Source: Arthrobacter sp. RIT-PI-e (lineage in GTDB: Bacteria > Actinomycetota > Actinomycetes > Actinomycetales > Micrococcaceae). Taken from it: 49,712 nt of DNA. The stretch spans positions 1 through 49,712 of the forward strand of contig NZ_LGIU01000099.1 of assembly GCF_001187915.1 (NCBI RefSeq), in the 5' to 3' direction. The translations under genes and the position numbers were made by a program. Below the pieces are notes generated by a model. The model saw only the letters and a program-made list of their open reading frames with translations, was not told the origin of the DNA and ran no database searches. Below are positions 1-49,712 of the stretch, piece after piece (the first letter of the stretch is position 1; each line of letters opens with the position of its first letter).

Positions 1-144
1 GACGGCGGAATCGGCGGCCTCACCGCCGCCGCGCTGCTGGGACGGGCCGGTCACCGGGTCACCCTGCTCGAGGCCTCGGAGTACGTGGGCGGCAAGAGCC
101 GTCGCCTCGATCTTGCGGGGCAGCGCGGGGACACCGGGCCGTAG
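1..144 (+). pseudogene. N-terminal fragment of a CrtI-type phytoene desaturase
   Basis: Frame 1 from the first base encodes the FAD-binding start of an amine-oxidase-fold desaturase: GIGGLTAAALLGRAGHRV, then LLEA, then VGGKSRR and DTGP. The glycine-rich dinucleotide motif and the following acidic residue (Glu in LLEA) are clear. In the family these enzymes desaturate phytoene at the membrane with FAD. The reading frame hits TAG at 142-144, where the family normally continues DTGP-S-hydrophobic-TFP. The next in-frame residues, LFTFPG, still look like CrtI, so the similarity ends around base 165. The 5' end lies outside the window. This is a broken or misassembled contig edge, not a functional gene. 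Confidence 0.6.
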
Positions 145-148
145 CTGT

Positions 149-298
149 TCACCTTCCCGGGGGCGGGGCAGGGGCTGACGATGCGCCGGCCCGCGAGGTC
201 ACCGGGCCGTCCTCGGACGTCGCGGGGCCGGCGGCGGAGCAGGCGGTCAGCGACAGGGCGAGGACGGCGCCCAGCAGGAGCCGCGGCCGGCGTGCCAT
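149..298 (-). pseudogene. truncated lipoprotein, N-terminal part only
   Basis: The start codon overlaps the coaA stop (TGATG, one shared base), so this is the next gene of a coaA operon. The 49 residues begin [20 protein letters not shown]: a basic n-region, a hydrophobic core and a lipobox LTAC with the lipidated Cys at residue 20. A Ser/Ala/Pro-rich linker follows, as expected just after the anchor of an exported lipoprotein. The frame stops inside the sequence that belongs to the CrtI fragment on the other strand, so the folded domain is missing. The true product cannot be named. The truncation coincides with the contig-edge junction. Confidence 0.5.
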
Positions 299-1275
299 CA
301 GGTCTTCCGCAGGAGCATGCGGCGCACGGAGTGGTCGGAGTCCTTCGTCAGGACCAGCTGCGCACGGCCCCGGGTGGGCAGCACGTTCGTGAGCAGATTC
401 GGCTCGTTGATGCGCTCCCAGATCCCGGACGCCGTCCTGCGTGCCTCCTCGTCCGTGAGGCTCGCGTACCGGTGGAAGTAGGACGCCGGATCGGCGAAGG
501 CGCTGGTGCGCAGCGAGCGGAAGCGGTTGACGTACCACTGCTCGATGAAGGAGGTCTTCGCGTCCACGTAGATGGAGAAGTCGAAGAAGTCGCTCAGTGC
601 CAGGCCGGTGATGCCGTCAGCACGGGGACGGGCCGGCGCGAGGACGTTCAGTCCCTCCACGATCAGCACGTCGGGCCGCCGGACGGTGATCTCGCCGCCG
701 GGCACGATGTCGTAGGTCAGGTGCGAGTACCGCGGGGCGGTGACCTCGGCGGCACCGCTCTTCACCTCGCTGACGAAGCGCAGTAGGCTCCGGCGGTCGT
801 AGGACTCCGGGAAGCCCTTGCGCTGCATGAGGCCCCGGCGCTCCAGCTCGGCGTTGGGGTACAGGAAGCCGTCGGTGGTGACCAGTTCCACGTGGGGGGT
901 CTCGGGCCAGCGCCGCAGCAGCTCGCGCAGCACCCGGGCGGTGGTGGACTTGCCCACGGCCACCGAACCGGCAACGCCGATCACGAAGGGCGTGCGCCGG
1001 GTGGTCTCACCGAGGAAGGTGTTGGTGGCCGCGTGGAGTTCCCCGGCCGCCGCCACGTAGAGGTTGAGCAGGCGCGAGAGCGGAAGATAGACCTCCCGCA
1101 CCTCGTCGAGGTTCAGGGCGTCCCCGAGCCCGCGCAGGCGCTGGACGTCCTCGACGTTGAGGGGGCTCTCGATCTCGTGGGAGAGGCGGGGCCACATCTG
1201 TCGGGCGAGGTCCACGAAGGGGGTGAACGATTCGGCTGCAGTGGCCTGCGGTGTGCCGGAGCTCCTGTCATTCAC
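298..1275 (-). CDS. coaA: pantothenate kinase, type I
   Basis: Cytoplasmic kinase that phosphorylates pantothenate with ATP, the first and usually rate-controlling step of CoA synthesis. The 325 residues match the bacterial type I family (about 310-330). The P-loop GSVAVGKST has its lysine at about residue 109. Family blocks [31 protein letters not shown] and VEGLNVL follow in order, and [13 protein letters not shown] and [13 protein letters not shown] lie near the C-terminus. An open frame continues further upstream, but it runs into glmS on the other strand and lacks family sequence. The GTG at 1275 is preferred because a CAGAAT -10 box lies 6 bases before it, suggesting a leaderless mRNA. 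A lipoprotein gene is coupled at its stop codon. The gene is divergent from glmS. Confidence 0.93.
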
Positions 1276-1281
1276 CCGACG

Positions 1282-1287
1282 ATTCTG
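1282..1287 (-). promoter_or_regulatory. leaderless -10 box of coaA
   Basis: CAGAAT on the minus strand, 6 bases before the GTG start at 1275. There is no Shine-Dalgarno sequence in the gap. No convincing -35 box is seen. Confidence 0.5.
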
Positions 1288-1323
1288 CCCGCTGCCGTGC
1301 GCATTAACAAACAGTGCCGCCGG

Positions 1324-1329
1324 TAAGCT
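1324..1329 (+). promoter_or_regulatory. leaderless -10 box of glmS
   Basis: TAAGCT, then 7 bases, then the ATG at 1337. The hexamer and the spacing are identical to those before nnrED at 3768. The -35 region is weak. Confidence 0.55.
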
Positions 1330-1336
1330 TGGGCGC

Positions 1337-3277
1337 ATGTGTGGAATTGTGGGATATGTAGGCCGGGACCACGGCCAGGGAACATCGGCGCTCGATTCCG
1401 TGGCGCCGGCCGTCGACCAGGCGGGGGCGGAGGCACGGCACGGCGCCCTCGACGTCGTAATGGAGGGCCTCCGGCGCCTCGAGTACCGCGGGTACGACTC
1501 CGCGGGCGTGGCGGGCATCACGCCGGCGGGCACCGGGTCCCGCCAGAAGGCCGGCAAGCTGACCAACCTGGTGGAGGAGCTGGCGGCGGACCCGCTGCCG
1601 CGCTCGCTCACGGGCATCGGTCACACGCGCTGGGCAACCCACGGCGGGCCGACGGACCAGAACGCGCACCCGCACCTCGCCGACGACGGCCGGCTGGCGC
1701 TCATCCACAACGGCATCATCGAGAACTACGCGGAGCTCAAGGCCGAGCTGACCGAGCAGGGCGTCACCTTCCTCTCGGACACGGACACCGAGGTCGCGGC
1801 GGGTCTCGTGGGTACCATCTACCGGGGCCTCGTCGAGGCCGGCACGGAGGGTGATCTCCTCACCCTCGCCCTGCAGCAGGCCTGCCGGCGTCTCGAGGGC
1901 GCATTCACCATCCTCGCCATCCACCAGGACCAGCCCGGCGTCGTCGTCGCGGGCCGTCGCAACTCGCCCCTCGTCGTGGGACTGGGCGACGGCGAGAACT
2001 TCCTCGGCTCCGACGTCTCCGGGTTCATCGACTTCACCCGCCGCGCCGTGGAGCTCGGCCAGGACCAGATCGTCACCATCACGCCCGACGACGTCGTCAT
2101 CACCGATTTCTCCGGCGCACCCGCCGAGGGCACCGAGTTCCACGTCAGCTGGGACGCGGCCGCCGCCGAGAAGGGCGGCTTCGACTCCTTCATGGAGAAG
2201 GAGATCCACGACCAGCCCGACGCCGTGGGGCAGACCCTCCTCGGCCGCTCCGACGTGGACGGCAACCTGGTGCTCGACGAACTGCGCATCGACGAGTCGA
2301 TCCTGCGCTCGGTGGACAAGATCGTGGTGCTGGCCTGCGGTACCTCCGCCTACGCCGGCCAGGTGGCGAAGTACGCGATCGAGCACTGGTGCCGCATCCC
2401 CACCGAGATCGAGCTCTCCCACGAGTTCCGCTACCGCGACCCGATCGTGAACGAGAAGACCCTCGTGGTGGCGATCTCGCAGTCCGGGGAGACCATGGAC
2501 ACCCTCATGGCCGTCCGCTACGCCCGAGAGCAGGGTGCCAAGGTGGTGGCCATCTGCAACACCAACGGCTCCACCATCCCGCGGGAGTCCGACGCCGTGC
2601 TCTACACGCACGCCGGTCCCGAGATCGCCGTGGCCTCGACCAAGGCGTTCCTCGCCCAGATCACCGCCGCGTACCTGCTGGGCCTCTACCTCGCCCAGCT
2701 GCGCGGCAACAAGTACCGCGACGAGATCGCCGACGTCCTCGAGGACCTCTCCGCGATCCCGGCGAAGATCCAGGCGATCCTCGACGACGCCGACAAGATC
2801 AAGCAGCTCGGTGCCGACATGGCGGACGCGAAGTCGGTGCTGTTCCTCGGGCGCCACGTGGGGTTCCCCGTGGCCATGGAGGGGGCGCTGAAGCTCAAGG
2901 AGCTCGCCTACATCCATGCCGAGGGCTTCGCCGCCGGCGAGCTGAAGCACGGGCCGATCGCCCTGATCGAGCAGGGCCAGCCCGTGGTGGTGGTCATGCC
3001 GTCCTCCACCGCGCCGAACTCGCTGCACGCGAAGGTGGTCTCCAACGTGCAGGAGATCCGGGCGCGCGGTGCCGTGACCATCGTGATCGCGGAGGAGGGC
3101 GACACCTCGGTGGAGGCCTACTCGGAGCACGTGTTCTACGTGCCGGCCTCACCCACGCTCCTGGCCCCGCTGCTCACCACGGTGCCGCTGCAGATCTTCG
3201 CGCTCGCCCTCGCCGGCGCCAAGGGCTACGACGTGGACCAGCCCCGCAACCTGGCGAAGTCGGTCACGGTTGAGTAG
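1337..3277 (+). CDS. glmS: glutamine-fructose-6-phosphate aminotransferase (isomerizing)
   Basis: Makes glucosamine-6-phosphate from fructose-6-phosphate and glutamine, the entry step to UDP-GlcNAc, peptidoglycan and other amino sugars. The N-terminal Ntn amidotransferase starts MCGIVGYVG, with Cys2 as the nucleophile once Met1 is removed. [22 protein letters not shown] and HNGIIENY follow. Two SIS sugar-isomerase domains occupy the second half ([31 protein letters not shown]), and the protein ends [11 protein letters not shown]. At 646 residues it is about 20-30 longer than usual. The extra length is an Ala/Gly-rich insert at about residues 10-37, before [14 protein letters not shown]. The ATG lies 7 bases after a TAAGCT -10 box. 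An in-frame extension upstream is rejected because Cys2 must be N-terminal. Confidence 0.96.
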
Positions 3278-3280
3278 TCC

Positions 3281-3323
3281 CGTTCCGGCACCGCCGCGGG
3301 TCGCCGTGGCGGTGCCCGGGAAC
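3281..3323 (+). terminator. hairpin between glmS and acpS
   Basis: GGCACCGCC (3287-3295) pairs perfectly with GGCGGTGCC (3308-3316). A further CGTTCC/GGAACG pairing outside it is reached through a small bulge. There is no T-tract, so this could be a weak terminator, an attenuator or an RNA-stabilising stem within a glmS-acpS unit. Confidence 0.45.
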
Positions 3324-3328
3324 GGCGG

Positions 3329-3697
3329 ATGATCGTCGGCATCGGGGTGGACGTGGTGGACATCGAGCGGTTCCGCGCGCAGCTCGAGCGGACGCCGGCC
3401 CTTCTGGAGCGCTTGTTCGTCCCGGCGGAGCGCGGGCTGCCCACGCGCTCGCTCGCCGCGCGGTTCGCCGCGAAGGAGGCCGTGGCCAAGGCCCTCGGGG
3501 CTCCCGCCGGGATGAACTGGCAGCACTGCAGCATCGCGGTGGACGAGTCCGGGGCGCCGTCCGTGGTGGTGGAGGCCACGGTCGCCGACGCCGCCCGGGC
3601 ACGCGGCATACAGGCGTGGCACCTGTCCATCAGCCACGACGGCGGCCTGGCCACCGCGATGGTGGTGGCCGAGGGGAGCAGCGGCACCACCGGATAG
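3329..3697 (+). CDS. acpS: holo-[acyl-carrier-protein] synthase
   Basis: Transfers the 4'-phosphopantetheine arm of CoA to a serine of acyl carrier protein, so it uses the end product of the coaA pathway. The 122 residues fit the AcpS family. The start [15 protein letters not shown] carries the metal-binding Asp in GVD. The second signature, [13 protein letters not shown], holds the catalytic Glu and Lys, and the C-terminal strand [17 protein letters not shown] is present. The ATG at 3329 has GGCGG just before it and only a weak Shine-Dalgarno match. The gene follows glmS by about 50 bases containing a hairpin and precedes nnrED on the same strand, an arrangement common in Arthrobacter relatives. 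Confidence 0.92.
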
Positions 3698-3767
3698 CCG
3701 TCACCGGATCAGTCAACGGATTGGTCACCTGATTAGTAACCGTGCTGATGATTCGCCTGCTTACCGC

Positions 3768-3773
3768 TAAGCT
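3768..3773 (+). promoter_or_regulatory. leaderless -10 box of nnrED
   Basis: TAAGCT, 7 bases, then the ATG at 3781. CTGATG at 3745-3750 sits 17 bases upstream as a possible weak -35 box. Confidence 0.55.
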
Positions 3774-3780
3774 CGGAAGC

Positions 3781-5334
3781 ATGCTGTCTGCCTTCTCCGG
3801 TGCTGACGTCCGCGCTGCGGAGGCCACCCTCATCGACGCCGGTCAGGGCGACGCCCTGATGCAGCGCGCCGCCCACGGTCTCTTCGGCGTCGTGCTCGGC
3901 CTGCTGCGCGACGCCGGACGGGGTACGTACGGTGCCACCGCCGTCGTCCTCGCCGGCAGCGGCAACAACGGCGCCGACGCCCTCTACGCCGGGGAGCGGC
4001 TGCTGCGCCGGGGCATCGGTGCCACGGCGGTCCTCACCTCGGACCGCGTGCACGCCCCCTCCCTCGAGGCCTTCGTCGCAGCCGGCGGCACCACCGTGCG
4101 GCTGGATGACGACAACACCCGGGACCTCGCCGCCCACGCCGCGGCGGCCGACGTCCTGATCGACGGCATCCTCGGCACGGGTGCCGCCGGGGGGCTGCGC
4201 GGCGCGTCCGCCGCGTTCGTGGCGGCCTTCGACGACGCGGCCGGACCGCGGGGAACCCGTTCCACCCTCGTGGTGGCCTGCGACCTGCCGAGCGGGATCG
4301 GGGTGGACGACGGCCGGGTGGACGGTCCGGTCCTGAACGCCGACGCCACGGTCACCTTCGGGGCTGCGAAACCCGGACTGCTGATCGGCGCCGGGGCCGT
4401 GGCCGCGGGGGAGCTGGACGTGCTGGACATCGGCCTGGACCTCTCCGCCTTCACACCCGCCGCCTCGACCCTGCTCGACGACGACGCCGCGGCCGTGCTC
4501 CGCGTACCCCGCCCGGACGACCACAAGTACACCCGGGGGGTCCTCGGCGTCGCCGCGGGCTCCGCGCGGTACCCGGGAGCCGCCGCCCTGGCCGTGGGAG
4601 CTGCGCTGGCCACCGGCGTCGGCATGGTGCGCTATCTCGGCCCCGCAGCCGTGGCCGGCCTGATCCACCAGCGGAACCCCGAGGTGGTGGCGTCGGACGG
4701 CTCCGTGGACCAGGCACGGTCCCAGGCCTGGCTCGTGGGGCCCGGGGCGGTGGACGACGACGACCAGCGCCGCCGCACCGTCGACGCGCTGCGCTCGGGG
4801 CTGCCCGTGGTGGCGGACGCCGGGGCGCTGACCGAGCTGCCCGGGCGGATGGGTCCGCACGTGATCCTCACGCCCCACGCGGGGGAGCTCCGGCAGTTGC
4901 TCGCCGCACGCGGGGTGGAGGTCGAGCGGTCCGGGATCGAGGCCGAGCCGGCCCGGTTCGCCCTGCGGGCCGCCGAACTGACCGGGGCCACGGTCCTGCT
5001 GAAGGGGTTCACCACCGTGGTGGCGGCGCCGTCGGGCACGCTGTACGTGCAGATGGACGCGACCCCCTGGCTCGCCACCGCCGGTTCCGGGGACACGCTG
5101 TCCGGGATCGTGGGCGCGCTCGTGGCCACCCTCGCGGAGGACCCCGACGCACCCTCGCGCGCCGGCGTCGCACCCGAGGACCTGTGGGCCGCCGCGGCCG
5201 CCGCGGGGGCCCTGATCCACGGGAGGGCCGGGCGGCGGGCAGCACTCCGCGGCCCCGTGGTGGTCCCGGACCTGCCACGGGACATCGGTGCGGTGATCCG
5301 GGAGCTCCTGGAGAGGTGCCACCCGGCGATGTAG
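3781..5334 (+). CDS. nnrED: bifunctional NAD(P)H-hydrate epimerase / ADP-dependent NAD(P)H-hydrate dehydratase
   Basis: Repairs NADH and NADPH damaged by hydration: the N-terminal YjeF_N domain epimerises the R and S hydrates, and the C-terminal YjeF_C domain dehydrates S-NAD(P)HX. The epimerase domain covers about residues 1-215, with VVLAGSGNNGADALY, DVLIDGILGTGA and VACDLPSGIGVDDG. The ribokinase-like dehydratase covers about 240-517, with DHKYTRGVLGVAAGS, WLVGPGA, VLTPHAGEL, LLKGFTTVV and TAGSGDTLSGIVGA (catalytic Asp in GSGDTL). Length 517 is normal for the fused form. The ATG at 3781 follows a TAAGCT box and has no Shine-Dalgarno site, so an upstream in-frame ATG at 3742 is not used here. 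Confidence 0.93.
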   Translation: MLSAFSGADVRAAEATLIDAGQGDALMQRAAHGLFGVVLGLLRDAGRGTYGATAVVLAGSGNNGADALYAGERLLRRGIGATAVLTSDRVHAPSLEAFVAAGGTTVRLDDDNTRDLAAHAAAADVLIDGILGTGAAGGLRGASAAFVAAFDDAAGPRGTRSTLVVACDLPSGIGVDDGRVDGPVLNADATVTFGAAKPGLLIGAGAVAAGELDVLDIGLDLSAFTPAASTLLDDDAAAVLRVPRPDDHKYTRGVLGVAAGSARYPGAAALAVGAALATGVGMVRYLGPAAVAGLIHQRNPEVVASDGSVDQARSQAWLVGPGAVDDDDQRRRTVDALRSGLPVVADAGALTELPGRMGPHVILTPHAGELRQLLAARGVEVERSGIEAEPARFALRAAELTGATVLLKGFTTVVAAPSGTLYVQMDATPWLATAGSGDTLSGIVGALVATLAEDPDAPSRAGVAPEDLWAAAAAAGALIHGRAGRRAALRGPVVVPDLPRDIGAVIRELLERCHPAM

Positions 5335-5469
5335 ACCCCGAGTTCCACGACCGACACCAGCATGCGCTATGTATTGAGCAGGCGGACGGGGCACCAGGAC
5401 CCCGGAGCCCGTGATCACCACGGCACCACCCACGAGGGCGGTGCCGGTGAAAGACACCAAGGAGAACCA
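5335..5469 (+). promoter_or_regulatory. glgX leader region with a hairpin
   Basis: 135 bases between nnrED and glgX. CGGCACC (5421-5427) can pair with GGTGCCG (5440-5446) just upstream of the glgX ribosome-binding site AAGGAG (5459-5464). No confident promoter is recognised; a TATGTA at about 5368 is only suggestive. Confidence 0.3.
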
Positions 5470-7656
5470 ATGGAACTATGGCCCGGCGACGCTTATCCCC
5501 TGGGAGCCACCTACGACGGCACGGGAACGAACTTCGCGCTCTACAGCGAGGTGGCGGACCTGGTGGTCCTGTGCCTGTTCGACGACGACGGCACCGAGAC
5601 CTGCGTGGAGCTCAAGGAGGTGGACGGCTACGTGTGGCACGGGTACCTGCCGCACGTGACCCCCGGTCAGAAGTACGGCTACCGGGTCCACGGCCCGCAC
5701 AACCCCGCCGAGGGGCACCGCTGCAACCCGAACAAGCTGCTCCTGGACCCCTACGCCAAGGCGATCTCGGGTGACCTGGACTGGGACCAGGCCCTGTTCG
5801 GCTACAACTTCGGCGACCCGGACTCGGTGAACGACGAGGACTCCGCCGCGCACATGATGCTCGGCGTGGTGGTGAACCCGTTCTTCAACTGGGACGGCGA
5901 CCGCATGCCGCGGACCCCGTACCACCAGTCCGTCATCTACGAGGCGCACGTCAAGGGCCTCACGCAGCTGCACCCGGAGATCCCCGAGGAGCAGCGTGGC
6001 ACCTACGCGGGCATCGCGCACCCCGCGGTGATCGCCCATCTGCAGAAGCTCGGCGTCACGGCGATCGAGCTCATGCCCGTGCACCAGTTCGTCAACGACA
6101 GCACCCTGCAGGAGAAGGGCCTGTCCAACTACTGGGGCTACAACACCATCGGCTTCTTCGCCCCGCACAACAAGTACAACTCCACGGGGGACCAGGGCGA
6201 GCAGGTCCAGGAGTTCAAGGCCATGGTGCGCGAGCTGCACCTCGCCGGCATCGAGGTCATCCTCGACGTGGTGTACAACCACACGGCCGAGGGCAACCAC
6301 ATGGGCCCCACCATCTCGATGCGCGGCATCGACAACGCGTCCTACTACCGCCTGGTGGAGGACGACAAGCAGTACTACATGGACACCACGGGCACGGGCA
6401 ACTCCCTGAACGTCGGGAACCCGCACTCCCTGCAGCTGCTCATGGACTCGCTGCGCTACTGGGTCACCGAGATGCACGTGGACGGGTTCCGCTTCGACCT
6501 CGCCTCCGCCCTGGCCCGTGAGTTCTACGAGGTGGACCGCCTCTCGGCGTTCTTCGAACTCGTGCAGCAGGACCCGATCGTCTCCCAGGTCAAGCTCATC
6601 GCCGAGCCGTGGGACGTGGGACCCGGCGGCTACCAGGTGGGCAACTTCCCGCCGCAGTGGACGGAGTGGAACGGCAAGTACCGCGACACGGTCCGTGACT
6701 TCTGGCGCGGTGAGCCCTCCAGCATCGGCGAGTTCGCCTCGCGTCTCACCGGCTCCGCGGACCTCTACGAGCACTCGATGCGCCGCCCGGTGGCGTCCAT
6801 CAACTTCGTCACCGCCCACGACGGCTTCAGCCTGCGCGACCTCGTGTCCTACAACGAGAAGCACAACGAGGCCAACGGCGAGGACAACAACGACGGCGAG
6901 TCGCACAACCGCTCCTGGAACGGTGGCGTCGAGGGGCCCACGGACGATCCCGAGGTGCTGGCCATCCGCGTGCGCCAGCAGCGCAACTTCATCGCCACCC
7001 TGCTGCTCTCGCAGGGTGTCCCGATGCTCCTGCACGGTGACGAGGTGGGCCGCACGCAGAACGGCAACAACAACACCTACTGCCAGGACTCCGAGATCAG
7101 CTGGGTCCACTGGGACAAGATGGACCAGCCGCTGCTCGAGTTCACGGCGGCCGTCAACCGGCTCCGCTCGGAGCACCCCACCTTCCGGCGTCGCCGGTTC
7201 TTCGACGGGCGGCCGGTCCGTCGCGGGGAGGGCGAGGCGCTGCCGGACATCGTGTGGCTGGACACCGCCGGTGAGCTCATGGCACCGGAGGACTGGGACA
7301 GCGGGTTCGGCCGGTCCATCGGGGTGTTCCTCAACGGGCAGGGCATCCAGGGGCGCGACGCCCGCGGTCAGCGCATCGTGGACGCCAACTTCCTCATGTA
7401 CTTCAACGCGCACGACGAGGCGGTGGACTTCACCATCCCGTCCGACGAGTACGGCGCGTCCTGGGACGAGGTGATCGACACCGCCGGCGGGTACGCGGCC
7501 GGCGGGGCGACCCCCGCCGGTGCGGCGATCGCCGTCGAGGGGAAGTCCATGGTGGTGCTCCGGGCCCACACCGAGGTCGAGGACGTGGACCACTCGGTTG
7601 CCGCGTCCCTGGCGATCCTGGCCAACGAGGTCAGCGCGAAGACCGGTACCCCGTAG
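5470..7656 (+). CDS. glgX: glycogen debranching enzyme
   Basis: Cytoplasmic GH13 isoamylase-type enzyme that removes alpha-1,6 branches from phosphorylase-trimmed glycogen, releasing linear malto-oligosaccharides. An N-terminal CBM48-like domain ([21 protein letters not shown]...) covers about residues 1-130 and the (beta/alpha)8 catalytic barrel follows. Visible catalytic residues are Asp343 in DGFRFDLAS, Glu379 in IAEPWDVG and Asp451 in [29 protein letters not shown] is a GlgX signature. The start at 5470 has AAGGAG 5 bases upstream; the longer in-frame extension has no such site. At 728 residues it has the usual length. It lies directly before treY and treZ, so the freed linear glucans feed trehalose synthesis. 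Confidence 0.95.
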
Positions 7657-7706
7657 CGCCACCGGTACCACCCGGGTGCACCCGAGCCGTCCGGCCGGGT
7701 GCACCC
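7645..7706 (+). repeat. paired palindromes between glgX and treY
   Basis: GGTACC occurs at 7645-7650 and 7664-7669. The self-palindromic GGGTGCACCC occurs at 7674-7683 and 7697-7706. Each pair can form a stem, the second with a 10 bp arm and 13-base loop. The region ends just before the treY AGGAGG site and may act as a terminator or attenuator inside the operon. Confidence 0.4.
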
Positions 7707-7747
7707 TCCCACCATCCCAGCCCCACCGCCCGTCCAGGAGGACCACC

Positions 7748-10060
7748 GTGCTCACACCGACTTCGACCTACCGGCTGCAGATCCGGAGCGAGTTCGACCT
7801 GCATCGGGCCGCGGCCCTGGTGCCGTACCTGTCGAACCTCGGGGTGGACTGGGTGTACCTCTCACCGATCCTCACGGCCGAGCAGGGGTCCGGCCACGGC
7901 TACGACGTGACCGACCCCACCAGCGTGGACCCGGACCGCGGTGGCCCGGACGGCCTCGCCGCCCTCAGCGCGGCCGCCCGGGCGGCAGGGCTCGGCGTGC
8001 TCGTGGACATCGTGCCGAACCACATGGGCATCGAGACCCCCGCGGACAACGCCTGGTGGTGGCAGCTCCTGAAGGAGGGCCGCACCTCCCGCATGGCCGA
8101 GGCGTTCGACGTCGACTGGGAGGCGAACGGCGGCAGGCTGCGGATCCCCGTCCTCGGTGACGGCGACGACGAGCTCGACCAGCTGACTCTCGTGGACGGC
8201 GAGCTGCACTACTACGACAACCGGTACCCGATCGCGGAGGGCACCGCCCACCCCGGCGACTCCGGCGCCGAGGTCCACGCACGCCAGCACTACGAGCTGG
8301 TGAACTGGCGCCGTGCCGACGCCGAACTGAACTACCGCAGGTTCTTCGGCGTCAACACCCTCGCAGGCCTGCGCGTGGAGGTGCCGTGGGTGTTCGAGGA
8401 GAGCCACAGCGAGGTGAAGCGCTGGTTCGACGAGAAGCTCGTGGACGGTCTGCGGATCGACCACCCGGACGGACTCGCGGACCCGAAGGGCTACCTCGAG
8501 GACCTCCGTGCCCTCACCGGCGGGGCCTACGTGCTCGTGGAGAAGATCCTCGAACCCGGGGAGAAGCTCCCGGAGGACTGGGCCACCGAGGGCACCACCG
8601 GGTACGACGCCCTGGCGGACATCGACCGCCTGTTCGTCGACCCCACCGGCGAGCACGCCCTGACCGCAGCCGTCCCCGTGGACGGGTTCCACGAGATGAT
8701 CCACGGCGCCAAGCGCGGCATCGCGGACGGCATCCTCCGCTCCGAGGTACTCCGGCTGGCACGCCTGGTCCCGGCTGCAGCCGGCCTGGAGCACGAAGCC
8801 GCGGCGGATGCCATCGCCGAGCTGCTGACCTGCTTCCCCGTGTACCGGAGCTACCTGCCCGGCGGCGCCGAGTACCTCGCCGAGGCCGTCCGCGACGCCT
8901 CCGTGCGACGCCCCGACCTCGTGGACACCATCACGGCGCTGCACCCGCTGCTGAACCCGTTCCTCGACGACGGTACGGGCGAATTCACGGAGCTGGCCCG
9001 CCGGTTCCAGCAGACCTCCGGCATGGTCATGGCCAAGGGCGTGGAGGACACCGCGTTCTACCGGTACTCCCGGCTCGTCTCCCTCAACGAGGTGGGCGCC
9101 GACCCGTCCATCTTCGCGATCGAGCCCCTGGAGCTGCACCGCCGCCTGCTGGAGCGCCAGGCCGACGCCCCGCTGGCCATGACCACCCTCAGCACCCACG
9201 ACACCAAGCGCAGCGAGGACACCCGCACGCGCATCTCCGTGCTCTCGGAGGTCCCCCAGGAGTGGACCGAGGTGCTCGCGACACTCGAGCGCCTCGCCCC
9301 CGTCAAGGATCCCTCCTTCGCACCCCTGCTCTGGCAGTCGCTCATCGGCGCCTGGCCGCTGAGCCGCGAGCGCGCCCACGCGTACGCCGAGAAGGCCTCG
9401 CGCGAGGCCGATCTCAGCACCCACTGGACGGCGCCGGACGAGGAGTTCGAGACCCGGATGCACGCCGCCGTGGACGCCGCGTTCGACGACGACGCCGTGG
9501 TGTCCCTGCTCGAGGGCTTCGTGGAGCGCATCCGGGACGCCGGCTGGTCCAACTCGATCGGCCTGAAGCTGCTGCAGCTGACCATGCCGGGTGTACCGGA
9601 CGTGTACCAGGGCACGGAGTTCTGGGACACCTCGCTGGTGGACCCGGACAACCGCCGCGAGGTGGACTACGACGCCCGGCAGAAGGCCCTGGCGGATCTG
9701 GCCTTCGGAGCGCTGCCGCAGGTCGACGCCGACGCCCACGCCAAGCTCCTGGTCACCACGCGGGCGCTGAAGCTCCGCCGTGACCGCCCCGAGCTCTTCA
9801 CCGGGTACACCGCCGTCGCCTCCTCCGGGAGCGCCGGGAACCACGTCTTCGGCTTCGACCGCGGCGGGGCGATCACGCTCATCACGCGCCTGCCGCACGG
9901 CCTGGCGCAGCACGGCTGGGGCGACGCCACCGTGGAGCTCCCGGCCGGCACCTACACCTGCGCGCTCACCGGGGCGAGCATCACCGGCGGCACCGTGCTG
10001 ATCTCCGACATCTTCTCCACCTACCCCGCAGCCCTACTGGTCCAGGAGGACGCAGCATGA
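7748..10060 (+). CDS. treY: (1->4)-alpha-D-glucan 1-alpha-D-glucosylmutase (maltooligosyltrehalose synthase)
   Basis: GH13 enzyme that turns the reducing end of a malto-oligosaccharide into an alpha,alpha-1,1 trehalosyl unit. It opens [16 protein letters not shown], with [13 protein letters not shown] and [20 protein letters not shown] next, all typical of TreY. The barrel shows VDIVPNHMG, the nucleophile Asp238 in GLRIDHPDG and the acid/base Glu265 in [21 protein letters not shown] and [15 protein letters not shown] follow in the second half. At 770 residues it has the family length. The GTG start at 7748 has a perfect AGGAGG 6 bases upstream. Its last four bases overlap treZ, so the two are translationally coupled. 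Confidence 0.95.
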
Positions 10061-11811
10061 GCACCACCTTCGACGTCTGGGCGCCCCGCGCCGAGTCCCT
10101 CACCCTCGTGGCCGACGGCACGCAGTACCCCATGACCCGGGGCGAGGGCGACTGGTGGAGTGCACCCGACGCGCCCGCCCCCACCGAGGACGTCGACTAC
10201 GGCTACCTCGTGGACGGCTCCGACACCCCCGTACCCGATCCCCGCTCACGCCGGCAGCCCGAGGGGGTGCACGGACTCTCGCGCACCTTCGACCCCGGCG
10301 CCCACGAGTGGCAGGACGTGTCCTGGCGGTCCCCGGGCATGGACGGAGGGGTCATCTACGAGATGCACCTGGGTACCTTCACCCCCGAGGGCACGCTCGA
10401 CGCCGCGATCGGCAGGCTCGACCACCTCGTGGACCTCGGCGTGCAGTACGTGGAGCTCCTGCCGGTCAACGCGTTCAACGGCACCCACAACTGGGGGTAC
10501 GACGGCGTGCTCTGGTACGCGATCCAGGAGACCTACGGGGGTCCGGCCGCCTACCAGCGCTTCGTGGACGCCGCCCACCAGCACGGCCTCGGCGTCATCC
10601 AGGACGTGGTGTACAACCACCTGGGGCCCAGCGGCAACTACCTCGGCCAGTTCGGCCCCTACCTCATCGAGGGCAAGGCGAACACCTGGGGCGACTCCCT
10701 CAACCTGGACGGCCCGCAGTCGGACGAGGTGCGCAACTACGTGGTGGAGAACCTGCTCATGTGGTTCACCGATTACCACGTGGACGGTCTCCGCCTCGAC
10801 GCCGTCCACGCCCTCCACGACGAGCGCGCGGTGCACATCCTCGAGGAGTTCGGCGCACGGACGGACGCCTGCGCCGCGGAGCTCGGCAAGCCCCTGTTCC
10901 TCATCGCGGAGTCCGACCTCAACGACCCGCGGCTGATCTCGGACCGGGCCGCGGGCGGGTACGGCCTCGCCGGTCAGTGGAGCGACGACTTCCACCACGC
11001 CGTCCACGTGAACCTCACGGGGGAGACCGAGGGCTACTACGCGGACTTCGACTCCGTGGGCGCCCTCGCGAAGGTCCTCGAGAAGGGCTTCTTCCACAAC
11101 GGCACCTACTCCTCCTTCCGGGAGCGGCACCACGGCCGGGAGCTCGACGAGTCGCGGATCTCGCCCCTCCAGCTGGTGGTCTGCACCCAGAACCACGACC
11201 AGATCGGCAACCGCGCCGCCGGCGACCGCCTGAGCGACACCCTGGACCAGGCGCAGCTCGCGCAGGCCGCGGTGCTCAACATCCTCGGTCCGTTCACCCC
11301 CATGCTCTTCATGGGCGAGGAGTACGGTGCGTCCACCCCCTGGCCGTTCTTCACCTCCCACCCCGAGCCGGAGCTGGGCCGCGCGACCGCCGAGGGCCGG
11401 CTGAAGGAGTTCGAGCGCATGGGCTGGAAGCCCGAGGACGTCCCCAACCCGCAGGACCCGGGGACCTTCGCCTCGGCGAAGCTGGACTGGGCGGAGGCGG
11501 AGCAGGGCTCCCACGCGAAGCTGCTCGCCACCTACCGGGACCTGATCGCGCTGCGCAACACCCGCCCGGAGTTCCGTAGCGTCTCGTTCGACGGCGTCTC
11601 GGTGGACTTCGACGAGCAGGACCGGTGGCTGGTCCTGCACCGCGGGGGCACCGCCGTCGTCCTGAACCTCGGCGACGCCGTCGCCCGCGTACCGCTCCGG
11701 GGGGCGGATGCCACGGTGCTCCTCGCCACGGTGGAGGGTACCGACGTGCTCGAGGACGCCGTCCGGGTGCCTGCCCGCGGAGCCCTCGTGGTGGAGCTCG
11801 CCACCACGTAG
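10057..11811 (+). CDS. treZ: malto-oligosyltrehalose trehalohydrolase
   Basis: GH13 hydrolase that cuts trehalose from the product of TreY, completing trehalose synthesis from glycogen. An N-terminal beta-sandwich ([17 protein letters not shown]...) covers about residues 1-95, then a barrel with [26 protein letters not shown] and [15 protein letters not shown]. Catalytic Asp248 lies in [10 protein letters not shown], Glu285 in IAESDLND, and the third carboxylate in [28 protein letters not shown] is a TreZ signature. The 584 residues fit. The ATG overlaps the treY stop (ATGA). The gene is followed by about 155 bases with no strong hairpin before the diguanylate cyclase. No treS or otsAB is seen in the window. 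Confidence 0.95.
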
Positions 11812-11966
11812 GGCGCAGCGTAGTGCATGGGTTGTGCAAGAGTTTCGGCAACCACGGGGTCCGCGGGGCGGGAGCCGTCCATGATGGTGGTCGGCGGTAC
11901 CGGTGAGGATCGGACCCTCCCCCCGGACATGACCGGGCCCGGCGGCACGGAACGGCAGGAAGAACC

Positions 11967-13172
11967 ATGGAGCTCGACATCGGGACCCTCAGGGTGGTCT
12001 TCGGCGCCGTCTCCATCACCCTCTTCATCCTGTTCTACTCGGTGTCCTTCCGGCAGACCGGATCCGTGTTCAGCGCCTGGTGGTGCGCCGCCGTGGCCTT
12101 CTTCCTCATGGGATCCTCCGGATACCTGCTGGACGGGACGGTCCACCAGATATGGGCCAACCCGACGGCCAACACCCTCCTGGTGGCGGGGACCTCCTGC
12201 GTCTGGGCCGGGGCGCGGAGCCTGCGTCACGTCAGCCCCGCGTGGTCGCAGCTCGCCGTGGCGCCGGTCCTGACGCTGCTGGCCTCGGTGGTGGACGATC
12301 CGGCCACCAACACGTGGTCCGGCGGCCCGGTGTTCCTGGGCATGATGTGCCTGACCGTGGCGCTGGCGTCCTGGGAGCTGTGGCGGCTCCCGCGCAACTA
12401 CAGCCGGGTGCAGACGCCGCTGGCGGTCGCGACGGGCTGCCTGGCGCTGCTCTACCTCGGGAGGTGCCTCGCCTTCGTCGGCGGGGGCAAGGACGGCCAC
12501 GTCTTCACCACCTATTTCGGCTCCGAGATCACCGCGCTGCTCACCCTGCTGCTGCTCGTCGTCGTCGCCTTCAGCGCCGCCGCGCTCAGCGCCGAGCAGA
12601 TCGCCTCGGACCTGCGCACCAGGGCGTCCCGTGACGTGCTGACCGGGCTGCTCAACCGGGGCGGGTTCCAGGACCTCGCAGAGGTGCGGATGGCGCAGCT
12701 CGGACGGACCAGCTGCCCCGGGACCCTGGTCCTGGCGGATCTGGACCACTTCAAGGCGGTCAACGACACCTACGGCCATGCCGCGGGCGACGCCGTCCTG
12801 AAGGCGTTCGCGACCGCCGCCCACGAGACGGTGCGGTCCACGGACCTCGTGGCTCGCTACGGCGGCGAGGAGTTCGTGATCCTCCTGCCCGGTGCCTCCC
12901 TCGCACGGACCGAGGAGATCACCCGCGCCATCAGTTCCGCGCTGCGGGGTCAGGCCTCCCTCGGCGAGCCGGCCATGCCCACGGTGAGCTACGGCATCGC
13001 GGCGGTCGACACGGGGGACTACGACCTCGACGCGGTCATCGCGGCGGCCGACCAGGCGCTGTACGCGGCGAAGTCCGGTGGACGCGACAGGACCGTGCGG
13101 GCCATCCGCCCTGCCGGGGCGGAGCCGGGATCGGCCGCCGAAGCCCCGCGGAGCATCCAGAACGTCGAGTGA
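11967..13172 (+). CDS. membrane diguanylate cyclase (GGDEF)
   Basis: Predicted to make cyclic di-GMP from two GTP. The first 200 residues form about six hydrophobic segments (for example VVFGAVSITLFILFYSV, AVAFFLMGSSGYLL, LALLYLGRCLAFVG, ITALLTLLLLVVVAF) with short loops, a membrane sensor of unknown ligand. A short linker leads to the GGDEF domain (about residues 215-380): DVLTGLLNRGGF, LADLDHFKAVNDTYGH, and the active site GGEEF at about residues 299-303. RSTD exactly five residues before GGEEF is an intact RxxD inhibitory site, so product feedback inhibition is likely. The ATG at 11967 has AGGA 7 bases upstream. The gene stands alone after treZ, and the TM part shows no recognised sensor name. 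Confidence 0.88.
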   Translation: MELDIGTLRVVFGAVSITLFILFYSVSFRQTGSVFSAWWCAAVAFFLMGSSGYLLDGTVHQIWANPTANTLLVAGTSCVWAGARSLRHVSPAWSQLAVAPVLTLLASVVDDPATNTWSGGPVFLGMMCLTVALASWELWRLPRNYSRVQTPLAVATGCLALLYLGRCLAFVGGGKDGHVFTTYFGSEITALLTLLLLVVVAFSAAALSAEQIASDLRTRASRDVLTGLLNRGGFQDLAEVRMAQLGRTSCPGTLVLADLDHFKAVNDTYGHAAGDAVLKAFATAAHETVRSTDLVARYGGEEFVILLPGASLARTEEITRAISSALRGQASLGEPAMPTVSYGIAAVDTGDYDLDAVIAAADQALYAAKSGGRDRTVRAIRPAGAEPGSAAEAPRSIQNVE

Positions 13173-13181
13173 CCCGGACGG

Positions 13182-13203
13182 GGTTCCCCCGGTCCCCGGA
13201 ACC
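13182..13203 (+). terminator. weak hairpin after the diguanylate cyclase
   Basis: GGTTCC (13182-13187) pairs with GGAACC (13198-13203), with a GC-rich loop and no T-tract. It separates the cyclase from the aldo-keto reductase promoter. Confidence 0.35.
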
Positions 13204-13211
13204 GGCTCGCC

Positions 13212-13217
13212 TAGGAT
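13212..13217 (+). promoter_or_regulatory. leaderless -10 box of the aldo-keto reductase gene
   Basis: TAGGAT, 6 bases, then the ATG at 13224. GAGGAC directly against the ATG is too close to act as a ribosome-binding site. Confidence 0.5.
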
Positions 13218-13223
13218 GAGGAC

Positions 13224-14270
13224 ATGACCTATCAGCCTGCTGACGATCGCTATGACACGATGCCGTACCGCCGGGTGGGGAGGAGCGGGCTGCAGCTGCC
13301 CGCGGTGTCCCTCGGCCTCTGGCACAACTTCGGGGACGACAAGCCCTTCGAGACCCAGCGTGCGATCCTGCGCCGCGCCTTCGACCTCGGCGTCACCCAC
13401 TTCGATCTCGCCAACAACTACGGACCGCCCTACGGCAGCGCGGAGACCAACTTCGGCCGGCACCTGAAGGACGACTTCCTCCCGTTCCGCGACGAGCTGG
13501 TGATCTCCAGCAAGGCCGGCTACGACATGTGGCCCGGGCCCTACGGCGACCTCGGTTCGCGCAAGTACCTGCTGGCCAGCCTGGACCAGTCCCTGGAGCG
13601 CATGGGGCTGGACTACGTGGACATCTTCTACAGCCACCGCCCAGATCCGGACACTCCGCTGGAGGAGACCATGGGAGCCCTCGACACCGCCGTGCGCTCG
13701 GGCCGTGCACTGTATGCCGGGATCTCCTCCTACTCCCCGGAGAAGACCCTCGAGGCCGCCGCGATCCTCGAGGACCTCGGGACCCCGCTGCTCATCCACC
13801 AGCCCTCCTACTCCATGCTGAACCGCTGGACCGAGGACGGCTCACCGAACCTCTACGAGGCACTGGAGCAGGTGGGGGCCGGGTCGATCGCGTTCTCCCC
13901 GCTCGCGCAGGGCCTGCTCACGGACCGCTACCTGGACGGCGTCCCCGCCGACTCCCGCGCCGCCGCCTCCAAGTCGCTCTCCGAGGACCACCTGTCCGAG
14001 GACAATCTCCGCCGGGTCCGCGGGCTCAACCGGATCGCCGAGGGTCGCGGCCAGAGCCTCGCGCAGCTGGCCGTGGCATGGATCCTCCGCCCGCAGCCCA
14101 AGGGCACCCCGGTCCCCTCCGCGCTCATCGGCGCATCGAGCGTGCGCCAGCTGGAGGACAGCCTCGCGGCCGTGCGGAACCTCGAGTTCACCCCGGAGGA
14201 GCTGCGTGCCATCGACGAGTTCGCCGTCGAGTCCGACATCAACCTGTGGGCGAGCGCCCTCGAGGCCTGA
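13224..14270 (+). CDS. aldo-keto reductase, YghZ-like
   Basis: NADPH-dependent cytoplasmic oxidoreductase of the AKR (beta/alpha)8 superfamily. The sequence resembles the L-glyceraldehyde-3-phosphate reductase (YghZ) branch: MPYRRVGRSGLQLPAVSLGLWHNFGD, then FDLANNYGPPYGSAE with the catalytic Asp and Tyr, VISSKAGYDMWPGPYG with the Lys, and YVDIFYSHRPDPDTP with the His. The cofactor-binding end shows FSPLAQGLLT and ALIGASSVRQLEDSL. Length 348 is typical. The substrate in the cell is not shown by the sequence; YghZ relatives reduce methylglyoxal and similar aldehydes. The start follows a TAGGAT box. The stop codon shares one base with the next gene's ATG, so the two are co-transcribed. Confidence 0.88.
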   Translation: MTYQPADDRYDTMPYRRVGRSGLQLPAVSLGLWHNFGDDKPFETQRAILRRAFDLGVTHFDLANNYGPPYGSAETNFGRHLKDDFLPFRDELVISSKAGYDMWPGPYGDLGSRKYLLASLDQSLERMGLDYVDIFYSHRPDPDTPLEETMGALDTAVRSGRALYAGISSYSPEKTLEAAAILEDLGTPLLIHQPSYSMLNRWTEDGSPNLYEALEQVGAGSIAFSPLAQGLLTDRYLDGVPADSRAAASKSLSEDHLSEDNLRRVRGLNRIAEGRGQSLAQLAVAWILRPQPKGTPVPSALIGASSVRQLEDSLAAVRNLEFTPEELRAIDEFAVESDINLWASALEA

Positions 14271-14776
14271 TGCTCGCCGTCCGGCCGGCGGTGCCCGGCG
14301 ACTGGCCCGAACTGTGGGCGATCATGGAACCCGTGGTCCGGGCCGGGGAGACGTACTGCGGGGACCGGGAGAGGGACGAGGGGGCCGGGCGGCCCGGGTG
14401 GCTGCCCGGTCCCGCCGGCCCGGACCCCACGCTGCGGGTCCTCGTGGCCGTGGACGACGGCGGGGCGGGGGTGGGCCCGGCGCCGCTGCCCGCGAACCGC
14501 GGCGGTCCGGGCAGTCACGTGGCCAACGCCTCCTTCCTCGTCTCCGCCGACGCCGGTGGCGGGGGCGTGGGACGGGCCCTCGCCGAGTACGTGCTGCAGG
14601 AGGCGAGGCGCGCGGGCTATGAGGCCATGCAGTTCAACGCCGTGGTGGAGACCAACGTCCGCGCCGTGGGTCTCTGGCGCTCCCTCGGGTTCGACGTCGT
14701 GGGCACCGTGCCGGGTGCGTTCCTCCACCCCGACCTCGGGTACACCGGCCTCCACATCATGCACCGGCGGCTCTGA
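14270..14776 (+). CDS. GNAT-family N-acetyltransferase
   Basis: Acetyl-CoA-dependent acetyltransferase of unknown acceptor, 168 residues. The fold is clear from VRPAVPGDWPELWAIMEPVV (strand 1, helix 1), the central ASFLVSADAGGGGVGRALAEYVLQEARRAGY, and MQFNAVVETNVRAVGLWRSLGFDVVGTVPGAF at the C-terminal end. The acetyl-CoA pyrophosphate loop normally reads (Q/R)xxGxG; here it is AGGGGVGRA, lacking the usual first Arg or Gln, which may weaken cofactor binding. The segment GVGPAPLPANRGGPGSH is also more Gly/Pro-rich than in relatives. The start overlaps the aldo-keto reductase stop (TGATG). It may resemble phosphinothricin-type acetyltransferases, but no substrate is assigned. Confidence 0.8.
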   Translation: MLAVRPAVPGDWPELWAIMEPVVRAGETYCGDRERDEGAGRPGWLPGPAGPDPTLRVLVAVDDGGAGVGPAPLPANRGGPGSHVANASFLVSADAGGGGVGRALAEYVLQEARRAGYEAMQFNAVVETNVRAVGLWRSLGFDVVGTVPGAFLHPDLGYTGLHIMHRRL

Positions 14777-14804
14777 CCCGGGCGCAGGGCGGCGATCCCC
14801 CCGG

Positions 14805-16175
14805 TCAGCGCCAGGACGCCCGCAGCCGGGGGAACGCCTCCTCGTAGCCGCGGAGCACCCGCCCCGCCGCGTGGAACGAATCGACCAGCGGGTGCCCGGC
14901 CAGGGCGAGGAGGGCGGCGTCGCGGTCGCGGTGCACCGCCGCCCGGACGGTGTGCTGCTCCACGGCCTTCACCGCTGCCATGAGCCCCAGCTGGTGCTGC
15001 GTCAGCCGCCCGGCGGGCAACGGCCGCGCCCCCGCGGCGTCCACCACGGACGGCACCTCCACCACGGCCTCCGGCGGCAGCTCGGGGAAGGTGCCGCCGT
15101 TGCGGACGTTCAGGACGAGCTCCGCGGGCGTGTCCGTGAGCAGGGCCCGCAGAACCCTCAGGGCCACGACCTCGTACCCGCCCCCCGCCAGGGACTCCTC
15201 GTCGCGTTCCTCGTCCGCCGCGCGTGCCTCGGCGAGGTACCCCGCCTCACGTTCGAGCCGCGCGCGCTCCCACACGCGGAAGGGGTCCGCCGCGGTGAGC
15301 AGGCGGGGATAGAGGGCCCGCTGCTGGTCGCGCAGCGTCTCGCCGCGGGTCCTGGCCGCGGGGGCGACGGCCCGCGCGGCCTCCCGGTGGAAGTAGTAGT
15401 AGAACAGGTACTCGTTCGGGAGGGCGCCGAGCATGCGGGGCAGCTCCGGGCCGAGCAGGCGGCCCTCCTCGAAGCCGCCGAGGCGCAGCGGATCGGCGAG
15501 CAGCGCCGGCAGGCGGTCCGTCCCGTCCTCGGTGAGCCCGCGCAGCCACCCCAGGTGGTTCAGGCCCACGTAGTCCACCCCGGCGAGCGAGTCCGTGGCA
15601 CGGAGGCCCGCGGCACGCGAGGCGCGGGTCACGAGGCCGGACGCCGAGTCGCAGATGCCCACCACCCTGTTCCCCAGGACCGGGCCGAGGGCCTCCGTGA
15701 CCATGCCCGCCGGATTGGTGAAGTTGATCAGGTACGCGCCCGGCGCATGCTCGCGCATCATCCTGGCCACGCGCAGCATGTCCGGGATGGAGCGCAGCGC
15801 GTAGGAGATCCCGCCGGCGCCCACGGTCTCCTGCCCCAGGAGACCGTGGGCGAGCGCCACACGCTCGTCGAGGACGCGCCCCTCCGCCCCGCCGCTGCGC
15901 ACCGCGGCGAAGACGAGGTCCGCGCCCGGCAGGGCTTCCTCGAGCGTGGTGGCCACCCGCACGGCGGGTCCGGTCCCGGTGTCCGCGCCCCCATTCAGGG
16001 GCAGGGCGGCGAGGGCGCGCGCGACCGCCCGGGCGCGCTCCGGGACGGCGTCGAGGAGGCCGAGTTCGGACACCAGCCCCGAGAAAGTGCCCGATGCGAG
16101 CGCCCGGTACACCAGGGGCACCCGGAAACCACCGCCGCCCACGACCACCAGCCGTGCTCCGGTTCCGCTCGGCAT
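14805..16175 (-). CDS. GH4 family glycosidase, 6-phospho-beta-glucosidase-like
   Basis: GH4 enzymes hydrolyse (phospho)glycosides through an NAD+-dependent oxidation/elimination mechanism with a divalent metal. The NAD-binding start is RLVVVGGGGFRVP. NFTNPAGMVTEAL, the metal ligand Cys175 in GICDSASG and His207 in LNHLGWLRGL are intact, followed by ALPNEYLFYYYF. Length 456 fits. The similarity favours 6-phospho-beta-glucosidase, but no matching PTS for beta-glucosides lies nearby. The ATG at 16175 has AGGGGA 5 bases upstream. It is divergent from a PfkB kinase, which could phosphorylate the sugar it releases; that link is an inference. Confidence 0.85.
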   Translation of the reverse strand: MPSGTGARLVVVGGGGFRVPLVYRALASGTFSGLVSELGLLDAVPERARAVARALAALPLNGGADTGTGPAVRVATTLEEALPGADLVFAAVRSGGAEGRVLDERVALAHGLLGQETVGAGGISYALRSIPDMLRVARMMREHAPGAYLINFTNPAGMVTEALGPVLGNRVVGICDSASGLVTRASRAAGLRATDSLAGVDYVGLNHLGWLRGLTEDGTDRLPALLADPLRLGGFEEGRLLGPELPRMLGALPNEYLFYYYFHREAARAVAPAARTRGETLRDQQRALYPRLLTAADPFRVWERARLEREAGYLAEARAADEERDEESLAGGGYEVVALRVLRALLTDTPAELVLNVRNGGTFPELPPEAVVEVPSVVDAAGARPLPAGRLTQHQLGLMAAVKAVEQHTVRAAVHRDRDAALLALAGHPLVDSFHAAGRVLRGYEEAFPRLRASWR

Positions 16176-16224
16176 GCCCGTCCCCTCGATCGTCCCCGTG
16201 TCCTGCGGAACACCGCCTGGGGGA

Positions 16225-16230
16225 TATTGT
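16225..16230 (+). promoter_or_regulatory. leaderless -10 box of the PfkB kinase gene
   Basis: TATTGT, 7 bases, then the ATG at 16238. The 62-base gap to the divergent GH4 gene must contain both promoters. Confidence 0.5.
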
Positions 16231-16237
16231 GCCGTAC

Positions 16238-17374
16238 ATGCCCATCCCGCACCGCTTCGATCCGCTGGCAGCATCCCGGACCGCCGAGGACCCCGAGTTC
16301 GATCTCCTCCTCGCCGGTCAGGTCTTCTTCGACATCACCTTCACCGGTCTGGAGCAGCTGCCGTCCCCGGGCACCGAGGTGTGGTCGGACGGCATGGGGT
16401 CGGGGCCGGGCGGCATCGCGAACCAGGCCATCGCGGCGAGCAGGCTCGGCCTGCGCACCACGTTGTCCGCGGCCTTCGGCGACGACGCCTACGGGCAGTC
16501 GAACTGGGACGTGCTGCAGGACCAGGAGCAGGTGGACCTGTCCAGGTCCCGCGTCTTCGGGCAGTGGCACTCGCCGGTCACCGTGTCCCTCTCCGTGCAC
16601 CGGGACCGCTCCATGGTCACCCACGGGCACCCCTCGCCGTTGCGCGCCTCGGAACTCATCGGCACGCCTCCCTCCTGCCGCGCCGCCGTCGTCAGCGTGG
16701 AGGAGGAACTGGAACCGTGGGCGCGGGCCGCCGCGGCCGGCGGGACCAGGCTCTTCGGCGACGTGGGCTGGGACCCGGCGGGGGAATGGGCGCCGGAGAC
16801 CCTGGCCTCGCTGGAGCACTTCCACGCCTTCATGCCCAACGGGGTGGAGGCCATGGCGTACACGCGCACCGACGACCCGTGGGCCGCTCTCTACGCGCTC
16901 GCGGACCGCGTGCCGGTGGCCGTGGTGACGGTGGGTCAGCAGGGGGCCATGGCGATCGACTCGCTCACGGGGGAGGAGGAGTGGGTACCGGCGCTGCCGG
17001 TGTCCGCCTACGACCCCACCGGGGCCGGTGACTGCTTCGGGGCGGCGTTCGTGATGGCCGATCTCGCGGGGTTCCCGCTCGCCGACCGGCTGAGCTTCGC
17101 GAATCTCTGTGCCTCCCTATCCGTGCAGCACGTGGGAGGTTCGCTCGCGGCGCCGGGATGGGGTGACATCGCGGACTGGTGGCACCGGGTCGGCGCGGGG
17201 CGCGACGGCGTGCGGAAGCAGTGGCTGCGGCGCTACGCCTTCCTCGCGGACCTCGTCTCGGACGTCCCCACCGAGGCGGTGCGCAGGGCCACCGCGACCA
17301 TCGCGCGGCAGTCCGACGCCGCGCCGTCGTCGACCCGACCCGAAGGGTTCGGTGCGCCGGCGTCAGGGCGCTGA
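16238..17374 (+). CDS. PfkB-family carbohydrate kinase
   Basis: ATP-dependent sugar kinase of the ribokinase fold, 378 residues. It starts with FDLLLAGQVFFDITFTGLEQLPSPGTEVW, then GSGPGGIANQAIAASRLGL (substrate-binding glycines) and AAFGDDAYG. The catalytic/anion-hole motif DPTGAGDCF places the catalytic base in GAGD, shortly after Asp265. VAVVTVGQQGAMAI is the strand before the ATP site. A C-terminal extension of about 70 residues (WGDIADWWHRVGAGRDGV... to ASGR) goes beyond the usual family end at about 300-310. The sugar is not identifiable. The gene is divergent from the GH4 glycosidase and convergent with the GIY-YIG gene, only 25 bases away. Confidence 0.85.
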   Translation: MPIPHRFDPLAASRTAEDPEFDLLLAGQVFFDITFTGLEQLPSPGTEVWSDGMGSGPGGIANQAIAASRLGLRTTLSAAFGDDAYGQSNWDVLQDQEQVDLSRSRVFGQWHSPVTVSLSVHRDRSMVTHGHPSPLRASELIGTPPSCRAAVVSVEEELEPWARAAAAGGTRLFGDVGWDPAGEWAPETLASLEHFHAFMPNGVEAMAYTRTDDPWAALYALADRVPVAVVTVGQQGAMAIDSLTGEEEWVPALPVSAYDPTGAGDCFGAAFVMADLAGFPLADRLSFANLCASLSVQHVGGSLAAPGWGDIADWWHRVGAGRDGVRKQWLRRYAFLADLVSDVPTEAVRRATATIARQSDAAPSSTRPEGFGAPASGR

Positions 17375-17399
17375 CCCCGCACGACGTCGGCTGGGTCCC

Positions 17400-17969
17400 T
17401 CAACCCCTCAGCATCGCCGCCTCACCGAGCCACCGGGCGTGGCGCGCCCACGGGTCCTCCACGCCGGCGGCGAGTGAGGCGACGTGCCGCAGGAGCTCCG
17501 GGGCGGCGTCGAACCACTCCGAGCGCCCGTGCCGCAGGTGCGCGAACTCGGAGTGCCGCCGGTGCTCCACGAGCCGGTCGCCGCGCTCGAAGGCGAGGAC
17601 GTCGTCGTGCCAGATCCGGCGCAGGCGCTGCCGGGGGTTCATCGTGGTGCCGATCTTGATCCGGTCCCGGAACCGTACGTAGTAGACCACGTCCACCCGT
17701 GGCGGCGGCAGCCCGTCGTCGAGCACCTCGCCCACACGCCACTCGCACGCCGCGCACACCCACCCCGAGGCGTAGTGCACCCCGAGGCGTGAACCGCACG
17801 CCCGGCAGGCGCCGGGCAGCAGATCCGTGCGCCCCAGCTCACCCTCGGCCCACTCCACCACGGCTGCGGCGTGGGCGTCGCACAGCGGGAAGGGCGAGGC
17901 GCCGGTCTCCCGGCCGCACGCGTGCCCGGCGGGATCGGGCAGGATGCAGCGGGGTGGGGGGTGGGGCAC
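17400..17969 (-). CDS. GIY-YIG nuclease family protein with zinc-finger-like cysteines
   Basis: 189 residues. The GIY-YIG core is VVYYVRFRDRIKIGTTMNPRQRLRRI at about residues 108-135, with FAHLRHGRSEWFDAAPELLRHV after it, as in the T5orf172/Mug113-like branch. Before it lies a likely zinc ribbon: CRACGSRLGVHYASG then CAAC (two CxxC pairs), preceded by a Cys/His-rich N-terminus. The role is unknown; relatives include small DNA-processing and phage-associated nucleases. The GTG at 17969 is chosen because CACAAT lies 7 bases before it, with TTGCGG 18 bases further upstream. An open frame extends upstream across the alr start, without family sequence. The gene is divergent from alr. Confidence 0.72.
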   Translation of the reverse strand: MPHPPPRCILPDPAGHACGRETGASPFPLCDAHAAAVVEWAEGELGRTDLLPGACRACGSRLGVHYASGWVCAACEWRVGEVLDDGLPPPRVDVVYYVRFRDRIKIGTTMNPRQRLRRIWHDDVLAFERGDRLVEHRRHSEFAHLRHGRSEWFDAAPELLRHVASLAAGVEDPWARHARWLGEAAMLRG

Positions 17970-17976
17970 GAGGTCG

Positions 17977-17982
17977 ATTGTG
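17977..17982 (-). promoter_or_regulatory. leaderless promoter of the GIY-YIG gene
   Basis: CACAAT on the minus strand ends 7 bases before the GTG at 17969. TTGCGG lies 18 bases upstream as a -35 box. It is the best -35/-10 pair among the leaderless starts in this window. Confidence 0.5.
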
Positions 17983-18040
17983 TCCTCACGCCGGGGACGC
18001 CCGCAAGCGGGCTGCGGGTCGACCGGCGGGGCGGGGCTGG

Positions 18041-18046
18041 CAGAAT
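18041..18046 (+). promoter_or_regulatory. leaderless -10 box of alr
   Basis: CAGAAT, 7 bases, then the GTG at 18054. The same hexamer precedes coaA. Confidence 0.45.
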
Positions 18047-18053
18047 GATGGGT

Positions 18054-19211
18054 GTGACCCATCCCGAGCGCGTGGCAGAGATCGATCTCGAGGCCCTGCG
18101 GCACAACGTCCGCCACCTCCGCCGGGTCGCGCACCCAGCCCGGGTCATGGCGGTGGTCAAGGCCGATGCCCACGGCCACGGGGCCGTCCCCGTGGCCCGT
18201 GCGGCGCTGGAGGCGGGCGCGGCGTGGTTGGGCGTGGCGCACATCGCCGAGGGAGTGGCACTGCGCAGGGCGGGGATCGAGGCGCCCGTCCTCGCCTGGC
18301 TCCACACCCCGGCCTCCGACTTCACCGCGGGGGTGGAGCACGGGCTCGATCTCGGGATCTCCGACTGGGAGCTCGAGCACGTGGTGGCCGCCGCACGCGA
18401 ACTGGAGCGCCCCGCCATCGTGCACCTGAAGATCGACACCGGCCTCGGCCGCAACGGGTGCCCGCCGGAGCAGTGGCAGGCGCTGCTCGACCGGGCCGTG
18501 GCCCACCAGGAGGAGGGCCTGATCCGGGTGGTGGGGGTCTTCTCCCATCTCGCCGCGGCGGACGAGCCCTCACGGCCCGAGACGGATCTGCAGATCCGGG
18601 CGTTCCGCGACGCCGTGGCCGCGGCGGAGAACGCGGGGATCGACGTCGAGGTCCGTCACCTCGCCAACACCCCGGCCACATTCTCCCGCCCCGACTGCCA
18701 CTTCGACCTCGTCCGTGTGGGGCTCGGCCTGTACGGGCTCTCGCCGTTCTCCGACCAGGACTCCGCCGATCTGGGGCTCCGGCCCGTGATGACCTTCAGC
18801 ACCGTGGTGTCCAACTGCAAGGAGGTCCCGGCCGGTCAGGGGGTGTCCTACGGCCATGCGTACCGCACGCAGCAGCCCACCACGCTGGGGCTCATCCCCG
18901 TGGGCTACGGCGACGGCGTACCGCGCATCGCCACCGGGGCGCCGGTGCTCGTGGGTGGGCGGACCTACCCGGTGGTGGGACGCATCGCGATGGACCAGTT
19001 CGTCGTCGACTTCGGGGCCACGGGTCTGGTGGGCACGCCGCGGAGCCCGCTCGGGGCACGCGCCGTGCTGTTCGGTGGTGCCGACGCCCCCGCCGTGGAG
19101 GACTGGGCGGCAGCGGCCCAGACCATCAACTACGAGGTGATCACCCGGATCGGAGACCGGGTGGAGCGCGTCCACCTCAATGTGGACCCAGAGAACGATG
19201 ACCTCGCCTGA
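18054..19211 (+). CDS. alr: alanine racemase
   Basis: PLP enzyme that interconverts L- and D-alanine for peptidoglycan synthesis. It has the TIM barrel plus C-terminal beta domain. PLP binds Lys36 in AVVKADAHGHG, near the N-terminus. Tyr266 in GVSYGHAYRT is the second catalytic base. HLKIDTGLGRNG, GVFSHLAAAD, VRVGLGLYGLSPF, IPVGYGDGVPR and GRIAMDQFVVD complete the family set. Length 385 from the GTG at 18054. ATG codons at 18045 and 18048 are alternatives, but they overlap or crowd the CAGAAT box. The stop lies 14 bases inside tsaE, so alr leads the tsaE-tsaB-rimI-tsaD unit. Confidence 0.93.
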   Translation: MTHPERVAEIDLEALRHNVRHLRRVAHPARVMAVVKADAHGHGAVPVARAALEAGAAWLGVAHIAEGVALRRAGIEAPVLAWLHTPASDFTAGVEHGLDLGISDWELEHVVAAARELERPAIVHLKIDTGLGRNGCPPEQWQALLDRAVAHQEEGLIRVVGVFSHLAAADEPSRPETDLQIRAFRDAVAAAENAGIDVEVRHLANTPATFSRPDCHFDLVRVGLGLYGLSPFSDQDSADLGLRPVMTFSTVVSNCKEVPAGQGVSYGHAYRTQQPTTLGLIPVGYGDGVPRIATGAPVLVGGRTYPVVGRIAMDQFVVDFGATGLVGTPRSPLGARAVLFGGADAPAVEDWAAAAQTINYEVITRIGDRVERVHLNVDPENDDLA

Positions 19212-19776
19212 GCGGACGGCGCCCGAGTGGACCGAGGCGTTCGACGTCGGTTCGGCGGAGCAGCTGCAGAGCCTCGCCGAGCGCCTCGCACGGTACCTGG
19301 TGCCCGGCGACCTGCTGGTGCTCACCGGTGAGCTGGGGGCAGGGAAGACCACGTTCACACAGGGTCTGGGGCGCGGACTAGGGGTCCGGGAGCGCATCAT
19401 CTCGCCCACCTTCGTGCTGGTCCGCCAGCACCCCTCCCTGGCGGACGGGCCGGGACTGATTCACGTGGACGCCTACCGCCTGGAGAGTGCGGCCGCCGTG
19501 GACGACCTCGACCTCGAAGCCACCCTGGACGCCAACGTCACGGTGATCGAGTGGGGTGCGGGGAGGGTGGAGCACCTGAGCGGAAGTCACCTGCGGGTGA
19601 CCATCGAGCGGCCCCTCGGCACCCGGACGGCGGCGGGCGCCCCCGCCCTCCCGGTCGCCGCGTCCGCCCCGGTCACCGAGTTCGACGACGACGGCGCGGA
19701 CGAGCTGCGCACCGTCACGCTCACGGCCTCCGGGCCCCGGTGGCACGGACGGCATCCCGCCCTGTCCCTCGACTAG
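19198..19776 (+). CDS. tsaE: tRNA t6A biosynthesis ATPase TsaE
   Basis: P-loop ATPase that works with TsaB and TsaD in making N6-threonylcarbamoyl-adenosine at position 37 of ANN-decoding tRNAs. The Walker A motif TGELGAGKTTF has Lys50. TQGLGRGLGVRERIISPTFVLVRQH, HVDAYRLES and the Walker B-like VTVIEWGAG are typical. Most TsaE proteins are about 150-160 residues; this one is 192, with an Ala/Pro-rich insert at about residues 140-165 before the final strand, a common actinobacterial elaboration. The ATG at 19198 overlaps the alr stop by 14 bases, indicating coupled translation. Confidence 0.92.
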   Translation: MTSPERTAPEWTEAFDVGSAEQLQSLAERLARYLVPGDLLVLTGELGAGKTTFTQGLGRGLGVRERIISPTFVLVRQHPSLADGPGLIHVDAYRLESAAAVDDLDLEATLDANVTVIEWGAGRVEHLSGSHLRVTIERPLGTRTAAGAPALPVAASAPVTEFDDDGADELRTVTLTASGPRWHGRHPALSLD

Positions 19777-19779
19777 GCT
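19774..19779 (+). promoter_or_regulatory. possible internal leaderless -10 box of tsaB
   Basis: TAGGCT, 6 bases, then the GTG at 19786. The box overlaps the tsaE stop codon (TAG at 19774-19776). It would let tsaB-rimI-tsaD be transcribed apart from alr-tsaE. Confidence 0.4.
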
Positions 19780-19785
19780 TGGCGG

Positions 19786-20466
19786 GTGCTCCTCCTCGCC
19801 CTCGACACCTCCGCCGCGGCCACCGTGGCCCTCCTCCGGGACGGCGCCGCCGTCGGCCGGTTCGGCAGCTCCGACACCCGCTCGCACGCCGCGGGGCTGG
19901 CCCCCGCCGTGCAGCGCGTCCTCGCCGACGCCGGTGCGACCGGGAAGGACCTCGACGGGATCGTGGCCGGTGTGGGGCCGGGCCCCTTCACGGGACTCCG
20001 TGCGGGCCTGGTAACCGCCCGCACCCTGGCCTTCGTCTGGGACGTCCCCCTCCACGGGGTCATGAGCCTCGACGCCCTCGCATACGACGCCGCTTACGGA
20101 GGCACCGTCCCGGCCGGAACGGACTTCCTCGTGGGTACGGACGCCCGGCGCGGCGAGGTCTACTGGGCCCTGTACCGTGCTCCCGCGGACCCGGGCGTGC
20201 TGCCCCGGCTCCTGGACGGCCCCCGGGTGGACCGGGCGCCGTCCCTGCCCAGGGGCGTGCCGCTGGTAGGACGAGCTGCGGGCCTGTACCCGGAGGACCT
20301 CCACGGTCCGGCGGATCTCGCCTCCGCGGACCCCGATGCGGCGTCCCTGGGGCGGGTGGCGCACCTGCGCCTCCTCGCGGGCGAGCCCCTGCTCGGCACG
20401 GAGCCGCTGTACCTGCGGGAGTCGGACGCGCAGGTCCCCGGGCCGAGGAAGCGGGCCACCGCATGA
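19786..20466 (+). CDS. tsaB: tRNA t6A biosynthesis protein TsaB
   Basis: ASKHA-fold partner of TsaD; it lacks catalysis itself but forms the TsaB-TsaD core of the threonylcarbamoyl transferase. The N-terminus LLLALDTSAAATVALLRDG, the central GVGPGPFTGLRAGLVTARTLAF and TDARRGEVYWALYR are family motifs. The 226 residues are normal. The GTG start at 19786 has no Shine-Dalgarno site and sits 6 bases after a TAGGCT box. It overlaps rimI by four bases (ATGA). Both neighbours belong to the same pathway, which supports the assignment over a stand-alone TsaD paralogue. Confidence 0.93.
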   Translation: MLLLALDTSAAATVALLRDGAAVGRFGSSDTRSHAAGLAPAVQRVLADAGATGKDLDGIVAGVGPGPFTGLRAGLVTARTLAFVWDVPLHGVMSLDALAYDAAYGGTVPAGTDFLVGTDARRGEVYWALYRAPADPGVLPRLLDGPRVDRAPSLPRGVPLVGRAAGLYPEDLHGPADLASADPDAASLGRVAHLRLLAGEPLLGTEPLYLRESDAQVPGPRKRATA

Positions 20467-20930
20467 GCTTCACCCTGAGGGACCTGGCCTACGAGGACAT
20501 CGGGACCGTCGGGGAGCTGGAGCAGGAGCTCTTCCCCACCGACGCCTGGCCGCTCGAGATGTTCTACACCGAGTTCTTCCAGCCCGACACCCGGCGCTAC
20601 CTGCTCGCCGAGGTGGACCACCGCGTGGTGGGGTACGCGGGGGTGATGGTCCTGGGCGCCACCGCCGACATCCAGACCATCGGCGTGCTGCCCTCCTTCG
20701 AGGGCCGGGGGATCGGGCGCGCGATGCTCACCGAACTGCTCCACGAGGCCCGTGCCCGCGGAGCGGACAACGTGATGCTCGAGGTCCGGGCGGACAACCC
20801 GCGGGCCCAGCAGCTCTACACGCGCTTCGGCTTCGAGCAGATCCACACCCGCCGCAGGTACTACCGTGACGGCGTGGACGCCTGGGTGATGCGGCTCCTG
20901 CTCCCCGCCGAGGAAGGACCCCGGGCATGA
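20463..20930 (+). CDS. rimI: ribosomal-protein-S18-alanine N-acetyltransferase
   Basis: GNAT enzyme that acetylates the N-terminal alanine of ribosomal protein S18; actinobacterial RimI may acetylate other N-termini too. The cofactor loop [14 protein letters not shown] has the full (Q/R)xxGxG pattern. [38 protein letters not shown] is the standard RimI C-terminal block. Length 155 fits. The ATG overlaps the tsaB stop, and the stop overlaps the tsaD start (both ATGA), placing it tightly between the t6A genes as in many Gram-positive genomes. Confidence 0.93.
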
Positions 20931-22012
20931 ACACCACGGAACCGCTGGTCCTCGGGATCGAGTCCTCCTGCGACGAGACCGGGGTGGGCGTGGTGCGGGG
21001 CACCGAACTCCTCACCAACACGGTGTCCTCCTCCATGGCCGAGCACGTGCGCTTCGGCGGGGTGATCCCGGAGATCGCCTCGCGCGCCCACCTCGAGGCC
21101 TTCGTGCCTACCCTCCGCGGTGCGCTCGAGGACGCCGGGGTGACCCTCGAGGAGATCGACGCCATCGCCGTCACCGCCGGCCCCGGTCTCTCCGGGGCCC
21201 TCATGGTCGGGGTGTCGGCGGCCAAGGCGCTCGCCGTCGCGACCGGAAAACCGCTGTACGCGATCAACCACCTCGTGGCGCACGTGGGCGTGGGTGTGGT
21301 GGGGGGGACGTTCCCCGACGGACTCCCGGAGAACCTCGGCGCACTGCTGGTCTCCGGCGGCCACACGGAGATCCTGCGGGTGGGGAGCCTCGCCGACGAC
21401 GTCGAGCTGCTGGGCTCCACGATCGACGACGCCGCGGGGGAGGCGTACGACAAGACGGCGCGCATCCTCGGGCTCGGGTACCCCGGCGGCCCGGCGATCG
21501 ACCGCGTGGCCCGGGAGGGGGATCCGCGGGCCATCCGCTTCCCGCGCGGGCTCTCCCAGCCCAAGTACCTGGGGTCCGCCGAGCAGCCCGGCCCGCACCG
21601 GTACGACTGGTCCTTCAGCGGCGTCAAGACCGCGGTGGCGCGCAGCGTGGAACAGTACGAGGCCGCGGGGCTCCAGGTTCCCGTGGCCGACATCGCCGCG
21701 TCCTTCCAGGAGGCGGTGGTGGACGTCATCTCGGCCAAGGCCGTCCTGGCGTGCACCGAGTACGGCATCACCCACCTCCTGCTCGGCGGGGGAGTGGCGG
21801 CCAACCGGCGGCTGCGCGAACTCACGGGGGAGCGGTGCGCCGCGGCCGGGATCACCCTCACCGTGCCGGCGGCGTCGCTGTGCACGGACAACGGCGCCAT
21901 GGTGGCCGCCCTCGGTGCGCAGCTGGTGATGGACGGCGCCGCCCCGAGCGGGTTGGGCTTCGGCACCGATCCGGGGCTCCCGGTCACCACCGTCGTCCTC
22001 CCCGAAGTCTGA
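20927..22012 (+). CDS. tsaD: tRNA N6-adenosine threonylcarbamoyltransferase TsaD
   Basis: Transfers the threonylcarbamoyl group from TC-AMP to A37 of tRNA; an essential cytoplasmic enzyme in most bacteria. [14 protein letters not shown] opens the ASKHA fold. The metal-binding pair His115 and His119 is in [62 protein letters not shown] and CTDNGAMVA follow. Length 361 is slightly above the usual 335-350. It is the last gene of the alr-tsaE-tsaB-rimI-tsaD run. A separate MarR gene starts 46 bases downstream, past an imperfect CCGCAC/GTGCGG hairpin. Confidence 0.95.
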
Positions 22013-22057
22013 ACCGCACACCGTACTCGCGGGGTGCGGGTGTGATACGGATGGCCC

Positions 22058-22513
22058 ATGACACCACCGCACGAGAAGTACCTGTCCCAGCCGGACGAGC
22101 TGCCACTCGTGGACCTGCTGCGGCGCAGCTCCATCTACCTGGCCGGGGTGGAGAAGGAGCTGGCGGAGGAAGCGGGCCTGAACACCACCGCGGCCCGGGC
22201 GCTCGTCCTGATCGTGGAGGCGCACAAGGGAGTGGAGGCCTACAGTCCTACGGCCCTCGCCGACGTCCTCGACCTCACCACGGCCAGTATGACGGCGGTG
22301 ACCGACAAGCTGGAGTCCGCAGGTCTCGTGGAGCGGAGGCCCAATGTCGCCGACCGGCGGAAGATCTGCCTCCACCCCACACCGCACGGTACGGCCGAGC
22401 ACCAGCGCATCCGGGATCGGCTGGCGGCCGTGGTGGACGCGGCGGCATCCACCCTGAGCCGTGCGGACCGGGCAGGGTTCCGGAAGGGACTGCTCGCTCT
22501 CGCCGCCCTGTAG
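22058..22513 (+). CDS. MarR-family transcriptional regulator
   Basis: Winged-helix dimeric regulator, 151 residues. The DNA-binding region is SPTALADVLDLTTASMTAVTDKLESAGLVERRPNVADRRKICLHPTPHG, with the recognition helix around residues 70-80 and the DRR wing. N- and C-terminal helices form the dimer interface. The ATG at 22058 follows TACGGA by 6 bases, close to the leaderless pattern. The next gene downstream is preceded by CTAG-N5-CTAG at its promoter, a plausible target for this regulator. The ligand is not predictable. Confidence 0.82.
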   Translation: MTPPHEKYLSQPDELPLVDLLRRSSIYLAGVEKELAEEAGLNTTAARALVLIVEAHKGVEAYSPTALADVLDLTTASMTAVTDKLESAGLVERRPNVADRRKICLHPTPHGTAEHQRIRDRLAAVVDAAASTLSRADRAGFRKGLLALAAL

Positions 22514-22543
22514 GGCGGGCCGAACCTGACAGTTTCCTGATTA

Positions 22544-22556
22544 CTAGAAAAACTAG
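22544..22556. promoter_or_regulatory. inverted-repeat operator CTAG-AAAAA-CTAG
   Basis: CTAG at 22544-22547 and 22553-22556 around an A5 centre, directly upstream of a -35 box and in an unusually AT-rich patch. It is suited to a MarR dimer; the marR gene ends 30 bases upstream. Assignment to that protein is an inference. Confidence 0.45.
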
Positions 22557-22557
22557 C

Positions 22558-22586
22558 TTTACAGCATCTGAGTCAACAGTTAGGTT
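22558..22586 (+). promoter_or_regulatory. sigma-70-type promoter of the GNAT-like gene
   Basis: TTTACA (22558-22563), exactly 17 bases, TAGGTT (22581-22586). The start of transcription is expected near 22593, giving a leader of about 45 bases before the ATG at 22637. Confidence 0.6.
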
Positions 22587-22636
22587 GGTGTCAGGTCGAG
22601 AAAACGGCCCAGCCCCCTGACCTGAAGGTCACCCTC

Positions 22637-23248
22637 ATGACGCTCACACAGATGTCCCCCTCGGCCCTCGACACCCACACCGTCCCGGTAGGAGTTGAGT
22701 TCGGCGAGGATGCCGCGCTGGACTCCTGGCCCGGACTGGCCACCACCACCGATCTCGTCCCGCCCGTCAGCGCGCCCGAACTGCCGCCCGTGCCGCGTGT
22801 GCTCGACGACGCCACGACCCGACAGCTGCGGCGCTGGAGCAACCAGCTGTACAAGCTGCTGGACACCGATTTCCCGCCCTTCGGGGTCCGCGAGGACTGC
22901 GACCGTGTGGCGGCGGAACTGGAGCTGCGCGAGGAGCAGGCCCGCAACGGCTCGGTGAGCGCCACCCGTCGGGACGCCTTCCGTGACAACCCGCTCAACC
23001 ACCGCTTCGAGCTGTTCCAGAACGGGATGCTCGCGGGATACGTCTCCTACTCCATGCGGGCGGGGGTACTGCGTCTGCACCGCACCGTGGTCGCCGCCAC
23101 CTTCGAAGGGGCGGGGATGGAGGGCATCCTCATCCGGAAGGTGCTCCTCGCTGCACACAAGCGCAGGCTCTCGGCGCTTCCCTACTGCTCGGAGGTGCAG
23201 ATGTTCCTCGAGCAGAACCCGGAGTACAGGAGCCTGATCGTCGGCTGA
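22637..23248 (+). CDS. GNAT-like N-acetyltransferase-domain protein (COG2388/YjdJ type)
   Basis: 203 residues. The C-terminal half is a minimal acetyltransferase-like domain: RFELFQNGMLAGYVSYSMRAGVLRLHRTVVAATFEGAGMEGILIRKVLLAAHKRR, then LPYCSEVQMFLEQNPEYRSLI, the hallmark ending of this small family. The cofactor loop EGAGMEGIL replaces the usual GxGxG and no acceptor is known. The first about 110 residues are a separate region with a Pro-rich start and charged helices (RQLRRWSNQLYKLL, CDRVAAELELREEQARNG), not recognised. The start at 22637 has AAGG 9 bases upstream. Expression probably depends on the promoter and CTAG operator at 22544-22586. It ends convergent with the SRPBCC gene. Confidence 0.72.
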   Translation: MTLTQMSPSALDTHTVPVGVEFGEDAALDSWPGLATTTDLVPPVSAPELPPVPRVLDDATTRQLRRWSNQLYKLLDTDFPPFGVREDCDRVAAELELREEQARNGSVSATRRDAFRDNPLNHRFELFQNGMLAGYVSYSMRAGVLRLHRTVVAATFEGAGMEGILIRKVLLAAHKRRLSALPYCSEVQMFLEQNPEYRSLIVG

Positions 23249-23289
23249 TCGGCCGACCCCTTCCCCGAGGGGGAGATCCTCGTCGTGCC

Positions 23290-23321
23290 GCCGGCCTCGG
23301 GCGCAATCGCCCGAGGCCGGC
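23290..23321. terminator. bidirectional terminator hairpin
   Basis: A perfect 14 bp GC stem (23290-23303 with 23308-23321) closes a CAAT loop. It lies between two convergent genes, so it can serve both strands. No T-tract follows, as is common in very GC-rich genomes. Confidence 0.75.
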
Positions 23322-23354
23322 GTCGTCGCGCCGTGGTACTACCGGCGCCGAACC

Positions 23355-24254
23355 CTACTTGATGTGCGGCCCTCCGGTGAGCGGGTCGATCGGCCTGGTG
23401 CCGGTGCGAACGTCCTCGTGGAGGATCCCGCTGTCGGCCGGGACACCCGTGCCGGGTACGCCGTCCACGGCCGGGACGTCGTCCACCGGGGCCCTCTCCG
23501 CGTCCAGCGGCTCCACCGGTGCTGCGCCGACCGCGGGGTCGGCCACCGGTACGGCGGGCCGCACGTCGTCGGGACGCGCTGCAGCCGGGGTCTCCACCAC
23601 GGGGACCACCGGGGTCGCCGCGTCGGGGTGCTGTGGTGCGGGCTGCTCGGCGTCCCGGTCCCTGCTCGCGGCAGCCACGGCCACTCCGGCGACGGCCGCG
23701 GCTGCCGCCACACCCACCCCGGCCGCCAGCTTGCCCGACACCCCGGCCTTGCTGCTGTCGCCGCGGGACTGCTCGGCGTCGTCGGTACCGGGGGTCCCGC
23801 CCTGCCCGGCCACGGTGCCGCGCCAGGCGCCCGTGGCGTAGCTCTCGGACTCGATGAACTCCTTGAACCGCTGGAGATCCGCCCTGGCCTGGTTCTCCAC
23901 GACGTTCAGCTTGTCACCCACCTTCTCCACGATGCCCTCAGGCTCGTACTCGAGGAGCAGGTTCGCCCGGGTGGTACCGCCGAGGTCCTCGAAGGAGACG
24001 GTCCCGGCGTTGGTCGCACCCTCGGTCGCGGCCCAGGAGACCCTGCGGTCGGGGACCTGCTCGAGGATCCCCGCCCCCCCCTGGCGGCGTATCCCGCCGA
24101 TCTCGGCGACCCACTCCAGGCGGTCGTCCCCGAGCTGCGTGATCCGGTGGATGCCGCCCATGAAGTGGGGGAACTCCTCGAACTGCGTCCACTGGTTGTA
24201 GACGGTGGTCACCGGAAGGTTCACCACCACTGTCTCTTCGACCTTCGTGCTCAT
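23355..24254 (-). CDS. SRPBCC/polyketide-cyclase-like protein with membrane segment and Ala/Pro-rich tail
   Basis: 299 residues. The first about 140 form a START-like SRPBCC domain: KVEETVVVNLPVTTVYNQWTQFEEFPHFMGGI, WVAEIGGIRRQGGAGILEQVPDRRVSWAA and RFKEFIES. Such domains bind hydrophobic ligands or act as cyclases or dehydratases; the COG5637-type relatives are uncharacterised. A hydrophobic stretch KLAAGVGVAAAAAVAGVAVAAAS (about residues 170-193) is a possible membrane anchor. A 100-residue Ala/Pro/Val/Asp-rich tail, probably disordered, ends the protein. Two consecutive ATGs (24257, 24254) exist; GGGAG is better placed for the second. TAAACT and TAAGCC near 24310 on the minus strand are possible -10 boxes. 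Confidence 0.72.
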   Translation of the reverse strand: MSTKVEETVVVNLPVTTVYNQWTQFEEFPHFMGGIHRITQLGDDRLEWVAEIGGIRRQGGAGILEQVPDRRVSWAATEGATNAGTVSFEDLGGTTRANLLLEYEPEGIVEKVGDKLNVVENQARADLQRFKEFIESESYATGAWRGTVAGQGGTPGTDDAEQSRGDSSKAGVSGKLAAGVGVAAAAAVAGVAVAAASRDRDAEQPAPQHPDAATPVVPVVETPAAARPDDVRPAVPVADPAVGAAPVEPLDAERAPVDDVPAVDGVPGTGVPADSGILHEDVRTGTRPIDPLTGGPHIK

Positions 24255-24375
24255 CATGTCTCCCTCTGTCGGCTGCGGTGCCGATGACGATCACATCATC
24301 AGTAGGCTTAGTTTAGGGCCGGGCGCCGCGGGGTGCCAGGAACACGACGGACGGTGCGTCGGCGGACCGGGCGGC

Positions 24376-24765
24376 TCAGGAGGGCATGTCGCCCAGGCTC
24401 ACGTACTTTCGCCGCCAGTCGCGGCCCTCCTCGCCCCCGTAGCGGGTCCAGTACTCACGACCCGCGGTGATCACGTCCCCGGACACCGTCCAGATCGAGA
24501 CCACGCGGAAGACGCCCACGTCCTCCTGCGGCACCTGCACCTCGGACACCACCACCTCGCCGGCGTCGTAGACGTTGAGCACGTCGATGCTCCACCCGTT
24601 CGGCTGCCCCGAGTTCACCGCCACCACGTCGTCCCTGCCGCGGATGACCTCCCGGGTCACGGGCCAGAACAGCTCCACGTCCTCGGCCAGGGTGCGCCCC
24701 ACCATGCCCCAGTCCCTGCTCCACACCGACCGCCAGTACTGCCGCACCACCTCTGTTGCTTCCAT
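24376..24765 (-). CDS. SnoaL-like (NTF2-fold) protein
   Basis: 129 residues with the NTF2-like pattern: an N-terminal helix EVVRQYWRSVWSRDWGMVGRTLAEDVELFWP, then strands ending VVSIWTVSGDVITAGREYWTRYGG. SnoaL-like proteins bind small molecules in a cone-shaped pocket, and some are isomerases or hydrolases; this one has no assigned activity. It starts 9 bases after the stop of the sugar isomerase and probably belongs to the same operon. TAGCAT lies 6 bases before its ATG, overlapping the isomerase stop, so it may also have its own leaderless promoter. It has no clear Shine-Dalgarno site. Confidence 0.68.
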   Translation of the reverse strand: MEATEVVRQYWRSVWSRDWGMVGRTLAEDVELFWPVTREVIRGRDDVVAVNSGQPNGWSIDVLNVYDAGEVVVSEVQVPQEDVGVFRVVSIWTVSGDVITAGREYWTRYGGEEGRDWRRKYVSLGDMPS

Positions 24766-24774
24766 GTGCCGATG

Positions 24775-25668
24775 CTACTCGGGACGTGTGTCCTGCCCGG
24801 TACGGCGCAGCTGCACTCCCACGGTGTTCTCGAAGCCCTCGATCGTGCGCGCCACCGCCTGATCCGGGGCAGTGTCCCAGATCGCCTGGTTGAAGATCTC
24901 CACCTCGATGTCGCCCGTGTACCCGGCCGCCTGCACCGCCGAGGTGATCGCGGCGAAGTCGATCACGCCGTCGCCGGGGTAGTGGCGCGAGAGCAGCCCG
25001 TCCTCGGTGAGGGGAGTGGCCCAGTCGCACACCTGGTAGCTGGCTATCCGGTGCTCGGCACCCGCACGGGCGATCTGCTCGGTGAGCTGCGGGTCCCACC
25101 ACACGTGGAACGTGTCCACCCCCACCCCCACGGTGGCGGCCGGGAACGGTGCGGCGAGATCCAGGGCCTGCTGCAGGGTGGAGATGACGGCGCGGTCCGC
25201 GGCGTACATGGGGTGCAGCGGCTCCAGCGCGAGCTGCACCCCGGCGGCCTCCGCCTCGGGGGCGAGCTCCGCGAGGGCGTCCTCGACCAGGGCGCGGGCC
25301 CCCCTGATGTCCCGGGACCCCTCCGGCAGACCGCCGGCCACCATCACGAGCACCGCCGCCGATCCGTCCGCACCGGCGGCGGCGAGCCGGGCGGTCTCCT
25401 CGATGGCACGGCGGGTGTCGGCCCGGGCCGCACGGCGGGCCCCGCCCCCCGGCGCGGGGACGAGCCCGCGCCGGCGGGGGGTGGAGAGCCGGAGCCCCGA
25501 GTCGGTGAGGGGCTGCGCCGCTGCCGGGAGCGACACCGCCTGAACGGAGTCACGCCACAGGCCGATGCTCGTGATCCCGGCGTCGGCGCTCACCCGCAGG
25601 GCCTCGGGGAGCGTCGCGTACTTGATGGTGGCCTGGTTGAGGGACAGGCGTGCGTGCGGCGCGGTCAT
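24775..25668 (-). CDS. sugar phosphate isomerase/epimerase (TIM-barrel, xylose-isomerase-like)
   Basis: 297 residues of the AP-endonuclease-2-like superfamily. Likely metal ligands are visible: Glu in LALEPLHPMYAADR, Asp and His in VDTFHVWWDP, and Glu in DIEVEIFNQAIW. RLSLNQATIKYATLPEALRVSADAGITSIGLWRDSV opens the barrel. These proteins isomerise or epimerise sugars, keto-inositols or their oxidised forms. The ATG at 25668 overlaps the DUF993 stop by four bases. Residues about 60-80 are Arg/Gly/Ala-rich and look less conserved. The operon partners (a dehydrogenase and a DHDPS-like lyase) suggest a pathway in which the sugar is first oxidised, then rearranged and cleaved. The substrate is unknown. 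Confidence 0.8.
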   Translation of the reverse strand: MTAPHARLSLNQATIKYATLPEALRVSADAGITSIGLWRDSVQAVSLPAAAQPLTDSGLRLSTPRRRGLVPAPGGGARRAARADTRRAIEETARLAAAGADGSAAVLVMVAGGLPEGSRDIRGARALVEDALAELAPEAEAAGVQLALEPLHPMYAADRAVISTLQQALDLAAPFPAATVGVGVDTFHVWWDPQLTEQIARAGAEHRIASYQVCDWATPLTEDGLLSRHYPGDGVIDFAAITSAVQAAGYTGDIEVEIFNQAIWDTAPDQAVARTIEGFENTVGVQLRRTGQDTRPE

Positions 25669-26819
25669 ACTGTGATCCCGCCCGTGCGCAGCAGCCCGTG
25701 CCAGCGGTCGCGGGCGAGCTCGGGGTGCTCGAGTGCACCGCACCCGTTGGCGAGGCGCACGATCTCCGAGAGGTGGGGCAGGCTCCGGGCGGCATGCAGT
25801 CCCCCCACCATCCCGAAACCGGGCTGGTGCCCGTTGAGCCAGCTGAGGAAGGCCACCCCGGTCTTGTAGTAGAACGTGGGCGCGGCGAAGATCTGGCGGG
25901 ACAGCGCCTCGGGGGGGCCGAGGATGCGGGCGTAGCCGTCCGGGTCGCCGGCATCCAGGGCCTGGACCGCGGCCGAGGCGTGCGGCCCCACCGCGGCGAA
26001 GGCGCCGAGCAGGGCGTCGGAGTGCCCCGAGGCACCCCCGCCGATGAGCGAGACGTAGTTGAAGTCGTCCCCGGTGAACATCCGCGCCGGGGCCTCGAGC
26101 TCGGCGCGGACGGCGCGCTCCGAGTCCGCGTTCAGCAGGCTCATCTTCACGCCCGAGACCTTCCCCGGGGAGGCCGCGATGATCCGCAGGAGCGTGGCGG
26201 ACGCCGTCGGCGTCTCGGCGGAGCCGAAGTACGTCCCGAGCTCGGGATCGAAGGCGCTGCCCAGCCAGTGGAGGATCACGGGAGCCCCCGCCGCGGCCAG
26301 GACCTCGGAGTACACGCGCTCGTAGTCCGCGGCCGTGGTGGCGGCGCGGGCCAGGTGCCGGCTCGCCATGAGCACCACGGAGGCGCCGGCGTCCTCGGTC
26401 AGGTGCAGCTGCTCCTTGTAGGCGTCGATCACGGCGTCGAGGGAGATCACGGGATCCTCGACGTGGTCCGTGTTCACCCCCACCACCAATCCGCCCCCCA
26501 CGGACCGGGCCTCCGCCGCGCTGCGGGTGATGAGCTCGCGGGTCGCGGCGGCGTCGAGCCCCATGTTCCGCTGCGCCGTGTCCATGGCGTCCGCCACGCC
26601 CAGACCCCACGACCACAGATGATGGCGGAAGGCCAGGGTGGCGTCCCAGTCCAGGTCTGCCGGTGCCCCGGGGACGTTGTCGGCCGTGCTCCGCGGCACC
26701 ACGTGCGCCGCCGCGTACACCGTGCGGCTCGTCAGGGGGGACGCCGGTCTCGAGAACGACGGCGCGCTGTCCAGCTCGACGGCGGAGAGCGTCCCGTCCG
26801 CGTCCACGAGCGTGATCAT
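25665..26819 (-). CDS. DUF993 family protein, dihydrodipicolinate-synthase-like
   Basis: 384 residues. FRHHLWSWGLGVADAMDTAQRNMGLD, VGVNTDHVEDP, VVLMASRHLARAA and VILHWLGSAFDPELGTYFG are typical of DUF993, a branch of the class I aldolase-like DHDPS fold. A Schiff-base lysine candidate is in VSGVKMSLL. The C-terminal FYYKTGVAFLSWLNGHQPGFGMVGGLHAARSLPHLSEIVRLAN is also characteristic. It probably dehydrates or cleaves a keto-acid or keto-sugar made by the dehydrogenase encoded just upstream. Start (26819) and stop each overlap the neighbouring genes by four bases (ATGA), so the three are translated together. The longer in-frame upstream frame runs into the dehydrogenase gene and is discarded. 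Confidence 0.82.
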   Translation of the reverse strand: MITLVDADGTLSAVELDSAPSFSRPASPLTSRTVYAAAHVVPRSTADNVPGAPADLDWDATLAFRHHLWSWGLGVADAMDTAQRNMGLDAAATRELITRSAAEARSVGGGLVVGVNTDHVEDPVISLDAVIDAYKEQLHLTEDAGASVVLMASRHLARAATTAADYERVYSEVLAAAGAPVILHWLGSAFDPELGTYFGSAETPTASATLLRIIAASPGKVSGVKMSLLNADSERAVRAELEAPARMFTGDDFNYVSLIGGGASGHSDALLGAFAAVGPHASAAVQALDAGDPDGYARILGPPEALSRQIFAAPTFYYKTGVAFLSWLNGHQPGFGMVGGLHAARSLPHLSEIVRLANGCGALEHPELARDRWHGLLRTGGITV

Positions 26820-28000
26820 ACGGAGGTGACCATCTCGAGGGGTGCGGACGTGGTGCTCACATCGGCGAGGTCGAGGCGCCGCCCCGACCGGGAGCTCTCG
26901 AGGCCCTGCTCCGCGAGGTACATGCCGCGGGCGCCCGCGAGGAAGTCGTAGGGGTGGGGGGCGTCCTCCAGCACGTGGCGCAGGAACTGCTCCCACTGGG
27001 TCTTGAACCCGTTCTCGAACACCTCGTTGGTGGGGATGTCCAGCCAGTCGGCGTCATAGTCGTGGGAATCCTCGATGTCGGGGTTCCACACGGGCTTGGG
27101 TGTGGCGTTACGGGGCTGGATCTTGCAGCCGAACAGCCCCACGACGGCGGAGCCGTGCGTGCCGTCCACCTGGAACTGCACCAGCTCGTCCCGGTTCACG
27201 CGCACCGTCCAGCTCGAGTTCACCTGCGCGATGATGCCGCCCTCGAGTTCGAACACCGCGTAGGCGGCGTCGTCGGCGGTGCCCCGGTAGGTGGCACCCT
27301 GCTCGTCCACGCGCTCGTCGATGTGCGTCACCGCCCGGGCGTAGACCGATTCCACCTTGCCGAACAGGTTCTCCAGCACGTAGCTCCAGTGCGGGAACAT
27401 GTCCACCACGATCCCGCCGCCGTCCTCGGCGCGGTAGTTCCAGCTGGGGCGCTGAGCCTGCTGCCAGTCGCCCTCGAAGACCCAGTAGCCGAACTCGCCG
27501 CGGACCGAGAGGATGCGGCCGAAGAAACCGGAGTCGATCAGGCGCTTGAGCTTCTGCATGCCCGGCAGGTACAGCTTGTCGTGCACCACGCCGTTCTTGA
27601 TGCCCGCCTCCTCCGCGAGCCGGGCCAGCTCCAGGGCGTCGGCGGCGGTCTCCGCGGTCGGCTTCTCGGTGTAGACGGCCTTGCCGGCGGCGATCGCCTT
27701 CCGGATGGCGGCTGCCCGTGCCTTGGTCACCAGGAAGTCCGCATAGATCTCCCAGCGGGGATCCGCGAGGACGCCGTCCAGGTCCGTGGAGTAGTGCTCG
27801 ATGTCGTGCTTGGCCGCCAGCTCGGCGAGCTTGGCCTCGTTGCGGCCCACGAGGATCGGTTCCACCTGGACGCGGGTGCCGTCGGAGAGGAGCACCCCTC
27901 CCTGGTCCCGGATCGCGAGGATGGAGCGCATCAGGTGCTGCCGGTACCCCATCCGCCCGGAGACGCCGTTCATGATGATGCCGATTGTCCTCGTTGACAT
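26816..28000 (-). CDS. Gfo/Idh/MocA family oxidoreductase
   Basis: 394 residues. NAD(P)-dependent dehydrogenase of sugars, inositols or glycosides. The Rossmann start TIGIIMNGVSGRMGYRQHL has an unusual MNGVSGRMG glycine loop. The catalytic motif VYTEKPTAE contains the EKP lysine. NGVVHDKLYLPGMQKLKRLIDSGFFGRILSVRGEFGYWVF, GGGIVVDMFPHWSYVLENLFG and a C-terminal alpha/beta domain complete the fold. The ATG at 28000 has AGGAG 6 bases upstream; the 105-base in-frame extension covers the promoter and operator and is not coding. It is the first gene of the dehydrogenase-DUF993-isomerase-SnoaL operon, controlled by the LacI-type operator at 28030-28043. Confidence 0.85.
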   Translation of the reverse strand: MSTRTIGIIMNGVSGRMGYRQHLMRSILAIRDQGGVLLSDGTRVQVEPILVGRNEAKLAELAAKHDIEHYSTDLDGVLADPRWEIYADFLVTKARAAAIRKAIAAGKAVYTEKPTAETAADALELARLAEEAGIKNGVVHDKLYLPGMQKLKRLIDSGFFGRILSVRGEFGYWVFEGDWQQAQRPSWNYRAEDGGGIVVDMFPHWSYVLENLFGKVESVYARAVTHIDERVDEQGATYRGTADDAAYAVFELEGGIIAQVNSSWTVRVNRDELVQFQVDGTHGSAVVGLFGCKIQPRNATPKPVWNPDIEDSHDYDADWLDIPTNEVFENGFKTQWEQFLRHVLEDAPHPYDFLAGARGMYLAEQGLESSRSGRRLDLADVSTTSAPLEMVTSV

Positions 28001-28029
28001 TGGTTCTCCTCGTCGACTGCTCTCCTGTT

Positions 28030-28043
28030 GGAAAGCGTTTACC
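28030..28043 (-). promoter_or_regulatory. LacI-type operator upstream of the dehydrogenase operon
   Basis: Reads GGTAAACGCTTTCC on the minus strand, with the central CG of LacI-family operators. A TACACT -10 box (28047-28052) lies 3 bases upstream, so the predicted transcription start falls in the operator. It matches the sites at 35970 and 39739. Confidence 0.7.
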
Positions 28044-28046
28044 GAA

Positions 28047-28052
28047 AGTGTA
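28047..28052 (-). promoter_or_regulatory. -10 box of the dehydrogenase operon
   Basis: TACACT on the minus strand, followed 3 bases later by the LacI-type operator. The transcription start is expected near 28040, giving a leader of about 40 bases. Confidence 0.5.
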
Positions 28053-28159
28053 GGGGAAGACGGTGCGGAGGGGAAGACAGCGGTGAGGGAAGGAGTGCGG
28101 TGCAACGAGGCCGAGCCCAGGGGGAGGCGGATGCCACGGGGGATGGCCGTGCGCGCCGC

Positions 28160-28444
28160 TCAGGCGTCGGGGCGGAGATCCCGGCGGCGGCAGCGCGCGG
28201 CGTCCACCCAGGCCTCCCGCGCCCGTGAGTACTCGATCCACTGGGCGAGGACCAGCGTCCCGGTCCACGCCATGGCGAAGCCCTTCCTGGTGGAGGTGGA
28301 ACCGTCCGGGTAGTCCAGGTCCACCCAGAGAGCCGGGGATCTCGTGGGCTCCGTGATGCCCTCGCTCGGAGCGGCCCGCTGCAGCGGTGGGACGAACCGG
28401 TCCGCGCCCGGCGGGATCCCCTGCCATCCCGGGGTCTGTGTCAT
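28160..28444 (-). CDS. small hypothetical protein
   Basis: 94 residues, not recognised as a named family. It is Trp- and Pro-rich at the N-terminus (MTQTPGWQGIPPGADRFVPPL) and has a compact conserved-looking C-terminal part: LWVDLDYPDGSTSTRKGFAMAWTGTLVLAQWIEYSRAREAWVDAARCRRRDL. It has no signal peptide or membrane helix. The ATG at 28444 is preceded by TACCCT with 6 bases between, the leaderless pattern, which supports expression. It faces away from the next plus-strand gene and lies upstream of the dehydrogenase operon on the same strand. Confidence 0.65.
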   Translation of the reverse strand: MTQTPGWQGIPPGADRFVPPLQRAAPSEGITEPTRSPALWVDLDYPDGSTSTRKGFAMAWTGTLVLAQWIEYSRAREAWVDAARCRRRDLRPDA

Positions 28445-28450
28445 GTGCCG

Positions 28451-28456
28451 AGGGTA
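28451..28456 (-). promoter_or_regulatory. leaderless -10 box of the 94-residue hypothetical gene
   Basis: TACCCT on the minus strand, 6 bases before the ATG at 28444. Confidence 0.4.
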
Positions 28457-28530
28457 CGGTCCGGCTCCGACAACCGGAGGTCCTGCAGGGCCGTGCTCCG
28501 GCAGCCGTGCCGGGGGTGGGGCTCTCTGGT

Positions 28531-28536
28531 TAGGAT
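28531..28536 (+). promoter_or_regulatory. -10 box upstream of the 74-residue hypothetical gene
   Basis: TAGGAT; the start would be near 28543, giving a leader of about 100 bases before the ATG at 28641. GAGGTGG precedes that ATG by about 9 bases. No strong -35 box is seen. Confidence 0.35.
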
Positions 28537-28640
28537 TGGGCCACGACGTCGCCGGCCACCCGTCCGTGCCCTTCCCGGCCGGCCGGTGGGCCGTGCCGGC
28601 GTCGTGCTCCCGATCGACGAGATGTGAGGTGGCCAGAGTC

Positions 28641-28865
28641 ATGACCGACGACGATCTGCAGAAGATCCGCGTAGCCGCGGCGGACAAGGAGGATGTCGAG
28701 TTCGAGCTGGACCGGGCCGAGCTGGTGCTGCAGGAGGCCGTGGCAGAGGCTCTCCACCACGGCGAGGACCCCGCGGTGGTGGCGGAGATCTCCGAGCTGC
28801 CGCTCGAGGACGTCCGGAAGCTCGCCGGCGAGGAATCGGACATGAACCCGGTTCTTCCCTTCTGA
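28641..28865 (+). CDS. small acidic hypothetical protein
   Basis: 74 residues, highly charged and predicted helical: MTDDDLQKIRVAAADKEDVEFELDRAELVLQEAVAEALHHGEDPAVV, then AEISELPLEDVRKLAGEES. The last part resembles a small helix-turn-helix (a helix, a LPLED turn, a second helix), so it might bind DNA or a polymerase partner, but no family name is recognised. It ends MNPVLPF. A GAGG site lies in front of the ATG at 28641. It is convergent with the lacI gene, 46 bases apart, with only a 5 bp GCGGG/CCCGC hairpin between them. Confidence 0.6.
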   Translation: MTDDDLQKIRVAAADKEDVEFELDRAELVLQEAVAEALHHGEDPAVVAEISELPLEDVRKLAGEESDMNPVLPF

Positions 28866-28911
28866 CCCCGGCCCGCCGGCCGGGAAGCGAGCGGGAGCAC
28901 CCCGCCCGGGA

Positions 28912-29952
28912 TCAGCCGCGGTGGGGTGTGCTGTCGCGGAACACGAGTTCGGTACGGAGGGGTGGGGATCCGGGGTCGGCCCCCGTCGCCGCCCCGGTGG
29001 CGAGCAGGAGTGCCCGGCGGCCCACCTCCTCGAGCGGGATCCGCACCGTGGTCAGTGCCGGGGTGATGTCGCGTACGGTCGGGATGTCGTCGTACCCGGC
29101 CACCCCGACGTCCCCGCCGGGATCCCGTCCCGCCTCACGCAGTGCGGAGACCACGCCCACGGCCATGACGTCGTTGACCGCGAACACCAGGTCCACCGGC
29201 ATGCCCGTCGCCAGGAGTTCCCGCGTACCGCGGTGACCGCCGTCGCGCGTGAAGTCCGCGTGGACGATGCGCTCCGGGGGCAGGTCGACGCCCTGCTCGG
29301 CGAGGCCGTCGCGGAAGCCGTCGAGTCGTTCCTGTGCCGTGCGGAGGTCCTGCGGACCGGCGATCACGGCGAACCTCCGGTACCCGCGCCCCACCAGCCC
29401 GCGGGCGAGGTCGCGGGCGCCACCGCGGTTGTCCAGCAGCACGGTGGCGAACGGTGCGGCGTCCTGGCTGATGAACGCCACCTTGCCACCGGTGGCCTCG
29501 AAGGAGGACAGCTCGGCCCGCAACCGCTCCTCGAAGGGGGATCCTGCCGTCCGTGAGCCGGCGAGGATGATCACGCGCGGGCGTTGACCGCGCAGGGCCC
29601 GTACGGTCTCCAGCTCGCGTCCGCCGTCCCTGCCGGTCACCGCGATGGTGACCACCAGCCCCTCCGCGCTCGCGGCGTCGATCACCCCGGCGGCGATGCT
29701 CGAGAAGTAGGGGTCCGCGATGTCGGCCACCAGCAGCGCCACCGTGGTGGTGCTGCCCTTCGCCACGGCCTGCGCGAAGAGATTCGTGGTGTACCCGAGC
29801 CGTTCGGCGGCCTCGAGGACCCGCAGGCGGTAGGACTCGTTCACCTTCCGGGCGCTCCCGTTGAGCGATCTCGACGCCGTCGCCAGCGACACCCCCGCCT
29901 CCCGTGCCACGTCGTGCAGGGTGGTGGGGCTCTTGCTGGCCGGTGCCGACAT
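28912..29952 (-). CDS. LacI-family transcriptional repressor
   Basis: 346 residues. The N-terminal HTH plus hinge helix is TTLHDVAREAGVSLATASRSLNGSARKVNESYRLRVLEAAERLGY. The periplasmic-binding-like effector domain follows: VALLVADIADPYFSSIAAGVIDAA, VILAGSRTAGSPF, FAVIAGPQDLRTAQERLDGFRDGL, FAVNDVMAVGVVSALREAGRDPGGDVGVAGYDDIP. It senses a sugar or sugar phosphate. The ATG at 29952 has AGGAG 5 bases upstream. It is the only LacI protein in the window and the obvious candidate for the three GGWMAACGYTTTCC operators at 28030, 35970 and 39739. No such site is seen in front of its own gene. Confidence 0.9.
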   Translation of the reverse strand: MSAPASKSPTTLHDVAREAGVSLATASRSLNGSARKVNESYRLRVLEAAERLGYTTNLFAQAVAKGSTTTVALLVADIADPYFSSIAAGVIDAASAEGLVVTIAVTGRDGGRELETVRALRGQRPRVIILAGSRTAGSPFEERLRAELSSFEATGGKVAFISQDAAPFATVLLDNRGGARDLARGLVGRGYRRFAVIAGPQDLRTAQERLDGFRDGLAEQGVDLPPERIVHADFTRDGGHRGTRELLATGMPVDLVFAVNDVMAVGVVSALREAGRDPGGDVGVAGYDDIPTVRDITPALTTVRIPLEEVGRRALLLATGAATGADPGSPPLRTELVFRDSTPHRG

Positions 29953-30108
29953 GTGCGCTCCTGGGGACCGGGGGAGGCGGGCCCCCGCCCCCGCCCGCCA
30001 CTGGGGGGAAAGGGCCATTGTCGCCCGCGGCAACGGGGCCCCCGGGGCGCGCTCACCCCCCGGGGCGCCCGCGCCCCCCCCCCCGGCGCGGCGCGCGGCC
30101 CGTCCTGT
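29953..30108. other. intergenic region with homopolymer runs
   Basis: 156 bases between lacI and the end of ptsI. It contains a run of 11 C (30074-30084) and two copies of CCCCCGGGGCGC about 20 bases apart. The inverted GC blocks could form a ptsI terminator on the minus strand. No gene is seen. The homopolymers make local base-calling uncertain. Confidence 0.5.
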
Positions 30109-31794
30109 TCAGAGCCCCAGGGACTCCAGTACCGGGAGTTCCGCGCGGGCACGCGAGCGTGCCTCCGACGCCGTGGGGGCGGTCACCGCGAGTTCGGCGA
30201 TCCGCTGGGCGTCCGCCAGCGTCACGCTGCCGAGCACGGCCCCGACGCCCGCGAGTGCGCGCGGAGTCATGGAGAGGGTCGAGACCCCGAGTCCCACGAG
30301 GACGACGGCGAGCGCGGGGTCGGCGGCGGCCTCGCCGCACACACCCACGGACTTCACCCCGGCATGTGCCCGGGAACCCTCGACGGTCAACCGGACCATG
30401 CGCAGGACCGCCGGCTGCCAGGAGTTGTTGAGGGCGGCCAGCGGGCCGAGCTGACGATCGGCGGCCATGGTGTACTGCGTGAGGTCGTTCGTGCCGAGGC
30501 TCGCGAAGGAGACCTCGCCGAGGATCTCCTCGGACATCAGTGCGGCGGACGGCACCTCCACCATCACCCCGGGGGTCCGGAGCCCGGCGGCGGCGCACAG
30601 GCCGGCGAACGCGGCGGCCTCCTCCGGCGTCGAGATCATCGGGGCCATCACCCACACATCGGCGGTGGCCCGGGCCCCGGCGGCCGCGATGGCCCTCAGC
30701 TGCCGCCCGAGGGCACCGGGGGGGGGGAGATCCGTGCGGGAGCCGCGCACCCCGAGGGCGGGGTTCGGCTCGGAGGCGTCGGTGAGGAAGGGCAGGGGCT
30801 TGTCGGCGCCGGCGTCGAGGGTGCGCACCACCACCTTCTTGCCGGGGAACGCGTCGAAGACGCCCCTGTACGCCTCGATCTGCTCCTCGGGGGTGGGCTC
30901 GGTGTCCCGTTCGAGGAAGCAGAACTCGGTGCGCAGCAGGCCCACCCCCTGGGCGCCGGCCTCGGCGGCCTTCGCGGCATCCTTCGCGCCGCCCACGTTG
31001 GCGAGCAGGGGTACCTCGTGACCGTCGAGGGTCGCGCCGGTGCCGTCGAAGACGCTGAGCACCGCCGCGGCTGCCCGGTAGGCCGCGGCGGCCTCCCCCT
31101 CCGCCGCGCCAGGGTTCAGGGAGACCGTGCCGGCCATGCCGTCCACGAACACCGCGGCGTCGTGGTCGATGCCCTCCACGCCGGTGGCCGCCACCACGGC
31201 GGGAAGCCCGAGGGACCTGGCGATGATGGCGGTGTGGGACTGTGGGCCGCCACCGGAGGTGACGAGGGCCAGCACCGTGGTGGGGTCGAGCGTGGCGGTG
31301 TCCGCGGGGGCGAGGTCCTCGGCCACGAGCACGAAGGGGGTGTCCGACGTGGGGATCCCCGGCGCCGGGAGGCCCCGGAGCTCGGCGACGATCCGGGAGC
31401 GGACGTCGAGGACGTCGGCGGTGCGCTCGGCCATGTAGCCGCCGAGGGTGTGCAGCATCTCGGCCACGGAGGCACCGGCTTCCCAGACGGCGCGTGCCGG
31501 GGAAGTGCCCTTGGTGATGAGCTTGGTGGCAGATTTCAGCAGCATGGGGTCCGCCGCCATGAGGGAGGTGGCCTGCAGGACGGCCTGGGCGTCACCCTTG
31601 GCGAGGGAGGCCCTGCGCTTGAGGTCCTCCTGCACGGCCCTGGACGCCGACTTCAGTGCGGCGACCGCCTGGTCCGTACCCTCGGGGTCCTCGAGGCGCT
31701 CCCCGGCGGGGGGCTCACCCACCGGCTTCGGCATGTGGCGGACCGGACCGATCACGCGACCTGCACTGACCCCGACCCCTGCGAAATTCTCCAT
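30109..31794 (-). CDS. ptsI: phosphoenolpyruvate-protein phosphotransferase (PTS enzyme I)
   Basis: General PTS enzyme that takes phosphate from PEP and passes it to HPr. The active His187 is in SGGGPQSHTAIIARSLGLPAVV. The PEP-binding domain has GVGLLRTEFCFLERDTEPTPEEQ, VVRTLDAGADKPLPFL, EVPSAALMSEEIL, SLGTNDLTQYTMAADR and the catalytic Cys486 in CGEAAADP. The 561 residues fit. GGAGGA lies 6 bases before the ATG at 31794. The stretch DLPPPGALG is coded partly by a run of 10 G (30718-30727) and differs from family sequence, though the length is preserved. No HPr gene is in the window. It is divergent from tetR-mtlA-mtlD. Confidence 0.93.
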   Translation of the reverse strand: MENFAGVGVSAGRVIGPVRHMPKPVGEPPAGERLEDPEGTDQAVAALKSASRAVQEDLKRRASLAKGDAQAVLQATSLMAADPMLLKSATKLITKGTSPARAVWEAGASVAEMLHTLGGYMAERTADVLDVRSRIVAELRGLPAPGIPTSDTPFVLVAEDLAPADTATLDPTTVLALVTSGGGPQSHTAIIARSLGLPAVVAATGVEGIDHDAAVFVDGMAGTVSLNPGAAEGEAAAAYRAAAAVLSVFDGTGATLDGHEVPLLANVGGAKDAAKAAEAGAQGVGLLRTEFCFLERDTEPTPEEQIEAYRGVFDAFPGKKVVVRTLDAGADKPLPFLTDASEPNPALGVRGSRTDLPPPGALGRQLRAIAAAGARATADVWVMAPMISTPEEAAAFAGLCAAAGLRTPGVMVEVPSAALMSEEILGEVSFASLGTNDLTQYTMAADRQLGPLAALNNSWQPAVLRMVRLTVEGSRAHAGVKSVGVCGEAAADPALAVVLVGLGVSTLSMTPRALAGVGAVLGSVTLADAQRIAELAVTAPTASEARSRARAELPVLESLGL

Positions 31795-31817
31795 CGAACG
31801 TCCTCCATCCCTTGCCC

Positions 31818-31835
31818 TGGTGACCTCGGTCACCA
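31818..31835. promoter_or_regulatory. 18-base palindrome at the ptsI start site
   Basis: TGGTGACC-TC-GGTCACCA, perfect 8-base arms. A TAGGGT -10 box for ptsI (minus strand, 31835-31840) touches its edge, so the predicted start lies inside the palindrome, as expected for a repressor site. It differs from the LacI-type operators elsewhere. Confidence 0.55.
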
Positions 31836-31856
31836 CCCTAGTGCCGCGTGGTGGCT

Positions 31857-31875
31857 CGCGCACGGCCCGTGCGCG
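31857..31875. promoter_or_regulatory. 19-base palindrome in the ptsI-tetR intergenic region
   Basis: Perfect 9-base arms CGCGCACGG / CCGTGCGCG around one C. It could be a regulator site for either divergent gene or simply a GC-rich stem; no regulator is assigned. Confidence 0.35.
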
Positions 31876-31905
31876 TCGCAGCGCTGCTCCACGCCAAGTT
31901 CGTCG

Positions 31906-31921
31906 TGTGATCCACTTCATA
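31906..31921. promoter_or_regulatory. possible CRP/GlxR-like site
   Basis: TGTGA-TCCACT-TCATA matches the TGTGA-N6-TCACA consensus except one base. It lies near the -35 position of the tetR promoter and between mannitol and general PTS genes, where cAMP control is plausible. Confidence 0.3.
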
Positions 31922-31936
31922 TAACACCGCTATAGG

Positions 31937-31949
31937 TGCTACGGTAGCA
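31937..31949. promoter_or_regulatory. palindrome over the tetR -10 box, probable autoregulatory operator
   Basis: TGCTAC-G-GTAGCA, perfect 6-base arms. It contains the -10 box TACGGT (31940-31945), which is 7 bases before the ATG at 31953, so a bound regulator would block this leaderless promoter. Confidence 0.55.
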
Positions 31950-31952
31950 GTC

Positions 31953-32681
31953 ATGAAAAAAGTGGGCGAACCAGCGCCTAAGCAGCGGCTGCTCCGGGCC
32001 GCTGCGGCGTTGCTCGCCGAGTCGGGCGGCGAGGCCGTCTCCACCCGGCAGATCACGCAGGCCGCACGGGTCACCGCTCCCACCCTGTACCACCACTTCG
32101 GTGACAAGGAGGGTCTGTTCGACGCCGTCGTCGCCGAGGGGTTCGCCGAGTACCTGGACGTGGAACGGGCCCTGCCGGCATCGGGTCACCCCATCGAGGA
32201 TCTCCGGCTGCACTGGGACAACCACGTGCGGTTCGGCCTCGGGAACCCGCACCTCTACCTGGTGATGTTCGGCAACATCCGGCCCGAACGCAGGTCCTCC
32301 ATGGTGAGCAGCGCGGAGGCCTTCCTCGAGGAGGTACTGGCACGGGCCGCCGTGGCGGCCCGACTCGTGGTGACACCGCGGGAAGCGGCGCGCAGCATGC
32401 TCGCGGCGAACATCGGTGTCACCCTCATGCTGATCGCGGAACCGGCGGAGAAGCGGAACCTCGAACTGTCCGCCATGACGCGGGAGGCCGTGATCTCGGC
32501 GGTGGCCACGGACTCGGAGGCGGACCCGACCACCGACACGGAGGGTACGCCCTCGGTGGTGGTGGCGGCGATCGCCCTCAATGCCGCACTGCAGTCCTCC
32601 CACCCCGACCAGCTCTCGAGCTCCGAACTGAAGCTCTTCCTCGAATGGCTACAACGCATCTCCAGCAGGTCCGGAAGCTGA
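31953..32681 (+). CDS. TetR-family transcriptional regulator
   Basis: 242 residues. The HTH is QRLLRAAAALLAESGGEAVSTRQITQAARVTAPTLYHHFGDKEGLFDAVVAEGFAEYL, a textbook TetR DNA-binding domain with the PTLYHHFGDKEGL recognition segment. The C-terminal domain (about residues 70-242) binds an unknown ligand and includes a charged, Thr-rich loop (DSEADPTTDTEG). A perfect palindrome over its own promoter suggests autoregulation. mtlA follows 58 bases downstream on the same strand, so it may control mannitol uptake, in place of the usual MtlR activator. That role is inferred from position only. Confidence 0.85.
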   Translation: MKKVGEPAPKQRLLRAAAALLAESGGEAVSTRQITQAARVTAPTLYHHFGDKEGLFDAVVAEGFAEYLDVERALPASGHPIEDLRLHWDNHVRFGLGNPHLYLVMFGNIRPERRSSMVSSAEAFLEEVLARAAVAARLVVTPREAARSMLAANIGVTLMLIAEPAEKRNLELSAMTREAVISAVATDSEADPTTDTEGTPSVVVAAIALNAALQSSHPDQLSSSELKLFLEWLQRISSRSGS

Positions 32682-32702
32682 CGCTTCCGAACGAATCCGA
32701 TC

Positions 32703-32720
32703 CCCCGCGGTGCTGCGGGG
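32703..32720 (+). terminator. hairpin between tetR and mtlA
   Basis: CCCCGC (32703-32708) pairs with GCGGGG (32715-32720) around a six-base loop. There is no T-tract; possibly an attenuator that lowers or conditions mtlA expression from the tetR promoter. Confidence 0.4.
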
Positions 32721-32739
32721 TCAACCGTAAGGACGGAAA

Positions 32740-34716
32740 GTGGCAATACAAGCAGAAGCGAGATCGGGCACCAGTGCCCGGGTCCGCGTCCAGAAGTTCG
32801 GGACGTTCCTGTCCGGCATGATCATGCCGAACATCGGGGCGTTCATCGCCTGGGGTATCATCACGGCCCTGTTCATCGAGGACGGCTACGCCCCCGTAGG
32901 GGTGCTCGGTGGCTTCGGTGAGAACGCGGACGGGGACCCGAACACGGGCCTCGTGGGCCCGATGATCACGTATCTCCTGCCCCTCCTGATCGCCTACACC
33001 GGCGGCCGGATGGTCTACGACGTCCGCGGTGGTGTGGTGGGCGCCGCGGCGACCATGGGTGTGATCGTGGGTACGGACATTCCCATGTTCATCGGCGCCA
33101 TGATCATGGGCCCGCTGACGGCCTACCTGATGAAGAAGATCGACTCCATCTGGGACGGCAAGATCCGCCCCGGGTTCGAGATGCTCGTCAACAACTTCTC
33201 CGCGGGGATCTTCGCGGCTCTCATGGCCCTCTTCGGGCTCTTCGCGGTAGGTCCCGTGGTCACGCTGTTCACGGATGCGGCCGGCCGCGGCGTGGACCTC
33301 CTGGTCAACACCGGCCTCCTGCCGCTGACCAGCATCCTGATCGAACCGGCCAAGATCCTGTTCCTCAACAACGCCATCAACTACGGCGTCCTCACCCCGC
33401 TGGCCACGCAGGAGTCCACCGAGACCGGGAAGTCCCTCCTTTTCCTCATGGAGGCCAACCCCGGCCCCGGCCTCGGCCTGCTGCTGGCCTTCGCGATCTT
33501 CGGCCGCGGCATGGCGAAGGCCTCGGCGCCGGGTGCGATCATCGTGCAGTTCATCGGTGGCATCCACGAGATCTACTTCCCGTACGTGCTCATGAAGCCG
33601 CTGATGATCCTGTCCGTGATCGGTGGCGGCATGGTGGGTATCCTCACCCTCGTGATCACCGGCGCAGGTCTGCGCTCGCCCGCGGCACCCGGCAGCATCA
33701 TCGCCGTGTACGCCGCGACGGCGTCGGACAGTTTCGTCGGCGTCACGCTCTCGGTGCTGCTCGCCGCTGCCACGTCCTTCCTCATCGGCTCGGTCATCCT
33801 GAAGACCACCAAGTCCACGGAGGACGACATGGCCGGTGCCGCCGCGAAGATGGAGGGTCTCAAGGGCAAGAAGAGCTCCGTGACCGGGAACTTCTCCTCC
33901 GGCACCGCGGCGACGGACGGCCCCATCCGTACCATCGTGTTCGCCTGCGACGCCGGCATGGGCTCCTCCGCCATGGGCGCCTCGGTGCTCCGCAACAAGA
34001 TCAAGGCCGCCGGGTTCCCGGACGTCAAGGTCACCAACTCCGCCATCGCGAACCTGAAGGACGACTACGACATCGTGGTCACCCACCAGGATCTCGCCGC
34101 GCGCGCCGAGCCCCTGACGCAGAGCGCCACGCACGTCGCGGTGGACAACTTCATGGGCAGCCCCCGCTACGACGAGATCGTGGAACTGGTGCGCGCCAGT
34201 GCATCGGCGGACGGCGGGCTCGACCCGAAGAATCCCATGCCCGCCGCGGTGGCCGCGGACGCCGACGACGAGGCCGCCGCCTCGGGCGACGTCCTCGCCG
34301 AGCAGAGCGTGATCCTCCAGGGCCGTGCCACCACCCAGGAGGACGCGATCAACGAGGCGGGCCGCCTGCTGGTGGACCGCGGTGCCGTGGACACCAGCTA
34401 CGTGGCCGCCATGCACGAGCGCGAGAGGTCAGTCCCCACCTACATGGGCAACTTCCTCGCGATCCCGCACGGCACCAACGCCGCGAAGGACCTCATCAAG
34501 CGCTCCGCCGTCTCGATCGTGCGCTACCCCGAGGGCATCGACTGGAACGGCAAGCAGGTCAAGTTCGTGGTGGGTGTCGCCGGCATCAACAACGAGCACC
34601 TCACCATCCTCTCCGCCATCGCCCGGGTCTTCTCGGACAAGGAGCAGGTGGCCAAGCTGGACGAGGCCACCACGGTGGACGAGGTCCTGGCACTCTTCGG
34701 GAAGGTCAACGCCTAG
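32740..34716 (+). CDS. mtlA: mannitol-specific PTS enzyme IICBA
   Basis: Membrane transporter that imports and phosphorylates mannitol to mannitol-1-phosphate. All three domains are fused in 658 residues. EIIC (about 1-350) has eight or so hydrophobic segments and the motif GGIHEIYFPYV. EIIB (about 395-490) has the phosphocysteine Cys403 in FACDAGMGSSAMGASVL. EIIA (about 515-658) has the active His577 in LAIPHGTNAAKD. GTG start at 32740 with AAGGA 7 bases upstream. The stop shares one base with the mtlD start. It needs enzyme I (ptsI, divergent upstream) and an HPr not present in the window. Confidence 0.95.
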   Translation: MAIQAEARSGTSARVRVQKFGTFLSGMIMPNIGAFIAWGIITALFIEDGYAPVGVLGGFGENADGDPNTGLVGPMITYLLPLLIAYTGGRMVYDVRGGVVGAAATMGVIVGTDIPMFIGAMIMGPLTAYLMKKIDSIWDGKIRPGFEMLVNNFSAGIFAALMALFGLFAVGPVVTLFTDAAGRGVDLLVNTGLLPLTSILIEPAKILFLNNAINYGVLTPLATQESTETGKSLLFLMEANPGPGLGLLLAFAIFGRGMAKASAPGAIIVQFIGGIHEIYFPYVLMKPLMILSVIGGGMVGILTLVITGAGLRSPAAPGSIIAVYAATASDSFVGVTLSVLLAAATSFLIGSVILKTTKSTEDDMAGAAAKMEGLKGKKSSVTGNFSSGTAATDGPIRTIVFACDAGMGSSAMGASVLRNKIKAAGFPDVKVTNSAIANLKDDYDIVVTHQDLAARAEPLTQSATHVAVDNFMGSPRYDEIVELVRASASADGGLDPKNPMPAAVAADADDEAAASGDVLAEQSVILQGRATTQEDAINEAGRLLVDRGAVDTSYVAAMHERERSVPTYMGNFLAIPHGTNAAKDLIKRSAVSIVRYPEGIDWNGKQVKFVVGVAGINNEHLTILSAIARVFSDKEQVAKLDEATTVDEVLALFGKVNA

Positions 34717-35873
34717 TGAAGGCAGTACATTTCGGCGCGGGGAACATCGGCCGCGGCTTTGTGGGGCTCCTGCTCCACGAAGCCGGGTACGAGGTGGTCT
34801 TCGCCGACGTCGCGGACGCCCTGATCGATCAGCTCGCCTCCACCCCGAGCTACGACGTCCACGAGGTCGGTGAGAACCCCGCGGTGAAGACCGTGGACAC
34901 CTATCGGGCGCTGAACTCCCGCTCGCAGGAGGACGACGTCGTCGCGGAGATCGCCACGGCGGACATGGTCACCACCGCGGTGGGACCGAACGTCCTGAAG
35001 TTCCTGGCCCCGGTGATCGCCCGGGCGATCGCGCGGCGGGACCAGGCGCTGGCCCCGCTGCAGGTGATGGCGTGCGAGAACGCGATCAACGCCACCGACA
35101 CCCTGCGCCGTGAGGTGGAGCAGGCCCACGAGGGTCCGTCCGCGGACCTGGAGTCCAGGGCGGTGTTCGCGAACACCGCGGTGGACCGGATCGTCCCGAA
35201 CCAGGCGCCCGGACAGGGGCTCGACGTCACCGTGGAGACCTTCTTCGAGTGGGTCATCGACCGCACGCCGTTCGGGGGCAACGCCCCCGAGATCCCTGGT
35301 GCCACGTACGTCGACGACCTCGGACCGTACATCGAGCGCAAGCTGTTCACGGTGAACACGGGCCACGCCGCCGCAGCATACTTCGGGTCCGCCGCGGGGC
35401 TGGAGAAGATCTCGGACGCCATGGCGGACGAGGGGATCGCGGGCAGGGTGGAGGCGGTGCTCGGGGAGACCAAGCAGCTGCTCATCACCAAGCACGGGTT
35501 CGAACCGGCTGAGCAGGAGGCATACGTCCGGAAGATCCTCACCCGGTTCACGAACGAGCACCTGCCCGACACCGTGGTGCGCGTGGGCCGGGCTCCGCTG
35601 CGGAAGCTGAGCCGGCGGGAGCGTTTCGTCGGCCCGGCCGCCGAGCTCGCCGAGGCGGGCGTGCAGCCCGTGGCGCTGCTGGGGGCCATGCGGGCGGCGC
35701 TGTCCTTCTCGGCACAGGACGATCCCGAGGTGACCGCGCTCGCGGAGATCCTGTCCACGCAGGAGCCGGACGAGGCCACGACGTCGATCACCGGTCTCAC
35801 CGCCGATCATCCGCTGTTCTCAGCGGTGCACGACCTGGTGGCGGCGCGTGCATCGGAGGTCCGGGCGGGCTGA
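34716..35873 (+). CDS. mtlD: mannitol-1-phosphate 5-dehydrogenase
   Basis: NAD-dependent oxidation of mannitol-1-phosphate to fructose-6-phosphate in the cytoplasm, directly after the PTS step of MtlA. The N-terminal Rossmann motif is AVHFGAGNIGRGFVGLLLHEAGYEVVFADV. MACENAINATDTLRREV, FANTAVDRIVPNQ, and KLFTVNTGHAAAAYFG with the catalytic region follow. Length 385 is normal. The GTG start overlaps the mtlA stop (TAGTG), so the two are coupled. A strong terminator follows at 35897-35922, closing the tetR-mtlA-mtlD unit. Confidence 0.95.
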   Translation: MKAVHFGAGNIGRGFVGLLLHEAGYEVVFADVADALIDQLASTPSYDVHEVGENPAVKTVDTYRALNSRSQEDDVVAEIATADMVTTAVGPNVLKFLAPVIARAIARRDQALAPLQVMACENAINATDTLRREVEQAHEGPSADLESRAVFANTAVDRIVPNQAPGQGLDVTVETFFEWVIDRTPFGGNAPEIPGATYVDDLGPYIERKLFTVNTGHAAAAYFGSAAGLEKISDAMADEGIAGRVEAVLGETKQLLITKHGFEPAEQEAYVRKILTRFTNEHLPDTVVRVGRAPLRKLSRRERFVGPAAELAEAGVQPVALLGAMRAALSFSAQDDPEVTALAEILSTQEPDEATTSITGLTADHPLFSAVHDLVAARASEVRAG

Positions 35874-35896
35874 CGCGGATGGTACCTGCAGGGAGG

Positions 35897-35922
35897 GGGA
35901 GCGGCTACGGCCGCTCCCTTTT
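35897..35922 (+). terminator. rho-independent terminator after mtlD
   Basis: GGGAGCGGC (35897-35905), TACG loop, GCCGCTCCC (35910-35918), then TTTT (35919-35922). It is the most canonical terminator in the window. Confidence 0.85.
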
Positions 35923-35935
35923 CCGTGTCACTCCC

Positions 35936-35964
35936 TTGACGACGGCGCCGGCGGTGCACAGAGT
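35936..35964 (+). promoter_or_regulatory. promoter of the PL11 lyase gene
   Basis: TTGACG (35936-35941), 17 bases, CAGAGT (35959-35964). The predicted start is near 35971, within the LacI-type operator. Confidence 0.6.
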
Positions 35965-35969
35965 GATCA

Positions 35970-35983
35970 GGTAAACGTTTTCC
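35970..35983 (+). promoter_or_regulatory. LacI-type operator of the PL11 lyase gene
   Basis: GGTAAACGTTTTCC, one base different from the site at 28030. It begins 5 bases after the -10 box and covers the predicted transcription start. Confidence 0.75.
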
Positions 35984-36000
35984 AGATGAAGGATTCAACG

Positions 36001-38577
36001 ATGAGTTCGGTCAAGAGAACAGTGGTCCCCGCGTGCATCGCCCTGGCCACCAGCTCCATCCTCCCCCTCGGAACCCTCGCCGTCCCCGCCGCGGCGCAGG
36101 GCCCCGGCGGGGCGCACGGCCCGGCGTCGTCGATCGGGGGAGTGCAGCTCGAGTACCTCGATCGCGGACTCGTGGGGGCCCTGACCCCGGAGGGGGTGCA
36201 CCTCAGCTGGCGGCTGACGGCCACCGAGGTCACGGGGGCCACTGCAGCCGGTTTCACCGGGGCGGACTTCACGGTCTACCGCGACGGCGAACCGATCGCC
36301 ACCGTCACGGACAGCACCAACTATCTCGACGCGGACGTGGTCGACCCCTCGGCCGCGGCGGCCGCGCGCTACAGCGTGGGCGCCGTCGTCGGCGGCGTGG
36401 AGGTCGAGGTGAGTGGCGAGGTGACCCCCTGGGCACAGGACTACCTGGACCTGCCGCTGCAGAAGCCCGCCGACGGCGTGACCCCGGCGGGCGAGGCCTA
36501 CACCTACACGGCGAACGACATGAGCGTGGGGGACGTGACCGGGGACGGCCGGTACGAGCTCGTCGTCAAGTGGGATCCCTCCAACTCGAAGGACGTCTCC
36601 CAGATCGGGTACACGGGCAACACCTACATCGACACCTACACCCTCGAGGGGCGGCTGCTGAGCCGGATCGACCTCGGGGTCAACATCCGCTCGGGCGCCC
36701 ACTACACCCAGTTCATGGTCTCCGACTTCGACGGCGACGGTCGCTCCGAGCTGATGCTGAAGACCGCGCCGGGAACGAGGACCACCACCTACGGGCCGGA
36801 CGGGGAGGTCACGGCCGAGAACTACGTGACCCTGCCGAAGGCGGACGCCAGGGCGGGCGTACGGCACGACGACGACTACCGGTTGAGCACCGAGGGCTAC
36901 TACGAGCACGTGGTGGACATGTTCGCCGGGTGGCAGGACCACCCGGAGGTGGTGGCAGGGAACTGGCCGGCCACCCTCGAGGAGGCCTTCGGGATCGAGC
37001 AGCGGTACCAGTACCCGCTGTCCGACGCCGATGCCCGCGCCATGACGGACTACTTCATGGACGAGTACGCACCGTCTCGTAGTGCACGGAACAACCTGCG
37101 GGCCTTCGAGGGCTTCGTCGTGGACGGGCCGGAGTACCTCAGCGTGTTCGACGGCGCCAGCGGCGCCGAGCTGCAGACCATCCCGTACGAGCCCGGACGC
37201 GGCGACGACGGCCTGCTGTGGGGCGACTACGCGATGTCCCGGATCGAGCCGGGCAACCGCGTGGACCGCTTCCTCGCGGGTGTGGCCTACCTGGACGGCG
37301 AGCACCCCTCGGCGATCTTCGCCCGCGGCTACTACACCCGCTCCAACATCGTGGCCTACCGGTGGGACGGGAAGAAGCTCACCCGGCAGTGGCACGTGGA
37401 CTCCGGGCACGTGCCCATGACCAACCCTTTCAACGACGGCCCGCACGGGGGAGCGGGTACCAGCGAGGAGTTCGGCACCCTCGCCGGCCAGGGCTTCCAC
37501 TCGTTGAGCGCGGCCGACGTCGACGGCGATGGCAAGCACGAGATCGTCTACGGCAGTGCCACGATCGATTCCGACGGCTCCCTGCTCTACAGCTCGTTCG
37601 ACGTCCTCCCCGAGGGCAGCGCAGCGCCGGGGACGGTGGCCAAGCTCGGCCACGGGGACGCCATGCACGTGGCGGACATCGACCCGGACCGCCCGGGCCT
37701 GGAGATCTTCACCGTCCACGAGGGCGGTGCGTACGCACCGTACGGCTGGGCCATGCGGGACGCCGCCACCGGAGAGGTGCTCTTCGGCGGGTACACGGGC
37801 AAGGACACCGGTCGCGGCATGATCGGGGACATCGACCCCGCCACACGCGGGCTGGAGAACTGGGCGGTGGGCCTGCGCTCCGCCTCCGGTGAGCTCCTGC
37901 CCGGCAACGGACCCGGCACCAACATGAGCATCCGGTGGGCGGCGGACGGCACCACGCAGCTCGTCAACGGGACGGCGGACCAGGACGTCACCATCGACGA
38001 CGTACGGCGTGGACGTCTCCTGACAGCCACGGGCACCCGGACCAACAACGGCACCAAGGGCAATCCGTCCCTCGTGGCGGACATCCTCGGCGACTGGCGC
38101 GAGGAGCTGCTGGTGCGCACGGCGGACAGCTCGGCGATCCGGATCTTCACGAGCACCGAGGTCACGGACCGCAAGCTGTACACGCTGATGCACGATCCCC
38201 AGTACCGCGCGGAGATCGCCCGGCAGAACACGGTGTACAATCAGCCCGCGTATACGGGCTTCTACCTCGCCTCGGACACGGACTTCACCGAGGTCCCCGT
38301 CCCGGACGTCTTCCTGCCCGGTGCGCTGCCCGCCCTGCAGGCGCGGTTGGACCAGCTGATCGCGGACGGCCGGGTGACCGGTCCCGTCGCACGGCAGCTC
38401 CAGGCGTCACTGGACCAGGCGCAGCGGGCCGTCGCCCGGGACCAGTCGCGCATGGCCGTCCAGGCGATGGAGAAGTTCCTCGACCGGCTGAACCAGCAGA
38501 AGACCAAGGCCGTGTCTCCCGGGGTGCGGGACGTCCTCACCCACCACGGCACGGTGATCCTCTCGATGCTGCGGTAG
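36001..38577 (+). CDS. secreted rhamnogalacturonan lyase, PL11 family
   Basis: 858 residues. Cuts the rhamnose-galacturonate backbone of pectin by beta-elimination; B. subtilis YesW/YesX are the best-known relatives. It starts with a signal peptide (VKRTVVPACIALATSSILPLG...AAA, cleavage about residue 33), then an FnIII-like domain (YLDRGLVGALTPEGVHLSWRL). The beta-propeller carries calcium-type DxDGDG repeats (VTGDGRYELVVKWDPSNSKD, DFDGDGRSELMLKT, DVDGDGKHEIVYGS) and GNRVDRFLAGVAYLDGEHPSAIFARGYYTR. The last about 90 residues (LQARLDQLIADGRV... KFLDRLNQQKTKAVSPG) resemble a FIMAH domain. The ATG at 36001 has AAGGA 7 bases upstream; an in-frame ATG at 35986 is less suited. No cell-wall anchor is seen. 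Confidence 0.9.
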   Translation: MSSVKRTVVPACIALATSSILPLGTLAVPAAAQGPGGAHGPASSIGGVQLEYLDRGLVGALTPEGVHLSWRLTATEVTGATAAGFTGADFTVYRDGEPIATVTDSTNYLDADVVDPSAAAAARYSVGAVVGGVEVEVSGEVTPWAQDYLDLPLQKPADGVTPAGEAYTYTANDMSVGDVTGDGRYELVVKWDPSNSKDVSQIGYTGNTYIDTYTLEGRLLSRIDLGVNIRSGAHYTQFMVSDFDGDGRSELMLKTAPGTRTTTYGPDGEVTAENYVTLPKADARAGVRHDDDYRLSTEGYYEHVVDMFAGWQDHPEVVAGNWPATLEEAFGIEQRYQYPLSDADARAMTDYFMDEYAPSRSARNNLRAFEGFVVDGPEYLSVFDGASGAELQTIPYEPGRGDDGLLWGDYAMSRIEPGNRVDRFLAGVAYLDGEHPSAIFARGYYTRSNIVAYRWDGKKLTRQWHVDSGHVPMTNPFNDGPHGGAGTSEEFGTLAGQGFHSLSAADVDGDGKHEIVYGSATIDSDGSLLYSSFDVLPEGSAAPGTVAKLGHGDAMHVADIDPDRPGLEIFTVHEGGAYAPYGWAMRDAATGEVLFGGYTGKDTGRGMIGDIDPATRGLENWAVGLRSASGELLPGNGPGTNMSIRWAADGTTQLVNGTADQDVTIDDVRRGRLLTATGTRTNNGTKGNPSLVADILGDWREELLVRTADSSAIRIFTSTEVTDRKLYTLMHDPQYRAEIARQNTVYNQPAYTGFYLASDTDFTEVPVPDVFLPGALPALQARLDQLIADGRVTGPVARQLQASLDQAQRAVARDQSRMAVQAMEKFLDRLNQQKTKAVSPGVRDVLTHHGTVILSMLR

Positions 38578-38595
38578 GAGCCCGCAGCCGGTCCC

Positions 38596-38629
38596 GGGCC
38601 GGGGGTGCGGATGCCGGCACCCCCGGCCC
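38596..38629. terminator. bidirectional terminator hairpin
   Basis: A perfect 13 bp stem (38596-38608 with 38617-38629) and an 8-base loop, between the convergent PL11 and CE7 genes. No T-tract. Confidence 0.7.
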
Positions 38630-38655
38630 GTGGCGTGCCTGCCGCGTGCTGCGTC

Positions 38656-39639
38656 CTACTGCCCGAGGACCTCCCGGAGGAACCGGAGGTGCTCCACGTC
38701 CTGGAAGGCACCACCCTGCTCGTGCCCGTTGTAGGGGTACACCTTCATCTGCTTGGGCCCCGCGTAGTGGTTGTGGGCCGCGAAGACGCAGGACGGCGGG
38801 CAGACGTCGTCCTGCAACCCCACCGAGAACAGCGCCGGGACGGTGCTCCGGGCGGCGAAGTTGACGCCGTCGAAGTAGCTCAGCGTGCGGAACACGGCGT
38901 CGACATCGTTCCTGCGGGTCGCCAGGTACCGCACGATCTCCGCGTACGGGGCGGAGTCCGTGATCTCGGTGGCGTGCCGCATGTGGGCGAGGAACGGGAC
39001 GTCCACGATCGCCCCGGCCGGGGCTGCGCTCCCGGAGCGCTGCACGAGCCCCGCAGCGGCGAGGGTGATCCCGCCACCCTGGCTGCCTCCGGAGAGCACC
39101 ACGCGGGCGGGATCGACGGCGGGATGGGACCGCGCGGCGGCGACGGCATGCACGGCGTCCACGAAGAGCCGGCGGTAGTAGTACGTCCGGGGGTCCTGGA
39201 CACCGAGGGTCATGAAGCCGCCGGCGTGGGGGCCCGCCAGCGGGCCGTCCGCGGTGTCACCCGTGCGATGACCGGCGCCCTGCCCGCGGAGGTCCATCAC
39301 GAAGTGCGCATAGCCCGCGCTGGGCAGTGCCGTCCACTCCCCGAGCAGGCCGCGGCCCCCGCCGTAGCCGATGAAGGTGACCACGGTGGGCAGCGGACCG
39401 GGAAGATGACGCGGCGTGAGCATCCAGCCCTTGACGGGGTGCCCGCCGTATCCTGCGAAGGTGACGTCCTCGGTCACGAGCTGGGTGTACCCGGCGTCGA
39501 TCTCCTCGAAGGACGGCGCCCTGAGGTGCGGGTGCTGCTCGTCGAGGGTGCGGTCCCAAAACGCATCGAAGTCGTCGGGTTCGTCCCGCTCGGGCAGGTA
39601 GCGCCGGAGATCGGGCAGGGGCAGGTCGAAGAAGGGCAT
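38656..39639 (-). CDS. CE7-family acetyl esterase (acetyl xylan esterase / cephalosporin-C deacetylase type)
   Basis: 327 residues, no signal peptide, so it acts on imported oligosaccharides in the cytoplasm. The alpha/beta-hydrolase triad is visible: Ser186 in SGGSQGGG, Asp277 in LQDDVCPPS, His306 in NGHEQGG. The N-terminus MPFFDLPLPDLRRYLP and DLRGQGAG are CE7 signatures. The ATG at 39639 is preferred over 39648 because a CAGGAT box lies 7 bases before it. It is flanked by the PL11 lyase and the sugar ABC importer, so it may deacetylate rhamnogalacturonan fragments; CE7 enzymes are generally broad, so the natural substrate is an inference. Confidence 0.87.
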   Translation of the reverse strand: MPFFDLPLPDLRRYLPERDEPDDFDAFWDRTLDEQHPHLRAPSFEEIDAGYTQLVTEDVTFAGYGGHPVKGWMLTPRHLPGPLPTVVTFIGYGGGRGLLGEWTALPSAGYAHFVMDLRGQGAGHRTGDTADGPLAGPHAGGFMTLGVQDPRTYYYRRLFVDAVHAVAAARSHPAVDPARVVLSGGSQGGGITLAAAGLVQRSGSAAPAGAIVDVPFLAHMRHATEITDSAPYAEIVRYLATRRNDVDAVFRTLSYFDGVNFAARSTVPALFSVGLQDDVCPPSCVFAAHNHYAGPKQMKVYPYNGHEQGGAFQDVEHLRFLREVLGQ

Positions 39640-39646
39640 GGGGTGC

Positions 39647-39652
39647 ATCCTG
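39647..39652 (-). promoter_or_regulatory. leaderless -10 box of the CE7 esterase gene
   Basis: CAGGAT on the minus strand, 7 bases before the ATG at 39639. The esterase has no copy of the LacI-type operator between this box and its start. Confidence 0.4.
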
Positions 39653-39706
39653 CCACGACCCGGGACGATCCGGGCGGCGGTACCGTGATGCCGGTCACCT
39701 TTTCGG

Positions 39707-39735
39707 TTGACGATTGATACGATTCAACCTACGCT
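39707..39735 (+). promoter_or_regulatory. promoter of the sugar ABC importer operon
   Basis: TTGACG (39707-39712), exactly 17 bases, TACGCT (39730-39735). The start is expected near 39742, leaving a leader of about 60 bases. Confidence 0.65.
39714..39727 (+). promoter_or_regulatory. second LacI-type operator between -35 and -10
   Basis: TTGATACGATTCAA: outer arms TTGA/TCAA around a central CG, a 14-base LacI-family design but a different sequence from the GGWMAACGYTTTCC sites. It fills the -35/-10 spacer. GGTTGA and TCAACC also frame the region. Confidence 0.45.
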
Positions 39736-39738
39736 GGC

Positions 39739-39752
39739 GGACAACGCTTTCC
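39739..39752 (+). promoter_or_regulatory. LacI-type operator of the ABC importer operon
   Basis: GGACAACGCTTTCC, starting 3 bases after the -10 box and covering the predicted start. It shares 12 of 14 bases with the site at 28030. Confidence 0.7.
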
Positions 39753-39801
39753 CACTGGCGTTCCACGATGGCTGACGAAGAAGTTTCCCAGGAGGACAAC
39801 G

Positions 39802-41094
39802 ATGTTCCGCACACTCTCACACCGCACGCTGACCGGCGTCGCGGCCCTGGCCGTCTCAGGGCTGGCCCTCACCGGGTGCGGGGGCGGAGGCGGGGAACCC
39901 GCAGCTCTCGAGACCGACGAGGCGATCACGCTCAACTACACCTTCTGGGGCAACGACGACCGCGCCGGACGTTATACCGAGGCGATCGCCGCCTTCGAGG
40001 ACGAGTACCCCAACATCACGATCAACGAGACCTTCTCCGACTACCCCTCCTACTGGGAGAAGCGGCAGACCGAGGCCGCCGGCGGAGGACTGCCGGACGT
40101 CATGCAGTTCGACTTCACCTACCTCCGTGAGTACGCCGACAACGGACTGCTCCTGAACCTCGAGGACTACTTCGGCAGCGGCATCACCACGGACGACATC
40201 GACGAGAGCCTCCTGGTCACGGGGCAGCTCGACGACGGCACCTACGCCATCCCCACCGGATACAGCGCCTGGTCCGTGTTCCAGAACCCGGGCCTGCTGG
40301 CCGAGGTCGGCGTCGAACCCTACGAGGGCGGGACGAGCTGGGACGACTACGACGCCTACATGGCATCCGTCACCGAGGCCGGTGGAGGATCCGTGTGGGG
40401 CGGCACCGACTACACCCAGCGCATCCAGGACCTCGAGCTGGAGCTGCGCCAGGACGGCCGTGAACTCTTCACGGAGGAGGGTGAGTTGAACTTCACCCAG
40501 GAGGAGCTCGTCGAGCACTGGCAGAAGGGCCAGGACAACCGCGACGACGTGACCATCCCGCAGAGCAGGCTCGAGGAGATCAACCCGGTCTCCGGGTTCG
40601 GTAGCAGCCTGACCACCAGCGAGATGAGCTGGAGCAACTTCCTCGGCGGGTACCTGGGAGACTCCGGGGCCGAGGAGATCACGATCGTGGCCCCGCCCAC
40701 GAGCGCCCCGGACGTCAAGGACCTGTACCGCAAGGTGGGCCTGATGCAGGCCGCGTCCGCGACGACGGAGCACCCCGCGGAGGCCGCGGCGTTCGTCGAC
40801 TTCCTCATCAACAGCCCCGAGGTGGGCGAGATCTTCGGTGCCACCCTGGGCATCCCGGCGTCGTCCACCCAGCTCGAGGGGGCCAACCTCGAAGGCCCGG
40901 ACAAGGCCGTGCAGGACTACCTGGATTCCATCTCGGATCGTCTCGGCGAAGCACCGGCGGCCCCGGTGTCCGGCTACGGGAGCATCGAGCAGACCTTCTG
41001 GACGCTCGGGAAGTCGATCGGCCTCGGCGCGATCACGCCCGAGGACGCGGCGAAGCAGTTCTTCGACGAAGCCGCCGTCACGCTCGGCAACTAG
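39802..41094 (+). CDS. sugar ABC transporter substrate-binding lipoprotein
   Basis: 430 residues. Lipoprotein signal peptide MFRTLSHRTLTGVAALAVSG then LALTGC, lipid-modified at Cys26. The mature part is an extracellular solute-binding protein family 1: LNYTFWGNDDRAGRYTEAIAAFEDEYPNITINETFSDYPSYWEKRQTEAAGGGLPDVMQFD, AIPTGYSAWSVFQNPGLL and WDDYDAYM. Acidic residues are abundant. AGGAGG lies 6 bases before the ATG at 39802. It captures oligosaccharides for the two permeases encoded next; position beside PL11, CE7 and GH42 suggests rhamnogalacturonan or galactan fragments, like B. subtilis YesO. Confidence 0.92.
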   Translation: MFRTLSHRTLTGVAALAVSGLALTGCGGGGGEPAALETDEAITLNYTFWGNDDRAGRYTEAIAAFEDEYPNITINETFSDYPSYWEKRQTEAAGGGLPDVMQFDFTYLREYADNGLLLNLEDYFGSGITTDDIDESLLVTGQLDDGTYAIPTGYSAWSVFQNPGLLAEVGVEPYEGGTSWDDYDAYMASVTEAGGGSVWGGTDYTQRIQDLELELRQDGRELFTEEGELNFTQEELVEHWQKGQDNRDDVTIPQSRLEEINPVSGFGSSLTTSEMSWSNFLGGYLGDSGAEEITIVAPPTSAPDVKDLYRKVGLMQAASATTEHPAEAAAFVDFLINSPEVGEIFGATLGIPASSTQLEGANLEGPDKAVQDYLDSISDRLGEAPAAPVSGYGSIEQTFWTLGKSIGLGAITPEDAAKQFFDEAAVTLGN

Positions 41095-41113
41095 GCAGAC
41101 AGGGACCTCGATC

Positions 41114-42100
41114 ATGGCCACGGATTCGGCGCACGCGCCAACATCAGGCAGCACCGCCGCATCCGGCACCCGTCCGGCGGACACCCGCCGGACGGGTGCG
41201 CCCGGGACACGCAGGGCCCGCAACCGCGACAACGTCGCCGCCTACATCTTCCTGTCCCCCTGGCTCCTGGGATTCATCGGACTGACCCTCGGCCCGATGC
41301 TGATCTCCCTGTACCTGGCGTTCACGGACTACAACCTGTTCCGTGCCCCCGTCTGGACCGGGATGGACAACCTGACCCGGATGGCCGGTGACGACAGGTT
41401 CTGGGGATCGGTGCGCATCACGCTCGTCTACGTGCTCGTGGGGACACCCATCAAGCTGGCCGCCGCGCTCGCCGTCGCCATGCTGCTGAACTACAGGGCA
41501 CGCGGTACGGGGTTCTTCCGTTCGGCCTTCTACGCACCCAGCCTGATCGGTGCCAGCGTCAGCATCGCCCTCGTCTGGCGTGCCATGTTCTCCACGGACG
41601 GCCCCGTGGACGGGACGCTCAGCTTCTTCGGGATCAACCTCGGCGGATGGCTCGGGAACCCCTCCCTGATCATGCCCATGATGATCCTCCTGGCGGTCTG
41701 GCAGTTCGGCGCCCCCATGGTGATCTTCCTGGCCGGCCTGAAGGGTGTGCCGGCCGAACTGTACGAGGCTGCCTCCGTGGACGGGGCCCGTGCCTGGCGC
41801 AAGTTCGTCAGCGTCACCGTGCCCATGCTCTCACCGGTGATCTTCTTCAACCTGCTGCTCGAGATGATCAACGCCTTCCAGATCTTCGCCTCCGCGTACA
41901 TCATCGGGTCGGGCACGGGCGGTCCCGGCGGTGCCACGAACTTCTACACCGTCTACCTCTATGCGCGGGCCTTCCAGGACCGGCAGATGGGCTACGCCTC
42001 GGCCATGGCCTGGGTTTTGCTGCTCGCGGTCGGCGTCCTCGCCTTCGTCCTGTTCCGTACGTCCAAGAGCTGGGTCCACTACGCAGGAGACTCCAAGTGA
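41114..42100 (+). CDS. sugar ABC transporter permease (first subunit)
   Basis: 328 residues, MalF/UgpA type. A 40-residue polar, Thr/Arg-rich cytoplasmic N-terminus precedes about six membrane segments (YIFLSPWLLGFIGLTLGPMLISLYLAF, ITLVYVLVGTPIKLAAALAVAMLL, IMPMMILLAVWQFGAPMVIFLAGL, AMAWVLLLAVGVLAFVLF). The ATPase-docking loop is EAASVDGARAWRKFVSVTVPMLSP. The ATG at 41114 follows the binding-protein stop by 19 bases, with AGGGA upstream. The last four bases overlap the second permease. Equivalent to YesP of B. subtilis by context. Confidence 0.93.
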   Translation: MATDSAHAPTSGSTAASGTRPADTRRTGAPGTRRARNRDNVAAYIFLSPWLLGFIGLTLGPMLISLYLAFTDYNLFRAPVWTGMDNLTRMAGDDRFWGSVRITLVYVLVGTPIKLAAALAVAMLLNYRARGTGFFRSAFYAPSLIGASVSIALVWRAMFSTDGPVDGTLSFFGINLGGWLGNPSLIMPMMILLAVWQFGAPMVIFLAGLKGVPAELYEAASVDGARAWRKFVSVTVPMLSPVIFFNLLLEMINAFQIFASAYIIGSGTGGPGGATNFYTVYLYARAFQDRQMGYASAMAWVLLLAVGVLAFVLFRTSKSWVHYAGDSK

Positions 42101-43017
42101 CCACCATCGAATCGAACCCTGCGGTCCCCGTCCCCGCCGATCCCGAGTACGGGACGCAACCCGCACCCCGGCGCCGCCCGATGCGCCGGCACGTCCCCAC
42201 CGTCGTGTGGCTCGTGGGCATCCTGGCGCTCTCGGCGCTGGTCCTCTACCCGCTCCTGTGGATGGTCTCGGCCTCCTTCAAGCCGAGCTCGGAGTTCGGC
42301 AGCAACCAGGGCTTCTTCCCGGAGAACCCCACGGTGGAGAACTTCGTCAAGGTGCTGCAGGGGATCGCAGGCATCCCCACCTGGCGGTTCTTCGCGAACT
42401 CGGTGGTGCTGGGCATCGGAGCCGTCATCGGCACGGTGATCTCCTCCTCCATGGCGGCCTACGCGTTCGCGCGGATCCGCTTCAGGGGAGGCCCCGTCCT
42501 CTTCGCCGCGATGATCGGCACGCTCCTGCTGCCGTTCCACGTGCTGATCATCCCGCAGTACATCATCTTCCGTAACCTCGGCATGATCGACACCTACTGG
42601 CCGCTGCTCGCGGGCAAGTTCCTCGCCACCGAGGCGTTCTTCGTGTTCCTCATGGTGCAGTTCATCCGGAACCTCCCGCGGGAGCTCGACGAGGCCGCGC
42701 GGATCGACGGCTGCGGCCACGCGCGGATCTTCTTCTCCATCACCCTGCCCCTGATCAAGCCGGCCCTCATCACCTCCTCGATCTTCGCCTTCATCTGGAG
42801 CTGGAACGACTTCCTCGGGCCGCTGCTCTACCTGAACACCCCGGAGAAGTACCCGCTGCCGCTGGCCCTGAACATCTTCAACGACCAGACGAGTACCACG
42901 GACTACGGTGCCACCGTCGCCATCGCCGTCCTCGCGCTGGTACCCGTGATGCTCTTCTTCATCATCTTCCAGCGCTTCCTCATCACCGGCGTGGCCACCC
43001 AGGGCCTCAAGGGATGA
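42097..43017 (+). CDS. sugar ABC transporter permease (second subunit)
   Basis: 306 residues, MalG/UgpE type. A Pro/Arg-rich N-terminus, then about six membrane segments (VVWLVGILALSALVLYPLLWMV, VVLGIGAVIGTVISSSMAAYAF, VLFAAMIGTLLLPFHVLIIPQYIIF, IAVLALVPVMLFFIIFQRFL). The EAA loop is DEAARIDGCGHARIFFSITLPLIKP. GTG start overlapping the previous stop (GTGA), with AGGAG 7 bases upstream. It ends in ATGA overlap with the next gene. No ATP-binding subunit is encoded here, so the importer probably uses a shared MsiK/MsmX-type ATPase encoded elsewhere. Confidence 0.93.
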   Translation: MTTIESNPAVPVPADPEYGTQPAPRRRPMRRHVPTVVWLVGILALSALVLYPLLWMVSASFKPSSEFGSNQGFFPENPTVENFVKVLQGIAGIPTWRFFANSVVLGIGAVIGTVISSSMAAYAFARIRFRGGPVLFAAMIGTLLLPFHVLIIPQYIIFRNLGMIDTYWPLLAGKFLATEAFFVFLMVQFIRNLPRELDEAARIDGCGHARIFFSITLPLIKPALITSSIFAFIWSWNDFLGPLLYLNTPEKYPLPLALNIFNDQTSTTDYGATVAIAVLALVPVMLFFIIFQRFLITGVATQGLKG

Positions 43018-45713
43018 GCCGCAGCCGGCGCGAGGAGGCCAGGGCGCGCAGCGCCGCCGCCCACGACGGCAGTGCCCTCCGCTGGCCCGGCGCCACGGCG
43101 AAGTTCGCCCTGTTCGGCGAAGTGCTGTGGGTGGGTGTGCTCTGCTGCCTCACCGGCCTCGCCCTCATCACCCTGCCGGCTGCCTGCGCCGCAGGATCGG
43201 CACATCTGCGTCGCTTCCTGCGGGCCGAGACGTCGCCTCCGCGGGCGTTCTTCACGGACTTCGGCTCGGCGCTGCGCACGGGCTGGCTCGTGGGGCTTAT
43301 CTCCGTGCTCGGTGTCGCCGTCCTGGTGGTCAACATCGTCATCGCGAACGCGCAACTGCTCCCCGGGTGGCAGGTGGTCCTCGGCGGGGGGATCCTGGTC
43401 CTGGTGGCACTGCTCGTGGGTCTCACCGGGACGACGGCCCGCTGGCAGGACGCGCGGTCCTGGCGGGCAGCCGGGCGCTCCTGGCTCGAGGATGCGCGGA
43501 CCGACCCGCCCGGTGTCCTCTGGCTCCTCGTCGCGGTGCTGCTCACGGTGGTGGCGGCGTGGCAGCTACCGCCCCTGGTGGTCCCCGGCATCGGGTGCCT
43601 CGTCTTCGCCGCCCTGACCACGGCCGTCCGCGCACGGCCCCAGCGCGCCCGACGCCCCTCGCGTACCCGCAACCCCACTTCTTCCCCCGCCCCCGATCCC
43701 AGGAGTACTCCCGTGCACTACGGCGCCGACTACAACCCCGAGCAGTGGCCGGAGGACGTCTGGCCCGAGGACGTGGCCAGGATGCAGGAGGCCGGGGTGA
43801 CGATGGTCAGCCTCGGGATCTTCTCCTGGGCCCGGATCCAGCCCTCCGAGCACGAGTTCGACCTCGAGTGGCTGGACCGGGTCATCGACCTGCTCCACGA
43901 CGGCGGGATCGCCGTCGACCTCGCGACGGCCACGGCGTCACCACCGCCCTGGGCCACCGTGGCCTACCCCGGGCTCCTCGCGGCGGACGAGCACGGCACG
44001 CCCTACTGGCACGGCAGCCGCCAGCACTACGCGCCGTCCTCGCCCGACTACCGGCGCCTGGCCGCGAACCTCGTGACGAAGCTCGCCGAGCGCTACGCGG
44101 GACACCCCGCCGTGGTGCTGTGGCACGTGAACAACGAGTACGGCTGCCACCTGAACATCGACTACTCGGACTCCGCCCGGGACGCCTTCCGCTCCTGGCT
44201 GGAGCAGCGCCACGGCTCGGTGGACGCCGTCAACGAGGCCTGGGGCACCATGTTCTGGTCCCAGCGCTACAGCTCCTTCGCGGAGATCTTCCCGCCCCGG
44301 CACGCCCCCTACAGCCACAACCCGGGTCAGCTGCTGGACTACCGGCGCTTCACCTCGGACATGTTCCTCGAGTGCTACCGGATGGAGCGCGACATCATCC
44401 GCGCCGCCGGCGCCGCGCAGCCGATCACCACCAACTTCATGGGCGCGTTCAAGCCGGTGGACTACGCCGGGTGGGCGGCCGAACTGGACGTGATCAGTGA
44501 TGACCTCTACCCGGACCCCAACGATCCGGAAGGCTTCCGCGAGGGCGCCTTCCACGGTGATCTCATGCGGTCCCTGAAGCCGGGAACCCCCTGGCTGCTG
44601 ATGGAGCAGGCGGCCAACGCGGTGAACTGGCGGCCGTCCAACGCACCGAAGGCACCCGGGCAGATGGCCGCCCAGAGCATGCAGGCCGTGGCCCGCGGGG
44701 CCGACGGCATCTTCTTCTTCCAGTGGCGCCAGTCCCGTGCAGGGTCGGAGAAGTTCCACTCGGCGATGCTGCCGCACGCCGGGACGGACACGCGGACCTG
44801 GCGAGAGGTGTCGGCGCTCGGCGCGGAACTGGGACAGCTCCCCGAGCTCGGCGCGGATCCGGGCACCACGCGCGTGGCCATCCTGCTGGACTGGGAGAAC
44901 TGGTGGGCCATCGAGAGCCCCGACCACCCCGTCTCGCTCGACTACCTCTCGCTGGTACGGGGCTGGTACGACGCCGCGCACCGCCTGCACGTACAGGTGG
45001 ACATCCTGCCGCCCACCGCGGACCTCTCGCGGTACAGCGCGGTGGTGGCACCACACCTCTACCTGCTCACCGAGGATGCGGCCCGGAACCTGACACGGTT
45101 CGTGGAGCAGGGCGGGCACCTGCTGGTCACGGCGTTCAGCGACGTGGTGGACGGCAACGACAGGTTCCGGGCGGGCGGGTTCGGGACCCAGCTCCGTGAC
45201 CTCCTGGGAATTCGCGTCCACGACTTCGGGGCACTGGTGTCCCCGGGCACGGACGGGCCGGGGCAGCAGCGGGCGGAGGTGGGTGGCACCGGATTCGCGT
45301 TCCCCGGGTCCCTCCTCGCGGAGGAGGCCGAGGTGCTGGAGGCCGAGGTGCTGGACGCGGAGGTGCTGGCGGTGTTCCGCGGGAACCGGCAGGACGGCCG
45401 GCCCGCCGTCACCTCGCGGGTCCACGGGGCAGGCACGGCGTACTACGTGGCCACGGTCCCCGATGCCGACGGCGCCCGGCAGCTCCTCGAGCACGTGTTC
45501 GACGCCGCGGGCGTGGCGCCGGTGCTGCCCGATCTGCCCCCGATGGTCGAGGCCGTCCGGCGTGGAAGCCTGGTCACGGTCATCAATCACGGGGCGGAGC
45601 GCGCGGAGATCGAGGTGCAGGGGCGGGACGCGTCCACCGGCGAGGCCGTCCGGGGAGTGGCCCTCGAACCGTTCGGCTACGCCCTGGTGCTGACGGAGGC
45701 CCCGCCGTCCTGA
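43014..45713 (+). CDS. YesL-like (DUF624) membrane domain fused in frame to GH42 beta-galactosidase
   Basis: 899 residues without a stop. Residues 1-215 resemble DUF624/YesL: hydrophobic hairpins (FALFGEVLWVGVLCCLTGLALITLP, GWLVGLISVLGVAVLVVNIVI, VVLGGGILVLVALLVGLTG, VLWLLVAVLLTVVAAW) joined by basic loops that should be cytoplasmic. A basic linker RARPQRARRPSRTRN leads to the GH42 domain from residue 234: VHYGADYNPEQWPEDVW, acid/base Glu (142 of the GH42 part) in WHVNNEYG, nucleophile Glu (298) in LLMEQAANAVNW. It removes beta-galactose from galactan side chains. AGGAG at 43701 and a GTG at 43713 would also start the GH42 alone. AEVL occurs three times near 45330-45370. The start overlaps the permease stop (ATGA). 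Confidence 0.85.
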   Translation: MSRSRREEARARSAAAHDGSALRWPGATAKFALFGEVLWVGVLCCLTGLALITLPAACAAGSAHLRRFLRAETSPPRAFFTDFGSALRTGWLVGLISVLGVAVLVVNIVIANAQLLPGWQVVLGGGILVLVALLVGLTGTTARWQDARSWRAAGRSWLEDARTDPPGVLWLLVAVLLTVVAAWQLPPLVVPGIGCLVFAALTTAVRARPQRARRPSRTRNPTSSPAPDPRSTPVHYGADYNPEQWPEDVWPEDVARMQEAGVTMVSLGIFSWARIQPSEHEFDLEWLDRVIDLLHDGGIAVDLATATASPPPWATVAYPGLLAADEHGTPYWHGSRQHYAPSSPDYRRLAANLVTKLAERYAGHPAVVLWHVNNEYGCHLNIDYSDSARDAFRSWLEQRHGSVDAVNEAWGTMFWSQRYSSFAEIFPPRHAPYSHNPGQLLDYRRFTSDMFLECYRMERDIIRAAGAAQPITTNFMGAFKPVDYAGWAAELDVISDDLYPDPNDPEGFREGAFHGDLMRSLKPGTPWLLMEQAANAVNWRPSNAPKAPGQMAAQSMQAVARGADGIFFFQWRQSRAGSEKFHSAMLPHAGTDTRTWREVSALGAELGQLPELGADPGTTRVAILLDWENWWAIESPDHPVSLDYLSLVRGWYDAAHRLHVQVDILPPTADLSRYSAVVAPHLYLLTEDAARNLTRFVEQGGHLLVTAFSDVVDGNDRFRAGGFGTQLRDLLGIRVHDFGALVSPGTDGPGQQRAEVGGTGFAFPGSLLAEEAEVLEAEVLDAEVLAVFRGNRQDGRPAVTSRVHGAGTAYYVATVPDADGARQLLEHVFDAAGVAPVLPDLPPMVEAVRRGSLVTVINHGAERAEIEVQGRDASTGEAVRGVALEPFGYALVLTEAPPS
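43701..43715 (+). promoter_or_regulatory. internal ribosome-binding site and GTG start for GH42 alone
   Basis: AGGAG (43701-43705), 7 bases, GTG (43713-43715), in frame. The GTG codes the residue where GH42 family sequences usually begin, so a free cytoplasmic beta-galactosidase of 666 residues is likely made. Confidence 0.6.
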
Positions 45714-45723
45714 CGCAACCGGT

Positions 45724-46878
45724 CTAGGGTCGCGAGGTCCCCGTCCGGAGCTGCCGCACGACGTCCAGGACGACGGCGCGGAGGTCGCCGCCGTGCTCCT
45801 CGGCGATGCGCCGCTGCCGCTGGTACCCTGCGCCGCGCTCCATGATCGCCTCGACGTCGGCGAGTTCGGCGCTGCACCCGAGCCTGGCCGCGACGGGCTC
45901 CAACCGGTTCAGGACCTCCGCGAGGTGCTCGGTGACGAGCTGCTCGTTACCGGCGGCGTCGAGGATGATGATGGCATCCAGGCCGTAGCGTGCGGCCCTC
46001 CACTTGTTCTCCTGGACGTGCCAGGGAGGCATGGTGGCGATCCTCCCGCCGGCCTCCAGCGTGTCCGAGAACTCCTGGACGAGGCACTGGGTCAGTGCGG
46101 CCACCGCGCCCACGTCCTGCAGGGTGGACAGGCCGTCGCACACCCGCATCTCCACGGTGCCGAGGTTGTGGACCGGGCGCACGTCCCAGCGGATCTCCCC
46201 GATGGAGTCGATCACCCCGGTGGTGAACATGTCCTGGACGTAGGACTCGTAGCCGGCCCAGTCGTCGAAGTGGAACGGCAGCCCGGCGGTGGGCAGCTGC
46301 TGGAACATCAGGGCGCGCTGCGAGGCGTAGCCGGTGTCCTCCCCGCACCAGAAGGGGGAGGAGGCGGAGAGCGCCTGGAAGTGCGGGAAGTAGTTCGTGA
46401 GGCCGTCCACGATCGGGAGCGCCTTGTCCCGCGAGTCCACCCCCACGTGCACGTGGACCCCGTAGATGACCATCTGCTGCCCCCACCACTGCGTGCGGTC
46501 GATCAGCTTCGCGTAGCGCTCCTTGTCGGTGACCTGCTGGGACCGCGGGGCGCTGAAGGGGTGGGAGCCGGCGCAGAAGAGTTCCACGCCCAGGCGGTCG
46601 GTGACCTCGCGGACCGCTGCCATGGAACGGGTGAGGTCCTCCTTCGCCTCGCCGACCGTGGTGCAGACGCCGGTGACCAGCTCCACGGTGTTGAGGAGGA
46701 GCTCCTGCTTGATGTGCGGGTGCTCGTCGTCGTCCTGCAGTGCCGGATGGTTGGCGCGGATCTCCCGCAGCACCTCGGTGGCCACGGGGACCAGCTCGCC
46801 GCTGGAGCGGTCCACGAGCGCCAGCTCCCACTCCACGCCGAGGGTGGATTGGGCGGACTGCGCGAACTCGATGGTCAA
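45724..46878 (-). CDS. carboxylate-amine ligase, YbdK type (glutamate-cysteine ligase-like)
   Basis: 384 residues of the GCS2 family. Family members join glutamate and cysteine weakly or act on other amino acids; in Actinomycetota, EgtA belongs to a different branch. Motifs: FAQSAQSTLGVEWELALVD, HIKQELLLNTVELVTGVC, GAGSHPFSAP region (read here as FCAGSHPFSAP), YGVHVHVGVDSRDKALPIV, LSASSPFWCGEDTGYASQRALMFQQLP, RWDVRPVHNLGTVEMRVCDG and ENKWRAARYGLDA. The TTG at 46878 is chosen: AGGAG lies 7 bases before it and it gives the family N-terminus MTIEF; an ATG 5 bases upstream is out of frame. It is convergent with GH42, only 10 bases apart. Confidence 0.85.
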   Translation of the reverse strand: MTIEFAQSAQSTLGVEWELALVDRSSGELVPVATEVLREIRANHPALQDDDEHPHIKQELLLNTVELVTGVCTTVGEAKEDLTRSMAAVREVTDRLGVELFCAGSHPFSAPRSQQVTDKERYAKLIDRTQWWGQQMVIYGVHVHVGVDSRDKALPIVDGLTNYFPHFQALSASSPFWCGEDTGYASQRALMFQQLPTAGLPFHFDDWAGYESYVQDMFTTGVIDSIGEIRWDVRPVHNLGTVEMRVCDGLSTLQDVGAVAALTQCLVQEFSDTLEAGGRIATMPPWHVQENKWRAARYGLDAIIILDAAGNEQLVTEHLAEVLNRLEPVAARLGCSAELADVEAIMERGAGYQRQRRIAEEHGGDLRAVVLDVVRQLRTGTSRP

Positions 46879-47088
46879 GGCATGGCTCCTCGGACTGGGG
46901 GATCGGTGTCTCGTACCTCGGCACCTGCCGTCGCGGAGAGAACTGGTCCCCAGTGTAGTGAGCGGACGTGCCATGCGTGTCCGCTCCCGGGGTGAGAACG
47001 CGGCCGTAGTGCGGGGGATCCTTACAGGTTCGCAGGACGGGCCGATAGTTTCCTCGAAGAACGAACCGGGCCGAGAAGGATGATCTGC
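46879..47088. promoter_or_regulatory. divergent promoter region between ybdK and the GGDEF-EAL gene
   Basis: Plus strand: CTTACA (47021-47026), 17 bases, GATAGT (47044-47049), then AAGGA (47076-47080) before the GTG at 47089. Minus strand: TACACT (46952-46957) is a possible -10 box for ybdK. Confidence 0.5.
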
Positions 47089-49461
47089 GTGGGTGATCGC
47101 CGGGAACGAATCCGGACGGGGCGGCAGACCGAGGGGCGCCGTGCCTGGTTGCTGTGTGTCCTGCTGTTCGTCCCTCCCGTCGGGTACGCGCTCGGTCTGC
47201 TGTTCCGGACATCGGACGGGTTCAGCCTCGTGACCGACTTCGCCGTGGGATTCGTCGCGATGTCCGTCCCCGTGATCGTGGCGTGGTCGATGGTGGGTCG
47301 CGGGTGGGGGAGGCGCCCCGTCGTCGTGCTGGCCGCCTGCGCCCTCTCGTGCTGGATGATGGGAACCCTCTACTTCGGTGTGCGTGCCGCAGCCGGCGAG
47401 AGTGTGCCGCTTCCCTCGCCGGCGGACCTCGGGTATGTCGGGTTCTACCTGCTGCTGATCACCGCGATCGTGGGGGTGATCCGTGACAGGGTCCGGGAGA
47501 TGACCTGGCCGGTGATCCTGGACAGCGTGGTCGGTTCCCTCGGCACCGCTGCCGTACTCTCCCTCGTGATCGGCCCGGTGCTGGGAACCTCCCTGGATGC
47601 CCTGTCCACGGCGGGTCAGGTCCTCGCGGTCGGGTACCCACTGCTGAACCTCCTGGCGGTGGCCGCCGTCATCGGCATCGTGGTCACCACCGGGAGCGTG
47701 ATCGGTGAGGGGTGGGCGTTCCTCGTCCTGGGGCTCATCACATTCACCGGCGGTCACGTCGCCTTCGTGCTCATGCGGGTGAGCGGGCAGTACACCGTCG
47801 GCACACTCCTGGACGCGGTGTGAGCTGCGGCCCTGGCTCTCGTCAGCGCCTGGGTGGTACTGCAGAACCGAGGGCGCGGACATCGGACGGGGCAGCGGAT
47901 CGCGCTGCCGTCGCAGACGGTGCCGGCACTGGCCACGGTCGCCGGGCTGGCCGTCCTCGTCCTGGCGTCCCAGCGGGAGGTCGTGCTGCTCGCCGTGGTG
48001 TTCGCCGCTCTCACACTGGCGCTGGCTGCGCTGCCGCTGGTCTTCCGGCACCGGCTCCGGTTGTCGCACGCCAACCACCAGGCACGGACCGACGAGCTGA
48101 CCGGGCTCCTGAACCGGCGTGCGCTCTACACGGACATGCCCGCACGGCTGCACGCGAACGGCCGGCGGCGCAGTGCCGTGCTGCTCCTGGACCTCGACAA
48201 GTTCAAGGAGATCAACGACGGCCTCGGCCACGACGTCGGCGACCGCCTCCTCGTCCAGGTGGCCGGACGCCTCGCCGGCGGGCTCCAGGAGGAGGATCTG
48301 CTCGCCCGGATGGGCGGGGACGAGTTCGTGGTCCACCTCGCCGACTGCGGACCGGATCAGGCCGAGGCGACGGCGGTCGAGCTGCGGTCGGCGCTGGCCG
48401 GGCCCTTCGACCTCGGCGGGGTCACCGTCCACGTGAACGCGAGCGTGGGGATCGCCTGGGCCCCGGAGCAGGGGGACGACCTGAACCTGCTCCTGCGCAG
48501 GGCGGACATGGCGATGTACGCGGCGAAGTCGAACCACTGCGGACACGCCGTGTACTCGGACGGCAACGCCGAGATCGCCTCCCACGAGCTGCTCGACGTC
48601 CAGGAGCTCAACGAGGCACTGAACGAGAACCAGCTGATCCTGCACTTCCAGCCCAAGGTGGATCTGGCCACGGCGCAGGTGCGGGGCGTGGAGGCACTGG
48701 TGCGGTGGAACCACCCCCGCCTGGGCATGCTGCAGCCGGACACCTTCCTGAAGCGCTTCGAGGAGACGGGTCTCATGCCGGCACTGACCACCGCTGTGCT
48801 GGTGCAGGCCCTCGACCAGGCCGCGATGTGGGCGGCGGACGGGCGCCCGTTGTCCGTGGCGGTGAACCTCTCGGCCGGCTCGGTGATGGATTCGCAGTTG
48901 CCGGACGAGATCGAGGAGATGATCGCGAGCCGGGGACTCCCGCCCTCGGCGCTGGTCCTCGAGATCACCGAGGACGTCCTGATCGCGGACCGCGAACGGG
49001 CCAGGACCACGCTCACGGCCCTCCGGGACATGGGTGTGCGGATCGCCGTGGACGATTTCGGCAAGGGCTACAGTTCGCTGTCATACCTCCGCGAACTGCC
49101 CATCGACGAGCTCAAACTCGACAGGTCCTTCATCTTCACCATGATGGACGACGCCCGTGCCACGGCGCTCGTGGTCTCCACGATCGACCTGGCGCACAGC
49201 CTCGGTCTGGAGATGACCGCCGAGGGCGTCGAGGACACACGGGCCTACCGCGCGCTCACCGACTTCGGCTGCGACGTCGCGCAGGGCTACTTCATGTCCC
49301 GCCCGGTTCCCGCAGCGGAGCTCGACACCTGGCTCAGGAACCGAGGTGCGGAAACGAGCCCACGGGATCCCCTCGAGGCAGCCCTCCTCCTCGCCGCCGT
49401 GGACCCCGTGGACGCCACTGCGTCTCCCGACGACGACGCCGCCCGGGACGTGGCGGTGTAG
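47089..49461 (+). pseudogene. membrane GGDEF-EAL protein split by an in-frame TGA
   Basis: Two open stretches in one frame are separated only by TGA at 47821-47823. The first 244 codons give about seven hydrophobic segments (VLLFVPPVGYALGLLF, VGFVAMSVPVIVAWSMV, and so on). After the stop, hydrophobic sequence continues (ALALVSAWVVL, LATVAGLAVLVLASQ), then a GGDEF domain (DELTGLLNRRALY, LDLDKFKEINDGLGHD, MGGDEF) and an EAL domain (VEALVRWNHPR, LEITEDVLI, VDDFGKGYSSL, KLDRSF, TAEGVED). All EAL metal residues look intact; QEED replaces the RxxD inhibitory site. The stop probably replaced Trp (TGG). Without it the protein would be 790 residues. Start GTG 47089 has AAGGA 8 bases upstream. A frameshift-free nonsense mutation or sequencing error are both possible. 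Confidence 0.75.
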
Positions 49462-49712
49462 TCTCTCCCGCCCGCGCGCTGGCCGGGGGGGGGGGGGGGG
49501 GCACAATGTGGTGGGTCCCCCCTGAACAAAGCACTGACCCTCTGCCTCTCCCTGGCCGCGCGCCCCAGACTCCCAGCCCCGCGCTCCACAAAAACCCCTC
49601 CCCACAACCCGGCACCAGCCACGCCCCACCAGGCCTCTCCCCCCCCACTCCCCCCGCCCTCCCGCCCCGGGGTGGGCGCACCTGGCTACCGGGGGTTGGC
49701 GGCCCCCCGCCC
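49462..49712. other. low-complexity contig tail
   Basis: 251 bases after the last gene. A run of 17 G (49485-49501) is followed by C-rich, low-complexity sequence with C8 and CCCC blocks and no coding pattern on either strand. It looks like poor-quality contig-end sequence. Nothing biological is supported in it. Confidence 0.6.

Follow-up and report, generated by a model that had tools for sequence, protein, structure and literature searches.

A single regulator of the LacI family very probably controls three transcription units together in Arthrobacter sp. RIT-PI-e: a rhamnogalacturonan lyase of family PL11, which cleaves pectin in its branched region, an ABC importer for the fragments, and an operon of three genes encoding a Gfo/Idh/MocA oxidoreductase (GFO), a DUF993 protein and a xylose-isomerase-like TIM barrel (TIM). 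Sequence comparisons place the probability of this reading at about 0.83. The DNA analysed, hereafter the window, is a 49,712-nt stretch of contig NZ_LGIU01000099.1 (GCF_001187915.1; genome 3.46 Mb). In the proposed model, the LacI repressor encoded at 28912-29952 would bind a 14-bp palindrome close to GGWAARCGYTTTCC that covers the points where transcription of three operons is predicted to begin, namely the GFO-DUF993-TIM trio, the PL11 gene, and the importer with its GH42 gene; an AXE1-family esterase gene shares the importer's intergenic region. Without inducer, these operons would be off. An inducer, most likely a breakdown intermediate of rhamnogalacturonan-I, would release the repressor, whereupon the polymer would be cut, the pieces imported and part of them processed by the trio.

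The regulator frame (28912-29952, minus strand, 346 aa) withstood an open-reading-frame check. Its protein matches the Pfam LacI and Peripla_BP_3 domains, with PF00356 and PF13377 both above cut-off, corresponding to a helix-turn-helix (HTH; GVSLATASR, hinge AQAVA) and a sugar-binding-protein-like effector domain. The three 14-mers that the sequence-only reading proposed as its operators were confirmed in position and strand. Operator 1, GGTAAACGCTTTCC (28030-28043, minus), lies 30 bp from the GFO start codon at 28000; operator 2, GGTAAACGTTTTCC (35970-35983, plus), lies 17 bp before the PL11 start codon at 36001; and operator 3, GGACAACGCTTTCC (39739-39752, plus), sits between the divergent genes for AXE1 (start 39648) and the solute-binding protein (start 39802). 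All three lie upstream of their targets and have the form that most LacI-family operators take, an even palindrome around a central CG (PMC4052901).

The accompanying idea that a recognisable -10 box precedes every site holds for operators 1 and 3, which follow TACACT and TACGCT by 3 bp each, and is doubtful for operator 2, where the candidate CAGAGT is weak and 5 bp away. The predicted importer promoter (39707-39735, plus) comprises TTGACG (39707-39712), a 17-bp spacer and TACGCT (39730-39735), and is kept in relatives. The predicted PL11 promoter (35936-35964, plus) combines TTGACG (35936-35941) and, after 17 bp, the weak CAGAGT (35959-35964); relatives carry TTGAC and CCTAG-type elements here. 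The promoter alignments of relatives contain no gaps and take the site as their anchor, so that upstream conservation is underestimated; they also show high conservation (0.86) on the downstream side of the PL11 site. With operator 3 located 90 bp upstream of its start, AXE1 (38656-39648, minus) may be a further member of the regulon.

Exact matches to GGWMAACGYTTTCC occur at three places in the 3.46-Mb genome, all of them at these loci, and the reversed control pattern occurs at none; there is thus no scatter of unrelated exact matches. With up to three mismatches the window holds 24 matches against 10.1 expected, a number reached by 0 of 100 shuffles. With up to two, the genome yields 93 rows (86 places) against 33 for the reversed control. 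A weight matrix built from 15 genus sites, among them in part the window's own three, scores 14 or more at eight of the 86 places. Five of these adjoin the trio, a PL11 gene, the importer or an ABC operon, one adjoins another lacI, and the remaining two are unannotated. Within the window the three operators score 23.8, 23.3 and 19.7, and the next-best place 9.8. No score above 20.8 arose in 100 mononucleotide shuffles of the window (median of maxima 11.2); since 20.8 exceeds the lowest operator score and the matrix was partly trained on the sites, the third site is not proved by its score and is established instead by its conservation.

That conservation is strong before the trio, PL11 and the importer alike. 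The genus set comprised 38 genomes, the window genome and 37 relatives. An operator precedes the trio in all 23 relatives that carry it. PL11 of the window type is preceded by a site in 14/14 clade-A and 7/7 clade-B relatives whose fetched stretch includes the gene, and the importer site is present in the 12 clade-A and five clade-B stretches that reach the importer. Across the 37 relatives there are 21 exact consensus places: 12 before PL11 beside mtlD, one at a second PL11 type, three before the trio, one at a GH35 gene (G031), one before an ABC operon, and three matching no window protein. All three PL11 types have a site near their start (window type, 21/21 relatives; second, 11/11; third, 15/15). 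The count for the second type takes in the window genome, whose contig-51 copy is accompanied by a related site. The long third type had been considered as a site-free negative control, a use that its 15/15 sites rule out; they score 14.2-19.0 bits, each the best of its stretch, and thereby add members to the regulon. Fourteen of them lie within 220 bp of the beginning of the open frame, and in the last (L310) the frame opens further upstream, the site being 1076 bp within it.

Gene order and phylogeny point to the same regulator. In the genus, 24 of 38 genomes carry DUF993, exactly these hold the top 24 LacI matches, one apiece (in G002 the match covers residues 1-219 only), and the 23 genomes with PL11 all lie within them, these being raw genome counts of relatives that are not independent. 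The window LacI and 70 LacI proteins found near the trio form one clade with support 100/100, in a tree whose rows were chosen as the best match near the trio, a selection favouring a single clade, and which leaves out three of the window genome's 17 LacI proteins (L057, L066, L067). The genus holds two LacI lineages, one nested among Microbacteriaceae and one among Micrococcaceae, and both accompany PL11. The clade-A lacI is found within or close to the PL11/importer cluster and has an operator before it in 15/15 relatives; unlike these, the window's own lacI has no operator before it in the matrix scan of the window. In clade B, lacI adjoins the trio, PL11 and the importer being ~75-117 kb away (G012, G013, G031, G035, G037) or on other contigs (G030, G036), and the distant PL11 still has its site (7/7). 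The LacI hinge and the half-site GCATTCC roughly co-vary, with exceptions, and this pairing is given no weight here.

A single regulon under this protein, as first proposed from the window, is accordingly supported by gene neighbourhood, phylogeny, phyletic pattern and conserved predicted operators. The mannitol PTS cluster that separates its parts proved no bar, as in G026 the LacI gene is in a PL11/importer/GH42 cluster (L111) free of mannitol genes. The mannitol cluster itself was rejected as a regulon member: the window's ten top-scoring places all fall elsewhere, and in G026 it does not lie between these genes.

The association with the trio extends beyond the genus. DUF993 is present in many actinobacterial genera among the 80 places taken from 581 confirmed ones. 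With one locus dropped for want of GFO (L248), the top site lay before the trio in 67 of 79 loci. In a stricter count, which also removed two genus members among the 80 (L186, L227) and two loci with GFO at a contig edge, 62 of 75 loci had their best site no more than 300 bp upstream of the trio. The mean for 40 column-permuted matrices, all palindromic, was 3.65 of 75, although one permutation reached 53. A 14-mer identical to operator 1 precedes the trio in seven loci (L187, L188, L189, L193, L201, L205, L216). In other genera, sites also precede a Cryobacterium pectate lyase, a GH43 gene, Gfo/Idh genes, solute-binding proteins and permeases. A match to the PL11, GH42, GH51 or AXE1 query occurs in just 8 of the 80 trio loci, so the substrate of the trio need not be specific to rhamnogalacturonan. 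A gene cluster found in 18 of the 80 was identified as glycerate kinase from two members (L191, L214), both of them next to LacI.

Could these sites belong to something else? LacI-like palindromes are short, and 3 of the 21 exact places in relatives lack a recognised target, as chance resemblance would predict; the shuffles, the reversed control and conservation within the genus and beyond contradict it, and it was rejected as practically nil. A global carbon-catabolite regulator of the LacI type is very improbable. The motif fits TGNAANCGNTTNCA, the general LacI/CcpA-like operator pattern, yet the genome holds three exact sites, and only eight of the places with up to two mismatches score at least 14, five of these at regulon-type genes. 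More plausible than either, while still unlikely, is that at least two LacI proteins have near-identical operators, the window LacI acting on the trio (and on its own promoter in relatives) and a paralogue on the PL11 and importer sites. The genome encodes 17 LacI HTHs, and even palindromes with a central CG are typical of the family at large (PMC4052901). Moreover, the promoter region of a contig-53 LacI gene, whose product is 33% identical, holds AGAAAACGTTTTCT with a score of 20.9, so cross-talk is possible. Against a division of labour stand the clade-A orthologs, located in or near the PL11/importer cluster with a site before each (15/15), and the LacI gene adjoining the PL11 cluster in clade B, whose promoter region holds a different palindrome, TGAATCGATTCA.

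This clade-B protein has its best window-genome match (73.6%) in a contig-39 LacI, whose gene adjoins predicted rhamnose genes and diverges from those for a TIM-barrel protein and a class II aldolase-dehydrogenase fusion; together with TGAATCGATTCA, this makes it a less likely binder of the GG...CC sites, for which it had been considered. The importer promoter carries a second LacI-type palindrome, TTGATACGATTCAA (39714-39727), between its -35 and -10 elements. It is kept in relatives, and the promoter regions of RhaR-like LacI genes hold the same kind of site; TTGANNCGNNTCAA matches the genome at this one place, and the reversed control pattern also has one match. We propose, as an addition to the earlier regulon, that this palindrome is the operator of a RhaR-like LacI, in which case uptake would answer to both rhamnose and the inducer of the window LacI. 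RhaR genes adjoin rhamnose catabolic genes; for the window LacI, no rhamnose gene was recognised among the window genes scanned. RhaA (PF06134) gives weak matches only, in G026 and six clade-B genomes, the six lying within ~1-2 kb of a RhaR-like LacI gene.

As described in PMC3870299, the LacI-family RhiR (Rhizobiales, Erwinia) and the LacI-type RhaR (Actinomycetales) control rhamnogalacturonide and rhamnose regulons. The present case would share with them LacI-type control of the uptake and breakdown of rhamnose-containing oligosaccharides, as well as an ABC system, which RhaR regulons of several Actinomycetales have in rhiLFG. It differs, judged by that description and not by operator motif, in assigning PL11, the importer and the DUF993 trio to a separate LacI clade, in having the RhaR-like site as an extra one on the importer, and in missing GH88/GH105 (PMC3870299).

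The PL11 lyase (36001-38577, plus, 858 aa) has an N-terminus that looks like a signal peptide by eye. The importer consists of a solute-binding protein (39802-41094, plus) and two permeases given here by ORF bounds, their true starts being later (40838-42100 and 41647-43017, both plus); it is followed by a GH42 frame (43014-45713, plus) with an N-terminal DUF624 match below the Pfam cut-off. The yes/ytc rhamnogalacturonan cluster of Bacillus subtilis likewise combines PL11, GH42, an ABC importer, an esterase and a DUF624 protein. The window differs from it in lacking GH105, in its class of regulator and in the extra Gfo/Idh-DUF993-TIM operon. The window genome lacks GH88/GH105 (PF07470 profile), as do 22 of the 23 PL11-bearing genomes of the genus, and it lacks KduI (PF04962), which has a match in 9 of 38 genomes, with E below 1e-80 only in G017, G018, G020, G021 and G036. 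By these two profiles the usual use of the lyase products is therefore missing. The PF01081 aldolase is patchy (18/38 genomes, the window genome included) and uninformative here.

The trio may take its place. GFO (26816-28000, minus) is its first gene and resembles PDB 3oqb (E 2e-150); its best NCBIfam model is levoglucosan dehydrogenase, at 64.1 bits against a cut-off of 650. The third gene, TIM (24775-25647, minus), resembles PDB 3ju2 (SMc04130; E 2e-65). Between them, DUF993 (25665-26819, minus) is identified by Pfam, alignment and PDB 4dnh as a TIM barrel resembling dihydrodipicolinate synthase (DHDPS). Foldseek with its predicted model (pLDDT 77) returned 4dnh (SMc04132) at E 3e-35 and then DHDPS entries at E ~1e-8 with TM ~0.58 to the query, the listed matches other than 4dnh having 12-18% identity. 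The predicted fold thus matches the DHDPS/NAL superfamily, and Lys225, in the DUF993 motif GVKxSLL, is invariant in 12 aligned sequences. The Tyr of the DHDPS/NAL YNxP motif presumably corresponds to the His of LHWLG. A search for a residue-level alignment to a DHDPS yielded none, returning 4dnh and one unrelated weak match. No assigned function for DUF993 came to light, and in the open-access literature searched, which leaves out most subscription journals, no paper names DUF993, PF06187 or 4DNH.

In the levoglucosan pathway (LgdA-LgdB1-LgdB2-LgdC), oxidoreductases and 'sugar phosphate isomerase' enzymes likewise share a cluster with genes for an ABC importer and a LacI, and the reactions are oxidation, elimination, hydration and reduction; it differs in having no DHDPS-like enzyme among its four (PMC7676230). 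Our hypothesis is that RhaR serves the rhamnose half of the backbone disaccharide and the trio the uronate half, DUF993 acting as a DHDPS-type aldolase. That DUF993 is a lysine-dependent aldolase of this type whose substrate is a sugar acid of the galacturonate half is offered tentatively, as less likely than not. Equally speculative is the fuller scheme, a new route by which the galacturonate half is used with neither GH105 nor KduI, the operators of RhaR and the DUF993-associated LacI being stacked on the importer promoter.

The link to rhamnogalacturonan drawn by the sequence-only reading thus stands for shared sites and co-occurrence, whereas the substrate and chemistry of the trio are inferred. 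There is somewhat less than an even chance that the regulon is right and the trio handles another plant sugar (a side-chain sugar, cyclitol or sugar acid) serving simply as a cue for plant material. Such a sugar would fit the GH42 gene of the importer operon, the arabinofuranosidase gene adjoining lacI in G026, the GH35 gene with a site in G031 and the 8 of 80 loci with pectin-cluster matches. It would also fit the Sinorhizobium meliloti relatives of DUF993 and TIM, SMc04132 and SMc04130, which have no known function and, among nearby locus tags, an oxidoreductase and an ABC binding protein. On the other side, PL11 in the genus occurs only in DUF993-bearing genomes (23/23), and the absence of GH88/GH105 from 22 of 23 PL11 genomes leaves the uronate half without that route.

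If the galacturonate reading is true, it would explain how PL11 bacteria without GH105 or KduI use the rhamnogalacturonan-I backbone, and the importer would be under a two-key lock, RhaR sensing rhamnose and the DUF993-associated LacI sensing uronate. The regulon tie to PL11 and the importer gives DUF993, a family with a solved structure (4dnh), a testable functional hypothesis.

The sequence-only reading proposed that the LacI protein at 28912-29952 (minus strand) represses three transcription units as one regulon: the trio of GFO (a Gfo/Idh/MocA oxidoreductase), DUF993 and a xylose-isomerase-like barrel protein, TIM (24775-28000, minus), the PL11 rhamnogalacturonan lyase gene (36001-38577, plus), and the importer operon for a solute-binding protein, two permeases and a GH42 enzyme (39802-45713, plus). 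This proposal is supported, as the sites are conserved, the regulator has the same distribution as DUF993, and the LacI proteins concerned form one clade. The system is a LacI-type carbohydrate regulon, and control of the trio, PL11 and importer by this LacI has a probability of about 0.83. The mannitol PTS genes lie mid-way between the two gene groups. An AXE1 esterase gene (minus) is divergent from the importer, and the third operator is therefore within an intergenic region common to both. The GH42 frame (43014-45713) carries an N-terminal DUF624 match under Pfam's cut-off, and in the relative G026 the DUF624 and GH42 parts align as separate pieces; judged from sequence, the frame may encode GH42 fused to a membrane protein.

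The three operators are found exactly where they had been placed (28030-28043 on the minus strand, 35970-35983 and 39739-39752 on the plus strand). A search of the 3.46-Mb genome for the consensus GGWMAACGYTTTCC returned these three places, with no unrelated match, and its reversed control pattern returned none. Allowing up to two mismatches gives 86 places, eight of which score at least 14 bits with the weight matrix. Beside the three window operators, these comprise GGAAACCGCTTTCC at a second PL11 gene on contig 51, GGTAATCGCTTTCC on contig 13 (L118, 11502-11515), AGAAAACGTTTTCT on contig 53 (L120, 5619-5632), and one place each on contigs 32 and 82. GGTAATCGCTTTCC is flanked by a mandelate-racemase-family gene on one side and a second ABC permease operon on the other, a location possibly marking a further regulon member. 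AGAAAACGTTTTCT lies in the promoter region of another LacI gene, adjoined by a divergent Gfo/Idh gene, and through it this second LacI could cross-talk with the regulon. The proposed position of each operator just after a -10 box holds for the spacing (3, 5 and 3 bp), although the predicted -10 element before PL11 is weak; it is preceded by TTGACG at a distance of 17 bp.

The operators recur across the genus. The exact consensus is present in 19 of 38 genomes. Of the 21 places found in the relatives, three show no match to any window protein and the other 18 fall at PL11, the trio, a GH35 gene or an ABC operon. In clade A (15 relatives with LacI 71-87% identical to the window's, the match in G002 being limited to residues 1-219), the operator precedes PL11 in 14/14 genomes with PL11 in the fetched stretch (outermost base altered in two), the importer in 12/12 stretches extending that far, 13/13 clade-A-type trios, and lacI, at a distance of about 100-130 bp, in 15/15. 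In clade B (eight genomes, LacI 44-48% identical), a site is found before the trio in 8/8, before PL11 in 7/7 (G018 lacks PL11) and at the importer in 5/5 stretches extending that far. G022 and G026, which combine a clade-A LacI with the other trio type, also have a site before the trio, so that the operator precedes it in all 23 trio-bearing relatives. With the site as anchor of ungapped alignments, conservation is 0.94-0.98 in the site columns, 0.59-0.74 in the 50 bp upstream and 0.49-0.86 in the 30 bp downstream. A second PL11 type has the site in 11/11 loci, and a long third type, not found in the window genome, carries sites resembling GGGAAGCGTTTTCC close to its start in 15/15 relatives (L308-L322, stretches that include the gene starts).

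In loci L099 and L110, lacI shares its operator region with a divergent second Gfo/Idh gene; both operator and gene are missing before the window's lacI. There, ptsI almost abuts lacI across 29953-30110, a segment of 86% G+C with runs of C and G, which may represent a deletion or an assembly fault (misjoin). In L099 (16510-17241) and L110 (13456-14184), lacI and the trio are also separated by a gene for a GAF-ANTAR protein; RNA is the target of ANTAR proteins.

Assignment of the regulator rests on its distribution and phylogeny. The 24 best matches to the window LacI, one per genome, fall in exactly the 24 of 38 genomes bearing DUF993, and PL11 occurs in 23, all within these 24, the exception being G018 (L289). 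DUF993 in G018 is split in two pieces. Among the 80 DUF993 loci listed out of 581 confirmed places, GFO, DUF993 and TIM are all present in 79, and 70 have a tree-usable LacI within about 6.5 kb of the trio. All 70, chosen as the best match near the trio, group with the window LacI (support 100/100) in a tree built without three window-genome paralogues, and 13 other window-genome LacI and 15 others from the same loci fall outside. Two LacI lineages in the genus, nested among Microbacteriaceae and Micrococcaceae respectively, both accompany PL11; L227 carries a third. In 67 of 79 listed loci the highest-scoring site of the locus is found at most 300 bp upstream of GFO, as it is in 62 of 75 after removal of genus members and contig edges; across 40 column-permuted matrices, the count on those 75 averaged 3.65 and reached 53 at most. 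Further sites in other genera precede one pectate lyase gene, one GH43 gene, and Gfo/Idh, solute-binding protein and permease genes. One public contig bearing this actinobacterial cluster (L186, WNZI01000010.1) is titled Vibrio cholerae strain 35D, and the record looks mislabelled.

The importer promoter contains a second candidate operator, TTGATACGATTCAA (39714-39727), between its -35 and -10 elements. The pattern TTGANNCGNNTCAA matches only this place in the genome, a uniqueness of little weight because the reversed control also gives one place. The second palindrome is present at the importer promoter in 13 clade-A and five clade-B stretches. In clade B, the promoter region of the LacI gene adjoining the PL11 cluster contains TGAATCGATTCA, and the best window-genome match to this LacI (contig 39, 73.6% identical) has TTGAATCGTTTCAT. 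On contig 39, a TIM-barrel gene and the gene of an 808-aa class II aldolase-dehydrogenase fusion run divergently from this lacI, the architecture given for RhaEW in PMC3870299. Since that paper also describes a LacI-type RhaR in Actinomycetales, together with an ABC system for oligosaccharides containing rhamnose, we infer that the contig-39 LacI is RhaR-like and binds 39714-39727.

Breakdown of PL11 products normally requires an unsaturated galacturonyl hydrolase (PMC3870299). A profile search of the 38 genomes found PF07470 in G036 alone, and it is therefore absent from 22 of the 23 PL11-bearing genomes of the genus. KduI and subsequent enzymes follow the hydrolase, and KduI was not found in the window genome. 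The top match of the DUF993 structure model is 4dnh (SMc04132), followed by DHDPS-type enzymes, and the DUF993 sequence alignment contains an invariant lysine within GVKxSLL. Because the usual hydrolase and KduI are missing and DUF993 resembles DHDPS-type enzymes with an invariant lysine, we propose, as the weakest step of the argument, a role for the trio in using the uronate half. Pectin-cluster queries match at 8 of the 80 listed loci, most loci outside the genus showing none. A glycerate kinase gene adjoins the trio's LacI in L191 and L214, and the gene cluster to which it belongs is present at 18 of the 80; this neighbour hints at a three-carbon product. The regulon stands out through its lack of the usual enzymes, its two-operator importer promoter and its unexplained DUF993 pathway.
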